DNA of 39,649 bases from a virus. The translations under genes were made by a program, and so were the position numbers. The stretch covers positions 1 to 39,649 of IMG/VR virus record IMGVR_UViG_3300020202_000052; one strand, given 5' to 3'. Under the pieces are notes generated by a model. The model made no database searches, was not told the DNA's origin, and was given only the letters and a program-made list of their open reading frames with translations. Each line of letters opens with the position of its first letter. Within the stretch, counting starts at the first letter, position 1. This document shows, one piece after another, positions 1 through 39,649 of the stretch.

Positions 1-127
1 ACAATGTGGCAAACCTCATCTGGGACTCAATGGATTAAAGCGGACCTAGTGTCAAATACGCTCGTGGCAGGATACACAATTTTTATGAACGCTGACGCCA
101 CACAAGCCCCGAACACCTTCACGCTGG
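1..127. repeat. Terminal duplication (left copy) marking a circular contig
   Basis: Bases 1-127 are repeated exactly at 39523-39649. The same reading frame (the fibre gene) runs through both copies. An exact overlap of 127 bases is the usual result of a de Bruijn graph assembler run with k=127 closing a circle, so it is probably a technical overlap and not a biological terminal repeat. True genome length is then about 39,522 bp, either circular or circularly permuted. Confidence 0.93.
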
Positions 128-660
128 AAGGGTCTACAAACGATTCTACATGGACAAGTCTTGATTCGCAATCTGGAGTAACTTGGGCTACACCAGTCAC
201 AAAGACATATACGATTGCAAGCCCTGGCTCTTACCGCTACTACCGGTTAACTATTACAGCTAATAATGGTGGTGGATTTAACATCATCCACGAAATGGAA
301 TTATTGGGAGCTGGAACTGCGGAATTAAGGGTTAGGGATGAAGCTGGGAACATCACAACACTGTCGCCACATAACTTTAAAGATATTCCCAGTGCTGTTA
401 AAGAAAATGTTATCGAAGAATCTGAAGGCCTAGCGTGGACATATCATTCTGAAAAAGAGGGCAAGTCTATAACTGTAGATATGTTCTCGGCCATAAGAGA
501 GTTAGAAAATCTAAGTGGAAAGCAGTTTATATATTCTAATGCGAATATAACTAACCCCACACCAATTTCTAAAATTCAATCAATACAATTGGAGATAGAT
601 AAACTTAAACAACAAGACAAAGTTCTAGATGATAAAAAACTAGACAAAGCAAATGTATAA
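1..660 (+). CDS. Tail fibre, C-terminal part (continues from 38473)
   Basis: This is the C-terminal 219 codons (218-219 aa) of a fibre of about 569 aa that starts at 38473 and crosses the contig ends. The region around the junction (about residues 331-455 of the whole protein) reads as an F5/8 type C (discoidin-like) carbohydrate-binding domain: ASSE near its start, an MWQTSSG-TQWIKADL core, FTLEGSTNDSTWTSLD, and YYRLTITANNGG near its end. It is followed by a segment with VRDEAGNITTLSPHNF and ITVDMFSAIRELENLSGKQF, a pattern I recognise from the C-termini of other phage fibres. A glycan-binding role in host recognition is inferred. The stop lies just inside the next gene's ribosome site. Confidence 0.85.
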   Translation, partial: TMWQTSSGTQWIKADLVSNTLVAGYTIFMNADATQAPNTFTLEGSTNDSTWTSLDSQSGVTWATPVTKTYTIASPGSYRYYRLTITANNGGGFNIIHEMELLGAGTAELRVRDEAGNITTLSPHNFKDIPSAVKENVIEESEGLAWTYHSEKEGKSITVDMFSAIRELENLSGKQFIYSNANITNPTPISKIQSIQLEIDKLKQQDKVLDDKKLDKANV

Positions 661-670
661 AGGAGTTGTT

Positions 671-940
671 GTGCCAAAGTGGATGGAAACAGTCAATCGT
701 AGTCTTCCGCTTGTAATTTTCCTGGGATCAGTGATTGGCGGATTTGCTGCTTTTAAAGTTGATATCGCAGAAATAAAATTTGTTCAGGAAGTTCAAGCAA
801 CCCAAATATCATCACATGAAAAAACAATTTCAGATAATACAAAAATAATTTCATTGATACCAGGCATTAAAGAGGACATTAAAGAAATAAAAGTTGATGT
901 TCATAACATACAAGATTACTTACTAAAAAAGGAGAATTAA
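671..940 (+). CDS. Small membrane protein with coiled-coil tail, possible holin
   Basis: About 89 aa. I chose the GTG at 671 because a strong AAAGGAG (659-665) lies five bases upstream; the in-frame ATG at 653 overlaps the fibre gene and has no ribosome site. One membrane segment (LPLVIFLGSVIGGFAAF) is followed by a charged helical region rich in I/K/E heptads. This 'one membrane span plus coiled coil' shape is seen in XhlA-type haemolysin or holin accessory proteins. Position just after the fibre fits a lysis role, but no family signature proves it. Confidence 0.65.
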   Translation: MPKWMETVNRSLPLVIFLGSVIGGFAAFKVDIAEIKFVQEVQATQISSHEKTISDNTKIISLIPGIKEDIKEIKVDVHNIQDYLLKKEN

Positions 941-1102
941 ATGGAATTTTTGTCTAAACATTGGGTTGAGATTGTGGGTATTTTGTGGGGTGTAGACCAA
1001 ATTCTTAAGATTGTTTCTAAGCTTACACCTACAAAAGTAGATGACAACATTTCTGATTATCTAGGAAATTTCTTATCGAAGTTTTTTCCCAAAGCAAAGT
1101 AA
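941..1102 (+). CDS. 53-aa holin-like membrane peptide
   Basis: ATG follows directly on the previous stop, with AAAAAGGAG upstream. The 53 aa carry one hydrophobic N-terminal helix (WVEIVGILWGVDQILKIV) followed by LTPTKVDD and a C-terminal amphipathic part. Short phage membrane proteins with this 'helix, then TPT-K-DD' form are common in lysis regions. Too short for a firm family call. The last codons (TTT CCC AAA GCA AAG TAA) overlap a second open frame that lacks a start; see 1065-1256. Confidence 0.65.
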   Translation: MEFLSKHWVEIVGILWGVDQILKIVSKLTPTKVDDNISDYLGNFLSKFFPKAK

Positions 1103-1256
1103 GAAACCGCCGTACTTACTTCGCATAGCTTTAGAGGCGGCTCAAGGTAAAGAAATCCCACTCTGGCTAAAAATCTTACTGAACATTAAGTACGGTCAAT
1201 TTAAAACTCCCTCCGGTATTGAATACAAAGGTATCCACGTAAAATTCCAATGGTAG
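1065..1256 (+). CDS. Protein-like open frame without a normal start codon
   Basis: From 1065 the frame is open to a TAG at 1254-1256 and reads as convincing protein: PPYLLRIALEAAQGKEI, then PLWLKILLNIKYG, and TPSGIEYKGIHVKFQW at the end. It contains no ATG, GTG or TTG. It lies +1 relative to the 53-aa gene, which it overlaps for about 38 bases across a run of T and C (TTTTTTCCCAAA). Its stop overlaps the ATG of the next gene, which has no ribosome site of its own, so coupling would require this frame to be translated. A +1 frameshift near CCC-A, an ATT start, or an assembly indel could all explain it. Function unknown. Confidence 0.5.
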   Translation, partial: EISYRSFFPKQSKKPPYLLRIALEAAQGKEIPLWLKILLNIKYGQFKTPSGIEYKGIHVKFQW

Positions 1257-1681
1257 TTTTCCCACTCATAACAGCATATCTATATAGATTAGGTGGTGGG
1301 GATATTTGGCCTTTTAAAAGAGGGTATAAGTGGGTAAGAAGATACCTACTCCCACTTTCAGTTGTTTTGTACACACAAAGTATGTACAGCATTGTCCCAA
1401 TGCTTCTTTTTAGTCTTATTTGTCATTTTAATTTAGATGAGATTGAAGAAAGGGATTGGGATGATGTTTGTTGCTACGGACTTGCTCAAGCATTTTGTTT
1501 CTATTACATAGCTGGGTTTAACTCTATAGCTGTAGCATCCTCATGGGTTTTTGGAACGCTTTGGTCTAATAATGGACCAAAAAAATTGCCCTGGCATTGG
1601 GTCGAATTTCTTCATGGGTTAATTATTGGACTGGTAGTCATACTAGGGTTAGCCTATTATCGTTCGTCTACGGGCTTCTAA
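1250..1681 (+). CDS. Multi-pass membrane protein, function unknown
   Basis: 143 aa with about three or four membrane segments (FPLITAYLYRLGG; LLPLSVVLYT running into SIVPMLLFSLICHF; AFCFYYIAGFNSIAVASSWVFG; FLHGLIIGLVVILGLAYY). The N-terminal YRLGGG and the late LPWHWVEFLHGL resemble a group of phage membrane proteins of unknown role often found after the tail genes. It starts inside the stop of the preceding frame and has no clear ribosome site, so translation is probably coupled. A part in lysis or superinfection exclusion is possible but unproven. Confidence 0.65.
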   Translation: MVVFPLITAYLYRLGGGDIWPFKRGYKWVRRYLLPLSVVLYTQSMYSIVPMLLFSLICHFNLDEIEERDWDDVCCYGLAQAFCFYYIAGFNSIAVASSWVFGTLWSNNGPKKLPWHWVEFLHGLIIGLVVILGLAYYRSSTGF

Positions 1682-1711
1682 TGCGAAAATAAAGGCATCC
1701 TATAAGCCTTT

Positions 1712-1776
1712 TAAAACCACAATATATGGTATTTTTATAGCTCTGAAGCCTTAAAACCCACAAAATATGGTATAAT
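1712..1776 (+). promoter_or_regulatory. Tandem repeated promoter before the metallophosphatase
   Basis: An imperfect direct repeat (AAGCCTTTTAAAACCACAATATATGGTATTTTT, in two parts around 1707-1735, and AAGCCTTAAAACCCACAAAATATGGTATAAT at about 1746-1776) ends each time in an extended -10 element, TGGTATTTT and TGGTATAAT. The second is a perfect extended -10 (TG at 1768-1769, TATAAT at 1771-1776). No good -35 is visible, as expected for extended -10 promoters. Transcription would begin near 1783, a few bases before the ribosome site of the metallophosphatase. Confidence 0.6.
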
Positions 1777-1802
1777 ATGCCTGTTTTAAAGGAGAGAATT
1801 CC

Positions 1803-2549
1803 CTGCACCGAACAGTAGTCCTTCCTGATATCCACGTCCCCAATCACAATAAAGCCGCCGTATCCTCAGTTCTCTCTTTTATTAAGTACTACAAACCCCA
1901 CCGCATAATCCAACTCGGTGACTTCTGTGACTGGGATTCTGTAACCACTTACGAGCCACGCAGAGAACAAGACATTAAAAACATCACAGACGAGGTTGAT
2001 GCGTCTAACGAAATGTTAGACACCTTCGATAAGGTTCTTCCTAAAGACTGTGAGAAGTTTATGGTGGGTGGGAATCACGAAGCCCGCTATGAAAAGTTTA
2101 AAGTGAATTATGGTGAGAAAAAAGAAATCCGTAAAGTAAGACGCTTAACCTCATGGCATGAAGAGTATAGGCTTAAAGAAAGAAAGTGGAAGTTCTGTGA
2201 GTATGGTCAGTGGTTTGAATTTGGAAAAATTATTTATACCCACGGCTGGGCATCAAGTGGGAATCACGCACAAAAGCATTTGGGTCTTTTTCATAAAAAT
2301 ATTATTTACGGACACACCCACCAGTTTCAAGTAGCAACAGGCAGGGGACTAGACGGTCTTCCCGTTGAAGCAGCATCCATTGGAACCCTATCTGAATTTG
2401 ACCTCTCATATCTAGTTGGCAAACCCCCCGTCAACTGGGTTAATATGTTCTGTTATATAGACACACTCCCAAATAAGTTTTTCACCCCACACTACGTCCA
2501 CATCATAAACGGCAAGTTCATAGAACTAGGCCGTCAATTCCCCAAGTAG
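1803..2549 (+). CDS. Calcineurin-like metallophosphatase with a CTG start
   Basis: 248 aa. The metal-binding blocks of the metallophosphoesterase fold are all present in order: DIH near residue 10, LGDFCDWD near 40, GGNHE near 88, and GWASSGNHA then GHTHQ near 155-180. A start at the later ATG (2013) would delete the first two blocks. The open frame begins at 1776 with no ATG, GTG or TTG before them, and the only suitable start is CTG at 1803, preceded by AAAGGAG (1788-1794) at eight bases. The substrate is unknown; phage relatives may act on nucleotides or protein phosphates. It has its own extended -10 promoter, and its stop overlaps the first integrase arm-type repeat. Confidence 0.85.
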   Translation: MHRTVVLPDIHVPNHNKAAVSSVLSFIKYYKPHRIIQLGDFCDWDSVTTYEPRREQDIKNITDEVDASNEMLDTFDKVLPKDCEKFMVGGNHEARYEKFKVNYGEKKEIRKVRRLTSWHEEYRLKERKWKFCEYGQWFEFGKIIYTHGWASSGNHAQKHLGLFHKNIIYGHTHQFQVATGRGLDGLPVEAASIGTLSEFDLSYLVGKPPVNWVNMFCYIDTLPNKFFTPHYVHIINGKFIELGRQFPK

Positions 2550-2712
2550 TCAGTCAGTAGTCACCTAGTAGTCAATTCGTAGCAAATTTAGCGAGTTTTT
2601 TATTGACTATTAGAGGGGCATCTTATATAACACTAGCTTATGCCTATGACAAAAAGTGACTACTCAATTGACTACTACTTGAGGCTAAAAATAGCACAAA
2701 ATGGGTTTTATA

Positions 2713-2740
2713 TTGCGACCATAGGCTTGATTAATATTTT
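2713..2740 (+). promoter_or_regulatory. Possible promoter feeding the rebuilt tRNA
   Basis: TTGCGA (2713-2718), a 16-bp spacer and TATTTT (2735-2740) give a modest sigma70-like promoter about 40 bp upstream of the tRNA half. After integration the host's own tRNA promoter would sit on the other prophage end, so a phage promoter here would be needed to express the restored tRNA. This is inference from position; each box matches consensus at only four of six bases. Confidence 0.35.
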
Positions 2741-2788
2741 CATAAGTTATTGTTTTTATATGAGTTACGTAGTTTTACGAGGGAATTC

Positions 2789-2828
2789 GCTGGAGTAGCT
2801 CAGTTGGTAGAGCAGCCGCCTTGTAAGG
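2789..2828 (+). other. 5' half of a host tRNA-Thr(TGT) gene (att core)
   Basis: The 40 bases from GCTGGAGTAGCTCAG to CTTGTAAGG match a tRNA from the acceptor 5' strand through the D arm (GCTC-AGTTGGTA-GAGC) to the anticodon loop CTTGTAA, anticodon TGT (Thr). The next bases (GGGACTTTTCCC) do not form the other side of the anticodon stem or any T arm, so this is only half a gene. It marks the integration target. Most phages carry the 3' half; this one carries the 5' half and must supply the promoter for the rebuilt tRNA. Confidence 0.85.
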
Positions 2829-2840
2829 GGACTTTTCCCA

Positions 2841-2867
2841 TTGAAAACAAAGGACTTATGATATAAT
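2841..2867 (+). promoter_or_regulatory. Integrase promoter
   Basis: TTGAAA (2841-2846), a 15-bp spacer and TATAAT (2862-2867) preceded by TG at 2859-2860, making an extended -10 that tolerates the short spacer. The final T of the -10 is also the first base of a TGACTACT arm site. Start of transcription would be near 2874, about 30 bp before the integrase ATG. Confidence 0.65.
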
Positions 2868-2905
2868 GACTACTACACTGACTACTGTTTTCAAGGGGGT
2901 TTTGG

Positions 2906-3982
2906 ATGTTGGTCTACAGAAGAAGTGGTTCAAAAGTTTATTATGTGCGTTACAAAGATAAGCACGGAAATCTTAACTGGCAAAGTTTAAAAACAAAAAA
3001 TGTTCAAGTTGCACACGAAAAAGCAAAAGAAATAATTCAAGGTTACGACAAGCCAGACCCAAATAAAATTACAATTAAATCCTGCGTTGACGAGTACCTT
3101 GTAACTTGTGAAGCTAACCACGCAGCAAAAACCTACCGCAACGATAAAAACTCCTTAAATAAATTACTTCAGTTTTGTGAACACGAAGAAATAGTTTACA
3201 TCTCCGACCTAACACTCGGCTTTTTAGAAAAATATAAAATTTGGCGTTCTCAAATGGTTTGGAAAAGAAAAGAGGATGGCAAAGAACATACTGTTAGTAA
3301 GGGAATGGTAAATAGCGATTTAAAAGTTTTTAAATCATTCATTAACCGGTTAGTAGCTGATGAGAAGTTACCCAAGAGTCCCATTAAAGACCCTGCCGGA
3401 AATAATAGACTTAAATTTTATTCAGTTACAAATAAAAAAGTTCGCTTCCTATCAACTGAAGAAATAAAAATTCTTTTAGATACTGAAAAACGCCCACGCT
3501 GGAGAGCGCTTATTGCTGTTGCTATAAATACAGGGATGAGGCCAGGTGAGCTACAACACTTGGTGTGGGATAATGTCTTGTTTGACCAAGGCTTAATTGC
3601 CATTGCAAAACAAGGCGAGTTTGACCCAAAGACTAGAAAAGTTCGCTACATACCGATGAATAAGACAGTTCGTACTATTCTATCGGGTATGAAAAAAACG
3701 GGTAATTATGTTTTCGGGATTGAAGGAGATAAGCCGTTTCTTAATAACTTCCACCTCCAATTTAGAAAAATAGCTAAAAGAGCAGGATTAAAAGGGGTTA
3801 CACCAAACACCCTGCGTCACACCTTTGCTTCTCACTTAGCGATGGCTGGTGTGCCTTTAATTACAATTAAAGACCTTATGGGGCACGAGAATATAAAGAC
3901 GACAATGATTTACGCCCACCTATGTACATCGCACACCACAGGGGCTGTAAACAAGCTTCAAGAGCTTGCTATATTAAAGTGA
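2906..3982 (+). CDS. int: Tyrosine-family site-specific integrase
   Basis: 358 aa, normal length. The N-terminal 50 residues are an arm-binding domain (KVYYVRYKDKHG), followed by a SAM-like core-binding domain (about 60-160) and the catalytic domain. Catalytic residues are R212 (TGMRPGEL), K245 (RKVRYIP), R304 (TLRH), H327 (MGHEN) and the nucleophile Y336 (MIYAHL). The usual first His of the HxxR box is Asn (N301), a tolerated but notable change. It integrates the phage at a tRNA-Thr gene, whose half copy lies 78 bp upstream. GGGGG at about 2895-2899 is a plausible ribosome site. It is convergent with the repressor gene and overlaps its end by nine bases. Confidence 0.95.
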   Translation: MLVYRRSGSKVYYVRYKDKHGNLNWQSLKTKNVQVAHEKAKEIIQGYDKPDPNKITIKSCVDEYLVTCEANHAAKTYRNDKNSLNKLLQFCEHEEIVYISDLTLGFLEKYKIWRSQMVWKRKEDGKEHTVSKGMVNSDLKVFKSFINRLVADEKLPKSPIKDPAGNNRLKFYSVTNKKVRFLSTEEIKILLDTEKRPRWRALIAVAINTGMRPGELQHLVWDNVLFDQGLIAIAKQGEFDPKTRKVRYIPMNKTVRTILSGMKKTGNYVFGIEGDKPFLNNFHLQFRKIAKRAGLKGVTPNTLRHTFASHLAMAGVPLITIKDLMGHENIKTTMIYAHLCTSHTTGAVNKLQELAILK

Positions 3983-4687
3983 AACAACTCCTAAAATATT
4001 TATCTTAGAACGATCTACGAGGAGAGGTTCGTGCGTTGGATTCTTAGACTGTGGAATAAGCATAATCTTTTTTTCATCGATCTCAACAAAGTGTCTTACA
4101 CACCATTCACCTTGATGCTCAACAACAACAATATCCCTCCACTTAGGGTCTTGGTCAACTCGTACAAGTAAGTAAGACCCCTTAACGATACCAGACTCAG
4201 ACATTGAATCATCTTTTGCGATAAGAACATAACTCTTACTGGCAAAAGGTGTTGCTAGATAAGGGATATATCCTTTGGGCTCCTGGTCTTGAAAATTACT
4301 CTGTTTGGGTGGGTTTTTAAAAAGAGGAACCTTTACAAATTCAGCTGATGCAGGAGTTCTTTTTTGTAAGTAATAATTTCTATAATAGTCTTTAGCAACA
4401 TCTTCTCTCCCGTACTTAATCTCTAGAGCGCGCATTATGAGCTCTTCTTCTTCTTTTTCTGATAACGCTAATTTCTTAGCAATAAGCTCACAGCGAGGGA
4501 TGTCTAATGGATTCTTCCGACCAGCCAAGATATCGCTAAAATACGACTCAGAAAGGCCTAAGAACTCAGCCAATTCGACATTTTTTATGTTTTTAATTTC
4601 TAGTAAGTTTCTAAGGTACGAACTAAATCTATTCATACCTAATGTATGTAACATATAGCGCATAATAACGCAATGGTCTAAAGCCAC
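3974..4687 (-). CDS. S24-type phage repressor (HTH + LexA/CI-like domain), peptidase probably inactive
   Basis: 237 aa if read from the GTG at 4687; the ATG at 4636 (MNRFSSYL) gives 220 aa and starts just before the HTH. No good ribosome site precedes either, as in leaderless cI genes. Residues about 20-75 are an XRE helix-turn-helix (NVELAEFLGLSESYFSDILAGR). Residues 140-237 are an S24 domain with the Ser nucleophile in KDDSMSESGIVKG (S161). The partner Lys, expected in a V-K-R/K-F block, is Arg in EWCVRHF (R198), and no Ala-Gly or Cys-Gly cleavage site is evident in the linker. The protein probably binds the operator at 4811-4827 but may not self-cleave in the SOS response. Confidence 0.85.
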   Translation of the reverse strand: MALDHCVIMRYMLHTLGMNRFSSYLRNLLEIKNIKNVELAEFLGLSESYFSDILAGRKNPLDIPRCELIAKKLALSEKEEEELIMRALEIKYGREDVAKDYYRNYYLQKRTPASAEFVKVPLFKNPPKQSNFQDQEPKGYIPYLATPFASKSYVLIAKDDSMSESGIVKGSYLLVRVDQDPKWRDIVVVEHQGEWCVRHFVEIDEKKIMLIPQSKNPTHEPLLVDRSKINILGVVSL

Positions 4688-4691
4688 AAAT

Positions 4692-4738
4692 AGGGGAAAA
4701 ATATAATAATATTATAGGGGAAACCCTTATTATACCTT
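4692..4738. promoter_or_regulatory. AT-rich repeat region upstream of the repressor
   Basis: Two copies of TAGGGGAAA lie 24 bp apart, separated by an AT block (AATATAATAATATTATA). On the minus strand this contains TATAAT-like boxes (complement of ATTATA at about 4711-4716 and of ATTATA near 4730-4735) suitable for a repressor-maintenance promoter, but no clear -35. Spacing of the repeats suggests a second regulatory site facing the repressor gene. Confidence 0.4.
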
Positions 4739-4803
4739 TTAACAAGTTTAAGTATATATAATAATAAATCTTAAAATAAATGCGTATTTTTTCAGAAATA
4801 GTC

Positions 4804-4832
4804 TTGACAAAGTTCTCCAGGAGAACTATTAT
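4804..4832 (+). promoter_or_regulatory. Early rightward promoter with palindromic operator
   Basis: TTGACA (4804-4809), a 17-bp spacer and TATTAT (4827-4832). The perfect palindrome AGTTCTCCAGGAGAACT (4811-4827) fills the spacer and touches the -10, so a bound dimer would block RNA polymerase. Since the gene directly across is the S24-type repressor, this is the best candidate for its main operator. A direct repeat of AAGTGATT (about 4842-4861) follows downstream and may be a further site. Confidence 0.85.
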
Positions 4833-4895
4833 ATGCGAAATTAAGTGATTTAAAGTGATTACAAGAACCAACAATAAGCATCATTAAAGAGTCAA

Positions 4896-5324
4896 ATGCG
4901 ATATAAAATACACAAGATGAACCTAAATAAACAAGCTATCGTGGCTATTTTTTTGCTGAGTTTCTTCTCTACGAGAGAACTTTTTGCAGCCGTTAGTGAA
5001 AGTTTGGCAGTAAAGGCCATTATGGGAGAGGCAAGAGGAGAAGCTTATATCGGTAAGGTTGCTATAGGGGAATCCATTAGGAATCGTGGGCATTTAAAGG
5101 GTGTTTATGGACTGAATGCAAAGTTTTCTGAACCCAAATGGGTTTGGGACTCAGCTACAAGAGCTTGGCACGAATCTGCTCATACAAATTTAACTAAAAA
5201 CGCTGACCACTGGTTCAGCGAAGAAGACATGAAGAAGTTGTCGAAGAACCCACCCAGATGGTTCAAGAGATTAGAACCGACAGTGAAAATCGGAAGACAC
5301 TCTTTTTACAGGAGGAAAAAATAA
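4896..5324 (+). CDS. Exported SleB-like cell wall hydrolase (probable endolysin)
   Basis: 142 aa. N-terminal positive region and hydrophobic core (AIVAIFLLSFF) ending in ELFA-A resemble a Sec signal peptide. The rest fits the Hydrolase_2 / SleB family: IMGEARGEAYIGKVAIGESIRNR with the catalytic Glu in EARGE, then ADHWF and, at the end, VKIGRHSFYRR (the family's 'IG-H-FY' ending). It would cut peptidoglycan in the periplasm or wall without needing a holin for release. AAAGAG lies before ATG 4896; ATG 4917 is an alternative. It is the first gene behind the repressor-controlled promoter, an unusual place for a lysis enzyme. Confidence 0.82.
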   Translation: MRYKIHKMNLNKQAIVAIFLLSFFSTRELFAAVSESLAVKAIMGEARGEAYIGKVAIGESIRNRGHLKGVYGLNAKFSEPKWVWDSATRAWHESAHTNLTKNADHWFSEEDMKKLSKNPPRWFKRLEPTVKIGRHSFYRRKK

Positions 5325-5524
5325 TGCAGTTAATGAAATGCGCGGAAGTAGCGCAGTACTTGAGATGTTCAGAGCATCACGTAAGAAGATTAACGAGTCG
5401 TCAACTAATACCTGTCATAAAAACTTCTTACAAGAAAGCTTTGTACGACAAAGACCAAATAGATAAGTGGCTTCTTCGCTGCACGATTAGTGAGAGAAGA
5501 GCGCATCACTTTAAGGGAAATTAA
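5324..5524 (+). CDS. Excisionase-like helix-turn-helix protein (MerR/AlpA type)
   Basis: 66 aa. I start it at ATG 5324, eight bases after AGGAGG (5310-5315) and overlapping the hydrolase stop by one base; a longer frame from 5258 only overlaps the previous gene. The pattern MKCAEVAQYLRCSEHHVRRLTSRQLIPV..., then KALYDKDQIDKWL, is the HTH_17 winged-helix shared by AlpA regulators and excisionases: helix-turn-helix, a beta wing and a closing 'D-I-D-KWL' helix. An Xis or early-regulator role is likely given int and attP nearby. Confidence 0.75.
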   Translation: MQLMKCAEVAQYLRCSEHHVRRLTSRQLIPVIKTSYKKALYDKDQIDKWLLRCTISERRAHHFKGN

Positions 5525-5695
5525 ATGGTTATCAGAAAAGCTCAGTGCCCTTACTGCAAATCAATTTTTTCTCTACGTACTACATTTAGACAATCTTTTA
5601 AGTTTTTTCCGATGTTTGCAAGAGAAGTAGATAAGCACGTTGAGTTTTGTCACTTTCGTATAAAGGTGGGAAATCTCCTTGCCAAGTACCAATAA
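5525..5695 (+). CDS. 56-aa zinc-finger-like protein
   Basis: Begins directly after the previous stop. It has CPYC at residues 8-11 and a second cluster, HVEFCH, near residue 39-44, a plausible four-ligand zinc site (C-x2-C ... C-x-H or H-x3-C). Rich in K, R and F. Function unknown; small zinc proteins of this kind in early phage operons often bind nucleic acid or host enzymes. Confidence 0.6.
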   Translation: MVIRKAQCPYCKSIFSLRTTFRQSFKFFPMFAREVDKHVEFCHFRIKVGNLLAKYQ

Positions 5696-5846
5696 GTGCA
5701 GTTTATGTGGGCGAATTTTTTCAGTGTGTTTAGCAAATCCATGCGAAGGAGCATTAGACCATTATGGCAGTGAAACGTGGGGAACTTGGGACGATAACTA
5801 TGAACCAGACGAAGACAGAGAAGAAGGCGATGAAGAGAACTATTAG
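5679..5846 (+). CDS. 55-aa Cys-rich acidic protein, TTG start
   Basis: TTG at 5679 with AAGGTGG eight bases upstream gives a frame with CSLCG (C-x2-C), then C and C at six and four residues further, followed by a very acidic tail (DDNYEPDEDREEGDEENY). The four cysteines suggest a zinc site. It overlaps the 3' end of the previous gene and the 5' end of the nuclease gene. The start is the weakest part; the ordered composition supports a real gene. Confidence 0.5.
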   Translation: MPSTNKCSLCGRIFSVCLANPCEGALDHYGSETWGTWDDNYEPDEDREEGDEENY

Positions 5847-6663
5847 AGTCTCAGCAAGTTTTGGTGGAAAGATTTCGACAGGCTCTTGGGAAAACATGAG
5901 TCCTAATTTCTCTGCTGAAGAAACATTTGAAGTTGAAGGTGATTCACTTCAAGTTATTGATAAACGTCAAAAAGAATTACACGACCTCTGCTACAGACAA
6001 TTTCAAGACGTCGCCCACAAAGCAACAGTAGAACGAATTGAGAAAGAATTTAAGAACATTCGTTTTTACACAGCTCCAAACGGTAAGAAATATCCCTCAG
6101 TAACATCCATTAGAGACTTTGATTCAGCTTTCTTTATTTCTGATGCAGACCTTTATGAATATGCCGCCCAAGGGAACATTAACGATATAAGGGTTAAGCA
6201 CTTTATTAAAACAGGCCAATGGATAGAACCAATGAAGTTAGAAGCTTGCTGGCCTCATTGCCACACACTGAAAACGGGAAACCTCAATCTCTCCCTCGAT
6301 TGTGGGGATTTCCCAGGGTTCCTTGCTAAATACCCCATAGCCGAAATGGTGGTTGGTGAACCTGTGTTTAACAATGAATACGAATATGCTGGCGAGCCGG
6401 ACTTCATTGGTATTCCAAAGTTTAAAGAGGCTGAGCCGATTAAGTCAGTTTGTGACGTTAAACGCTCAGTAGACAAACTTAAAGCATTTGTCCAGATGGC
6501 AGCATACGCCAAATGTTTAGACCTTAAGCAAATGGTTATAGTCCCACTGAACGAATCTACCGAACAAAAGTTTTCTAAACCCATCGTATCTAGGGACGTA
6601 GATGGGTATTTCGAGATGTTCCTAAACAAACGTAAAGCATTCCGTAAACGTTACGGAATTTAA
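5764..6663 (+). CDS. PD-(D/E)XK (RecB/Cas4-like) exonuclease
   Basis: 299 aa from ATG 5764, which has AAGGAG twelve bases upstream; ATG 5800 or 5830 are possible shorter starts. The catalytic core is visible: YPSVTSI at about 110-116 (typical entry to these phage nucleases), E199, D213 in YAGEPDFIG, D231-V-K233 in CDVKRS, and Q244-x3-Y248 in QMAAYA. This is the metal-binding set of the PD-(D/E)XK superfamily. It probably resects DNA ends for phage recombination or recycling. The next gene is a common partner type, also in the early operon. Confidence 0.82.
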   Translation: MAVKRGELGTITMNQTKTEKKAMKRTIRVSASFGGKISTGSWENMSPNFSAEETFEVEGDSLQVIDKRQKELHDLCYRQFQDVAHKATVERIEKEFKNIRFYTAPNGKKYPSVTSIRDFDSAFFISDADLYEYAAQGNINDIRVKHFIKTGQWIEPMKLEACWPHCHTLKTGNLNLSLDCGDFPGFLAKYPIAEMVVGEPVFNNEYEYAGEPDFIGIPKFKEAEPIKSVCDVKRSVDKLKAFVQMAAYAKCLDLKQMVIVPLNESTEQKFSKPIVSRDVDGYFEMFLNKRKAFRKRYGI

Positions 6664-6673
6664 AGGAGAAACA

Positions 6674-7039
6674 ATGGACCACAAATACCCGTTCGGAGAA
6701 ATGAAAGGAAAGCCTTTAAGTGAAGTTTCAGTTAAAGACTTAAAAGGCATGATTTCTTGGTTTGAGAAAAAAGGAAGCTTTAACGACCCTAAATACGGAG
6801 CAAAGAATAAAGAATTAGCTAATGCAGCTCAAATGATTATTAAAGCCAAAGAAGCTGGTCTTTCCCAAGACAACGGATTCACTGCTTCTGATGTAGCCCA
6901 CAACAACTACCCAAAGAAGAATGACAAGTTAGAAATCATGTTGATGCGTATTGAGAACCAGCAGAAGCAGATTCTTGGAATCCTTAAACATAACTTTCCT
7001 GGTTCTTTACAGGTTGTCGAGGAATCAACACCCTTCTAA
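6674..7039 (+). CDS. Protein with exonuclease-X-C-terminal/DUF3820-like start
   Basis: 121 aa with a good AGGAG nine bases before the ATG. Residues 1-45 (PFGEMKGKPLSEVSVKDLKGMISWFEKK) follow the short 'P-F-G-x-x-K-G-K-P-L' domain found in DUF3820 proteins and after some exonucleases. A linker and a C-terminal helix (IMLMRIENQQKQILGILKH) follow, suggesting oligomerisation. It lies 11 bases after the PD-(D/E)XK nuclease and may be its DNA-binding helper. Function inferred only. Confidence 0.6.
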   Translation: MDHKYPFGEMKGKPLSEVSVKDLKGMISWFEKKGSFNDPKYGAKNKELANAAQMIIKAKEAGLSQDNGFTASDVAHNNYPKKNDKLEIMLMRIENQQKQILGILKHNFPGSLQVVEESTPF

Positions 7040-7266
7040 TGAAAACAACCTATCAAAAACTCAGAGATATTATCGAATCACCTAAGTTCTTGGAACTCAA
7101 GAGAGACGACATAACTAAGATTTATGAGATTTTTGATGCTATCGATAGTCCCTCCACTCCAGCGGATAAGTGGAATCCGAAACAGTCTTGGATTGAACAT
7201 CACTTATTTCCTCGGATGGTGGGATTTGTCGATAAAAAGTACAACGATTTGGTGGTGAAAAAGTGA
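7039..7266 (+). CDS. 75-aa early protein, unknown
   Basis: ATG overlaps the previous stop by one base; the stop overlaps the next GTG start in GTGA, so it is tightly coupled in the operon. Mostly helical and charged (KFLELKRDDITKIYEIFDAID), with WNPKQSWIEHHLFPRM in the middle. No family recognised. Confidence 0.55.
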   Translation: MKTTYQKLRDIIESPKFLELKRDDITKIYEIFDAIDSPSTPADKWNPKQSWIEHHLFPRMVGFVDKKYNDLVVKK

Positions 7267-7973
7267 TTTGGATTGCTTCATTTCCCACACTAAGAACCAA
7301 TAAGAACCTCAAGTTGCTTTGTGACGAACTAAAGATAAGTCGTAAAGAAGCTATTGGTCTTCTTCACTGTTTATGGTGGTGGGCTGCTGTGCATAGAGAA
7401 GATGGAGATTTGTCTGGACTCTTTGATAACGATATTGCTGCTGCATGCGATTGGGAAGGTGATAGCAAGTCACTCGTTAAGACTTTGCATGACACAGGTT
7501 GGTTGGTGAATTACAGAATAGCTGACTGGATGGGTCACGTAGGAATGCTTCTTAATAGCCGCCAAAGGACAAGACGGTGGAGAGAGAAGAGAAACGGTGA
7601 CGTCACAGGTAACGTTACAGGAGACGTTACGGAGACGTTTTTGTCACGTCCTAGAGTAGAGAAGAGTAGAGTAGATAAGAGTATATATATAAATACTATA
7701 GCTCAAGAACAGTGGTTTAATGAGTTATGGAATGAATATCCTACCAAAGGAAGAGTTGGTAAGAAAAAGGCATTTAAGTACTTTACTAACTCTATTACCA
7801 ACCCTAAAGACCTAGAACAAATCAAATTAGCACTACAAAACTACAAGGCGTCCGACCGAGTACGGGGTGGGGTGTACATACAAAACGCATCCACTTGGTT
7901 CAACAACTGGCAGGACTGGATTGATAAAAAACCCACAGAGGCGACAAGTGGATTCCACAGCATTGTCGTGTGA
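7263..7973 (+). CDS. Replisome organiser / helicase loader
   Basis: 236 aa from a GTG that overlaps the previous stop. Residues 1-105 look like the winged-helix N-domain of phage replication initiators (ISRKEAIGLLHCLWWWAAVH..., DWEG, LHDTGWLV). Residues about 145-230 are a DnaD/DnaT-type loader domain: WNEYPTKGRVGKKKAFKYF, then YKASDR, ASTWFNNWQDW. The two are joined by a low-complexity linker (GDVTGNVTGDVT) whose DNA is a set of 12-bp repeats, probably the origin. A DnaB-type helicase follows, so this protein likely binds the origin and loads that helicase, as lambda O and P do. Confidence 0.82.
   Translation: MIWIASFPTLRTNKNLKLLCDELKISRKEAIGLLHCLWWWAAVHREDGDLSGLFDNDIAAACDWEGDSKSLVKTLHDTGWLVNYRIADWMGHVGMLLNSRQRTRRWREKRNGDVTGNVTGDVTETFLSRPRVEKSRVDKSIYINTIAQEQWFNELWNEYPTKGRVGKKKAFKYFTNSITNPKDLEQIKLALQNYKASDRVRGGVYIQNASTWFNNWQDWIDKKPTEATSGFHSIVV
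7596..7700. other. ori: Candidate replication origin: 12-bp iterons and AT-rich stretch
   Basis: Four tandem 12-bp units at 7596, 7608, 7620 and 7632 centre on ACGT: GGTGACGTCACA, GGTAACGTTACA, GGAGACGTTACG and GAGACGTTTTTG. The first two contain perfect 10-bp palindromes. A purine-rich stretch with repeated GAGTA (7651-7682) leads into an AT block (TATATATATAAATACTATA, about 7682-7700) that could melt. Iterons inside the initiator gene followed by an AT-rich element match the lambda ori layout. Confidence 0.72.
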
Positions 7974-7989
7974 TGTGGGTTTAGAGCAA

Positions 7990-8127
7990 ATGAATAAAGA
8001 ATTAAATTTAGAAATAACACTTTTGGAACGAGATTTAAAGCAAATACTTATGAAGTACTACGGTGACACCCACTTAAGAGGCGAGATAACAGATGCAATC
8101 ACAAGTCTTAAAAGACTCAAAAATTAA
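7990..8127 (+). CDS. 45-aa helical protein, unknown
   Basis: ATG at 7990 gives an almost fully helical 45-aa peptide (LNLEITLLERDLKQILMKYYG, then LRGEITDAITSLKRLKN in two pieces). An in-frame GTG at 7975 is possible. It sits between the loader and the helicase and overlaps the helicase start by 35 bases. A small helicase partner is conceivable; no family recognised. Confidence 0.5.
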   Translation: MNKELNLEITLLERDLKQILMKYYGDTHLRGEITDAITSLKRLKN

Positions 8128-9007
8128 CTTCCACCTAACCACCGAGCTTTTTAAAGAGCTTGAGACAGATGTATTGGCTCGAACCGGGAAGTGTGCTATG
8201 CCGACAGGTATCCCACAACTGGATAACTTAATTTGGGGAGTCCATAAGAAGGAGTTGCTGGTTATAGCAGCTAGACCTTCACACGGCAAATCATCACTCG
8301 CTCTCAACATTGCCTGGAATCTAGCACGTGTGGGTAAAAGATGTGCATTCCTATCACTAGAGATGGGTAGACACTCAGTTGTGGAGCGTCTTACTTGTAT
8401 GGAATACGGCATACACGGCTGGCATCTAAGACAAGGCGTTCCTTCTGAAGTGCAAAAGTTTAAGTCTATTTCTGAGCAAATGGAGCTAAAGCTTCACGGA
8501 ACCCCACTTGTTATATTTGACGACCTAGGCAAAACCATTTTCGAAGTAGAGAACCTATTAGAACAATTTCACAACAACATTGAAGTATTATTCATTGACC
8601 ACGCCCAGAAGATTATTTCAAAAGGATTTGGTAATAAGTATGAGGCTTTATCCCACTACGTAAACACCCTACAGACTCTTGCTATTAAGTACAACGTCGC
8701 AGTAGTTCTTTGCTCTCAAATTAATCGTCAAGGCTCCCAACAACAAAATGCGATGGATTTCATGAAGGGTTCAGGGGACATCGAAGAAGCAGCAGACACA
8801 GTCATTGCAGGTAAATGGCTTATCCGTGAGAACAAGGACGCAAACAAAGAAGATTACGAAATAAACATTTTAAAGCAGCGTCACGGTCCTTGTGCAGCCG
8901 TAACACTTAGTTTTAACGCAGGAACGTTCAAGTTTTCAGACAAGGTGATACCAGCAGAAACAGTGGATGTAATTAACAGATGGCACAAACAAAGGGGGAT
9001 AGCGTGA
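8093..9007 (+). CDS. DnaB-type replicative helicase (RecA-like core only)
   Basis: 304 aa, shorter than DnaB (about 450) because the N-terminal primase-binding domain is missing. The hexameric ATPase core is clear: G-I-P-Q-L-D-N start, Walker A in ARPSHGKSS (60-68), FLSLEMG (86-92), Walker B in VLFIDHAQ, SQINRQ, and QRHGPC near the end, matching DnaB motifs 1a to 4. It should unwind DNA at the phage fork. The origin-binding loader is two genes upstream. No primase is visible, so host DnaG is probably used, despite the missing N-domain. Confidence 0.85.
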   Translation: MQSQVLKDSKINFHLTTELFKELETDVLARTGKCAMPTGIPQLDNLIWGVHKKELLVIAARPSHGKSSLALNIAWNLARVGKRCAFLSLEMGRHSVVERLTCMEYGIHGWHLRQGVPSEVQKFKSISEQMELKLHGTPLVIFDDLGKTIFEVENLLEQFHNNIEVLFIDHAQKIISKGFGNKYEALSHYVNTLQTLAIKYNVAVVLCSQINRQGSQQQNAMDFMKGSGDIEEAADTVIAGKWLIRENKDANKEDYEINILKQRHGPCAAVTLSFNAGTFKFSDKVIPAETVDVINRWHKQRGIA

Positions 9008-9522
9008 CATACGATTCAAATCGTGAGGCTAGAGAAAGAAACACCCAAGAATATGATGAAGTTTTTGATGAAATGATGAAATATTTGTATGACGACGATA
9101 GGGAAATAATTTACTCCAGGGTTGGTTCTGAAGAGCATGAGGAGTATTTAAAAAAATTAGACATTTTAGAAAACAGAAGTTTGATTCTAGCCAGAGCCAG
9201 CGGCCACGGAGAGGAAAGAGCCAATAACTTTGTCCCACACTACCAACAAGTATTTAATTTATTGAAAGACGGCTCAAAACTTTCCCACCAACAGATTATG
9301 GAAAAACTAAATTTAAATTTAAATAAAGAGCAATTTAGAAGCCTCATCCAAAGAACACAAAGAAATTGCAATGTAAAAGTCTCGTATGAACTTGCTGAAG
9401 AAAAACTTTATTTCATAGATAACACTCAAACTGAGGTCCAAGAATGCCCACAAGAGCAGCCAAATACAAATGTCACTGTAAACGAAGATTCACAGAATCT
9501 TGTGACTACATTAAACACGTAA
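9004..9522 (+). CDS. Early protein of unknown function
   Basis: About 172 aa from GTG 9004 in a GTGA overlap with the helicase stop; AAAGGGGG upstream is a usable ribosome site. An acidic N-terminal half (YDEVFDEMMKYLYDDDREI) is followed by a possible winged-helix-like part (SKLSHQQIMEKLNLNLNKEQF, RSLIQRTQRN) and a disordered Q/N/T-rich tail. A DNA-binding role is possible. Family not recognised. Confidence 0.6.
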   Translation: MTYDSNREARERNTQEYDEVFDEMMKYLYDDDREIIYSRVGSEEHEEYLKKLDILENRSLILARASGHGEERANNFVPHYQQVFNLLKDGSKLSHQQIMEKLNLNLNKEQFRSLIQRTQRNCNVKVSYELAEEKLYFIDNTQTEVQECPQEQPNTNVTVNEDSQNLVTTLNT

Positions 9523-9528
9523 AGAAAC

Positions 9529-9963
9529 ATGAAAAAAATAAAGCACCCAAGTGTTGCAAAATTAAAGAAAAAAGCGTGGAAAGTCTTCTCGGAGTACATA
9601 AGAAGAAAAAGCGCTGATAAAGACGGGATGAGTGAATGTGTTACATGTGGGACAAAATCCCACTGGAAAAAACTTCAAGCAGGTCACTTTATCCCAGGTA
9701 GGAGCGCTGAAGTCTTATTCGATGAAGACGGGGTAAACCCACAATGCTACGTCTGTAACTGCATCTTGGGTGGGAACTGGACAGCCTACTACTTACTACT
9801 AAGAGCAAGACACGGAAGAGAATTTGTAGAACGCATGATTGAAAGTAGAACTAGAACCGGAAAGTGGACAGTTGAGTCTTTAGAAGAAATCCACATGAAA
9901 TATAAATCGAAACTAAAAGAGCTAGATGAAAAAGAATCAAAGAATAAAAAAACTAATAAGTGA
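9529..9963 (+). CDS. ninG: NinG/Rap-like recombination nuclease
   Basis: 144 aa. It shows the NinG pattern: basic start with KKKAWKVFSEYIRRK, a zinc pair CVTCG, LQAGHFIPGRS (the 'AGHF-x-x-R' block), NPQC-x2-C-N, and a C-terminal coiled stretch. In lambda this family (Rap) acts as a structure-specific endonuclease in recombination at branched DNA. It lies in the nin-like position after the replication genes. Confidence 0.88.
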   Translation: MKKIKHPSVAKLKKKAWKVFSEYIRRKSADKDGMSECVTCGTKSHWKKLQAGHFIPGRSAEVLFDEDGVNPQCYVCNCILGGNWTAYYLLLRARHGREFVERMIESRTRTGKWTVESLEEIHMKYKSKLKELDEKESKNKKTNK

Positions 9964-10015
9964 AATAAAGCTAGCGTTTAAAAGGCTAAGAAAACCCACA
10001 AAAAAGGAGAGACCT

Positions 10016-10090
10016 ATGTCACTTTGCAGATGGTGTGTAGTTGGAAGAGGGAAACACAAAAAGGATTGCCCGAACAAGGATAGCAAATGA
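10016..10090 (+). CDS. 24-aa zinc-knuckle-like peptide
   Basis: ATG seven bases after AAAAAGGAGAG; 24 codons with C-x2-C-x6-H-x3-C (CRWC ... KHKKDC), the spacing of a minimal zinc knuckle. The stop overlaps the next ATG as ATGA. Strong ribosome site and coupling make translation likely in spite of its size. Confidence 0.55.
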   Translation: MSLCRWCVVGRGKHKKDCPNKDSK

Positions 10091-10299
10091 AAAAAGAAAA
10101 AAATAACCACGACCCAGTAAATCTCCCACGCCACTACATATCCGGCATAGAGACTTACGACTATATCAAGTCAAAGAATATGTCTTTTGCTCAAGGGAAT
10201 GTAATTAAGTACGTCACTCGGTACAAAGAAAAAAACGGTAAAGAAGATTTACTAAAGGCTCAGTGGTACCTAGAAAGATTAATTGAGGAATACAAATGA
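10087..10299 (+). CDS. DUF3310 protein
   Basis: 70 aa, full length for the family. It has the diagnostic pattern: DPVNLPRHYISG-IETYDYI, then FAQGNVIKYVTRYKEKNGKEDLLKAQWYLERLI. DUF3310 proteins are common in phage early regions; the function is not established, although some carry fused kinase or helicase domains. Coupled to both neighbours by ATGA overlaps. Confidence 0.9.
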   Translation: MKKEKNNHDPVNLPRHYISGIETYDYIKSKNMSFAQGNVIKYVTRYKEKNGKEDLLKAQWYLERLIEEYK

Positions 10300-10466
10300 C
10301 CTTCTCTAACGAACGCTGGTATGCACTATGCGCTAAACATAAAGAAAAACTGGAAAAGAAGCACACCGGAATCTTTGAACCCCACACTGACTCTGAAGTA
10401 TGTGAATGGACAAGCTGGATGGGTAAATGCAAAGAAGAAGCTAAGTGGGAGTTTGTCGTCAGATGA
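10296..10466 (+). CDS. 56-aa protein, unknown
   Basis: ATGA overlap with the DUF3310 stop and again with the next start. Charged and aromatic with three Cys (WYALCAKHKEK, EVCEWTSWMGKCKEEAKW). The repeated pattern 'C ... W ... C' suggests a small metal or disulfide fold. Short, but its frame is fixed by the overlaps at both ends. Confidence 0.6.
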   Translation: MTFSNERWYALCAKHKEKLEKKHTGIFEPHTDSEVCEWTSWMGKCKEEAKWEFVVR

Positions 10467-10600
10467 AAGAGTTTTTATTTCGATTGGAATGGAAGATAAA
10501 AGCTTTTCTTTGTCGGAATAGATTCAAGAACCACAAATTTAATCATGGAATTTGCCAAATCTGTTTTAAATACGACGAGTCGATTTGGCCAACTAACTAA
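10463..10600 (+). CDS. 45-aa zinc-binding-like protein
   Basis: Linked by ATGA to the upstream gene. A basic N-terminus (FLFRLEWKIKAFLCRNRFK) precedes NHK-FNHG-ICQICFKYDE, giving a C-x2-C with nearby His residues. Function unknown. Confidence 0.55.
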   Translation: MKEFLFRLEWKIKAFLCRNRFKNHKFNHGICQICFKYDESIWPTN

Positions 10601-10641
10601 CTACTAAATTAGTGTTTTTAAAAAAGGTAAACGACAATCCA

Positions 10642-10731
10642 ATGACCAAAATAACCCACACCATCTTTGAATTTGTATTTCTTCTAACAGTCATTTTGCT
10701 CCCACTAATAGTTTGTTGGGTGAAAGGATAA
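10642..10731 (+). CDS. 29-aa single-span membrane peptide
   Basis: ATG at 10642 encodes a short peptide with one membrane helix (FEFVFLLTVILLPLIVCWV) and a final KG. The ribosome site (AAAAAAGG) is 12-14 bases away, longer than ideal. It is hydrophobic enough to insert in the inner membrane. Confidence 0.45.
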   Translation: MTKITHTIFEFVFLLTVILLPLIVCWVKG

Positions 10732-10734
10732 ATC

Positions 10735-10887
10735 ATGAGTAAGGAATGGTGTGAGCATATGAAGAACCATGGCGATGGATTAAAGCTTTACAGGCATGTT
10801 GATTCTTTTTCAACTCTTGGTCAAAGCCATACAGAGTATTTTATGTTCTGCCCCATCTGTGGAACCCCACACAAAGGAAAAGAGTGA
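10735..10887 (+). CDS. 50-aa zinc-ribbon-like protein
   Basis: GAAAGGATAA upstream gives a possible ribosome site. Sequence has EWCEHMKNHG at the start and FMFCPICGTPHKG at the end, i.e. C-x-H ... C-x2-C, a plausible zinc ribbon. Similar small 'C-E-H ... F-C-P-x-C-G' proteins occur in many phages. Function unknown. Confidence 0.62.
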   Translation: MSKEWCEHMKNHGDGLKLYRHVDSFSTLGQSHTEYFMFCPICGTPHKGKE

Positions 10888-10890
10888 GTG

Positions 10891-11139
10891 ATGACTGATA
10901 AATACCCTTTTGGTTTATTAAAAGATGCTATGAACCAAATAGAAGAAGGTGCTGGTTTTCGTGGTGGAGCAATGGAATTTAAAGATATGGTTTTTATGCA
11001 AAAAATTGAACCTGAACAACCAGTCATATACCACTACACAAACTGGCTTGATTCTAACTACGAGGATGAACAGGTCAAATTTCTTGTCGTTATGATGTGT
11101 AGAAAGACCCCACCCAACCCAAAGTGTGAGGGAGAGTAA
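10891..11139 (+). CDS. Early protein of unknown function
   Basis: 82 aa from ATG 10891 (a GTG at 10888 is adjacent). Opens with DKYPFGLLKDAMNQIEEG and contains IYHYTNWLDSNYEDEQVKFLVVMMCRK. No family recognised. The stop shares a base with the next ATG. Confidence 0.55.
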   Translation: MTDKYPFGLLKDAMNQIEEGAGFRGGAMEFKDMVFMQKIEPEQPVIYHYTNWLDSNYEDEQVKFLVVMMCRKTPPNPKCEGE

Positions 11140-11338
11140 TGCAGTCTAGGAAGATGAGTTTCGTTGAGTCTTGTGTGAATGTTGCTATCGGATATGCTGT
11201 TGCGGTTACAAGTCAGGTATTGATATTCCACTATTCGGGATACACATACCAATTAGGGACAATTTCCTCATAGGTCTTTGGTTTACGGCTATATCAATCG
11301 TAAGAAGCTATACGGTTAGAAGGGTGTTTAATCGGTGA
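11139..11338 (+). pseudogene. DUF7220-like membrane protein, frameshifted
   Basis: The first 30 codons (QSRKMSFVESCVNVAIGYAV, then TSQVLIF) match the start of DUF7220 phage membrane proteins, but the frame then ends at TAG 11271. The frame shifted by -1 continues the family pattern exactly (PLFGIHIPIRDN, GLWFTAISIVRSYTVRR, VFNR) to a TGA at 11336-11338. Adding one C to TTCCAC near 11228 (making TTCCCAC) would join both halves. The rebuilt stop overlaps the next gene's GTG as GTGA, the usual coupling here. So this is one gene broken by a one-base loss, or read by a frameshift. Confidence 0.8.
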
Positions 11339-11997
11339 AGAAGTTAGAAGATTATCTCTACTACGAAGAAAAGAATCCTGAAATTAAGATTTACTGTGGG
11401 GATAGTCAAGTAATCGTTCCGTTACTAGGAACCTATGATTTGGTTATTACAGACCCTCCTTATGGGATGGATTACCAGTCCGCCTGGCGGACTGACAAGT
11501 CTCAATGGAAAGATAAGATTCATGGCGACAAAGAGTTTCCTATGTGGATATTTGAAACTTTAAAGCCTAAGAATGCAATGTTTGTTTGGTGTCGATGGGA
11601 CAACTTGTATGAAATCCCAAAGCCAAAATCATTTATTGCTTGGGATAAGAAATGTCATTCAATGGGAGATTTGAACCATGAATTTGGTAGACAGTGGGAA
11701 GCATGTGCCTATTACCCTGGCCCAGAGCATAAATTCTTACGTCGGCCTGTGGATGTTATTAGACAAGCGAAAGTTGCCCCAGAGCATTTAGTACATCCAA
11801 ACGAAAAGCCAATGGCTGTTTACTATCCGATACTTGAATCCCATGCTGGAGGTGTACTAGACCCTTTTATGGGTTCGGGTTCCACTCTTATGGCTTGTAA
11901 GGCGCTAAGTAGGCCCGCTATCGGAATTGAGATTGAACCAAAATACTGCGAGATAGCCAAGAAACGTTTAATCAACACACAAAGGATGATGTTATGA
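11335..11997 (+). CDS. Orphan DNA adenine methyltransferase (DPPY type)
   Basis: 220 aa from GTG 11335. Motif IV (VITDPPYGMDYQ, residues 37-48) comes before motif I (LDPFMGSGSTLMACKALSRP, then IGIEIEPKYCEIAKKRL), the order of beta-class N6-adenine (or N4-cytosine) methylases. DPPY favours adenine. It is small, with little room for a large target-recognition domain, and no restriction enzyme is next to it, so protection of phage DNA or regulation is more likely than restriction. Confidence 0.9.
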   Translation: MKKLEDYLYYEEKNPEIKIYCGDSQVIVPLLGTYDLVITDPPYGMDYQSAWRTDKSQWKDKIHGDKEFPMWIFETLKPKNAMFVWCRWDNLYEIPKPKSFIAWDKKCHSMGDLNHEFGRQWEACAYYPGPEHKFLRRPVDVIRQAKVAPEHLVHPNEKPMAVYYPILESHAGGVLDPFMGSGSTLMACKALSRPAIGIEIEPKYCEIAKKRLINTQRMML

Positions 11998-12021
11998 ACA
12001 ATGAGGGAGAGGAGAGATAGG

Positions 12022-12177
12022 ATGAGTGAATTAAAGGAATTTAACACAATCATTCATGAGAATTATCATAAAAATACTTTCGATGAGAAGTGTCTTAATT
12101 GCTGGGAAGACAAGACTGATAATTTTATGACCAATGTGATGAAAAATCTTGATAAGAAACTCAAAGGAGAAGCGTGA
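12022..12177 (+). CDS. 51-aa protein, unknown
   Basis: GGAGAGATAGG upstream is a good ribosome site. Acidic and polar with one C-x2-C (EKCLNCWEDK). The stop overlaps the next start as GTGA. Confidence 0.58.
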   Translation: MSELKEFNTIIHENYHKNTFDEKCLNCWEDKTDNFMTNVMKNLDKKLKGEA

Positions 12178-12377
12178 GTACCCACACTAAGAAGGTGAGG
12201 AAGAAGGTTAAGAAAATAAAGCCGATTATCTCTTTAATGGACGGAGTTGTTGGCGAGGTTGGGTACTTTGCATTTTACTTCTCACATGAACAGCTTATTA
12301 AATCAGGTTGGGATTTATTAGAGACTCCATTTGAAATCAAAATAACCCCACTAAACACCAAGAGGAGGAGGAAGTGA
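12174..12377 (+). CDS. 67-aa basic protein, unknown
   Basis: GTG start coupled to the previous stop. Lys/Arg-rich ends (THTKKVRKKVKKIKP and NTKRRRK) surround a short hydrophobic core (GEVGYFAFYFSHEQLIKSGW). Nucleic-acid binding is possible from charge alone. Confidence 0.55.
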   Translation: MSTHTKKVRKKVKKIKPIISLMDGVVGEVGYFAFYFSHEQLIKSGWDLLETPFEIKITPLNTKRRRK

Positions 12378-12652
12378 TGGAGTGGAAAACAGGAAACATA
12401 AGCTTCTGGTGTAATTGGTTAGAGCTTCTTAAACCAAACGGATTTAATTGGGTCACTTTTACTGTTATCACCTTTGAATTTGAATATGACAAACACGGCC
12501 CACAGTTTGAGCTTACACTTGGCCTGTTAGGTTTTTGCGGAAGAATAGCTCTCTATGCACCATGGACAACAGAACAATCGGAAGAGTTGCAGAGAAGATT
12601 TGAATCAATCAAAGTGCTTAAGTGTGATAAATGCAAAGAGGAGCTGGAATGA
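12374..12652 (+). CDS. Aromatic-rich protein of unknown function
   Basis: About 92 aa; GTG 12374 and ATG 12377 are both possible, overlapping the previous stop. Many Trp/Phe residues in alternating beta-like pattern (FNWVTFTVITFEFEYD) and a C-terminal CDKCKEELE with C-x2-C. Last gene of the rightward early operon, with hairpins beyond it. Confidence 0.6.
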   Translation: MMEWKTGNISFWCNWLELLKPNGFNWVTFTVITFEFEYDKHGPQFELTLGLLGFCGRIALYAPWTTEQSEELQRRFESIKVLKCDKCKEELE

Positions 12653-12666
12653 CCCACAAAACCAAA

Positions 12667-12732
12667 TGTATCAAATATGATACAAATTGACAAATCAGAA
12701 AATATAGCAAATGTGCTATAAATTATTTTTTT
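12667..12732. terminator. Hairpins between converging operons
   Basis: Two inverted repeats lie between the ends of convergent genes: TGTATC-N6-GATACA (12667-12684) and TATAGCA-AATG-TGCTATA (12703-12720). The second is followed by AATTATTTTTTT, the form of an intrinsic terminator for the rightward operon. Stems are AT-rich and so weak; the first could equally be an operator. Confidence 0.55.
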
Positions 12733-13004
12733 CTTCCAGCTCCTCTACATCCATCATGTCCCCATGGCTTATCAGGGTGTTCCTCGCAAACATTCCCACC
12801 TAAACCAAACTTCTTACCCTTAATCATTTCCTGTATGCAGTCCTCACACTCTAAGTAATACACTACATCATGTTCAACGCAGTGCTGCATTGTAGCTGCA
12901 TGGTCAGTGTGTTTATCGCAATAACATAAGGCAGTAAGCCACTCAACTTCCTTCTGACCTTTGTTATCTTTAATTATGTAGAGGCGGTGGGAACTTGGCT
13001 TCAT
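12723..13004 (-). CDS. Cys/His-rich protein, unknown
   Basis: 93 aa. Cys and His occur in several clusters (ALCYCDKHTDHAATMQHC, LECEDC) and the end carries CEEHPDKPWGHDGC-x-GAG, a small motif I recognise from other phage and bacterial proteins of unknown role. Several zinc ions could be bound. Last gene of the leftward block; overlaps the end of the gene before it. Confidence 0.65.
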   Translation of the reverse strand: MKPSSHRLYIIKDNKGQKEVEWLTALCYCDKHTDHAATMQHCVEHDVVYYLECEDCIQEMIKGKKFGLGGNVCEEHPDKPWGHDGCRGAGRKK

Positions 13005-13257
13005 ATATGTTAATTTTATTTATTAATTTCCTTGGTTTAATTTTATTTTTTTCGCATGTAAAACCGCCTAGCCTTACAACATCCCCACACTTACATCTAA
13101 ACTTTTTATGGCATTTGCAATCAGGCTTAATTTCTAAAAAATCATGCTCACAGACTTTTAGTTTACCTAAAAGAGAGTTTATATCTTTACCTTGATTCCA
13201 GATATCTTTTATTTGTTGGTTTATAGATGGCTTTTTCTTTTTTCTTCCCACATTCAT
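12970..13257 (-). CDS. Basic zinc-finger-like protein
   Basis: 95 aa. Lys-rich start (GRKKKKPSINQQIKD), then CEHDFLEIKPDCKCHKKFRC, KCG, a probable C4 or C3H zinc site. Overlaps the next gene by 35 bases in another frame. Likely nucleic-acid binding; family not recognised. Confidence 0.6.
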   Translation of the reverse strand: MNVGRKKKKPSINQQIKDIWNQGKDINSLLGKLKVCEHDFLEIKPDCKCHKKFRCKCGDVVRLGGFTCEKNKIKPRKLINKINIYEAKFPPPLHN

Positions 13258-13260
13258 GGT

Positions 13261-13710
13261 CTAGTTGGACTCCTTCTCATATTGCTCATCAAGATAATTA
13301 ACTATCGCCTGGATTAAATTATTGAGCGGTGGAGTTGTCTTAGTTATCGGCATTGTCCGCCATATCTCCATAATCCTATCACTAGGTTTCATTTGACCCT
13401 GTTTAGGTTCCTTATAAATCCCAGCTAAAGCATCATTCATTATTTCTTCAGGTGTTGGATGTACTTTCTTTTTCTTTCTTGGTGGCATGGCGTGGTTTAA
13501 CCCCTCTATTGATTCTTCAAAAACTCCCCACGGATTTTGAATTACCTCTTGAACCACTTGAAATGCTCTTTTCCAAGCTATCATTTGGCCTTTTCTAGAG
13601 CGATGCAGCTTACTATCTTGCTTATAAATTTGATCTGCTACATTATGAATTGATTCAAGTGCTGTTATTTGGATTGATTTCTTTTTTTTGTTTGTTCTTT
13701 GAATATTCAC
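13261..13710 (-). CDS. Unknown protein
   Basis: 149 aa, basic and largely helical, with a Pro/Lys-rich middle (PPRKKKKVHPTPEEIMNDAL) between two helical halves (AWKRAFQVVQEVIQNPW and LNNLIQAIVNYLDEQY). AGGATTAA upstream on its strand is a fair ribosome site. No family recognised. Confidence 0.6.
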   Translation of the reverse strand: MNIQRTNKKKKSIQITALESIHNVADQIYKQDSKLHRSRKGQMIAWKRAFQVVQEVIQNPWGVFEESIEGLNHAMPPRKKKKVHPTPEEIMNDALAGIYKEPKQGQMKPSDRIMEIWRTMPITKTTPPLNNLIQAIVNYLDEQYEKESN

Positions 13711-13732
13711 TTAATCCTCCAAGAAACCCACA

Positions 13733-14146
13733 TTATACATCACTCCTTGATTTAAGAATCTTTTCCAAATACTCTTTAGTCTCGTTATACACTTCCTGCT
13801 TTTCAGTAAAGTAAGCTACCTTTGCTACAACAACCCCATGCTCACTTCTTGTGACTCCCACGGCTTCCAGTGCAGTCTTAATATACTTAATTCTTACTGG
13901 GTCGCTGATTAACCAAGCGTTTATCTTTGACATACCTTCTTCGAGTGGGACATCTTCAAATGCAACGCCTGAAGCAATCAACTGCAAAGAGTCGTAGAAA
14001 AAATCACGTCTCCATTGGTCAAAATCCCCACATATATTCCTCACCATTATTTTAACCCATGGCCTTGCGCTACCAGACTTTAAATTCTCTAAAGCCTCAT
14101 AAGCTATATCTTTAATCGTCAAGCTTTCCTCCATAATACGCATCAT
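13733..14146 (-). CDS. Unknown protein, first of its leftward unit
   Basis: 137 aa with AAAAAAGGAG five bases before two adjacent ATGs (14146, 14143). Contains SARPWVKIMVRNICGDFDQW and RRDFFYDSLQLIASGV, mostly helical. Divergent from the HTH gene at 14300; the shared 150-bp gap carries operator-like repeats, so the two are probably co-regulated. Function unknown. Confidence 0.65.
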   Translation of the reverse strand: MMRIMEESLTIKDIAYEALENLKSGSARPWVKIMVRNICGDFDQWRRDFFYDSLQLIASGVAFEDVPLEEGMSKINAWLISDPVRIKYIKTALEAVGVTRSEHGVVVAKVAYFTEKQEVYNETKEYLEKILKSRSDV

Positions 14147-14230
14147 TTAAACTCCTTTTTTTGACACTATTACAGAAACCCACAGCTCAAACAATTGCAC
14201 CAATCCGTAAACAACTGTCCTAATTCCACG

Positions 14231-14282
14231 CACGGTAATAACACACCGTGGTACAAAACAACCGTGTATATTTAATAACGTG
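14231..14282. promoter_or_regulatory. Operator array upstream of the Cro-like gene
   Basis: ACCGTG occurs at 14245 and 14261 and AACGTG at 14277, exactly 16 bp apart, each followed by K-T-A-like bases. An inverted CACGGT at 14231 pairs with the first copy across eight bases (CACGGT-N8-ACCGTG). Such phased half-sites just before a helix-turn-helix gene point to autoregulation. TATATTTAAT at 14267-14276 could be a -10 for the rightward gene. Confidence 0.65.
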
Positions 14283-14299
14283 TATCGCATAATGCTCGG

Positions 14300-14518
14300 A
14301 TGCCAATTGATAAAGCTTTCGCAAAACAACTAAGACGTTTACGTAAGCGATACAAATTAACTCAGGAAGAAATAGCTGAGAGAGCACAGCTAGATACCCG
14401 CTATTACCAAAGAATTGAGTCAAAAAACCCACCATCAATACGCCTAGACACAGTTGAGAAACTAGCGAAAGCATTTCGTATCTCTATAGCTACTCTGATG
14501 AACTTTCGGAACTCCTAA
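14300..14518 (+). CDS. XRE-family helix-turn-helix regulator (Cro-like)
   Basis: 72 aa, almost entirely one HTH_3 domain: LRRLRKRYKLTQEEIAERAQ, then LDTRYYQRIESKNP and RLDTVEKLAKAFRISIATLM. It has no oligomerisation or peptidase domain, so it resembles Cro or small stand-alone XRE proteins. It alone reads rightwards in a leftward block and faces an array of 16-bp spaced repeats, its probable binding sites. Ribosome site is poor, so translation may be weak or leaderless. Confidence 0.85.
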   Translation: MPIDKAFAKQLRRLRKRYKLTQEEIAERAQLDTRYYQRIESKNPPSIRLDTVEKLAKAFRISIATLMNFRNS

Positions 14519-14543
14519 AAATACAAACAACAAGCCTATAAGC

Positions 14544-14567
14544 TTTATCGTGGGTATAACCGATAAA
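14544..14567. terminator. Possible terminator hairpin
   Basis: TTTATCG (14544-14550) and CGATAAA (14561-14567) form a 7-bp inverted repeat with a 10-base loop, 26 bases after the HTH gene. There is no clear T run, so it may be an operator instead. No gene is seen from 14519 to 14628. Confidence 0.35.
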
Positions 14568-14628
14568 TCTTAAATCGTTATAAACCGTTTGCCATGACTG
14601 GATAGGGAAGCACACGCGATATCTAGGT

Positions 14629-14787
14629 CTACTTGTTATCATCTAAGCACCTCACATCAAATGAATGAGCTTTCTTTCTTGTTTCATTTGGAGCTTTGTT
14701 AACAGTTGCCATCCATTCAGCAAGTTCCTTTGTGTCAGTCTCAACTACAACTTCATGGTCTTCGCACCACATAACTAAATACTTCAT
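14629..14787 (-). CDS. 52-aa protein, unknown
   Basis: I start it at ATG 14787 (MKYLVMWCEDHEV...) with GGGGGTGA upstream; a longer frame to 14895 would conflict with the membrane peptide below. Its start overlaps that gene's stop as ATGA. The pattern 'Y-x-V-x-C-E-D-H-E-V-V-V-E-T' then 'ELAEWMATVNKA' suggests a small alpha-beta fold. Function unknown. Confidence 0.6.
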   Translation of the reverse strand: MKYLVMWCEDHEVVVETDTKELAEWMATVNKAPNETRKKAHSFDVRCLDDNK

Positions 14788-14888
14788 CGAATCACCCCCA
14801 TTAAATCGATTAATAGAAACGTCCCAAGTAACCCACCCCAGACAACCCACAAGAGAAATAAACTCGCTACCCCCGCTATTATTCTCAT
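14784..14888 (-). CDS. 34-aa membrane peptide
   Basis: Short frame with ATGA overlaps at both ends, which fixes its position. Almost wholly hydrophobic (IIAGVASLFLLWVVWGGLLG and TFLLIDLMGV), so one or two membrane passes. It is hidden under a different frame. Role unknown. Confidence 0.65.
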   Translation of the reverse strand: MRIIAGVASLFLLWVVWGGLLGTFLLIDLMGVIR

Positions 14889-15130
14889 GCTTCACCTGTT
14901 AGTTTAAGGGCGTCTTTAGCGAGCTTAATAACCTTAGATTGATCGTCAGAGTTAATAATTATTGAATGTAACGCTTCCACAAGCGCATCATGACTATTAA
15001 CTGCTTTGACTATGATAGGAGCATCTTCTTTTTTGTAAGTTACTGCGACATTCCTTCCGGTTTCTTCTTCGATAATTAAACCTTGATGGTCATTACCCAT
15101 TCTTGCTTCGTGCCATGTTTGTTTAGTCAT
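14885..15130 (-). CDS. 81-aa phage protein, unknown
   Basis: Contains WHEARMGNDHQGLIIEEETG, NVAVTYKKEDAPIIVKAVN and SHDALVEALHSII, a layout I recognise from small phage proteins with an 'I-V-x-A-V-N-x-H-x-x-L-V-x-A-L' helix. Function not known. Overlaps neighbours by a few bases on each side. Confidence 0.65.
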   Translation of the reverse strand: MTKQTWHEARMGNDHQGLIIEEETGRNVAVTYKKEDAPIIVKAVNSHDALVEALHSIIINSDDQSKVIKLAKDALKLTGEA

Positions 15131-15347
15131 TGTTTTGTGTCTCCGTTTGTTTTCTTAATCCGTGTAAATATGCAGTAGAAACATAAGCCGCCGCCTTTGG
15201 AAAACGTCTTTCTTCAGCGTCAGTAAAACAACGTACTTTTTCGTATGCATAGCCGTTAAAGCGTTCTAATACATAGTGCTCAAGCGATAGTGGCACTCTT
15301 GCTCTGTATTTCTTACCGCTTATTTCAAAGTTGAATAGATAATCCAT
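15123..15347 (-). CDS. 74-aa protein, unknown
   Basis: Starts FNFEISGKKYRARVPLSLEHYVLERFNG and ends with a polar tail. AAAGGAG before its ATG gives a clear ribosome site. Predicted small alpha-beta fold. No family recognised. Confidence 0.6.
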   Translation of the reverse strand: MDYLFNFEISGKKYRARVPLSLEHYVLERFNGYAYEKVRCFTDAEERRFPKAAAYVSTAYLHGLRKQTETQNND

Positions 15348-15373
15348 TGTCTATACTCCTTTTTGTGTTGTTG

Positions 15374-15955
15374 TTATGCGTACCAAGAACAATAATCTGG
15401 TTTACCATCCCATAAACTAGCCGAGCTATAAGAGGTTATAGTTAAATATGGTTTACCGTCTGAGAACTGCATTAGCTTTTTCATTGGCTCACCCACAAAG
15501 CTATCTTTAACAGGCACAACATAGGCGGCCATGTTATTACCTGTAGATTTATCTATGTGCTGGCTTGCTATTTCTCTAATCGTTACTGTTCTTTTATTTA
15601 TCGCTATGACTTGATAGTAGTCTTGATTTGTTTGGTCATAACCCCAAGAGCAGTTAAAAATGTCCCCAACCTTCACAGCTTGGCTGATATTCACTCCAAT
15701 ACCTTGTCTCTCAAGCTTCCAAATCATCTTTTGAGCTTGTGAAGATTCAAACCTTTTAATCACCTCATCTAAATATTTTTGTCGAGCCTCTATAGATGGG
15801 AATACATAATGAATGAAAGGTTTAATTGCTTTTGGTTTCCAAACAATCAAACGGTATGGGTTTTTAATTGTTAGAGTGTCGTATTCGGTCATTAACACCT
15901 TTAACCCACATTCATAAATTACTGCCTTGCTTCTTTCCGTTGCCCACATGTCCAT
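15374..15955 (-). CDS. Conserved phage/plasmid protein of unknown function
   Basis: 193 aa. An N-terminal helical part (ARQKYLDEVIKRFESSQAQK) is followed by a C-terminal beta domain: VKVGDIFNCSWGYDQTNQDY, YQVIAINKRTVTIREIASQ, GKPYLTITSYSSASLWDGK and CSWYA at the end. I recognise this C-terminal pattern ('F-x-x-S-W-G-Y-D-Q-T-N') from proteins spread among plasmids and phages, role not established. It follows the 60-aa gene directly. Confidence 0.7.
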   Translation of the reverse strand: MDMWATERSKAVIYECGLKVLMTEYDTLTIKNPYRLIVWKPKAIKPFIHYVFPSIEARQKYLDEVIKRFESSQAQKMIWKLERQGIGVNISQAVKVGDIFNCSWGYDQTNQDYYQVIAINKRTVTIREIASQHIDKSTGNNMAAYVVPVKDSFVGEPMKKLMQFSDGKPYLTITSYSSASLWDGKPDYCSWYA

Positions 15956-16138
15956 TTACTTACCCTCCTTGTTAAGTTGCTTCAACTTCTCCACTAACTC
16001 TGACCAGTCCTCAATAATCCCGTAAGAGTACTGGCGATATAGTTCTTCTCTCATAGCGTTCTCATTACGTGTATACGTATCATTTTGGTTAAAAAAAATC
16101 CCACGTGAACACGTATTGTTTTCGTCAAAAAAAATCAT
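15956..16138 (-). CDS. 60-aa protein coupled to the RHH gene
   Basis: The ATG at 16138 overlaps the RHH stop as ATGA, a better start than the TTG at 16150. Helical C-terminus (WSELVEKLKQLNKEG). Its DNA contains two of the three ACGTGWAYACGTAT operators, which gives the protein two similar segments (NNTCSRGIFFNQ and NDTYTRNENA). Function unknown; an antitoxin-like pairing with the RHH protein is one idea without further support. Confidence 0.55.
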   Translation of the reverse strand: MIFFDENNTCSRGIFFNQNDTYTRNENAMREELYRQYSYGIIEDWSELVEKLKQLNKEGK

Positions 16139-16308
16139 TTCTTTATCCAATCAATTAAAAAGCGTTCTATTACTTTAGATAACGACATACCAAGATTAAC
16201 TGACTTTATTTTCGCCTGCTTAATCACTTCTTTATCCACTGTTAATGTTAACTTCGTTAAATCTCTATCGCTATCGGTCATGAGTAAATTATACACGTGT
16301 ACACGTAT
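16067..16308. promoter_or_regulatory. Three ACGTGWAYACGTAT operators and leftward promoter
   Basis: ACGTGTATACGTAT (16067-16080), ACGTGAACACGTAT (16103-16116) and ACGTGTACACGTAT (16295-16308) share a 14-base near-palindrome. The last contains the perfect palindrome ACGTGTACACGT and lies against a minus-strand -10 (TATAAT, complement at about 16287-16292) just before the RHH gene. Autoregulation by the RHH protein is the natural reading, with two downstream sites inside the next gene possibly acting as road-blocks. Confidence 0.68.
16135..16281 (-). CDS. Ribbon-helix-helix regulator
   Basis: 48 aa: beta strand DLTKLTLTVDKEVIKQAK then VNLGMSLSKVIERFLIDWI, the Arc/MetJ/CopG layout of one strand and two helices, close to DUF6364-type proteins ('KLTLTIDKEVIEKAK ... 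G-x-SLSKLIE'). It binds DNA as a dimer through the strand. First gene of the leftward unit, with an ACGTGTACACGTAT operator overlapping its promoter. Missed by length filters. Confidence 0.78.
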   Translation of the reverse strand: MTDSDRDLTKLTLTVDKEVIKQAKIKSVNLGMSLSKVIERFLIDWIKK

Positions 16309-16348
16309 AATGCAAGCACAAAATGAAAAATAATTAAAATATTTTTGT

Positions 16349-16398
16349 ATACTATATGTAGTATTATGATTGACAGAATATACTATTAGTGGTATAAT
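16349..16398 (+). promoter_or_regulatory. Late promoter with two operator repeats
   Basis: TTGACA (16370-16375), exactly 17 bp, then TATAAT (16393-16398) with TG at 16390-16391: a perfect sigma70 promoter with an extended -10. Two inverted repeats, ATACTA-TATG-TAGTAT (16349-16364) and ATACTA-TTAG-TGGTAT (16380-16395), are 31 bp apart, about three helical turns; the second covers the -10. A promoter this strong before the packaging genes must be repressed in the lysogen, so these are probable repressor sites. Between 16282 and 16443 there is no gene. Confidence 0.85.
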
Positions 16399-16443
16399 TT
16401 ACTTGTAAGTAAGAAATCCCACCAATTTTCTGAAAGTCCCACC

Positions 16444-16596
16444 ATGAATAAATATTACATAGATAACCCCGATGATGCATACAGATTAGACGGGGAGTTT
16501 GGACCTGTTGAAGAATTTTTGTTTGATAGCCATTTAAAAGAATTATACAGACATAAAAAGTTATCTAAAAACCCACAGATAGACCACGATGCCTAA
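16444..16596 (+). CDS. 50-aa acidic protein, unknown
   Basis: First open frame after the late promoter. Sequence opens NKYYIDNPDDAYRLDGEFG and ends with a basic stretch; no domain recognised. No clear ribosome site (AAAGTCCCACC). Overlaps the small terminase start by eight bases. Confidence 0.5.
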   Translation: MNKYYIDNPDDAYRLDGEFGPVEEFLFDSHLKELYRHKKLSKNPQIDHDA

Positions 16597-17038
16597 AAAA
16601 CCCACATCAAAGCCCCTAAAGAACCTAAAGCACGAAGAGTTCGCTAGGAACATGATAAAGCATAAAGGCAACGGAACCCACGCATACTCTGAAACATATC
16701 CTAATGCTAAGAGTGATTCAGCTAGAGCTTGTGCTAGTGAGCTGTTAGCAAAACCTAGCGTGAGGGAAAGAGTGGTTAAGCTTATGGACGAGACAGGATT
16801 GTCGATTCCAGAGCTAAATCAAAAGCTTAAGAAGTTCACGAACTCGGAAAATGAGGGAATTGGACTCGATGCTACAAAGTTCGCCTATAAACTCCAAGAC
16901 GCGATCCCTAACGAAGGCACAAAGAACTCACAAACCCACATTGAAAGCATAGAAATCACCTTCGTAAGTGCTAAAAACGTGTTAAGCGATAGCGAAAAAA
17001 AGGCATCAATTGATGTGCAAAAAACAGAGGAAAAATAG
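16589..17038 (+). CDS. terS: Terminase small subunit
   Basis: 149 aa. The pattern HEEFARNMIKHKGNGTHAYSE, then TYPNAKSDSARACASELLAKPSVRERVVKLMDE, is the Terminase_2 / Nu1-like DNA-binding domain (helix-turn-helix followed by 'A-x-x-LL-x-x-P-x-V'). A helical middle and a charged tail follow. It recognises the packaging site and recruits the large subunit. The large subunit gene is 630 bp away, across structured DNA and one small gene, an unusual separation. Confidence 0.85.
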   Translation: MPKKPTSKPLKNLKHEEFARNMIKHKGNGTHAYSETYPNAKSDSARACASELLAKPSVRERVVKLMDETGLSIPELNQKLKKFTNSENEGIGLDATKFAYKLQDAIPNEGTKNSQTHIESIEITFVSAKNVLSDSEKKASIDVQKTEEK

Positions 17039-17045
17039 AGAAATG

Positions 17046-17066
17046 ACCACAATAGGTTGTGGTTTT
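17046..17066 (+). terminator. Hairpin just after the small terminase
   Basis: ACCACAA-TAGG-TTGTGGT followed by TTT: a 7-bp stem with four-base loop and short T run. It starts seven bases after the small terminase stop and would attenuate transcription into the large terminase unless read through. Confidence 0.6.
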
Positions 17067-17370
17067 GTACTCGATAATTTGAGTTTTGAAAGTTCCCCTC
17101 TGAGCCAACCAAACCTACTTGGTATTATAGGACATTAGAAATATCTAAGTTTTTTGTAATCTTAGTTTTTTGTTTGATTGTTTTGAATTGAAGAAGCTTT
17201 GAATGAATGGAAGGAAGAGGCGCCAAGGTTTGAAGAGAGAAGGAAAGCTGGCAAGAGGTAACGGGTGGAGCCCCCTGGCCTTCCCAATAGAGGGGGGTGG
17301 GGTTAATATTAATACCTCCCCCACATCATCCGCCCCAAAATTGACTTCTATATTATAAAAAAACCCAAAA
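17067..17370. other. Structured, gene-poor region between terminase genes
   Basis: No convincing gene. After an AT-rich part (17090-17190) comes a purine-rich part and a G/C-rich block: CCCCCT (about 17272) with AGGGGGG (about 17292), and GTGGGG (about 17299) with CCCCAC (about 17320) around TTAATATTAA. These can pair into hairpins. One open frame (17203-17358, 51 codons, weak ribosome site) exists but its composition is driven by the purine run. A packaging (pac) site, a structured RNA or the scar of a lost gene are possible. Confidence 0.45.
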
Positions 17371-17637
17371 ATGGCTTTTAACAAAAATTACTGTAACTGT
17401 GACAACGAAGGTCAAACGTTCTACGTGAATGAATCAAATCATCACAATAAATGTGGTAAGCCAGTTCAAAATATTAAGCTGATTCCAAATATCCCAAAAT
17501 GGTGCGACCACATCCAATACGACCCGAATATTGGAGATTACGCAATTAATTACGGCTCGAATGTTTTAATGAGCGTACCTACAAACTACAAATACTGCCA
17601 GTACTGCGCTTCAGCTAGACCTCAAATAGCCTTATAA
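17371..17637 (+). CDS. Cys-rich protein, unknown
   Basis: 88 aa with Cys pairs at both ends (YCNCDNEG, NKCGKP, KWCDHIQ, YCQYCASA), consistent with one or two zinc sites. No ribosome site is visible before the ATG. It lies just upstream of the large terminase. Family not recognised. Confidence 0.58.
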   Translation: MAFNKNYCNCDNEGQTFYVNESNHHNKCGKPVQNIKLIPNIPKWCDHIQYDPNIGDYAINYGSNVLMSVPTNYKYCQYCASARPQIAL

Positions 17638-17665
17638 ACCTACTTTTTAAGCCCAAGGTAAAGAG

Positions 17666-19210
17666 TTGACAGATAAGACATATCCTGACCAGGAAAACGA
17701 ACGAACGTTCGCTAAAGAGGCTATAAACGCAAAAGAAGGGCATTCTCCCGTAGTAGATGCGGAACTTAATCCTCCAAGAGACGGGCGTTTAAAAGCGGGT
17801 CGAGTCGCTAAGGCGGTAAGGCAGCTAAAGTTCGCGCTATCTGACAGGCAATTACTAGCCCAGCACGCCGAAGACCCTTATGTTCTTTACGGTGGAGCAA
17901 AAGGGGGAGGAAAAAGCTGGTGGCTATGCATCTGGATGTTCTCCCAAGCTCTTAAGTACAAGGGTAATAAGCTCTTCTTCTGCCGTCGTAGGTCAGTTGA
18001 CTTCACCAACACGACTCTTGAGACATGGAAAAAAGCCATTCCTAACGAGCTATTCCGCGTAAACGAACAAAAGAAAAAGATTTTTATAGATGTCACTAAA
18101 TCCGTTATCGATTACGGCGGATTAGATGACCCATTACTTATTCAATCCCTAAACTCAGCCGAATACGGGGCTATTGGGGTAGACCAGGCTGAGGAAATAG
18201 ATAAAGATTCATTTGCGATGTTAAGAGGTACACTTCGCCATAAGCTTCCAGGTGGGTCAGAACCCTCCTACTTAGTCCGTCTTACCGCTAACCCTGCCCA
18301 ATGTTGGCTTAAAGACGACTTTCTTTTGAATCCAAAACCTGGGTTCAAATTTATTCCAGCTCTTCCCACGGACAATCCATACCTACCTAGCGGTTATGTG
18401 GATAACCTTGCGGAAGCCTTCGCTCATAGACCTGCACTTCTTCAAGCCTATCTGCACGGGAGTTGGGATGACCTATCTGGACATGACATTGTTATCCAGC
18501 AGTCTTGGGTAGAACAAGCTGTTAATAAACAGCCCTATGATGCTGTTCTAAAAAGAATCATTGTTAACGACCCAGCAAGATTTGGTGATGACGAAAACGT
18601 CATTTATGTGATGGAACAGACCCCCAACTGTGCCTACATCAAAGAACAAATATTTCTAGAAAATAAGTCCACCATGGACACAGCGGGTCGTCTTGCAATC
18701 CTTAAAAACAAATACAACGCGACTTTAATTGCTGTGGACGAAATCGGAATTGGGGCAGGAATCGTTGATGCGTTAAATGAACTTGGAGAAGAGACTTTAG
18801 CTCTCAATTCTTCAAGTAAACCCACCCGAGAAACAAAAGAAAAGAAATACTTCAATCTAAGGACACAGATGTGGATGGAAGCTGCCGAGAAGTTTTCGGC
18901 TGGTGAAGTATCTATCCCTAACGACCATCTTTTGAAAGGGCAACTGGCTTCACCCAAGTTTAAGTTTACTACTAACGGCAAAGTTCAAGTCGAATCTAAA
19001 GACGACATTAAGAAACGCTTACACCGCTCACCTGATAGAGCTGACGCTTTTGTTATGGGGCTTTACGCACTTGAGCAGTCCCCAAGACTTGATGCTTCCG
19101 AGTACTACTCAAAGATAGTTGATAAATCCCACTTCGGAACCTTAGTTCAACCAGAAGAACTTTCACCCATTCAGGATTATTCAGGTTATGGCCCCAGTAT
19201 CCAAGATTGA
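17666..19210 (+). CDS. terL: Terminase large subunit
   Basis: 514 aa from TTG 17666, seven bases after AAGG; no ATG exists before the ATPase. Walker A YGGAKGGGKS (75-84), Walker B in GAIGVDQAEEID, and coupling region LVRLTANPAQCWLK form the packaging motor. The C-terminal nuclease has the expected acidic residues in IIVNDPARFGDD and LIAVDEIGIGAG and near RADAF. Family is the P22/Sf6-like or Terminase_6 type, suggesting headful packaging. Confidence 0.93.
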   Translation: MTDKTYPDQENERTFAKEAINAKEGHSPVVDAELNPPRDGRLKAGRVAKAVRQLKFALSDRQLLAQHAEDPYVLYGGAKGGGKSWWLCIWMFSQALKYKGNKLFFCRRRSVDFTNTTLETWKKAIPNELFRVNEQKKKIFIDVTKSVIDYGGLDDPLLIQSLNSAEYGAIGVDQAEEIDKDSFAMLRGTLRHKLPGGSEPSYLVRLTANPAQCWLKDDFLLNPKPGFKFIPALPTDNPYLPSGYVDNLAEAFAHRPALLQAYLHGSWDDLSGHDIVIQQSWVEQAVNKQPYDAVLKRIIVNDPARFGDDENVIYVMEQTPNCAYIKEQIFLENKSTMDTAGRLAILKNKYNATLIAVDEIGIGAGIVDALNELGEETLALNSSSKPTRETKEKKYFNLRTQMWMEAAEKFSAGEVSIPNDHLLKGQLASPKFKFTTNGKVQVESKDDIKKRLHRSPDRADAFVMGLYALEQSPRLDASEYYSKIVDKSHFGTLVQPEELSPIQDYSGYGPSIQD

Positions 19211-19301
19211 ATTTTGTAAGACCTGTAAGAAAGACACCTACAAAAGATACATTAACGACGAATTTATTTGCACAGAATGCAAAGGAGATGGACAGAAATG
19301 A
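19188..19301 (+). CDS. 37-aa zinc-ribbon protein
   Basis: A compact zinc ribbon: FCKTCKKDTYKRYINDEFIC, TECKG, i.e. C-x2-C ... C-x2-C with 'Y-K-R-Y' between. It starts inside the 3' end of the terminase gene in another frame and ends with an ATGA overlap to the next gene. Hidden by its length; the four-cysteine order makes it credible. Confidence 0.65.
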   Translation: MAPVSKIEFCKTCKKDTYKRYINDEFICTECKGDGQK

Positions 19302-19447
19302 CAAAAGTTTATTGTGAAGACGAAGGCGCAGATTTCAATATTAAATCCTTAAAACAATCCGCCCAAAGAACAGAAAAAATCGATAGAGAAGATAAGAAAT
19401 ATTCCATCCCCAGCAAAACCCAAGTTAAGCCCTTCGGTACAAAGTAA
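19298..19447 (+). CDS. 49-aa protein, unknown
   Basis: AAAGGAG ten bases before the ATG, which overlaps the ribbon gene stop. Polar, Lys-rich (KSLKQSAQRTEKIDREDKK). Ends 16 bases before the portal gene. Role unknown. Confidence 0.55.
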   Translation: MTKVYCEDEGADFNIKSLKQSAQRTEKIDREDKKYSIPSKTQVKPFGTK

Positions 19448-19463
19448 AGAAACGGAAAAGTAA

Positions 19464-21491
19464 ATGGCTAAAGCAACTCAAGAAGCCCCAGACGCACTCG
19501 ATAACGTAAATGCGCTAAAGGTTTCTCAAGAGATAAAAGATTTTGTTAGTCAGTTAGATAAAGACATACAGGCATCGCGTTCTGACAGGGCTGAGTGGGA
19601 AAACCGACAGGATGAGTACACTCGTAAAAGATACGGAATAAGGGCAAAGCGTACTTTCCCGTGGGTAGGAGCAGCTAACTTTGTTCTACCGCAAATTGAT
19701 TCGGATATTAATCGTCTTAAGCCTGCTTATATCAACCTTGCTTTTAGTGTAACTCCAATAGTCTCATTTGAACCCTACGGGCCAGAAGATATAGAACCTG
19801 CTAAGAAAAGAGAAATCCTTTTCGATTGGCGAGTAAAAACCCAAGTCAAACCATTCAAAGAATATTGTCTCGGCGTTGATTACATGCTTCAGCGCGGCTA
19901 CACACTTTTTAAAATTTATTGGAAATTCGAGACACGTAAATACATCAAGTATTTGGACCTAGCCGAAATTGACTCTGAAGTGGTCGATGCTATGTTCATG
20001 CCGGAAGTTACAGATGAAATTCTTTTCCAGATTGTAGCTGAAGCTCTTAAACCAGATTTAACCTTCCAGGAAAACGTAGATGCCATTCAAGAAGCAATTG
20101 AAGAATTTCGTGAAGGCAAAACAAAGTTTGAACTTGAGTTTGTCGAGAAAGCCGCTAATCACCCAGTTCTCAAGGCATGTGACCCACGTCAAGATGTAAC
20201 GTTCCCCATCGGAACAACCGACATACAAAACGCATATTTCATTGATTACCGTTTCTGGGCTTCTAAGAACGATTTAAAGATTGCCATGGAAAACGGCAAA
20301 TACGAAAAGTTTAGCGATGACGAAATAGATGGTTGGAGCACAAAGAGCTACCAATTAACAACAGGCGACAACTTAAAAGCCATTCGTGATGGTGTAACGA
20401 TGGATAAGAGAAATGAAGACCTTATCCTTATGCACGAAGTTTGCACATGGTTTGACGTTAATGGTGACGGGATAGAAGAAAAAGTTATTAGCACATATCC
20501 TGATTCTGACCCCAGTGCGGTTTTAAGATTTATAGAAAATCCATACGACCATGGTCAATTCCCATACGTAGTTGTTAGGAGAGAGTTAAACGATGCTGAA
20601 ATCATGTCTTCCCGTGGTATCCCTGCACTTGATGACGATTTTCAAACTGGTATTTCTACTCTTTTTAATCAAGACATTGACGCAGGAACTATCAGCAACT
20701 CTCCCACAGTCGTCGCTAGAAAAAACTCAGTAAAGAATTTAAGAAATCTCCGCTACATACCAGGACAAGTTGTTGAAACTGAAAACGGCTCTGCTGATTA
20801 TCAGGTTGTTCAAAATCAAAACTTAGGTCAAGCCAACCGGTTTAATTCCATGCAGTACTTAAAAGCATGGTCCAACGACAGAATTGGAAATCTCACAGCG
20901 GCAATTTCACAAGCAAATAACACACCAGGCAACACTCAGTCCGGCAGAAAATCAGCTACTGAAGTCGCGGAAATAGCCAGCGCTTCTGGACAGCTTCAAT
21001 CGATGGATTTGTTGGTTTTCCAGCAGCAAATGGCTGATGTGTATTACCAAATTGATGCTTTGTATGACCAATTTGGTGATGAAGAAGAATACATCATGAT
21101 TACGAATGAACGTCCTATGAGAATTTCTCGCAAAGAAATCCAAGGGAAGTTTAACCGTGTTCCTAACGGAAGACTTGATAATTCAAATCCCGTTCTTCGT
21201 GCAAACAAAGCACTATCAATTCTCGATAGATTTGCTGGTGACCCACACATTAAACAATTAGAACTCCGTAAGCTTGCACTTGATGAATTAGATATGAAGA
21301 TGTCGCGCCTTCTTCTCTACACACCCGAAGAAATGGCACAGATGCAGCAGCAGCAAATTCAAGCTCAAGCTCAACAAGAAATGGCTGAACTGCAAAAGCA
21401 AATGGGAATTAGAAAAATATCTGATTCGCTTGAATTAGACAAAGAAAGAAAACTCTCAATCATACAAGGCAAAAAATACGCTGATGGCTAA
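19464..21491 (+). CDS. Portal protein
   Basis: 675 aa, size typical of podovirus portals. Motifs: RTFPWVGAANFVLPQIDSDINRLKP near 60-85, LGVDYMLQRGYTLFKIYW near 135, FRVW-like acidic region, FPYVVVRRELNDAEIMSSRGIP near 375, QSGRKSATEVAEIASASG near 495, and a long Gln-rich C-terminal helix (QMQQQQIQAQAQQE). It forms the dodecamer at the packaging vertex. Position after terL and before scaffold supports the call. Confidence 0.85.
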   Translation: MAKATQEAPDALDNVNALKVSQEIKDFVSQLDKDIQASRSDRAEWENRQDEYTRKRYGIRAKRTFPWVGAANFVLPQIDSDINRLKPAYINLAFSVTPIVSFEPYGPEDIEPAKKREILFDWRVKTQVKPFKEYCLGVDYMLQRGYTLFKIYWKFETRKYIKYLDLAEIDSEVVDAMFMPEVTDEILFQIVAEALKPDLTFQENVDAIQEAIEEFREGKTKFELEFVEKAANHPVLKACDPRQDVTFPIGTTDIQNAYFIDYRFWASKNDLKIAMENGKYEKFSDDEIDGWSTKSYQLTTGDNLKAIRDGVTMDKRNEDLILMHEVCTWFDVNGDGIEEKVISTYPDSDPSAVLRFIENPYDHGQFPYVVVRRELNDAEIMSSRGIPALDDDFQTGISTLFNQDIDAGTISNSPTVVARKNSVKNLRNLRYIPGQVVETENGSADYQVVQNQNLGQANRFNSMQYLKAWSNDRIGNLTAAISQANNTPGNTQSGRKSATEVAEIASASGQLQSMDLLVFQQQMADVYYQIDALYDQFGDEEEYIMITNERPMRISRKEIQGKFNRVPNGRLDNSNPVLRANKALSILDRFAGDPHIKQLELRKLALDELDMKMSRLLLYTPEEMAQMQQQQIQAQAQQEMAELQKQMGIRKISDSLELDKERKLSIIQGKKYADG

Positions 21492-21903
21492 AGCAAAGCT
21501 CCAAAAACCCAAGAGACAAAAAAAGCAAATCCGAAACACCCACGCACTAGACATCGAAGAAAGACTGATTAGATGTTCTCAGAAAGACTCTGAAAGCATT
21601 GTCTATGTGGGTGATGTTGTGGAGAGAGCTTTAAGAGGGGAAATTGGAGCAGTCATTAAGGCTTTAACAGCCGGAAGAATATCAGCAGAAATTCAGTCGA
21701 ATAAAGACGGAAAACTTTCATCAGAACGAGTGTTAGGACGTTTAGAGATGGCAGATGCTCTGTGGGATGACCTTGAGCAATTTGTTCATGACAAAGACGC
21801 CCTAGTTCGTCCACTAGACACTAAACAACCTGAACCCAGTTACACAATTGCCGAACCAAGGCAATCCGAAAACTCTACTTTTTATCACCACCCACAAGAT
21901 TAG
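21484..21903 (+). CDS. Unknown structural-region protein
   Basis: 139 aa overlapping the portal end by eight bases. Basic start (KAKLQKPKRQKKQIRN), helical middle (VVERALRGEIGAVIKALTAGR) and polar tail. Between portal and scaffold, so a minor head or assembly protein is possible. The 118 bases after it hold no gene. Confidence 0.6.
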   Translation: MAKAKLQKPKRQKKQIRNTHALDIEERLIRCSQKDSESIVYVGDVVERALRGEIGAVIKALTAGRISAEIQSNKDGKLSSERVLGRLEMADALWDDLEQFVHDKDALVRPLDTKQPEPSYTIAEPRQSENSTFYHHPQD

Positions 21904-22021
21904 CGAACACGTCCCCAAAGACGGCGAAAACTTGAGATGTCCCTCACGACATAAAACTGTGAAACCGTTCGCTGGGCCTACTCGCCAGGCTACAACAATC
22001 GGCGTGAAGAGGAATACCTAA

Positions 22022-22990
22022 ATGCCCGTAACAGAAAACAAATCAACAGAAGAACAAAAACAAGCCGAACAACAAGAACTGGTAAAAAGAGAAACAGAAA
22101 TCGCTAAGGACATCGTTAAGTCTTTAGATTTATCTGCTGGTCTTGACGACCAAATGAAAAAACATCTTCTTGGAGAACAGCTTCAGGAAGAAGTAAATGA
22201 GGAAGTATCTGAAGAAGCTGAAGCAGAAGAAGTTAGTGAGGAAACCCAAGAGGAACCCACAACTACCGAAGAAGGCGAAGATTCAGAACTAGAACCCAAA
22301 GCTAAGGACAGTGTTCAGAAAAGGATTAATGAGCTAACACGAGAGAAAAAGCTCCTTGAGCAAAGACTTGCGAAGCTCGAATCACAATCCCAATCAAACT
22401 CCAACACTGACCCAGACCTAGCCAAGCTCGAGCAAATGAGCGAATCAGAGCTTAAAGCGCTTAAAACAAAAGTTGCTTTAGCGATTCGTCGTGAAACAGA
22501 CGACACAAAGGCAGAACAGTTATTAGAACTGGAAGACAAAATCAAATCTGTTATTGAGACAACCCCACAAAGGTTTCAAAAACAACAGGTTGAGCGGTTC
22601 TATGAAGCTGTGGAAACCACACCAGACCAATTAGACGATGCCACAAAACAAACAATTTTTGGTTATGCAAAAGGCATCTTCGAACGCTCTGCGTCGTTAC
22701 AAAAAAGTGTCAATGGTCAGGCTGAAGCTTGGAATCTAGCCCTCGAACACTACAGAGAATTGTCAAAACTATCAGCAGGTAAATCTAAAGCAGTTGAACT
22801 TGAGCGAAAGCTGAACACAGTGAAAAAGAAAATCTCTTTAGATACAGCCATTCAAAAAGGCAACAGCAAAGTCTCCGACGAAGCCAAGCTCTATAAACGG
22901 GCAGCTAACGGCACGTTTGAAGACAAAGCTGATTTTATCAAAAAGAAGATGAACACTGATTCTCTGATACCTGATGAGTTTCGTCGGTAA
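22022..22990 (+). CDS. Scaffolding-like protein
   Basis: 322 aa, very acidic N-terminal half (EEVNEEVSEEAEAEEVSEE), then a strong coiled coil (INELTREKKLLEQRLAKLES) and a basic C-terminus (KADFIKKKMN). Charge layout, coiled coil, basic tail and position directly before the capsid gene are typical for internal scaffolds, which line the procapsid and leave before packaging. Confidence 0.8.
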   Translation: MPVTENKSTEEQKQAEQQELVKRETEIAKDIVKSLDLSAGLDDQMKKHLLGEQLQEEVNEEVSEEAEAEEVSEETQEEPTTTEEGEDSELEPKAKDSVQKRINELTREKKLLEQRLAKLESQSQSNSNTDPDLAKLEQMSESELKALKTKVALAIRRETDDTKAEQLLELEDKIKSVIETTPQRFQKQQVERFYEAVETTPDQLDDATKQTIFGYAKGIFERSASLQKSVNGQAEAWNLALEHYRELSKLSAGKSKAVELERKLNTVKKKISLDTAIQKGNSKVSDEAKLYKRAANGTFEDKADFIKKKMNTDSLIPDEFRR

Positions 22991-23002
22991 ACAGGAGAAA
23001 TA

Positions 23003-23926
23003 ATGGCTTCAACACAAGTCAATTCGTTTTTCGCTAAAGGGAATAGAGAATCCCTTACGAACCAAGTTGCAGAACTTTTCGCAGATGAGGTTCCCTTTTT
23101 CTCAATGGCGAAAAAAGAATCAGCAAATGCAGTTAAACATGAATGGCAAGCAGATAGCTTAGCAGCCGCTTCTACAACGGGTATCGTTGAAGGTGCGTCC
23201 ATCAGCTATACACAACCCGCAACCAGAACTCGCCACCAGAACTATTGCCACATCCGTCTCCGTAACTGGGATGTGACTTTCACTCAAATGGCAGTTCAAA
23301 CAGCTGGTATCTCTGATGCCGTTGCTCGTGAAGTCATGAAGGCGATGAAAGCCCTCTTAAATGACTACGACAAAATCTTCCTGAACACTGGTAACTCCAG
23401 CGCAGGTACAACGTCAGCAGCGAGAAAAGCTAAAGGTATCCAAAAAGCGATTGTTACTAACACCGCTGTTGGTACTGGTACTGGTTCATCTGCCAACATT
23501 CAGTTGACTGAAGACAACGTTAACGTTCTTCTTCGTAAAATCTGGAACCAAGGTGGCGACCCTCGTGCGCTATTCTGCGGTGGACACCAGAAGATGGTTA
23601 TCTCGAAGAAGTTCTCTGCCAAAACAGGTTACAGCTTCAACATCGAAGCCTCAGCCCGTACAGCTATCGCGAACATCAACAAGTACGAAGGTTCCTTCGG
23701 TACCGTCGATATTATTCCTGATAGACAACACATGACACGCAGAATCACCATCGTAACTCCTGATTTAATCAGAGTTGCGGTTCTTCGTGACATTGCTCAG
23801 TACAAGGGTGCCGCTACTGCCTCTTCCGTTAAAGGTTGGGTAGAAGCTGAAATGACCCTCAACTGGGGTAACGAAAAAGCTCACGCTAAACACTCCTACC
23901 TGAAATCGGGCGGAACTATAGCTTAA
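23003..23926 (+). CDS. Major capsid protein, SU10/DUF5309 type
   Basis: 307 aa with AGGAG eight bases before the ATG. The sequence pattern (LTNQVAELFADEVPFFSMAKK, VKHEWQADSLAAAS, HIRLRNWDVTFTQMAVQ, GGDPRALFCGGHQKMVIS, RVAVLRDIAQYKGAATAS) matches the SU10-like HK97-fold capsid family. More C-ending, high-expression-like codons are used than in neighbouring genes. It builds the shell. Confidence 0.88.
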   Translation: MASTQVNSFFAKGNRESLTNQVAELFADEVPFFSMAKKESANAVKHEWQADSLAAASTTGIVEGASISYTQPATRTRHQNYCHIRLRNWDVTFTQMAVQTAGISDAVAREVMKAMKALLNDYDKIFLNTGNSSAGTTSAARKAKGIQKAIVTNTAVGTGTGSSANIQLTEDNVNVLLRKIWNQGGDPRALFCGGHQKMVISKKFSAKTGYSFNIEASARTAIANINKYEGSFGTVDIIPDRQHMTRRITIVTPDLIRVAVLRDIAQYKGAATASSVKGWVEAEMTLNWGNEKAHAKHSYLKSGGTIA

Positions 23927-23940
23927 GCAATTTAAGGAAA

Positions 23941-23970
23941 TTGGGTGGGGGTGTAACAGCCCTCACCCAA
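23941..23970 (+). terminator. Hairpin after the capsid gene
   Basis: TTGGGTG (23941-23947) pairs with CACCCAA (23964-23970), with GGG/CCC inside. It is the strongest hairpin in the late region and begins 14 bases after the capsid stop. There is no T tract, so it may lower downstream transcription or protect the capsid mRNA 3' end, setting capsid above the genes that follow. Confidence 0.6.
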
Positions 23971-23976
23971 CTTAAT

Positions 23977-24450
23977 ATGAATAATAACAACATCCCACTT
24001 TCCCAACTCAACGACACACTAAGACTCGAAGCAATCAAAGAAACAATGAAGGGTGATAAGAAATTATCACCAATAGATTTCATTAAAGAAGTCTCTAAAA
24101 AGTTTATTGAAAAACAAATCGATTCATTTCCGTTTCTGTGTGAAGTCACAAGAATGCAAAACAAATTGAAGTGGGATGAATTGAAAGAACACGGCATTAA
24201 AGGCAAGTACACAGACTCCATCGGCTGGAGCGAATCTAGAGAATTTAAGTTTGATTACGAAATCCCACAAGAGCTCTATTTATTCATGGTGAACCTTGTC
24301 TATTACGATTTTTGGTCTAACGACAATGAAAAAATTTGGCGGAAATTTATGAAGAGAATCTGCCAAGGGGATGACGCTATGCAAGTACTTATGTGGGTAA
24401 AGATGATTTACGGTTCAAACAGCCAAAAGGAGATAGTAACTACAAGCTAA
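23977..24450 (+). CDS. Unknown protein at start of glycan cassette
   Basis: 157 aa from ATG 23977, since the longer TTG start lies in the hairpin. Helical, with many Lys/Asp/Trp (IDFIKEVSKKFIEKQIDSF, DFWSNDNEKIWRKFMKRICQ). No family recognised. It couples to the next gene by a one-base overlap. Confidence 0.6.
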   Translation: MNNNNIPLSQLNDTLRLEAIKETMKGDKKLSPIDFIKEVSKKFIEKQIDSFPFLCEVTRMQNKLKWDELKEHGIKGKYTDSIGWSESREFKFDYEIPQELYLFMVNLVYYDFWSNDNEKIWRKFMKRICQGDDAMQVLMWVKMIYGSNSQKEIVTTS

Positions 24451-24911
24451 TGGGACAGACAATCCGCAACCTCTCAACAAGAGAATTAGACACAAAGGCA
24501 ATCTTTAACAACCGTTTTGTAGTGGAAATCTGTGAGAAAGTTCACGTCCACTATAGAAACCTTCGTATTCTTATGTCGCTTGAAGACTGGATTTCGATGG
24601 CACAAGGGATGAGAGATTCGCTGCGTCGTTGGGAAGAAAGAGGAATGCCTAACCCAGAAGAAGGAGTTCATATTGAACTCTGCCGCAAAGAAGTCGCTAA
24701 AAACCCACTCCAAGACAAAGACCTCAAAATAAATCTCAATAACAACCTTTACGCAAAGCACGAAGGAAGAATATTCGCAGAAGGCGCTGACTTTAAAGAC
24801 CAAGATTACATACATTTGAAGATTCGAGATTTAAGGCTTGAACTTTCACAAAGCGAATTCAACGAACTTGCTAAGGCCGTCAAAGAGGCTTCTGAAAAAC
24901 TAGATGTCTAA
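24450..24911 (+). CDS. Unknown protein of the glycan cassette
   Basis: 153 aa from ATG 24450; a GTG at 24393 would add 19 residues inside the previous gene. Contains FNNRFVVEICEKVHVHYRNL, LEDWISMAQGMRDSLRRW, YIHLKIRDLRLELSQSEF. The 'F-N-N-R-x-V-V-E-x-x-E-K-x-H-x-H-Y-R-N-L' block looks familiar from proteins near sugar-modifying genes, but I cannot name the family. Overlaps the glycosyltransferase start. Confidence 0.6.
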   Translation: MGQTIRNLSTRELDTKAIFNNRFVVEICEKVHVHYRNLRILMSLEDWISMAQGMRDSLRRWEERGMPNPEEGVHIELCRKEVAKNPLQDKDLKINLNNNLYAKHEGRIFAEGADFKDQDYIHLKIRDLRLELSQSEFNELAKAVKEASEKLDV

Positions 24912-25590
24912 GGTTGCAGTAATAGTCCCATGTTTCAAACGTCCTGAATACACCGCTAAGTGCATTAAGTCGTTAGAGGAAGCTCAGGAATACAAAGATA
25001 CATTTTTTTATCTCGTAGATGACAACTCCCAAGACGGGACTAGCGAGATTTTAGAAAAGTCTAAATTTACTTGGAAAGAAGTTGTTAAAAACCCACAAAC
25101 CAAAGGCCTTCGCAACGTTATCATTCCGTTTTTTAAATTAGCTAAGGACTTTAAATATATAGTGAAGGTGGACAATGATTGCGTTGTTCCTAAAAATTGG
25201 CTGGCTGATGTTGTGGGCGTTTTGGATTCATTTCCTGTTGATATTGTTAGCCCTAATGTGTATCCCTCTGACGCTGCACATACCTACGGTAAATTTGAAG
25301 AAGGCCTCCCGTACCGCCCTGCGAAAATTGTTGGTGGGTTGTGGGCAATGAGGTCTTCGCTTGTTGAAGATATCTACTTTGAAGAATTCTCTATCAACGG
25401 AATTAAAGGTGCAACCCACCTATTAAATCAAATTATTTTAGAGAAAGAACCAAAAGTAGGTTGGCTTACCAACGTCACTTTTCAAGACCTAGGGCACTGG
25501 TCAGGACTCCACCCTGAACATATTAAATCCCCAGAGCACCACGAATACTCTGTAAACGTTGGTAGACAAATAGCGTGGGGTGTTGAGTGA
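24904..25590 (+). CDS. Family 2 (GT-A) glycosyltransferase
   Basis: 228 aa. VAVIVPCFKRPEYTAKCIKSL at the start, DDNSQDG (39-45) and the metal-binding VDND (D90, D92) with NWL after it define a GT-A fold using a nucleotide-sugar donor. The C-terminal part has a WAMR-like segment (GGLWAMRSSL). No membrane helix, so it is cytoplasmic. Sugar and acceptor unknown; candidates are virion proteins or a host glycan. Confidence 0.88.
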   Translation: MSKVAVIVPCFKRPEYTAKCIKSLEEAQEYKDTFFYLVDDNSQDGTSEILEKSKFTWKEVVKNPQTKGLRNVIIPFFKLAKDFKYIVKVDNDCVVPKNWLADVVGVLDSFPVDIVSPNVYPSDAAHTYGKFEEGLPYRPAKIVGGLWAMRSSLVEDIYFEEFSINGIKGATHLLNQIILEKEPKVGWLTNVTFQDLGHWSGLHPEHIKSPEHHEYSVNVGRQIAWGVE

Positions 25591-26132
25591 TATTCCGTAA
25601 TGATGATGTGAATTACAACTCAAACTTTTTTGAACTCGATGAAATGTATCGTGGGATTAAACACCTTTTTCCTAAAGCAGAAATTTGGTCTTGTATCACT
25701 ATATTCAGCCGTGAAAATAAAAAGGGTTCAGTTTATCCTGCGACTCCATTTAAATCTAAACCTTTTGAATATTTTCTGGAAGTTGATAGGGTCTGTGAAC
25801 GCTATAGCGCGCCAGAAGGGGTGAAAATTGTTTCCCACGGCCTATGGCACTTAGACCACAGTAAGATTAGCCCAGAACTTCAAGAAGCCTCGATAGTCAC
25901 TTCCTGCAATCTTCTTAACACCAGAATTTTTGTCCCACCATTTAATAAATGGAATGCAGACACAGACAGAATTTGTGACAAGCACGATATAGAACTAGTT
26001 AAGTTTGAAGACGGTTGGTTATCGCTTGAACACAACGATTTCGATAAAACACACGAACTCTGGTACTTCCACTCTTGGATGCACACTCCACAAAGTTTAT
26101 TGGAAAAGCTAAGTGTCGAACACAGCAAGTAG
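25587..26132 (+). CDS. Polysaccharide deacetylase-like (NodB/CE4) protein
   Basis: 181 aa from GTG 25587, overlapping the previous stop. It keeps the NodB metal and acid motifs: FRNDDVNY (D6, D7), the His pair in SHGLWHLDH (H84, H88), and FVPPFNKWN, the family's 'P-P-x' loop; late HSWMH may supply the last motif. It would remove N-acetyl groups from a sugar. No signal peptide, so it works inside the cell, perhaps on a precursor of the glycan made by its neighbours. Confidence 0.75.
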   Translation: MIFRNDDVNYNSNFFELDEMYRGIKHLFPKAEIWSCITIFSRENKKGSVYPATPFKSKPFEYFLEVDRVCERYSAPEGVKIVSHGLWHLDHSKISPELQEASIVTSCNLLNTRIFVPPFNKWNADTDRICDKHDIELVKFEDGWLSLEHNDFDKTHELWYFHSWMHTPQSLLEKLSVEHSK

Positions 26133-26634
26133 CTATATCTCATATCAAGAAACTTTATACACAGTCCTCGACGCTCTTAAACCGAAGAGGGTTATAGAGT
26201 ACGGGACTGGTAACTCTACACAGATTCTTGCCTTATATCCAAGCGTAGAACACTTAACTAGCATTGAACACGACCCCGTTTATTTCGAATTAATCAAAAA
26301 ACTTAATCTTCCGAATACGAACATTTTTTTAAGAGAATTAGACGCATACCCACGTGCATGGGAAGACATGAAGTACGACCTAGCTTTCGTAGACGGTAGA
26401 GAAAGAGCTAGATGCTTAGACCTTGTACGAGAAGTTTTAGTAGATAAATCAGTCGTGATTCTTCATGACGCAGAACGTGAGCAGTATAAAGACGCAGTTA
26501 ATTTGTATACCTACCGCTATTTCACTGATGATGGCCACACAGCCGTATTAACCGACTCAGTAGATATGAGCATTCTTTTACAAAGAATCCTACAGGACAA
26601 ATTTGCTAAACCTATACCAGCCAGTGCCGTTTAA
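26113..26634 (+). CDS. SAM-dependent methyltransferase (class I)
   Basis: 173 aa from GTG 26113, overlapping the previous gene by 20 bases. SAM-binding loop VIEYGTGNSTQIL, acidic residue in SIEHD and LAFVDGRERARC, HDAEREQY follow the Methyltransferase_24-like order often seen in sugar O-methyltransferases. Substrate not known; context suggests capping of a glycan. Confidence 0.78.
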   Translation: MSNTASSYISYQETLYTVLDALKPKRVIEYGTGNSTQILALYPSVEHLTSIEHDPVYFELIKKLNLPNTNIFLRELDAYPRAWEDMKYDLAFVDGRERARCLDLVREVLVDKSVVILHDAEREQYKDAVNLYTYRYFTDDGHTAVLTDSVDMSILLQRILQDKFAKPIPASAV

Positions 26635-27106
26635 AGGTTCGTGGGACACTCCATCAAGAACTGACTGTTCAACCCGTTGGTACGCCATTAAGGACCATTT
26701 GGGAGATATACAGGGAAAGACTCTTGTTGATATCGGATGTGCAAATGGCTATTTCGGTTTTAAATTCTTACAAGCAGGTGGTGAGTTTGTTAACGGTGTA
26801 GAGATTGACACTGAGATAGTAGATTTTGTTAATAAACTCGCTAAAGACAATAACATGAATTTTGAATGCACTACACAACCCACCGACAACAACTTCGATT
26901 TTTGTCTATATTTAGACCTTCACTATCACGATGGACTTAACTTCTTACGCTACATAAAGAATCACTCCAAAGTTGCCTTCATATCTCCATCGGGTGATGG
27001 CAATAAAAATTCCCCACGCTTAGAGGAAGCTCTTAAAGAGCTTTACCTTTTCGTAGAGCCGATATACACGGGTTTTGAAAACAGGACCATTTTTAAGTGC
27101 GAGTAG
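26603..27106 (+). CDS. Second SAM-dependent methyltransferase
   Basis: 167 aa from TTG 26603, preceded by AGGAC. GKTLVDIGCANGYFGFKFLQ is the SAM loop, NGVEIDTEIVDF the ribose-binding acid. Short C-terminal half with FISPSGDG. Not closely similar to the upstream methyltransferase. Probably modifies a sugar or lipid-linked glycan in the same cassette. Confidence 0.75.
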   Translation: MLNLYQPVPFKGSWDTPSRTDCSTRWYAIKDHLGDIQGKTLVDIGCANGYFGFKFLQAGGEFVNGVEIDTEIVDFVNKLAKDNNMNFECTTQPTDNNFDFCLYLDLHYHDGLNFLRYIKNHSKVAFISPSGDGNKNSPRLEEALKELYLFVEPIYTGFENRTIFKCE

Positions 27107-27651
27107 CAATCCACCAGCCTAACTTCGTTCCCCACTTCGGTTTCTTTTACAAAATGAGTCAGTGCGACATTTTCGTTCTACTCACACAAGTACAGTTTGA
27201 AAAGAACGGATATCAGAATCGGTATTTCTTACAGAAGAAACAAAAGTGGGTGACTAAGCCTGTATGTGGTGGGTTAGAGAGTATTCATCAAAAGCAGTAT
27301 ACGGATGGGAAATACTTAGCTGACTTAAACACTAACTTTATTCTATGGATAAAAGATGTTTTAGATATCCAGGCACAAATCCTTCCAGATGTTGTTTCTA
27401 ACAATCGTGGCACACAAAGACTCATCGATAACCTTAATTTCTATGGTGCCACTACATACATTACGAACCCCTCGGCAAAAGACAAGTATCTAGATGAGCA
27501 AGCGATACGCTCAGCAGGTATCGATATTGAGTACTCAGACACACAGAATGCAAATCTAAACATATTAGAAATGTTCGAAGAATTTGGAATTGAAGGAACG
27601 AAGAGACAGCTTTGGAAACCGAAAAAGGAGATTAGCAATGCAAGCAACTGA
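27097..27651 (+). CDS. WbqC-like protein
   Basis: 184 aa from GTG 27097. The N-terminus AIHQPNFVPHFGFFYKMSQC, DIFVLLTQVQFEKNGYQNR and WVTKPV follows the WbqC family ('H-Q-P-x-x-x-P-x-x-G-x-x-x-K'). WbqC proteins occur in O-antigen and glycan clusters, with an unclear enzymatic role. Presence here strengthens the case for a true sugar pathway in place of scattered enzymes. Confidence 0.85.
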   Translation: MRVAIHQPNFVPHFGFFYKMSQCDIFVLLTQVQFEKNGYQNRYFLQKKQKWVTKPVCGGLESIHQKQYTDGKYLADLNTNFILWIKDVLDIQAQILPDVVSNNRGTQRLIDNLNFYGATTYITNPSAKDKYLDEQAIRSAGIDIEYSDTQNANLNILEMFEEFGIEGTKRQLWKPKKEISNASN

Positions 27652-28069
27652 TATAAAGCAGGTTTATGCAGCAGGTACAGCATACCAATTAACAACAACA
27701 TCTGCAGCCCTTGATTTTGGCACGACAGACCCATCCGTCACATTAAATGCTCCAGGCACTTGGTTAATCTTCTCAAGAGCAGTTGTAAAATTTAACGCCG
27801 CCACATTCGCTGCAACAAAGAACGCAACAATAAAGCTTCGCAGAACTAATAACACCGCTGGAGACATTACAGGGGCTTCAACCGTTCTCCCAACAGGGGT
27901 AACAAGCACCACGACAGGACCCTTAGGAAATCTAGTAGTCCCACCCATACTGTACACAACTACAAACTCAGGCGACATTATAAGCCTATTTGGTTCCATC
28001 GAAACCGCCCCTAGCGCTGGCTCTATTGATGTTACAGAAGCAGAAATCATTGCTATAAGGATATTCTAA
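27638..28069 (+). CDS. Beta-rich putative structural protein
   Basis: 143 aa from ATG 27638, seven bases after AAAAAGGAG. Ala/Thr/Gly-rich beta sequence (VTLNAPGTWLIFSRAVVKF, TKNATIKLRRTNNTAG, GSIDVTEAEIIAIRIF) like head decoration or tail-tip proteins. The strong ribosome site, unlike the weak starts of the sugar genes around it, suggests a virion component made in quantity, possibly the one that is glycosylated. Confidence 0.6.
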   Translation: MQATDIKQVYAAGTAYQLTTTSAALDFGTTDPSVTLNAPGTWLIFSRAVVKFNAATFAATKNATIKLRRTNNTAGDITGASTVLPTGVTSTTTGPLGNLVVPPILYTTTNSGDIISLFGSIETAPSAGSIDVTEAEIIAIRIF

Positions 28070-28072
28070 ATA

Positions 28073-29074
28073 GTGAAAAACATAAGGCAATTCTTCTCAT
28101 ATATGAACGACATAAATTTTGAATATGTTGTTTTGCGTAATTGGGAGGGGTTGCCTTATGACGTTGTTGTTGGTGAACACTCTGACCTCGACCTACTTGT
28201 GTATGATTTTGAACACTTTAAAGAAATATTCCCACAAGCTAAACCAGAACATCCCTACCCACGTGTAAGAATGAAAATACCCATCGGAGATTCGTACATC
28301 TATTTGGATGTAAGGCACGTGGGGGATGATTACTACCCAGAAGATTTCGAACGTTCTATTCTTTCAACAAGAGAATACAACCAACTAGGATTCTATACAC
28401 CAGACCCACTTCACCACAGAATAGCCCTTGCCTACCACGCCATACACCACAAGAATTTTATTTCTCCTGAATATAAGAGGTGGCTTGGAGATGTTAAACC
28501 AGAAGAGCTGCTAGATGCATTAAAAGCTTCGAATGTAGGATGGATAAAGCCTAAAGACCCCACAGTAGGAGCTTATAACGGCTATTGGAAAGGCGCTACA
28601 AGTGTAGTTGATAAGACAGAAGACGGTTGGTTTAGAAAAATCCAAACAGGTTATAAGGCCTATAACCTCATAGAGAATGAATACAGAATCCTAAGTAAGC
28701 TCGAATCAGTTCATTTCCCACAAGTAAGAAAATCCGAACAAGGCATAGAGATAGAAGACTGCGGAACAGCTCTATCCATCGAAACAGCTCCTAAAGACTG
28801 GAAGCACCAGTTAGAAATTATCCTCCTCGAATTAAGTCACTTCGGCATACAGCACAGAGATATCAAGCTAGACAACCTCATGGTTAAAGACGGGATTATC
28901 AAATTAATAGATTTTGGGTGGGCGAAGTTCAAAAACGAAACTGAAGAAAAAGAACCCCCATCTTGTCTTGGTTATCCCAACAAACCTTCTTACGGATTTG
29001 ATGACGCTTACTCCATGAGAACGGTTACTAAACAACTTGAATATCAAATGGAGGAGTTAGCTTGCGTATCTTAG
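28073..29074 (+). CDS. Nucleotidyltransferase fused to a protein-kinase-like domain
   Basis: 333 aa from GTG 28073. Residues 10-150 look like a minimal nucleotidyltransferase: HSDLDLLV (D38, D40) with a further acidic strand IYLDVRH (D79), the fold's three acids. Residues about 165-325 carry kinase signatures: K in WFRKI (189), E in ENEYRIL, HRDIKLDN (261-268) and DFGWAKF (280-286), with catalytic D263, N268 and D280 all kept. The short kinase lobes resemble sugar or small-molecule kinases (or lipopolysaccharide kinases) more than regulatory kinases. It may phosphorylate and activate a sugar; this is inference. Confidence 0.75.
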   Translation: MKNIRQFFSYMNDINFEYVVLRNWEGLPYDVVVGEHSDLDLLVYDFEHFKEIFPQAKPEHPYPRVRMKIPIGDSYIYLDVRHVGDDYYPEDFERSILSTREYNQLGFYTPDPLHHRIALAYHAIHHKNFISPEYKRWLGDVKPEELLDALKASNVGWIKPKDPTVGAYNGYWKGATSVVDKTEDGWFRKIQTGYKAYNLIENEYRILSKLESVHFPQVRKSEQGIEIEDCGTALSIETAPKDWKHQLEIILLELSHFGIQHRDIKLDNLMVKDGIIKLIDFGWAKFKNETEEKEPPSCLGYPNKPSYGFDDAYSMRTVTKQLEYQMEELACVS

Positions 29075-30198
29075 CAATTGAACGTGATGAATTAGCCTGT
29101 AATTTTTACCGAATCCTGCAACCTTTGTCAGTAGTTGATGAACAAGGTTTAGCAGAAGTAGCTTTTCATAAGGAATGCAACTTAGGTGACGATGCCTCGG
29201 TAAATAAAGCTTTATGGGCTGATTTAATCGTGTTCCAGCGTCCTGCTACTGAAGCCTGGTTTTCCTTCATTAAAACTTGCCGTAAATACGGAAAATTTGT
29301 TGTCTCCGACTATGACGATGACCCATTTAATACCTCACCACTTAATCCTTACTACCAATATGTTGGAACTGAAGAAGTTGAGTGGGTGTGGGAAGACGGG
29401 ACAAGAGAAATGCTTTGGTCGGAAGACATGGTTTCTCCAACAGGTCAAAAAATTTTCAATATCGAAAGAAACATTAACCATAGAGACATGTTTAGGCTGA
29501 ACTTCAAAAAGTCGGACCTAGTGACATGTACAACGGAAGAATTAAGACAAGAATTTTTAAAAGTAAATCCAAACGTAGCTGTTCTCCCAAACTTAATAGA
29601 CTTCCGCTTTTTCCCACAAAACGTAGAGATGGTTAAGAAAGAAATAAGAATTGGATGGCAAGGTGGAGCTTCCCACTACGAAGACCTATTCATGGTCCAT
29701 AAGCACGTAATCAATATCCTTAAGAAACACAAGAACGTAAAGTTCGTGTTCTTCGGTGATATGAGATTTCAAGGGCTCTTTAAAGACGCTCCTCAGAACC
29801 AAATAGAATGGCATCCGTGGGTAAAACACAATGCATACCCATTCCAATTAGCACTTCTCAATCTCGACATCGGTTTATGCCCAGTAGTAGACAATCAGTT
29901 TAATAGAAATAAATCTGCAATTAAGTGGATGGAATATTCCACGATGAAGTTTATGACCATCGCTTCAAATATCCCACCCTACAGCAAAGTAATAACAGAT
30001 AAAGAAACAGGATTACTTGTGGGGGATGATGGATGGTTCGATGCCCTAGACCAAGCTGTTCAAGACAAGAATTTAAGAAACAAACTCGCCTTACAAGCCC
30101 ACGATGAAGTTAAAACAAATCACAACGCCCAAACCAAAGCTCACCTTTGGGTAGAAGCATACGACAAAATCCTTAAAGGAAATCTGGTGACTGCATGA
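29062..30198 (+). CDS. Family 1/4-type (GT-B) glycosyltransferase
   Basis: 378 aa from TTG 29062 with GGAGGAG upstream. The C-terminal half fits GT-B: LPNLIDFRFF, IRIGWQGGASHYEDLFMV, VKFVFFGDMRF, IGLCPVVDNQFNRNKSAIKWMEY (with the E and K positions used to hold a nucleotide sugar), and EYSTMKFMTIAS, ETGLLV. The N-domain has FVVSDYDDDPF. Similar enzymes occur in viral and bacterial glycan clusters. Soluble; acceptor unknown. Confidence 0.85.
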   Translation: MRILAIERDELACNFYRILQPLSVVDEQGLAEVAFHKECNLGDDASVNKALWADLIVFQRPATEAWFSFIKTCRKYGKFVVSDYDDDPFNTSPLNPYYQYVGTEEVEWVWEDGTREMLWSEDMVSPTGQKIFNIERNINHRDMFRLNFKKSDLVTCTTEELRQEFLKVNPNVAVLPNLIDFRFFPQNVEMVKKEIRIGWQGGASHYEDLFMVHKHVINILKKHKNVKFVFFGDMRFQGLFKDAPQNQIEWHPWVKHNAYPFQLALLNLDIGLCPVVDNQFNRNKSAIKWMEYSTMKFMTIASNIPPYSKVITDKETGLLVGDDGWFDALDQAVQDKNLRNKLALQAHDEVKTNHNAQTKAHLWVEAYDKILKGNLVTA

Positions 30199-30869
30199 GT
30201 TATACATTTAGCGACCAACAGAGCAAGTTAAGTTCGCTCCTTGGCGATTCTAATACGGGTTCTGATGACATGTTCCCGTTAGCACAAAGAAAGAAAGAGA
30301 TTAATAGGGGAGAACTGCAATTCGCTAAAGACTCTCTACTATTAAAAGAATATGCAACTGGCACAGTTGCTAGCGCTGAAATCTCTGTTCCTTCTGACTG
30401 GTTAAAAACATTTGTTCTTATAGTGAATAATCAGGTTATTACAAATGACCGTGAAATCTCTATTAAAGACTATGAGCGCTATTACAACTATTCAGGAACG
30501 CCGCCTTACTACTATTTCTGGGAGTTTTCAGGAACTCGTAAAATTAAATTTATAGGTTCGTCAACAGGTCAGACATATCTTCTCTATTACTTTAGGAAAC
30601 CCACAACAGAATTATCTTCTGACTCTGATACATCAGTATTCCCAGAAGAATACCGTGAAGCATCTGTCTACTACGCAGCGGCAGAACTCCTTCAGCAAAT
30701 CGGTAAACACGAACAGTCTAATAAATACCGTCAGATGTATTTCGAGTTTGTTCGTAAAGCTATGCTTGATGGCGAAGCCCACTACTTAGACAAACAGTAC
30801 CCCGTTCCAGATGTAAATATTATCGGCGGTGGGTCAACTACAGACGTTCAAGGAGGAGGGTACTTCTAA
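30195..30869 (+). CDS. Head-to-tail adaptor-like protein
   Basis: 224 aa. Helix-rich ends with a beta middle: GDSNTGSDDMFPLAQRKKEIN, DWLKTFVLIVNNQVI, EYREASVYYAAAELLQQIGKH. Such a layout and position before the tail hub fit adaptor or tail accessory proteins (P22 gp4 or gp6/gp7-like). It returns the operon to virion assembly right after the glycosyltransferase. Confidence 0.65.
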   Translation: MSYTFSDQQSKLSSLLGDSNTGSDDMFPLAQRKKEINRGELQFAKDSLLLKEYATGTVASAEISVPSDWLKTFVLIVNNQVITNDREISIKDYERYYNYSGTPPYYYFWEFSGTRKIKFIGSSTGQTYLLYYFRKPTTELSSDSDTSVFPEEYREASVYYAAAELLQQIGKHEQSNKYRQMYFEFVRKAMLDGEAHYLDKQYPVPDVNIIGGGSTTDVQGGGYF

Positions 30870-32444
30870 GTGGGTATTACAAATAAACCCGTCCTAGACA
30901 CTTTAAACGGTCAAGAATTAGCCCTCGAGATACTTTCTTTCTCTGGTGGTGAGAACACCGTCTCTGAAGACCAAGCTATGAAAATAAGCGAGGCCAGAGT
31001 CTTAGAAAATTGGGATGCCATTTCCATAGGAGGTATGGAGCGCTCTAAAGGCTTCAATGAAGTTGCAGACGGTGGAGCAAGTTACAGCGCAGCGCCTGAC
31101 TTACTTATTCAACATAAGGATTCTGGCGGAACAGCCGTATACGGAATTATCGCAGGCGATTTAGTTATTAAAGACGGTTCGTCAATTAACCAAGAAAATG
31201 CCGCAGCTTTTTCATCTGGTGTTTTAAGCCATGCAGTTTCAGCAGGAGACGCTTTATGGATAACAAATGCAACAGACAACCTGAAGAGAAAGACTGTAGG
31301 GAATGTGATTGCAGCCGCAACAGGTCAACCAGCGACTGCTTGTGCAAGAATTTACAACTCGAAGAATAGATTGCTTGCGGAAGGCTCCACCTCTGTACCC
31401 AAAAGAGTTTACGGCTCAAGGACTGGTACGGGAAACTGGAACAATGCCAATACGTGGTCTTTAGCTAATGACGCTTTCAGTATTGACCTTCCAGAAGACA
31501 CGTCTGGTATGGCTCCAAACTTTCCGTCAGGTAATGAAGATTTAGTTTTTACGGCAGATAAAGCTTACGCTCTATCGAACTACCCAAACGCATCCTACAG
31601 ACCCATACCTAATTCACGTGGCTGTGCCGCACCTTTATCAATAGCTCGCGGTGACGAAGGAGTTTACTTTGTTTCAAGAAGACCCACACTTGGAGTCTTC
31701 CTATTTGACGGGGTGAACTTTAAAGAGCTTTCACAATTCAATAAAGACGTCTTTGTAGACAAGATTAACTTCTCAGGAAAAATCTTCGGGTTCTACAGAG
31801 ATAGCAAATATTATTTAATATACAACGAAACAGGTTCAGGGGTTACCTATCCTAACAGAATAAGAATATTTGATGCTCGCTTCGGTAGATGGATGAGCCG
31901 TCCTATTAACTCAGCGCTTGCCGATAACATGGGCTATCCAGCACTACTTAAATATTCCTCAAACGAAATTTACATAGCTTCATCCAGAAAAGACAAGATT
32001 TATGAGTTCGAAACAACTGACAACTCGGATGAAGGTCAAGAAACCTTAGCTTCCTATAAAACTAAGACAGTAAGTTCAAGAGACTTCGCATTAGCAAGTG
32101 GTGGGCAGTTTCCAATTGATGACGTAAGGATGAAGTTAGAAAAAATTACCATCACCTATTACGGTGTTGCTGGCGCGTTGGGTATTCTTTGGTCGGCAGA
32201 TAGAGGACTTCATTCCGGTTCTAAAACCATAGATTTAACCGCTGCCGGTGACCTAATTAACACCACCTTCACAGTTAACAGCTCAAAAGTTATAACAACC
32301 CCACAAGATAAAACCAGAACGTATTCGTTCCCAAACCACGCAGTTGGTAGAAGGTTTGATTTCACATTTACCAACAACGGTACTGGGGCAAGACCAAAGA
32401 TAAAAAAAATCAAGATACACGCAATAGCGCTAGACGAATCATGA
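30870..32444 (+). CDS. Tail hub / neck stabilisation protein (beta-propeller-like)
   Basis: 524 aa from GTG 30870. Repeated beta blades (RARVLENWDAI-type start, LLAEGS, FTADKAYALSNYPN, GVYFVSRRPTLGVFLFDG, YYLIYNETG, FDARFGRWMSRPI, EIYIASSRKDKIYEFET) and a C-terminal sandwich resemble P22 gp10-type or nozzle proteins that plug the portal and hold fibres. Length is in the usual range. Confidence 0.72.
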   Translation: MGITNKPVLDTLNGQELALEILSFSGGENTVSEDQAMKISEARVLENWDAISIGGMERSKGFNEVADGGASYSAAPDLLIQHKDSGGTAVYGIIAGDLVIKDGSSINQENAAAFSSGVLSHAVSAGDALWITNATDNLKRKTVGNVIAAATGQPATACARIYNSKNRLLAEGSTSVPKRVYGSRTGTGNWNNANTWSLANDAFSIDLPEDTSGMAPNFPSGNEDLVFTADKAYALSNYPNASYRPIPNSRGCAAPLSIARGDEGVYFVSRRPTLGVFLFDGVNFKELSQFNKDVFVDKINFSGKIFGFYRDSKYYLIYNETGSGVTYPNRIRIFDARFGRWMSRPINSALADNMGYPALLKYSSNEIYIASSRKDKIYEFETTDNSDEGQETLASYKTKTVSSRDFALASGGQFPIDDVRMKLEKITITYYGVAGALGILWSADRGLHSGSKTIDLTAAGDLINTTFTVNSSKVITTPQDKTRTYSFPNHAVGRRFDFTFTNNGTGARPKIKKIKIHAIALDES

Positions 32445-33148
32445 CGCATTTAGTAGTGGGTTTTGGAGAAGTCGGTAAGGCAGTTTTTAAAGTGTTAGCA
32501 GACCATTATTCAAATGTGTCTTCTGCTGATGTAAATGGTCATCACTTAACGTTTGATGTTCTCCATATCTGCTTTCCTTACTCAGATGACTTTGAGGCAC
32601 AAGTCAGAAAGTATCAACAAGCGAATCTCACTACTAACGGTTTAACAATCATCCACTCGACAGTCCCACTTGGAACAAATAGAAAGCTCAACTCTGTTAG
32701 TTCGCCAGTACGTGGGGTTCATCCGAAGCTCGATGAAGGAATAAGAACATTCGTTAAGTACTTTGGTGGGGAAAGAGCAGAAGAGGCTTCAAAGATTTTT
32801 TCCTACATAGGAATAAAAACGAAAGTTCTTCCAAGCGCTGAAGAATGTGAGGCGGGGAAGTTGTGGGACACCACACAGTACGGCTGGATGATTATTTTAA
32901 ATAAATACATCTATGAATGGTGCAAAGAAAAGAATCTTGATTTCGAAAATGTCTACACAGATTGGAACAAAACCTACAACCAAGGCTATTCAGAATTAGG
33001 ACGCTCAGAAGTATTTAGACCCCACTTAAAACACATGGACGGGGCAATAGGTGGGCATTGTGTTATTCCGAATCTTAAGTTCGTTGATTCAAAAGTTTCA
33101 GAAATTATCAAATCCAAAAATGAGGAATTAAATGGCATATCCAAGTGA
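32441..33148 (+). CDS. Short sugar-nucleotide dehydrogenase-like protein
   Basis: 235 aa. N-terminal Rossmann loop VVGFGEVGKAV, HSTVPLGTN, then a middle domain (CEAGKLWDTTQYGWMIILNK) and GAIGGHCVIPN, the signature of UDP-glucose/GDP-mannose/ManNAc dehydrogenases. Full-length enzymes have over 400 residues with a third, UDP-binding domain that is missing here, and the catalytic Cys is in the retained GGHC. It may be a reduced enzyme acting on a sugar precursor. Another sugar gene set between tail genes. Confidence 0.75.
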   Translation: MTHLVVGFGEVGKAVFKVLADHYSNVSSADVNGHHLTFDVLHICFPYSDDFEAQVRKYQQANLTTNGLTIIHSTVPLGTNRKLNSVSSPVRGVHPKLDEGIRTFVKYFGGERAEEASKIFSYIGIKTKVLPSAEECEAGKLWDTTQYGWMIILNKYIYEWCKEKNLDFENVYTDWNKTYNQGYSELGRSEVFRPHLKHMDGAIGGHCVIPNLKFVDSKVSEIIKSKNEELNGISK

Positions 33149-33971
33149 TTTAGTAAGAACGAAGAATTGGGGGAATGAGACTCTTACAGACTCTGACCTC
33201 GAAGGGCAATTTGATTTAATCATAGCATGGGTGATGGCAGCTCTTAACTCAAGCACTGGCCACAACCATGACGGAACATCTAATCAATCCCAAAAGATTT
33301 CTGTAGCTTCAGGCTTAACTGTATCTTCTCAAGCCCAAGGGGATATTCTTTATGCTTCATCTGCTACAGCGTTTGCAAGATTAGGGGCTGGCACTAACGG
33401 ACAATTCCTAAAGACTCAAGGGACTGGTGCAAATCCCACATGGGCAGATGCTATTACCTCCCTCACAGCCTCAAATGCATTAACAGGTAGTGTAGTTCAA
33501 ACTGTTACAACCACTACTGCCGCGTACGCCTCTTTAGGGTCAACGGCTGTTCCAAGAGACGATTCAAAACCAACATGGGCTGAAGGCAATGAAATATCCG
33601 CGCTTCAAACCTCTATAACTCCGAACTCAAACTCAAACTATCTTCTCATTAACGTTGTGGCCCACATTTCATCTGATGCTGATAACTCTGACGCCTTTGT
33701 ATTAGCTATTTTCTCAAGTCCATCTGGTACAGATGAATGTCTTGCTGCTGAAGCTATAAGACCTACGTGTTTTGGACCTTTAACAACAACGCCAATGAGA
33801 CTTACTTACAAGATGACGTCTCCTGGTACAAGTGCTCTTACATTTAAGTTCAGAGCTGGTGGAAACAGTTCATCAGACACCCTCGTCTTAAATGGTGGAC
33901 AGACAGCAGGTGCTCGTTTATTCGGTGGTGCATTAGTTTCCTCCGTAACAATTCAAGAGATTAAAGGCTAA
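33132..33971 (+). CDS. Tail fibre/spike-associated protein
   Basis: 279 aa. Contains GHNHDGTSNQSQKIS, AQGDILYASSATAFARLGAG and GQFLKTQGTGANPTWA, classic fibre elements, followed by a beta-rich C-terminal domain. Overlaps the dehydrogenase by 17 bases. Likely the fibre part that attaches to the tail hub. Confidence 0.8.
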   Translation: MAYPSDLVRTKNWGNETLTDSDLEGQFDLIIAWVMAALNSSTGHNHDGTSNQSQKISVASGLTVSSQAQGDILYASSATAFARLGAGTNGQFLKTQGTGANPTWADAITSLTASNALTGSVVQTVTTTTAAYASLGSTAVPRDDSKPTWAEGNEISALQTSITPNSNSNYLLINVVAHISSDADNSDAFVLAIFSSPSGTDECLAAEAIRPTCFGPLTTTPMRLTYKMTSPGTSALTFKFRAGGNSSSDTLVLNGGQTAGARLFGGALVSSVTIQEIKG

Positions 33972-34234
33972 TGGCTGACGGATTTCTCCCACTAACTCCA
34001 GAACAACTTCAAACACCTGAAGGTTTAAATCAATTAAACCGTATGTTACAGGTTCTCTACGATTTGATTCCAGGCGATGGAGATACCATAAGAATTTATA
34101 AAGGATATGCAACCCCAGAGAGTGCTGTAACAGCAGGTATTGGGTCTTTGTACTTAAGGCTAGATGGTGGAGCAAATACAACTCTTTACGTAAAAGAATC
34201 AGGTACTGGAGCGACGGGTTGGGTAGCCAAATAG
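33971..34234 (+). CDS. Small fibre-like protein
   Basis: 87 aa. N-terminal coiled helix (GLNQLNRMLQVLYDLI) then the fibre knob-like block PESAVTAGIGSLYLRLDGG, TTLYVKESGTGATGWVAK, a motif shared by many phage tail fibres. The stop overlaps the next gene. Confidence 0.72.
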   Translation: MADGFLPLTPEQLQTPEGLNQLNRMLQVLYDLIPGDGDTIRIYKGYATPESAVTAGIGSLYLRLDGGANTTLYVKESGTGATGWVAK

Positions 34235-34626
34235 AGACTCAAAAGGAACTTCTAACTCAAATCATGAATATGGTTGTGAAGTCTAAGGTATGCCCAGAAA
34301 CAAGTCTGCGTGAATGGGCAAAAATCATCCTGCAAGCCCACACAAAAGGCTATTTGTATGTAATGTTTGAGAAAGGGAAACCATATAGCGTTTCTTGTGC
34401 CTATAGAATACCCACATGGGATGAAAAGTTTACGAAAGAAATGCCTCACACTGAAGACGGTAACATTTTGTATGTCGCCTGGGCAGTTTCTGAATCTCCA
34501 AATAAAACTAATCTTCTAAAGATGCTCCGTGAATACAGAAAGATTTTTCCGAAAGTTAAAGAACTTATCTACTACAAACGTAATTCAGATACAGATTTAA
34601 AACGAATCAAATTGAAGGAATTCTAA
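34219..34626 (+). CDS. GNAT-fold-like small protein
   Basis: 135 aa from TTG 34219, eight bases after GGAG. Pattern KGYLYVMFEKGKPYSVSCAY, ILYVAWAVSE, LLKMLREYRKIFPKVKELIY, YKRNSDTDLKRIKL resembles the minimal acyltransferase-like fold seen next to podovirus internal proteins and in HlyC-type acyltransferases. Whether it is an enzyme is unknown. It starts the block of ejection-type genes. Confidence 0.5.
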   Translation: MGSQIETQKELLTQIMNMVVKSKVCPETSLREWAKIILQAHTKGYLYVMFEKGKPYSVSCAYRIPTWDEKFTKEMPHTEDGNILYVAWAVSESPNKTNLLKMLREYRKIFPKVKELIYYKRNSDTDLKRIKLKEF

Positions 34627-35490
34627 ATGGCAAAAAGCGAGAGTCCTAAATTACCCACCACACCGAGTTTATATGTTGACCCAGATGTTGGATTAGCAAA
34701 AAAAGATTTAATGAGTAAGGGTCAAGCATTAACCTCTGACACGGTTAATGGATTACCTGACATTTTAAGACCCACAGTAGAAACAAATCCTGAAGTAACA
34801 AGATTAACTCTAGAAGGTTTGAGAGCAACCCTAGACCCCGAATTAAGACGCTCAAGACAAGACGTTATTAATCAATTAGAAGCCAATAACCAATTAACAG
34901 GCTCTACAACAGCTAATGCCTTAACAAACTTACAGTCTGATTACGAATCAAGACTTGTAGCTGCTGGTGCTGAAGCTGGTTTAGCCGACATAAATAGAGC
35001 GTTTCAGAACCGTGTTGGACTGTATGCAAATGGTTTAAACGCAATACAGAGCGCAGGAAGCTTAGGAGTTAGTAACCAGTCTCAGATAAATCAATTCAAC
35101 TTAGATAATTACTCAAATCAAGTAGCTAAAGTAATGGCTGAACAAAAACAAAATAGGGGTGGTTTAACAGGGGCTTTAACAGGTGGAGCTGGTGGATTAA
35201 TGGCGGGCCTCGCTTTAGCACCATTTACCGGTGGAGCTTCCTTGGCTCTTACAGGTGGATTGGCTGGTGCGGGAGCATTAGCTGGCGGTTTGGGTCAACC
35301 TGGTACGGGAGGAGCTTTCTTACAAGCAGGTGCTATGGGTCTTGGTTCTAAATTACCCACAACAGGAACAACAAGCTCAAATAGCTCATCAGTTTACTCA
35401 CCGTGGGGCGAAAGTATTAATAAAACTCTTAATGATTTCGACCCCCTGTCGTTTTACAAGAATGCAGGGATAGGAGGTAGCTTAAGATGA
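34627..35490 (+). CDS. Putative ejection (internal virion) protein with membrane-like glycine zipper
   Basis: 287 aa. Helical N-terminal 180 residues (ELRRSRQDVINQLEANNQL) followed by a Gly/Ala segment (TGGAGGLMAGLALAPFTGGA and ALTGGLAGAGALAGGLG) able to cross a membrane. P22-type ejection proteins and other podovirus internal proteins show the same form and form a DNA channel in the host envelope. Confidence 0.68.
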   Translation: MAKSESPKLPTTPSLYVDPDVGLAKKDLMSKGQALTSDTVNGLPDILRPTVETNPEVTRLTLEGLRATLDPELRRSRQDVINQLEANNQLTGSTTANALTNLQSDYESRLVAAGAEAGLADINRAFQNRVGLYANGLNAIQSAGSLGVSNQSQINQFNLDNYSNQVAKVMAEQKQNRGGLTGALTGGAGGLMAGLALAPFTGGASLALTGGLAGAGALAGGLGQPGTGGAFLQAGAMGLGSKLPTTGTTSSNSSSVYSPWGESINKTLNDFDPLSFYKNAGIGGSLR

Positions 35491-36371
35491 GCGTGTTAGA
35501 GCAAGTTCTTAACTATAAACGCCAAAAGGATGCTGAAGCTCAAGCAGACATTCAAGCAATTCCACAAGCAATAGCACAATTCACACAGGCAAGACAACAA
35601 GCTCAGAAGAGTGCTTTAGATGCACTATTGGCTCAATCCACACTGCAAAAAAATGAATCAGACATTTTAAAGAATCAGAGAGAATCCGCCTTGCTAGAGA
35701 AATTTTCATCTGGCGGCATGTCTAATGGAAATATTCTGATTCCGGAAGCTACTATTGGTGGTTTTAAGCTCGTTAATACTGACCAATCAAAGCAAGTTGA
35801 AGAACAATCTAGAAAATATACTGATAGCGAAACCAAAGCCATGTCATCCGCCGAGGCCCTTATTACTGATTTGAGAGATTTGCGTGGCTTAGTGGAGAAA
35901 GACAAGGAAGAGTACACAAAAGACCAAACTCCATTTACTAAATCACAATTTCTCGGTTCAAGCGCATTCGATTTACTTGGCGGAGTTGGTAAAAAGGGAC
36001 AAGCTTTTAATTTAATGAAAAAAAATGTCTCTGAAAGATTACTTAGGCTTCGTTCTGGCGCTCAAATAAATGAATCTGAATATGACCGTTTCCAAAAAAT
36101 GTTACCTACTATATTCAGAGACGATGAGTTAGACCTAGAGCAATTAGATAAATTTGAAAGCGAGTTTAGCAACATTATGGGTAGGGTCCAATCTGGAGCT
36201 AAATGGGATGCTAAATCTAAGCAATTCGTTGATCGGTCAAAGTCCTCAGAACAAATAACCTCTAAGAACGAGACTTCTCCAAAAACAGAAACTTTTGTGA
36301 TTAATGGAGTGACATACAACATTCCTATTGAAGCAGTTGAAGAATTTAAAAAAGATAAAGGAATTAAATAA
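35487..36371 (+). CDS. Putative internal virion protein
   Basis: 294 aa, ATGA overlap with the previous gene. Long Gln/Ala helices (PQAIAQFTQARQQAQKSALD), a hinge, and a second helical domain (LMKKNVSERLLRLRSGAQIN). Probable second ejection protein by position and composition. No catalytic motif seen. Confidence 0.62.
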   Translation: MSVLEQVLNYKRQKDAEAQADIQAIPQAIAQFTQARQQAQKSALDALLAQSTLQKNESDILKNQRESALLEKFSSGGMSNGNILIPEATIGGFKLVNTDQSKQVEEQSRKYTDSETKAMSSAEALITDLRDLRGLVEKDKEEYTKDQTPFTKSQFLGSSAFDLLGGVGKKGQAFNLMKKNVSERLLRLRSGAQINESEYDRFQKMLPTIFRDDELDLEQLDKFESEFSNIMGRVQSGAKWDAKSKQFVDRSKSSEQITSKNETSPKTETFVINGVTYNIPIEAVEEFKKDKGIK

Positions 36372-37621
36372 TGGCTGATAAATGGGCTCAGTATGCCGTT
36401 AAGAATGATAAATGGGACCAATATGTTGAAAAACCAACAAACCCGGTATCAACAGCTTTAAAACAAACAGGGGAAATTATATCTGAAGCAGGAAAGCGAA
36501 CGTTCCTGTCTGGCCCCACATCCTTTAATAATATTACAGGTGGAATTGGAACGGAGTTTGCTCACAATGTTAAAGGTTCTACATTGGAGAGATTAGGTGT
36601 TGCACCTTGGATTTCCGAGGCTTTGAGCACTGCAACAGACCCACAGTCAGTTCTCCTTCCGTTAACTGGCGGTACATCAAAAGTTGCTATGTCCTCACCG
36701 GGAGCAATAGAACGTCTTAAATCGATGAAGCTTAGCTCTGAGGGTCGTTCCGCAGTATCAAAACTTCTTCCAGCAGCAGATATATCTACAGACCTTAAAG
36801 CAAACAGACCATCATCTGTTCAAGTTGAAGGCTTTAACATAATCAAAAAAACTAATAATCCAGTAGATGTCCTTAATAAATTTAGTTTAGAAAAAAACAA
36901 TGTAATAAAAGAGGTTGATGCTTTAGTGGCTCAAAACAACCAGCCTGTAGATCCAAAATTCCTAGGTTCACGAGTTAGGCTTATTCTTGATAAAAAGCTC
37001 AAAAATTCATCTCCAGCTGAGAGAAGAAGAATAACAGATGCCGTCAAAACAGAGTTAACTTGGATTTCAGAGCAAGGCGAATTTGATACCGTTAAAGCTA
37101 ACGCAAGAAAGCGCTATTTATACCAAGAGACTGAGCAAATCCAAAAAAGGCAAAATCAAAATAAGCAAATTATTACTAGACCTGAAAACGACATTGTTAA
37201 AGACGCTTTTGCTCAGGCCTATAAAGAAATGATTGAAAAAACTCACCCTGATATTTCGAAACTTAATAACAGATTTGCAGGTTTAGAAAATGGTGAGGCC
37301 GCTGCAACAAGATTAGTTGAGGCAAGTCAAAAACAACAACAAAGTGGTGAGCATATCGCAACCCAGATGATGAGGCAGCCAAATAAACTAGGAGTTATAA
37401 GTACAGGAATTTCCAAGATAGAAGACTTGCTAAAGACTAGCCCAACAAAAAGAGTAACCGGAAAGATTGAAAAGTTAGCTAACAAGAGCGCTGACCTACT
37501 TATGGAATCACGAAGAAAACAAGCCCCGCGCTTACTAGATTCATTTTTGAATAAACAACAGTCTAATAAAGACTACTTTAGGGAAGTCTTAACGCTAGAG
37601 GATTTAAACAAACTAACTTAA
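36371..37621 (+). CDS. Putative internal virion protein, 416 aa
   Basis: Starts with two short repeats (KWAQYAVKNDKWDQYVEK), a form common at the N-termini of podovirus internal proteins. It continues with helical regions (SPAERRRITDAVKTEL, TEQIQKRQNQNKQ). Probably the third ejection protein. Converges with the lipoprotein gene, overlapping by nine bases. Confidence 0.65.
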   Translation: MADKWAQYAVKNDKWDQYVEKPTNPVSTALKQTGEIISEAGKRTFLSGPTSFNNITGGIGTEFAHNVKGSTLERLGVAPWISEALSTATDPQSVLLPLTGGTSKVAMSSPGAIERLKSMKLSSEGRSAVSKLLPAADISTDLKANRPSSVQVEGFNIIKKTNNPVDVLNKFSLEKNNVIKEVDALVAQNNQPVDPKFLGSRVRLILDKKLKNSSPAERRRITDAVKTELTWISEQGEFDTVKANARKRYLYQETEQIQKRQNQNKQIITRPENDIVKDAFAQAYKEMIEKTHPDISKLNNRFAGLENGEAAATRLVEASQKQQQSGEHIATQMMRQPNKLGVISTGISKIEDLLKTSPTKRVTGKIEKLANKSADLLMESRRKQAPRLLDSFLNKQQSNKDYFREVLTLEDLNKLT

Positions 37622-38014
37622 GCGACCAAAATTTTCTGCGATTATTTCTGGTTGTATTTGAAAAGTCACCCTAGAACAACAATCCGCTTCAAAAGTTCTT
37701 TGAACGTTAAATTCCTTAAATTCATGTGGGTTTAAATCATATAAAACAACTTCTTCAGTCCCTATAGGCATGTCTGCCATATCAAAATATAAAAGATTGA
37801 TACGTATTTTAAAGAACTTATGCGGTGAGCGATTTTCAAGAATTGCTTTTGACTTAATCTGGGTGGATAAAATTTGGGTCACATCATCAAAGTGTTTAGA
37901 GATGTCATGGTCCTGACCGTGAAGATAAAACTTTTTAGGTTGTGGGGGAACGGTCTTAGGTGTAGTAGCGCAACCCACAAGAGTAATACACAGAAGCAGA
38001 GTAAGCAGTTTCAT
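37613..38014 (-). CDS. Lipoprotein, probable lysogenic conversion gene
   Basis: 133 aa. Signal peptide KLLTLLLCITLVG with lipobox LVG-C (Cys at about residue 15) followed by TTPK, no Asp at +2, so outer-membrane sorting is expected in Gram-negative hosts. The mature part is beta-rich with YLHGQDHDISKHFDDV and FEADCCSRVTFQI. It is alone on the opposite strand in the late operon with its own promoter: the usual layout of a 'moron' expressed in the lysogen. Superinfection exclusion or surface change is plausible. Confidence 0.78.
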   Translation of the reverse strand: MKLLTLLLCITLVGCATTPKTVPPQPKKFYLHGQDHDISKHFDDVTQILSTQIKSKAILENRSPHKFFKIRINLLYFDMADMPIGTEEVVLYDLNPHEFKEFNVQRTFEADCCSRVTFQIQPEIIAENFGRLS

Positions 38015-38022
38015 AGCGAAAG

Positions 38023-38028
38023 ATTATA
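38023..38028 (-). promoter_or_regulatory. Promoter of the lipoprotein gene
   Basis: On the minus strand TATAAT (complement of 38023-38028) is preceded by TGT, an extended -10; no clear -35. Only eight bases separate it from the ATG at 38014, so transcription would start at or within about two bases of the start codon and give a leaderless mRNA. The promoter lies across the start of the rightward fibre gene. Confidence 0.65.
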
Positions 38029-38032
38029 ACAC

Positions 38033-38476
38033 ATGGCAATTAGCAAAGACATTTTCAAACAACTCCAAAAAGAACAGCGTAATCAAAGAATATTAGAAAT
38101 GGGCAGGGTAGAGATTAAGCCCAAAGAATACTACATAAAGAAATATGAGTTCTCTCAAGTCGAAGAAGATTTACGTTCCGAGCTTGAAGAGCTTAAGAGC
38201 GAGCTTTCGAATCTTAAGAAACAAAAAACCACAATCACGCTTCCTGGAAATATTGTTCAACGCTCTGTGGGAATTCCAGTACCTATAGACCAAGGTGGTA
38301 CAGGTGCAGTTACTGCGGAGCAAGCGAGAACAAATCTAGGGGTGGGTGGAACCACTCTAAATCTTGGCGACTCAAGTACCGATGGGTCGTGGAGGATTAT
38401 GGTTAGTGGGAATAATTTAGTCATAGAACGAAGAGAATCGGGTTCTTGGGTCGAGAAAGGACAATTCCAACCGTGA
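38033..38476 (+). CDS. Fibre-type protein with coiled coil
   Basis: 147 aa. Helical start with a heptad region (VEEDLRSELEELKSELSNLK), then PVPIDQGGTGAVTAEQARTN, a typical fibre shaft-tip element, and a beta C-terminus (GSWRIMVSGNNLVIERRESG). Likely a trimeric fibre part. Its stop overlaps the GTG of the large fibre gene. Confidence 0.75.
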   Translation: MAISKDIFKQLQKEQRNQRILEMGRVEIKPKEYYIKKYEFSQVEEDLRSELEELKSELSNLKKQKTTITLPGNIVQRSVGIPVPIDQGGTGAVTAEQARTNLGVGGTTLNLGDSSTDGSWRIMVSGNNLVIERRESGSWVEKGQFQP

Positions 38477-39649
38477 GGAAATTAATACTAACATTTTTAT
38501 TTTTACTTTTTTCAAGCCTCGCTTTTGCAAAGTTCTCAAGTGACGAGATTACAGGAACAACTCTCGTTACAACACCCACACTAACCTTAAGTGGTACAGG
38601 AACCATTAATGGCCTTGATGCTATCGATGCGACAGGGGAGACTACACTTGAATCAACTCTAGACATTGCAGGTGACGTTGATGGAACCGGATTATCTTCT
38701 GTTGATTTAGATGAAGCCTCTGTAGAAAGTGAACTGGAAGGTGTTCTTGATTTACAAGACTTACAAGGGGCTGTAACAGACGCACAAGTCCCAAACACTA
38801 TTACAATTACTCTTGCCGCAACAGCGACCGCTTTAGCTGCTAATGGAACAAACGCCTCAAGTGGGAATGCAATCTTAGGCGTGGATGCCTCTGGCAATGC
38901 GGAAGGCGCTTTTGATGTTGCAACCCAAGTAGAATTAGACGCACTTTCATCTGTTTACCAACCATTAGATGCAGATTTAACTTCAATTGCCGGAAATACC
39001 ACAGGTGGGTTTCTAACAAGAACAGGAGCTAACACCTACACACCGAGAACCATTACAGGCACTGCAAATGAGGTTTCAGTTAGTAACGGAGACGGTGTTT
39101 CAGGAGTGCCCACAATAAGTCTTCCAGATGACGTGACAGTCACAAACTTAACTGTAACTACTGAAGTTTACGACGCAACAGGTTGGAACGGTGACAACAC
39201 AGTTCCCACAAAAGACGCATTAAGAGACAAGATTGAGACATTAGGTGGTTTATCTGGATGGACCGATAACGGCACAACACTCTCTACTACTACAGACGGA
39301 GACTCTGTAATTATTGGTGGAGCAACATCTGTGGGTACTTCGGGAACTTCTGTGCTGGCAATAGAAAATGGCACTACTCCAAGTACATCACCTAGTGATA
39401 TGGTTCAACTTTATTCAAAAGATGGCACAGGTACTGACGTTACAACGACAACTACAACAATTACGGCATCAAGCGAAACCGTTGGTGATGCAGACGGCGC
39501 TTTCAATGATGATGGTGCTACAACAATGTGGCAAACCTCATCTGGGACTCAATGGATTAAAGCGGACCTAGTGTCAAATACGCTCGTGGCAGGATACACA
39601 ATTTTTATGAACGCTGACGCCACACAAGCCCCGAACACCTTCACGCTGG
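38473..39649 (+). CDS. Tail fibre, N-terminal part, with Sec-type signal peptide (continues at base 1)
   Basis: GTG 38473 overlaps the previous stop as GTGA. The first 20 residues (RKLILTFLFLLFSSLAFA, then K) form a textbook signal peptide with an AFA cleavage site. The remainder is Thr/Gly-rich beta repeat with fibre elements (DLDEASVESELEGVLDLQDL, YQPLDADLTSIAGNTTGGFL, GWNGDNTVPTKDALRDKIET). Across the ends the protein is about 569 aa and ends with a discoidin-like domain. A signal peptide on a phage fibre is unusual, because virions assemble in the cytoplasm. Confidence 0.85.
   Translation, partial: MRKLILTFLFLLFSSLAFAKFSSDEITGTTLVTTPTLTLSGTGTINGLDAIDATGETTLESTLDIAGDVDGTGLSSVDLDEASVESELEGVLDLQDLQGAVTDAQVPNTITITLAATATALAANGTNASSGNAILGVDASGNAEGAFDVATQVELDALSSVYQPLDADLTSIAGNTTGGFLTRTGANTYTPRTITGTANEVSVSNGDGVSGVPTISLPDDVTVTNLTVTTEVYDATGWNGDNTVPTKDALRDKIETLGGLSGWTDNGTTLSTTTDGDSVIIGGATSVGTSGTSVLAIENGTTPSTSPSDMVQLYSKDGTGTDVTTTTTTITASSETVGDADGAFNDDGATTMWQTSSGTQWIKADLVSNTLVAGYTIFMNADATQAPNTFTL
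39523..39649. repeat. Terminal duplication (right copy)
   Basis: Identical to bases 1-127. Joining the two ends restores one uninterrupted fibre gene beginning at 38473 and ending at 660. Confidence 0.93.

Follow-up and report, generated by a model that had tools for sequence, protein, structure and literature searches.

In a viral DNA stretch of 39,649 nucleotides (IMG/VR record IMGVR_UViG_3300020202_000052, hereafter the window), a set of sugar-modifying genes is embedded among the structural genes and fills the interval between the major capsid gene and the neck adaptor gene. At least 20 related phages retain it at this position; six core genes (u1, u2, GT-A, WbqC, NT-kinase and GT-B) occur in the same order in all 17 loci compared. 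From gene content and genomic context we consider it probable, at roughly 60%, that the cassette carries out cytoplasmic glycosylation of virion proteins late in infection.

Gene order and borders of the cassette

The genes of the region, all on the plus strand, are the following.

23003..23926 (+): major capsid protein, DUF5309-like / phrog_1328 (phrog_1328, 2.8e-60); left border of the slot
23977..24450 (+): u1, core, all-helical (17/17 loci)
24450..24911 (+): u2, core, two-module strand-strand-helix protein (17/17 loci)
24904..25590 (+): GT-A glycosyltransferase, GT2-like, core (PF00535, 1.4e-17; 17/17 loci)
25587..26132 (+): NodB-type deacetylase, editing gene (PF01522, 0.012, plus motifs; 9/17 loci)
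26113..26634 (+): methyltransferase 1, editing gene (Methyltransf_24, PF13578, 8.4e-6; 7/17 loci)
26603..27106 (+): methyltransferase 2, DUF1698/CmoB-like, editing gene (PF08003, 1.2e-9; 6 loci by BLAST)
27097..27651 (+): WbqC-like protein, core (PF08889, 7e-23; 17/17 loci)
27638..28069 (+): small beta-type protein, Ser/Thr-rich (25%), by composition; strong ribosome site AAGGAG
28073..29074 (+): nucleotidyltransferase-kinase fusion (NT-kinase), core (PF00069, 1.7e-7; 17/17 loci)
29062..30198 (+): GT-B glycosyltransferase, phrog_7162-like, core (PHROG 7162, 9.3e-34; 17/17 loci)
30195..30869 (+): SU10-type neck adaptor (PF24175, 1.6e-13); right border of the slot
30870..32444 (+): hub or stabilisation-type neck protein, by position and conservation
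32441..33148 (+): short NDP-sugar-dehydrogenase-like protein, editing gene (TIGR03026, 4e-4, a weak match)

In the relatives the order runs capsid, u1, u2, GT-A, exchangeable editing genes, WbqC, NT-kinase, GT-B and adaptor, with the tail fibre gene located outside this slot. All cassette genes are intact open reading frames at the coordinates given in the first-pass annotation, and its description of a glycan-gene set between capsid and hub, continuing after the hub, is borne out by Pfam and PHROG matches and by motifs. The capsid protein has 26 IMG/VR relatives. Family searches gave no significant match for the hub protein, which is 54–76% identical across relatives and whose equivalent by position is annotated as "phage stabilization protein". 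As had been observed earlier, overlapping starts and stops couple the cassette genes into the late operon, and a promoter and terminator scan over 21.9–34.7 kb gave no excess (13 promoter-like sites vs 23.6 in shuffles). The ribosome sites had been called weak, which is just partly correct because GT-B also carries GGAGGAG; the strong site attributed to the beta-rich gene at 27638–28069 is indeed present.

Core genes

The GT-A protein matches a GtrB-like PHROG over its catalytic N-terminus only, and GT-B gives a Pfam match of 3.7e-6. In the NT-kinase, the N-terminal half bears a polymerase-beta-type HSDLDLL motif plus a later Asp, invariant across 14 homologues, while the C-terminal half accounts for the Pkinase match (1.7e-7, Pfam), and these homologues retain both sets of catalytic motif residues. 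Its search against PDB sequences returned generic kinases only. The kinase part is joined to a methyltransferase in two other loci; one of these fusions (L082) adjoins capsid or neck genes, and the other (L081) sits in a glycan cluster adjoining a structural gene. For WbqC, an alignment against PDB sequences yielded nothing useful and the literature searched described no function; an amino sugar may be its substrate in an acyl or amino-acyl step.

The remaining core genes are u1 and u2, for which structure prediction had been proposed at first pass (genes 23977 and 24450). u1 adjoins the capsid gene or stands one inserted gene away from it, and its AlphaFold model (pLDDT 86) has six helices, and its fold matched nothing in PDB or BFVD. 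u2 consists of an internal duplication (hhalign 95.8%) whose first module bears an HxHYRNLR motif; homologues are found in L056, L057 and L058. Its mediocre model (pLDDT 68) had no PDB match, and aligning it to PDB sequences gave nothing useful.

Exchangeable editing genes

Gain and loss among the relatives affects the editing genes as well as HNH nucleases and further inserted genes. The NodB Pfam score of 0.012 is under the gathering cut-off, with the D-D, HxxxH and PPF motifs visible. The methyltransferase 2 profile also matches methyltransferases that adjoin u1 in other loci. The dehydrogenase-like protein, displaced downstream of the hub in the window, has GxGxxG and GGHC motifs; an L014 homologue scores 4e-5 against the central UDPG_MGDP_dh domain. 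In eight relatives the homologue lies within the cassette, or directly after GT-B in the case of L029, and there it adjoins or is fused to a NeuD-like acetyltransferase. The Ser/Thr-rich protein at 27638 is common to the window and locus L059 only (57%). Its composition makes it a candidate virion or decoration protein and a candidate local acceptor; since it is found in these two alone, we rejected it as a general acceptor.

Co-inheritance with virion genes

Across the 17 loci, NT-kinase distances correlate with those of portal (rho 0.77) and adaptor (0.74), and GT-B distances likewise (0.83 and 0.70; Mantel p about 0.001), to be compared with rho 0.51–0.77 for the virion genes among themselves. 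NodB and dehydrogenase distances do not track the virion genes (rho about 0.2 and 0.0). By this measure NT-kinase and GT-B evolve together with the portal and adaptor genes, whereas NodB and the dehydrogenase are swapped. Between L022 and L029, dN/dS is about 0.08–0.12 for u1, u2, GT-A and WbqC and 0.085 for the adaptor, with dS near saturation; judged from these values, the four genes seem to be under purifying selection about as strong as that on the adaptor. Common descent explains part of the positional conservation.

The relatives are mostly metagenome fragments without known hosts. The sole GTDB match, L059, is a contig of a Parcubacteria MAG with an isolate name beginning "viral-cat"; it is probably a mis-binned phage and gave no host assignment.

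Alternative explanations

If the site were a hypervariable one collecting unrelated morons that share no function, the coming and going of editing genes, HNH nucleases and further inserts would be explained, and for the editing genes this view is still partly true. For the core it is contradicted by the fixed order of six genes, their co-inheritance and low dN/dS, and as a whole we hold it to be highly improbable. The cassette is not a random insertion, because relatives share the gene order from capsid to adaptor; the first-pass annotation had asked whether homologue neighborhoods would reveal random unrelated insertions, and they show the order kept. Modification of phage DNA with hypermodified bases is another known use of phage glycosyltransferases (cited in PMC12619734). 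It is extremely improbable here, given that a homologue of the thymidylate synthase / dUMP-hydroxymethylase type (PF00303) occurs in 0 of 15 records and that the genes stand in the structural operon, away from replication genes.

During infection the enzymes might instead remodel a glycan on the host surface (LPS, capsule or S-layer glycan) via a host lipid carrier and flippase, which could block superinfection or aid release. WbqC, NodB, PIG-L and NeuD-like families are characteristic of surface polysaccharide loci, late operons can include host-envelope genes, and glycan enzymes could supply host-made lipid carriers. Moreover, glycosyltransferase islands beside neck genes in pelagimyophages have been read in this way (PMC7029224). 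We nevertheless regard surface remodeling as unlikely for the window. A plausible transmembrane segment is absent from every cassette protein (the highest Kyte-Doolittle mean over 19 residues is 1.34), in agreement with the earlier statement that all enzymes are cytoplasmic, and a membrane glycosyltransferase is missing. The GtrA flippase was found in 0 of 15 records, with control genomes matching, and the Wzx-type flippase PF01943 in 0 of 14; the initiating phosphoglycosyltransferase (Bac_transf, PF02397) is in no phage record, and its sole matches come from different contigs within the MAG that holds L059. Furthermore, the capsid-neck slot is strictly kept, the co-inheritance is virion-like, expression tied to late structural genes would make exclusion late, and no integrase was found in the relatives tested. 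In lysogenic conversion, the prophage would alter the surface of its lysogen. The window phage does have an integrase and a repressor, but relatives carry this cassette too, and their 14 tested records, some of them fragments and five of 38–44 kb, contain no tyrosine or serine integrase. Promoter-like sites are not in excess across the region. Because no integrase was found in the relatives tested, membrane and flippase genes of the Gtr type are missing and the genes are coupled to the late operon, this reading is disfavored, and we consider it very improbable. Thus of the two functions offered in the first-pass annotation, change of the lysogen surface recedes, and decoration of virion proteins is favored on the strong circumstantial evidence of conserved order, co-evolution and use of the same slot in unrelated phages.

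Proposed function

The sequence itself shows synteny and joint inheritance, coupling into the operon, the enzyme classes with their motifs and the lack of membrane parts. For virion glycosylation we infer the following acceptor, sugar, step order, chemistry of NT-kinase and WbqC and roles of u1 and u2. The input would come from the nucleotide sugars of the host, an N-acetylated amino sugar being the probable one, and the exchangeable enzymes may edit it through NodB or PIG-L deacetylation, dehydrogenase oxidation, methylation and, in relatives, acetylation, with WbqC supplying the putative acyl or amino-acyl step. GT-A would begin a short glycan, or lengthen one, on a structural protein encoded by the neighboring genes, most likely the capsid and next the neck or fibre; no acceptor motif was identified. 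GT-B would then extend the glycan, and the NT-kinase would add or activate a group linked through phosphate or nucleotide. Dedicated partners in this scheme would be u1 and u2, perhaps holding the acceptor or the enzymes.

The same slot in other phages and comparison with known systems

In L083, L109, L110, L111, L112, L114 and L115, distant GT-B homologues retrieved by sequence-only search stand immediately downstream of the capsid gene or ahead of the connector gene, and in two of these other lineages the slot carries nonulosonic-acid-type precursor genes. That of L109 encodes PseB (4e-104) and a NeuB/PseI family protein (3e-65) together with a cytidylyltransferase, a formyltransferase, an aminotransferase and PIG-L, and by analogy it resembles islands for cytoplasmic protein glycosylation using nonulosonic acids. 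In bacterial flagellin glycosylation islands, Pse or Leg pathways and Maf transferases serve cytoplasmic O-glycosylation, with precursor genes beside the decorated protein. The likeness lies in this placement of sugar-precursor genes beside a structural protein and in the PseB- and NeuB/PseI-type genes of L109, whereas the flagellin islands are bacterial, use other transferases, and the window cassette is without nonulosonic-acid genes. Empty sites are seen in HTVC106P and Venkman, where the capsid gene is followed by small proteins and then directly by neck/tail genes.

The podovirus ctQWt234 (MW202801, Manatee Spring) uses the same slot, in the order capsid, hypothetical, Fe-S enzyme, GT, PhyH, methyltransferase, NodB, GT-B and neck genes. 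Its GT-B is 25% identical to that of the window, but the enzyme set is otherwise different, with no match to u1, u2, WbqC or NT-kinase. The Vibrio phages VH2_2019 and V-YDF132 have a run of PIG-L deacetylase, WbqC, an unassigned gene, in some cases a methyltransferase, WbqC and glycosyltransferase, so that here as well a deacetylase gene stands ahead of the WbqC gene. These genomes are of about 80 kb, however, and the run is directly upstream of terminase rather than post-capsid and has no NT-kinase or GT-A match. VH2_2019, which grows on Vibrio natriegens and has the run PIG-L, WbqC, methyltransferase, WbqC and GT, is the closest cultured system that the analysis found. The pelagimyophage and cyanomyophage island of T4-like myophages also places glycosyltransferases and sugar enzymes in the structural region beside a neck gene; it is about 45 kb, non-syntenic and hypervariable in content, includes tail fibres and is read as host O-chain modification (PMC7029224), whereas the window core is compact and syntenic (17/17 loci), with the tail fibre outside the slot. 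Gtr-type serotype conversion differs by GtrA and membrane-bound GtrB/GtrC, and surface polysaccharide export loci by a flippase and an initiating phosphoglycosyltransferase, all of which the window lacks.

Virion glycosylation by phage glycosyltransferases is known from the mycobacteriophages Che8, Corndog and Myrna (Freeman et al., 2023, as cited in PMC12363180 and PMC12619734). Systems of the Che8 kind share with the window phage-encoded cytoplasmic glycosyltransferases, GT-A and GT-B being without a transmembrane segment, and gp108 of Che8 combines glycosyltransferase- and methyltransferase-type matches. However, Che8 gp108–110 belong to PHROGs 8858, 1721 and 854, map to the right end of the genome outside the capsid-neck interval, and WbqC, NT-kinase, u1 and u2 are not annotated there. 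Profiles of GT-A and GT-B gave no HMM match to gp108–110, and since there is no HMM homology to the Che8 glycosyltransferases, GT-A and GT-B have no biochemically tested relative. The literature searched contained no described multi-gene virion glycosylation locus, consistent with the initial impression that such a precursor-plus-editing set is not a described system. While mycobacteriophage virion glycosylation is already known, what is new is a multi-enzyme locus that is conserved and co-inherited, occupies a fixed slot and includes editing genes.

Implications

As a tentative generalization, the capsid-to-connector junction of many environmental phages may be a dedicated glycosylation locus, in which a phage-built glycan made from edited precursors (amino sugars here, nonulosonic-acid-type in L109) coats the virion through families absent from other glycosylation systems, namely u1, the HYRNLR protein u2 and an NT-kinase making a phosphate- or nucleotide-bearing glycan. 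If so, glycan-coated virions would be far commoner than the few mycobacteriophages in which they have been demonstrated, entire precursor and editing pathways would serve virion glycans, and sugar genes between capsid and connector would be a genomic signature of such phages. What the many phage glycosyltransferases do is an old question, commonly answered by a guess at DNA protection or a changed host surface, and it would become testable. The finding would also bear on encounters of environmental phages with receptors, defences and surfaces that bind particles.

Gene content of the window

The virus record (39.6 kb) encodes a DnaB-like helicase and a head-neck block of TerL, portal, scaffold-like protein, capsid (23003-23926), SU10-type adaptor (30195-30869), hub and fibre, together with two further genes:

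2906-3982, tyrosine integrase
3974-4687, minus strand, LexA/CI-like repressor

Each glycan enzyme named by the first-pass annotation is backed by a family match or motifs. Profile matches give clear family support to the GT-A and GT-B glycosyltransferases, WbqC, both methyltransferases and the kinase half of the nucleotidyltransferase-kinase fusion (NT-kinase); the NodB domain and the dehydrogenase are weak by profile, with visible catalytic motifs. Among 14 NT-kinase homologues compared, the catalytic motif residues of both halves are invariant. None of the cassette proteins contains a membrane segment. A small conserved gene lies 3' of the fibre (34219-34626; 31-50% in L011 and L059, two of the compared records), for which a family match was sought and none found, and phage ctQWt234 has an annotated acetyltransferase at a similar position. 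Near the right end, on the opposite strand, is a lipoprotein-like gene (37613-38014, minus; MKLLTLLLCITLVGC), possibly an exclusion or moron gene.

Conservation and co-inheritance of the locus

Single proteins and alignments, used as search queries, recovered the locus, whole or in part, from one GTDB contig and from no fewer than 20 IMG/VR records besides the window. L059 is a phage contig from a GTDB genome that bears the label Parcubacteria (a “viral-cat” isolate), where mis-binning is likely. The comparison of homologue neighbourhoods proposed by the first-pass annotation reveals a common order in the 17 loci of sufficient length, the window included: capsid, u1 (23977-24450 in the window), u2 (24450-24911), GT-A, editing genes, WbqC, NT-kinase, GT-B and adaptor. 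All six core genes (u1, u2, GT-A, WbqC, NT-kinase and GT-B) are present in 17 of 17, and on this sequence comparison the cassette is a conserved locus. Small proteins with apparent signal peptides also occur in the slot, after the capsid in L002 (4476-4874) and between GT-B and adaptor in L015 (11099-11680).

Pairwise distances of NT-kinase and GT-B correlate with portal, adaptor and hub distances (rho 0.64-0.83), as strongly as the virion-gene distances correlate with each other (rho 0.51-0.77), whereas NodB and dehydrogenase distances do not track the virion genes. In the closest informative pair, L022 and L029, dN/dS of u1, u2, GT-A and WbqC is 0.08-0.12, with the adaptor alike, values that are rough because synonymous sites are near saturation. 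As judged by these distances and rates, the core behaves like virion genes.

In L056 and L057 a relative of u2 is part of a glycan cassette, and the wider family includes proteins with two HxHYRNLR motifs:

L056 6001-6744, two-motif protein
L057 6001-6849, two-motif protein
L058 6001-6384, two-motif protein

The L056 and L057 proteins run on into a C-terminal region that has no Pfam match and that we read as ParB-like. In L058, an archaeal-type virus with an MCM-like helicase on its contig, the u2 relative stands alone, without glycan context. In the Vibrio phages a ParB_N protein (1.9e-15) is encoded directly 3' of their glycosyltransferase.

Exchangeable editing genes

NodB and the dehydrogenase are each found in 9 of the 17 loci, the latter in eight cases with a NeuD-like hexapeptide acetyltransferase adjoining or fused. 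The two are mutually exclusive, with the sole exception of the window, which has NodB within the cassette and the short dehydrogenase 3' of the hub. A PIG-L deacetylase accompanies the dehydrogenase/NeuD-like set in L012, L014, L029 and L055 (an additional locus that ends before WbqC). In or beside the slot there are also methyltransferases and, in L029, a GDP-mannose-dehydratase-like gene. Between capsid and u1 of L055, a gene (4765-5526) reads like a sulfotransferase, with RCGTTSLFNYL near the N-terminus, and is perhaps a further glycan-editing gene. HNH endonuclease genes are inserted in three cassettes (L005 6014-6586, L014 11885-12604, L016 14601-15047), possibly as homing elements by which editing genes are moved or reshuffled.

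The same slot in other phage lineages

Distant GT-B homologues (24-33% identity) were retrieved by sequence, not by position. In L083 (ctQWt234), L109, L110 and L111 the homologue is located in the stretch from capsid to connector; in L112 and L115 it follows the capsid immediately, and in L114 it lies immediately 5' of siphovirus-type connector genes. Streptomyces phage KimJongPhill has its homologue next to the terminase, along with genes for a UDP-glucose dehydrogenase and a methyltransferase; in L113 it is 3' of tail-type genes, and in Arthrobacter phage Racecar it is remote from structural genes. HTVC106P and Methylophilales phage Venkman have related capsids and no sugar genes at the site. 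The kinase domain of NT-kinase recurs in L081 and L082, fused to a methyltransferase. The L109 slot contains PseB, NeuB/PseI, cytidylyltransferase, aminotransferase, formyltransferase and PIG-L genes, and the L110 slot, as we read its sequence, resembles it. A near-complete nonulosonic-acid-type pathway is seen between capsid and adaptor of another lineage (L109 2627-11436; L110).

Function of the cassette

Mycobacteriophages have been shown to glycosylate their virions with phage glycosyltransferases (Freeman 2023, as cited in PMC12363180 and PMC12619734); the transferases of one, Che8, are not homologous by profile to those of the cassette. The literature searched yielded no syntenic multi-enzyme locus that combines precursor-editing genes with the novel components u1, u2 and NT-kinase, although such a locus may already be described.

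Conversion of the lysogen's surface, the alternative offered by the first-pass annotation, fits poorly: in a test of 15 records of the clade, none encodes a serine recombinase and the window is alone in having a tyrosine integrase, while its relatives carry the cassette, or part of it where they are fragments. With the integrase confined to the window among these 15, temperate life in the clade looks recently gained or often lost. GtrA, an initiating phosphoglycosyltransferase and a Wzx-type flippase were sought in the phage records and found in none. For a further alternative, DNA base modification, a thymidylate-synthase-type gene was sought, and none was found in the records tested. The main rival is that the enzymes modify the host surface in the lytic cycle, a role that has been proposed in pelagimyophages (PMC7029224).

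The most economical reading from sequence is that the cassette would carry out cytoplasmic glycosylation of virion proteins late in infection. Since deacetylase and WbqC genes are paired, both here and in the Vibrio phages, an amine may be freed on an amino sugar and then re-acylated. Ser/Thr-rich beta-type proteins encoded in some cassettes (27638-28069 in the window; L059, L109, L110) could be local acceptors, and the general acceptor would have to be a protein common to all members, namely capsid, adaptor, hub or fibre.
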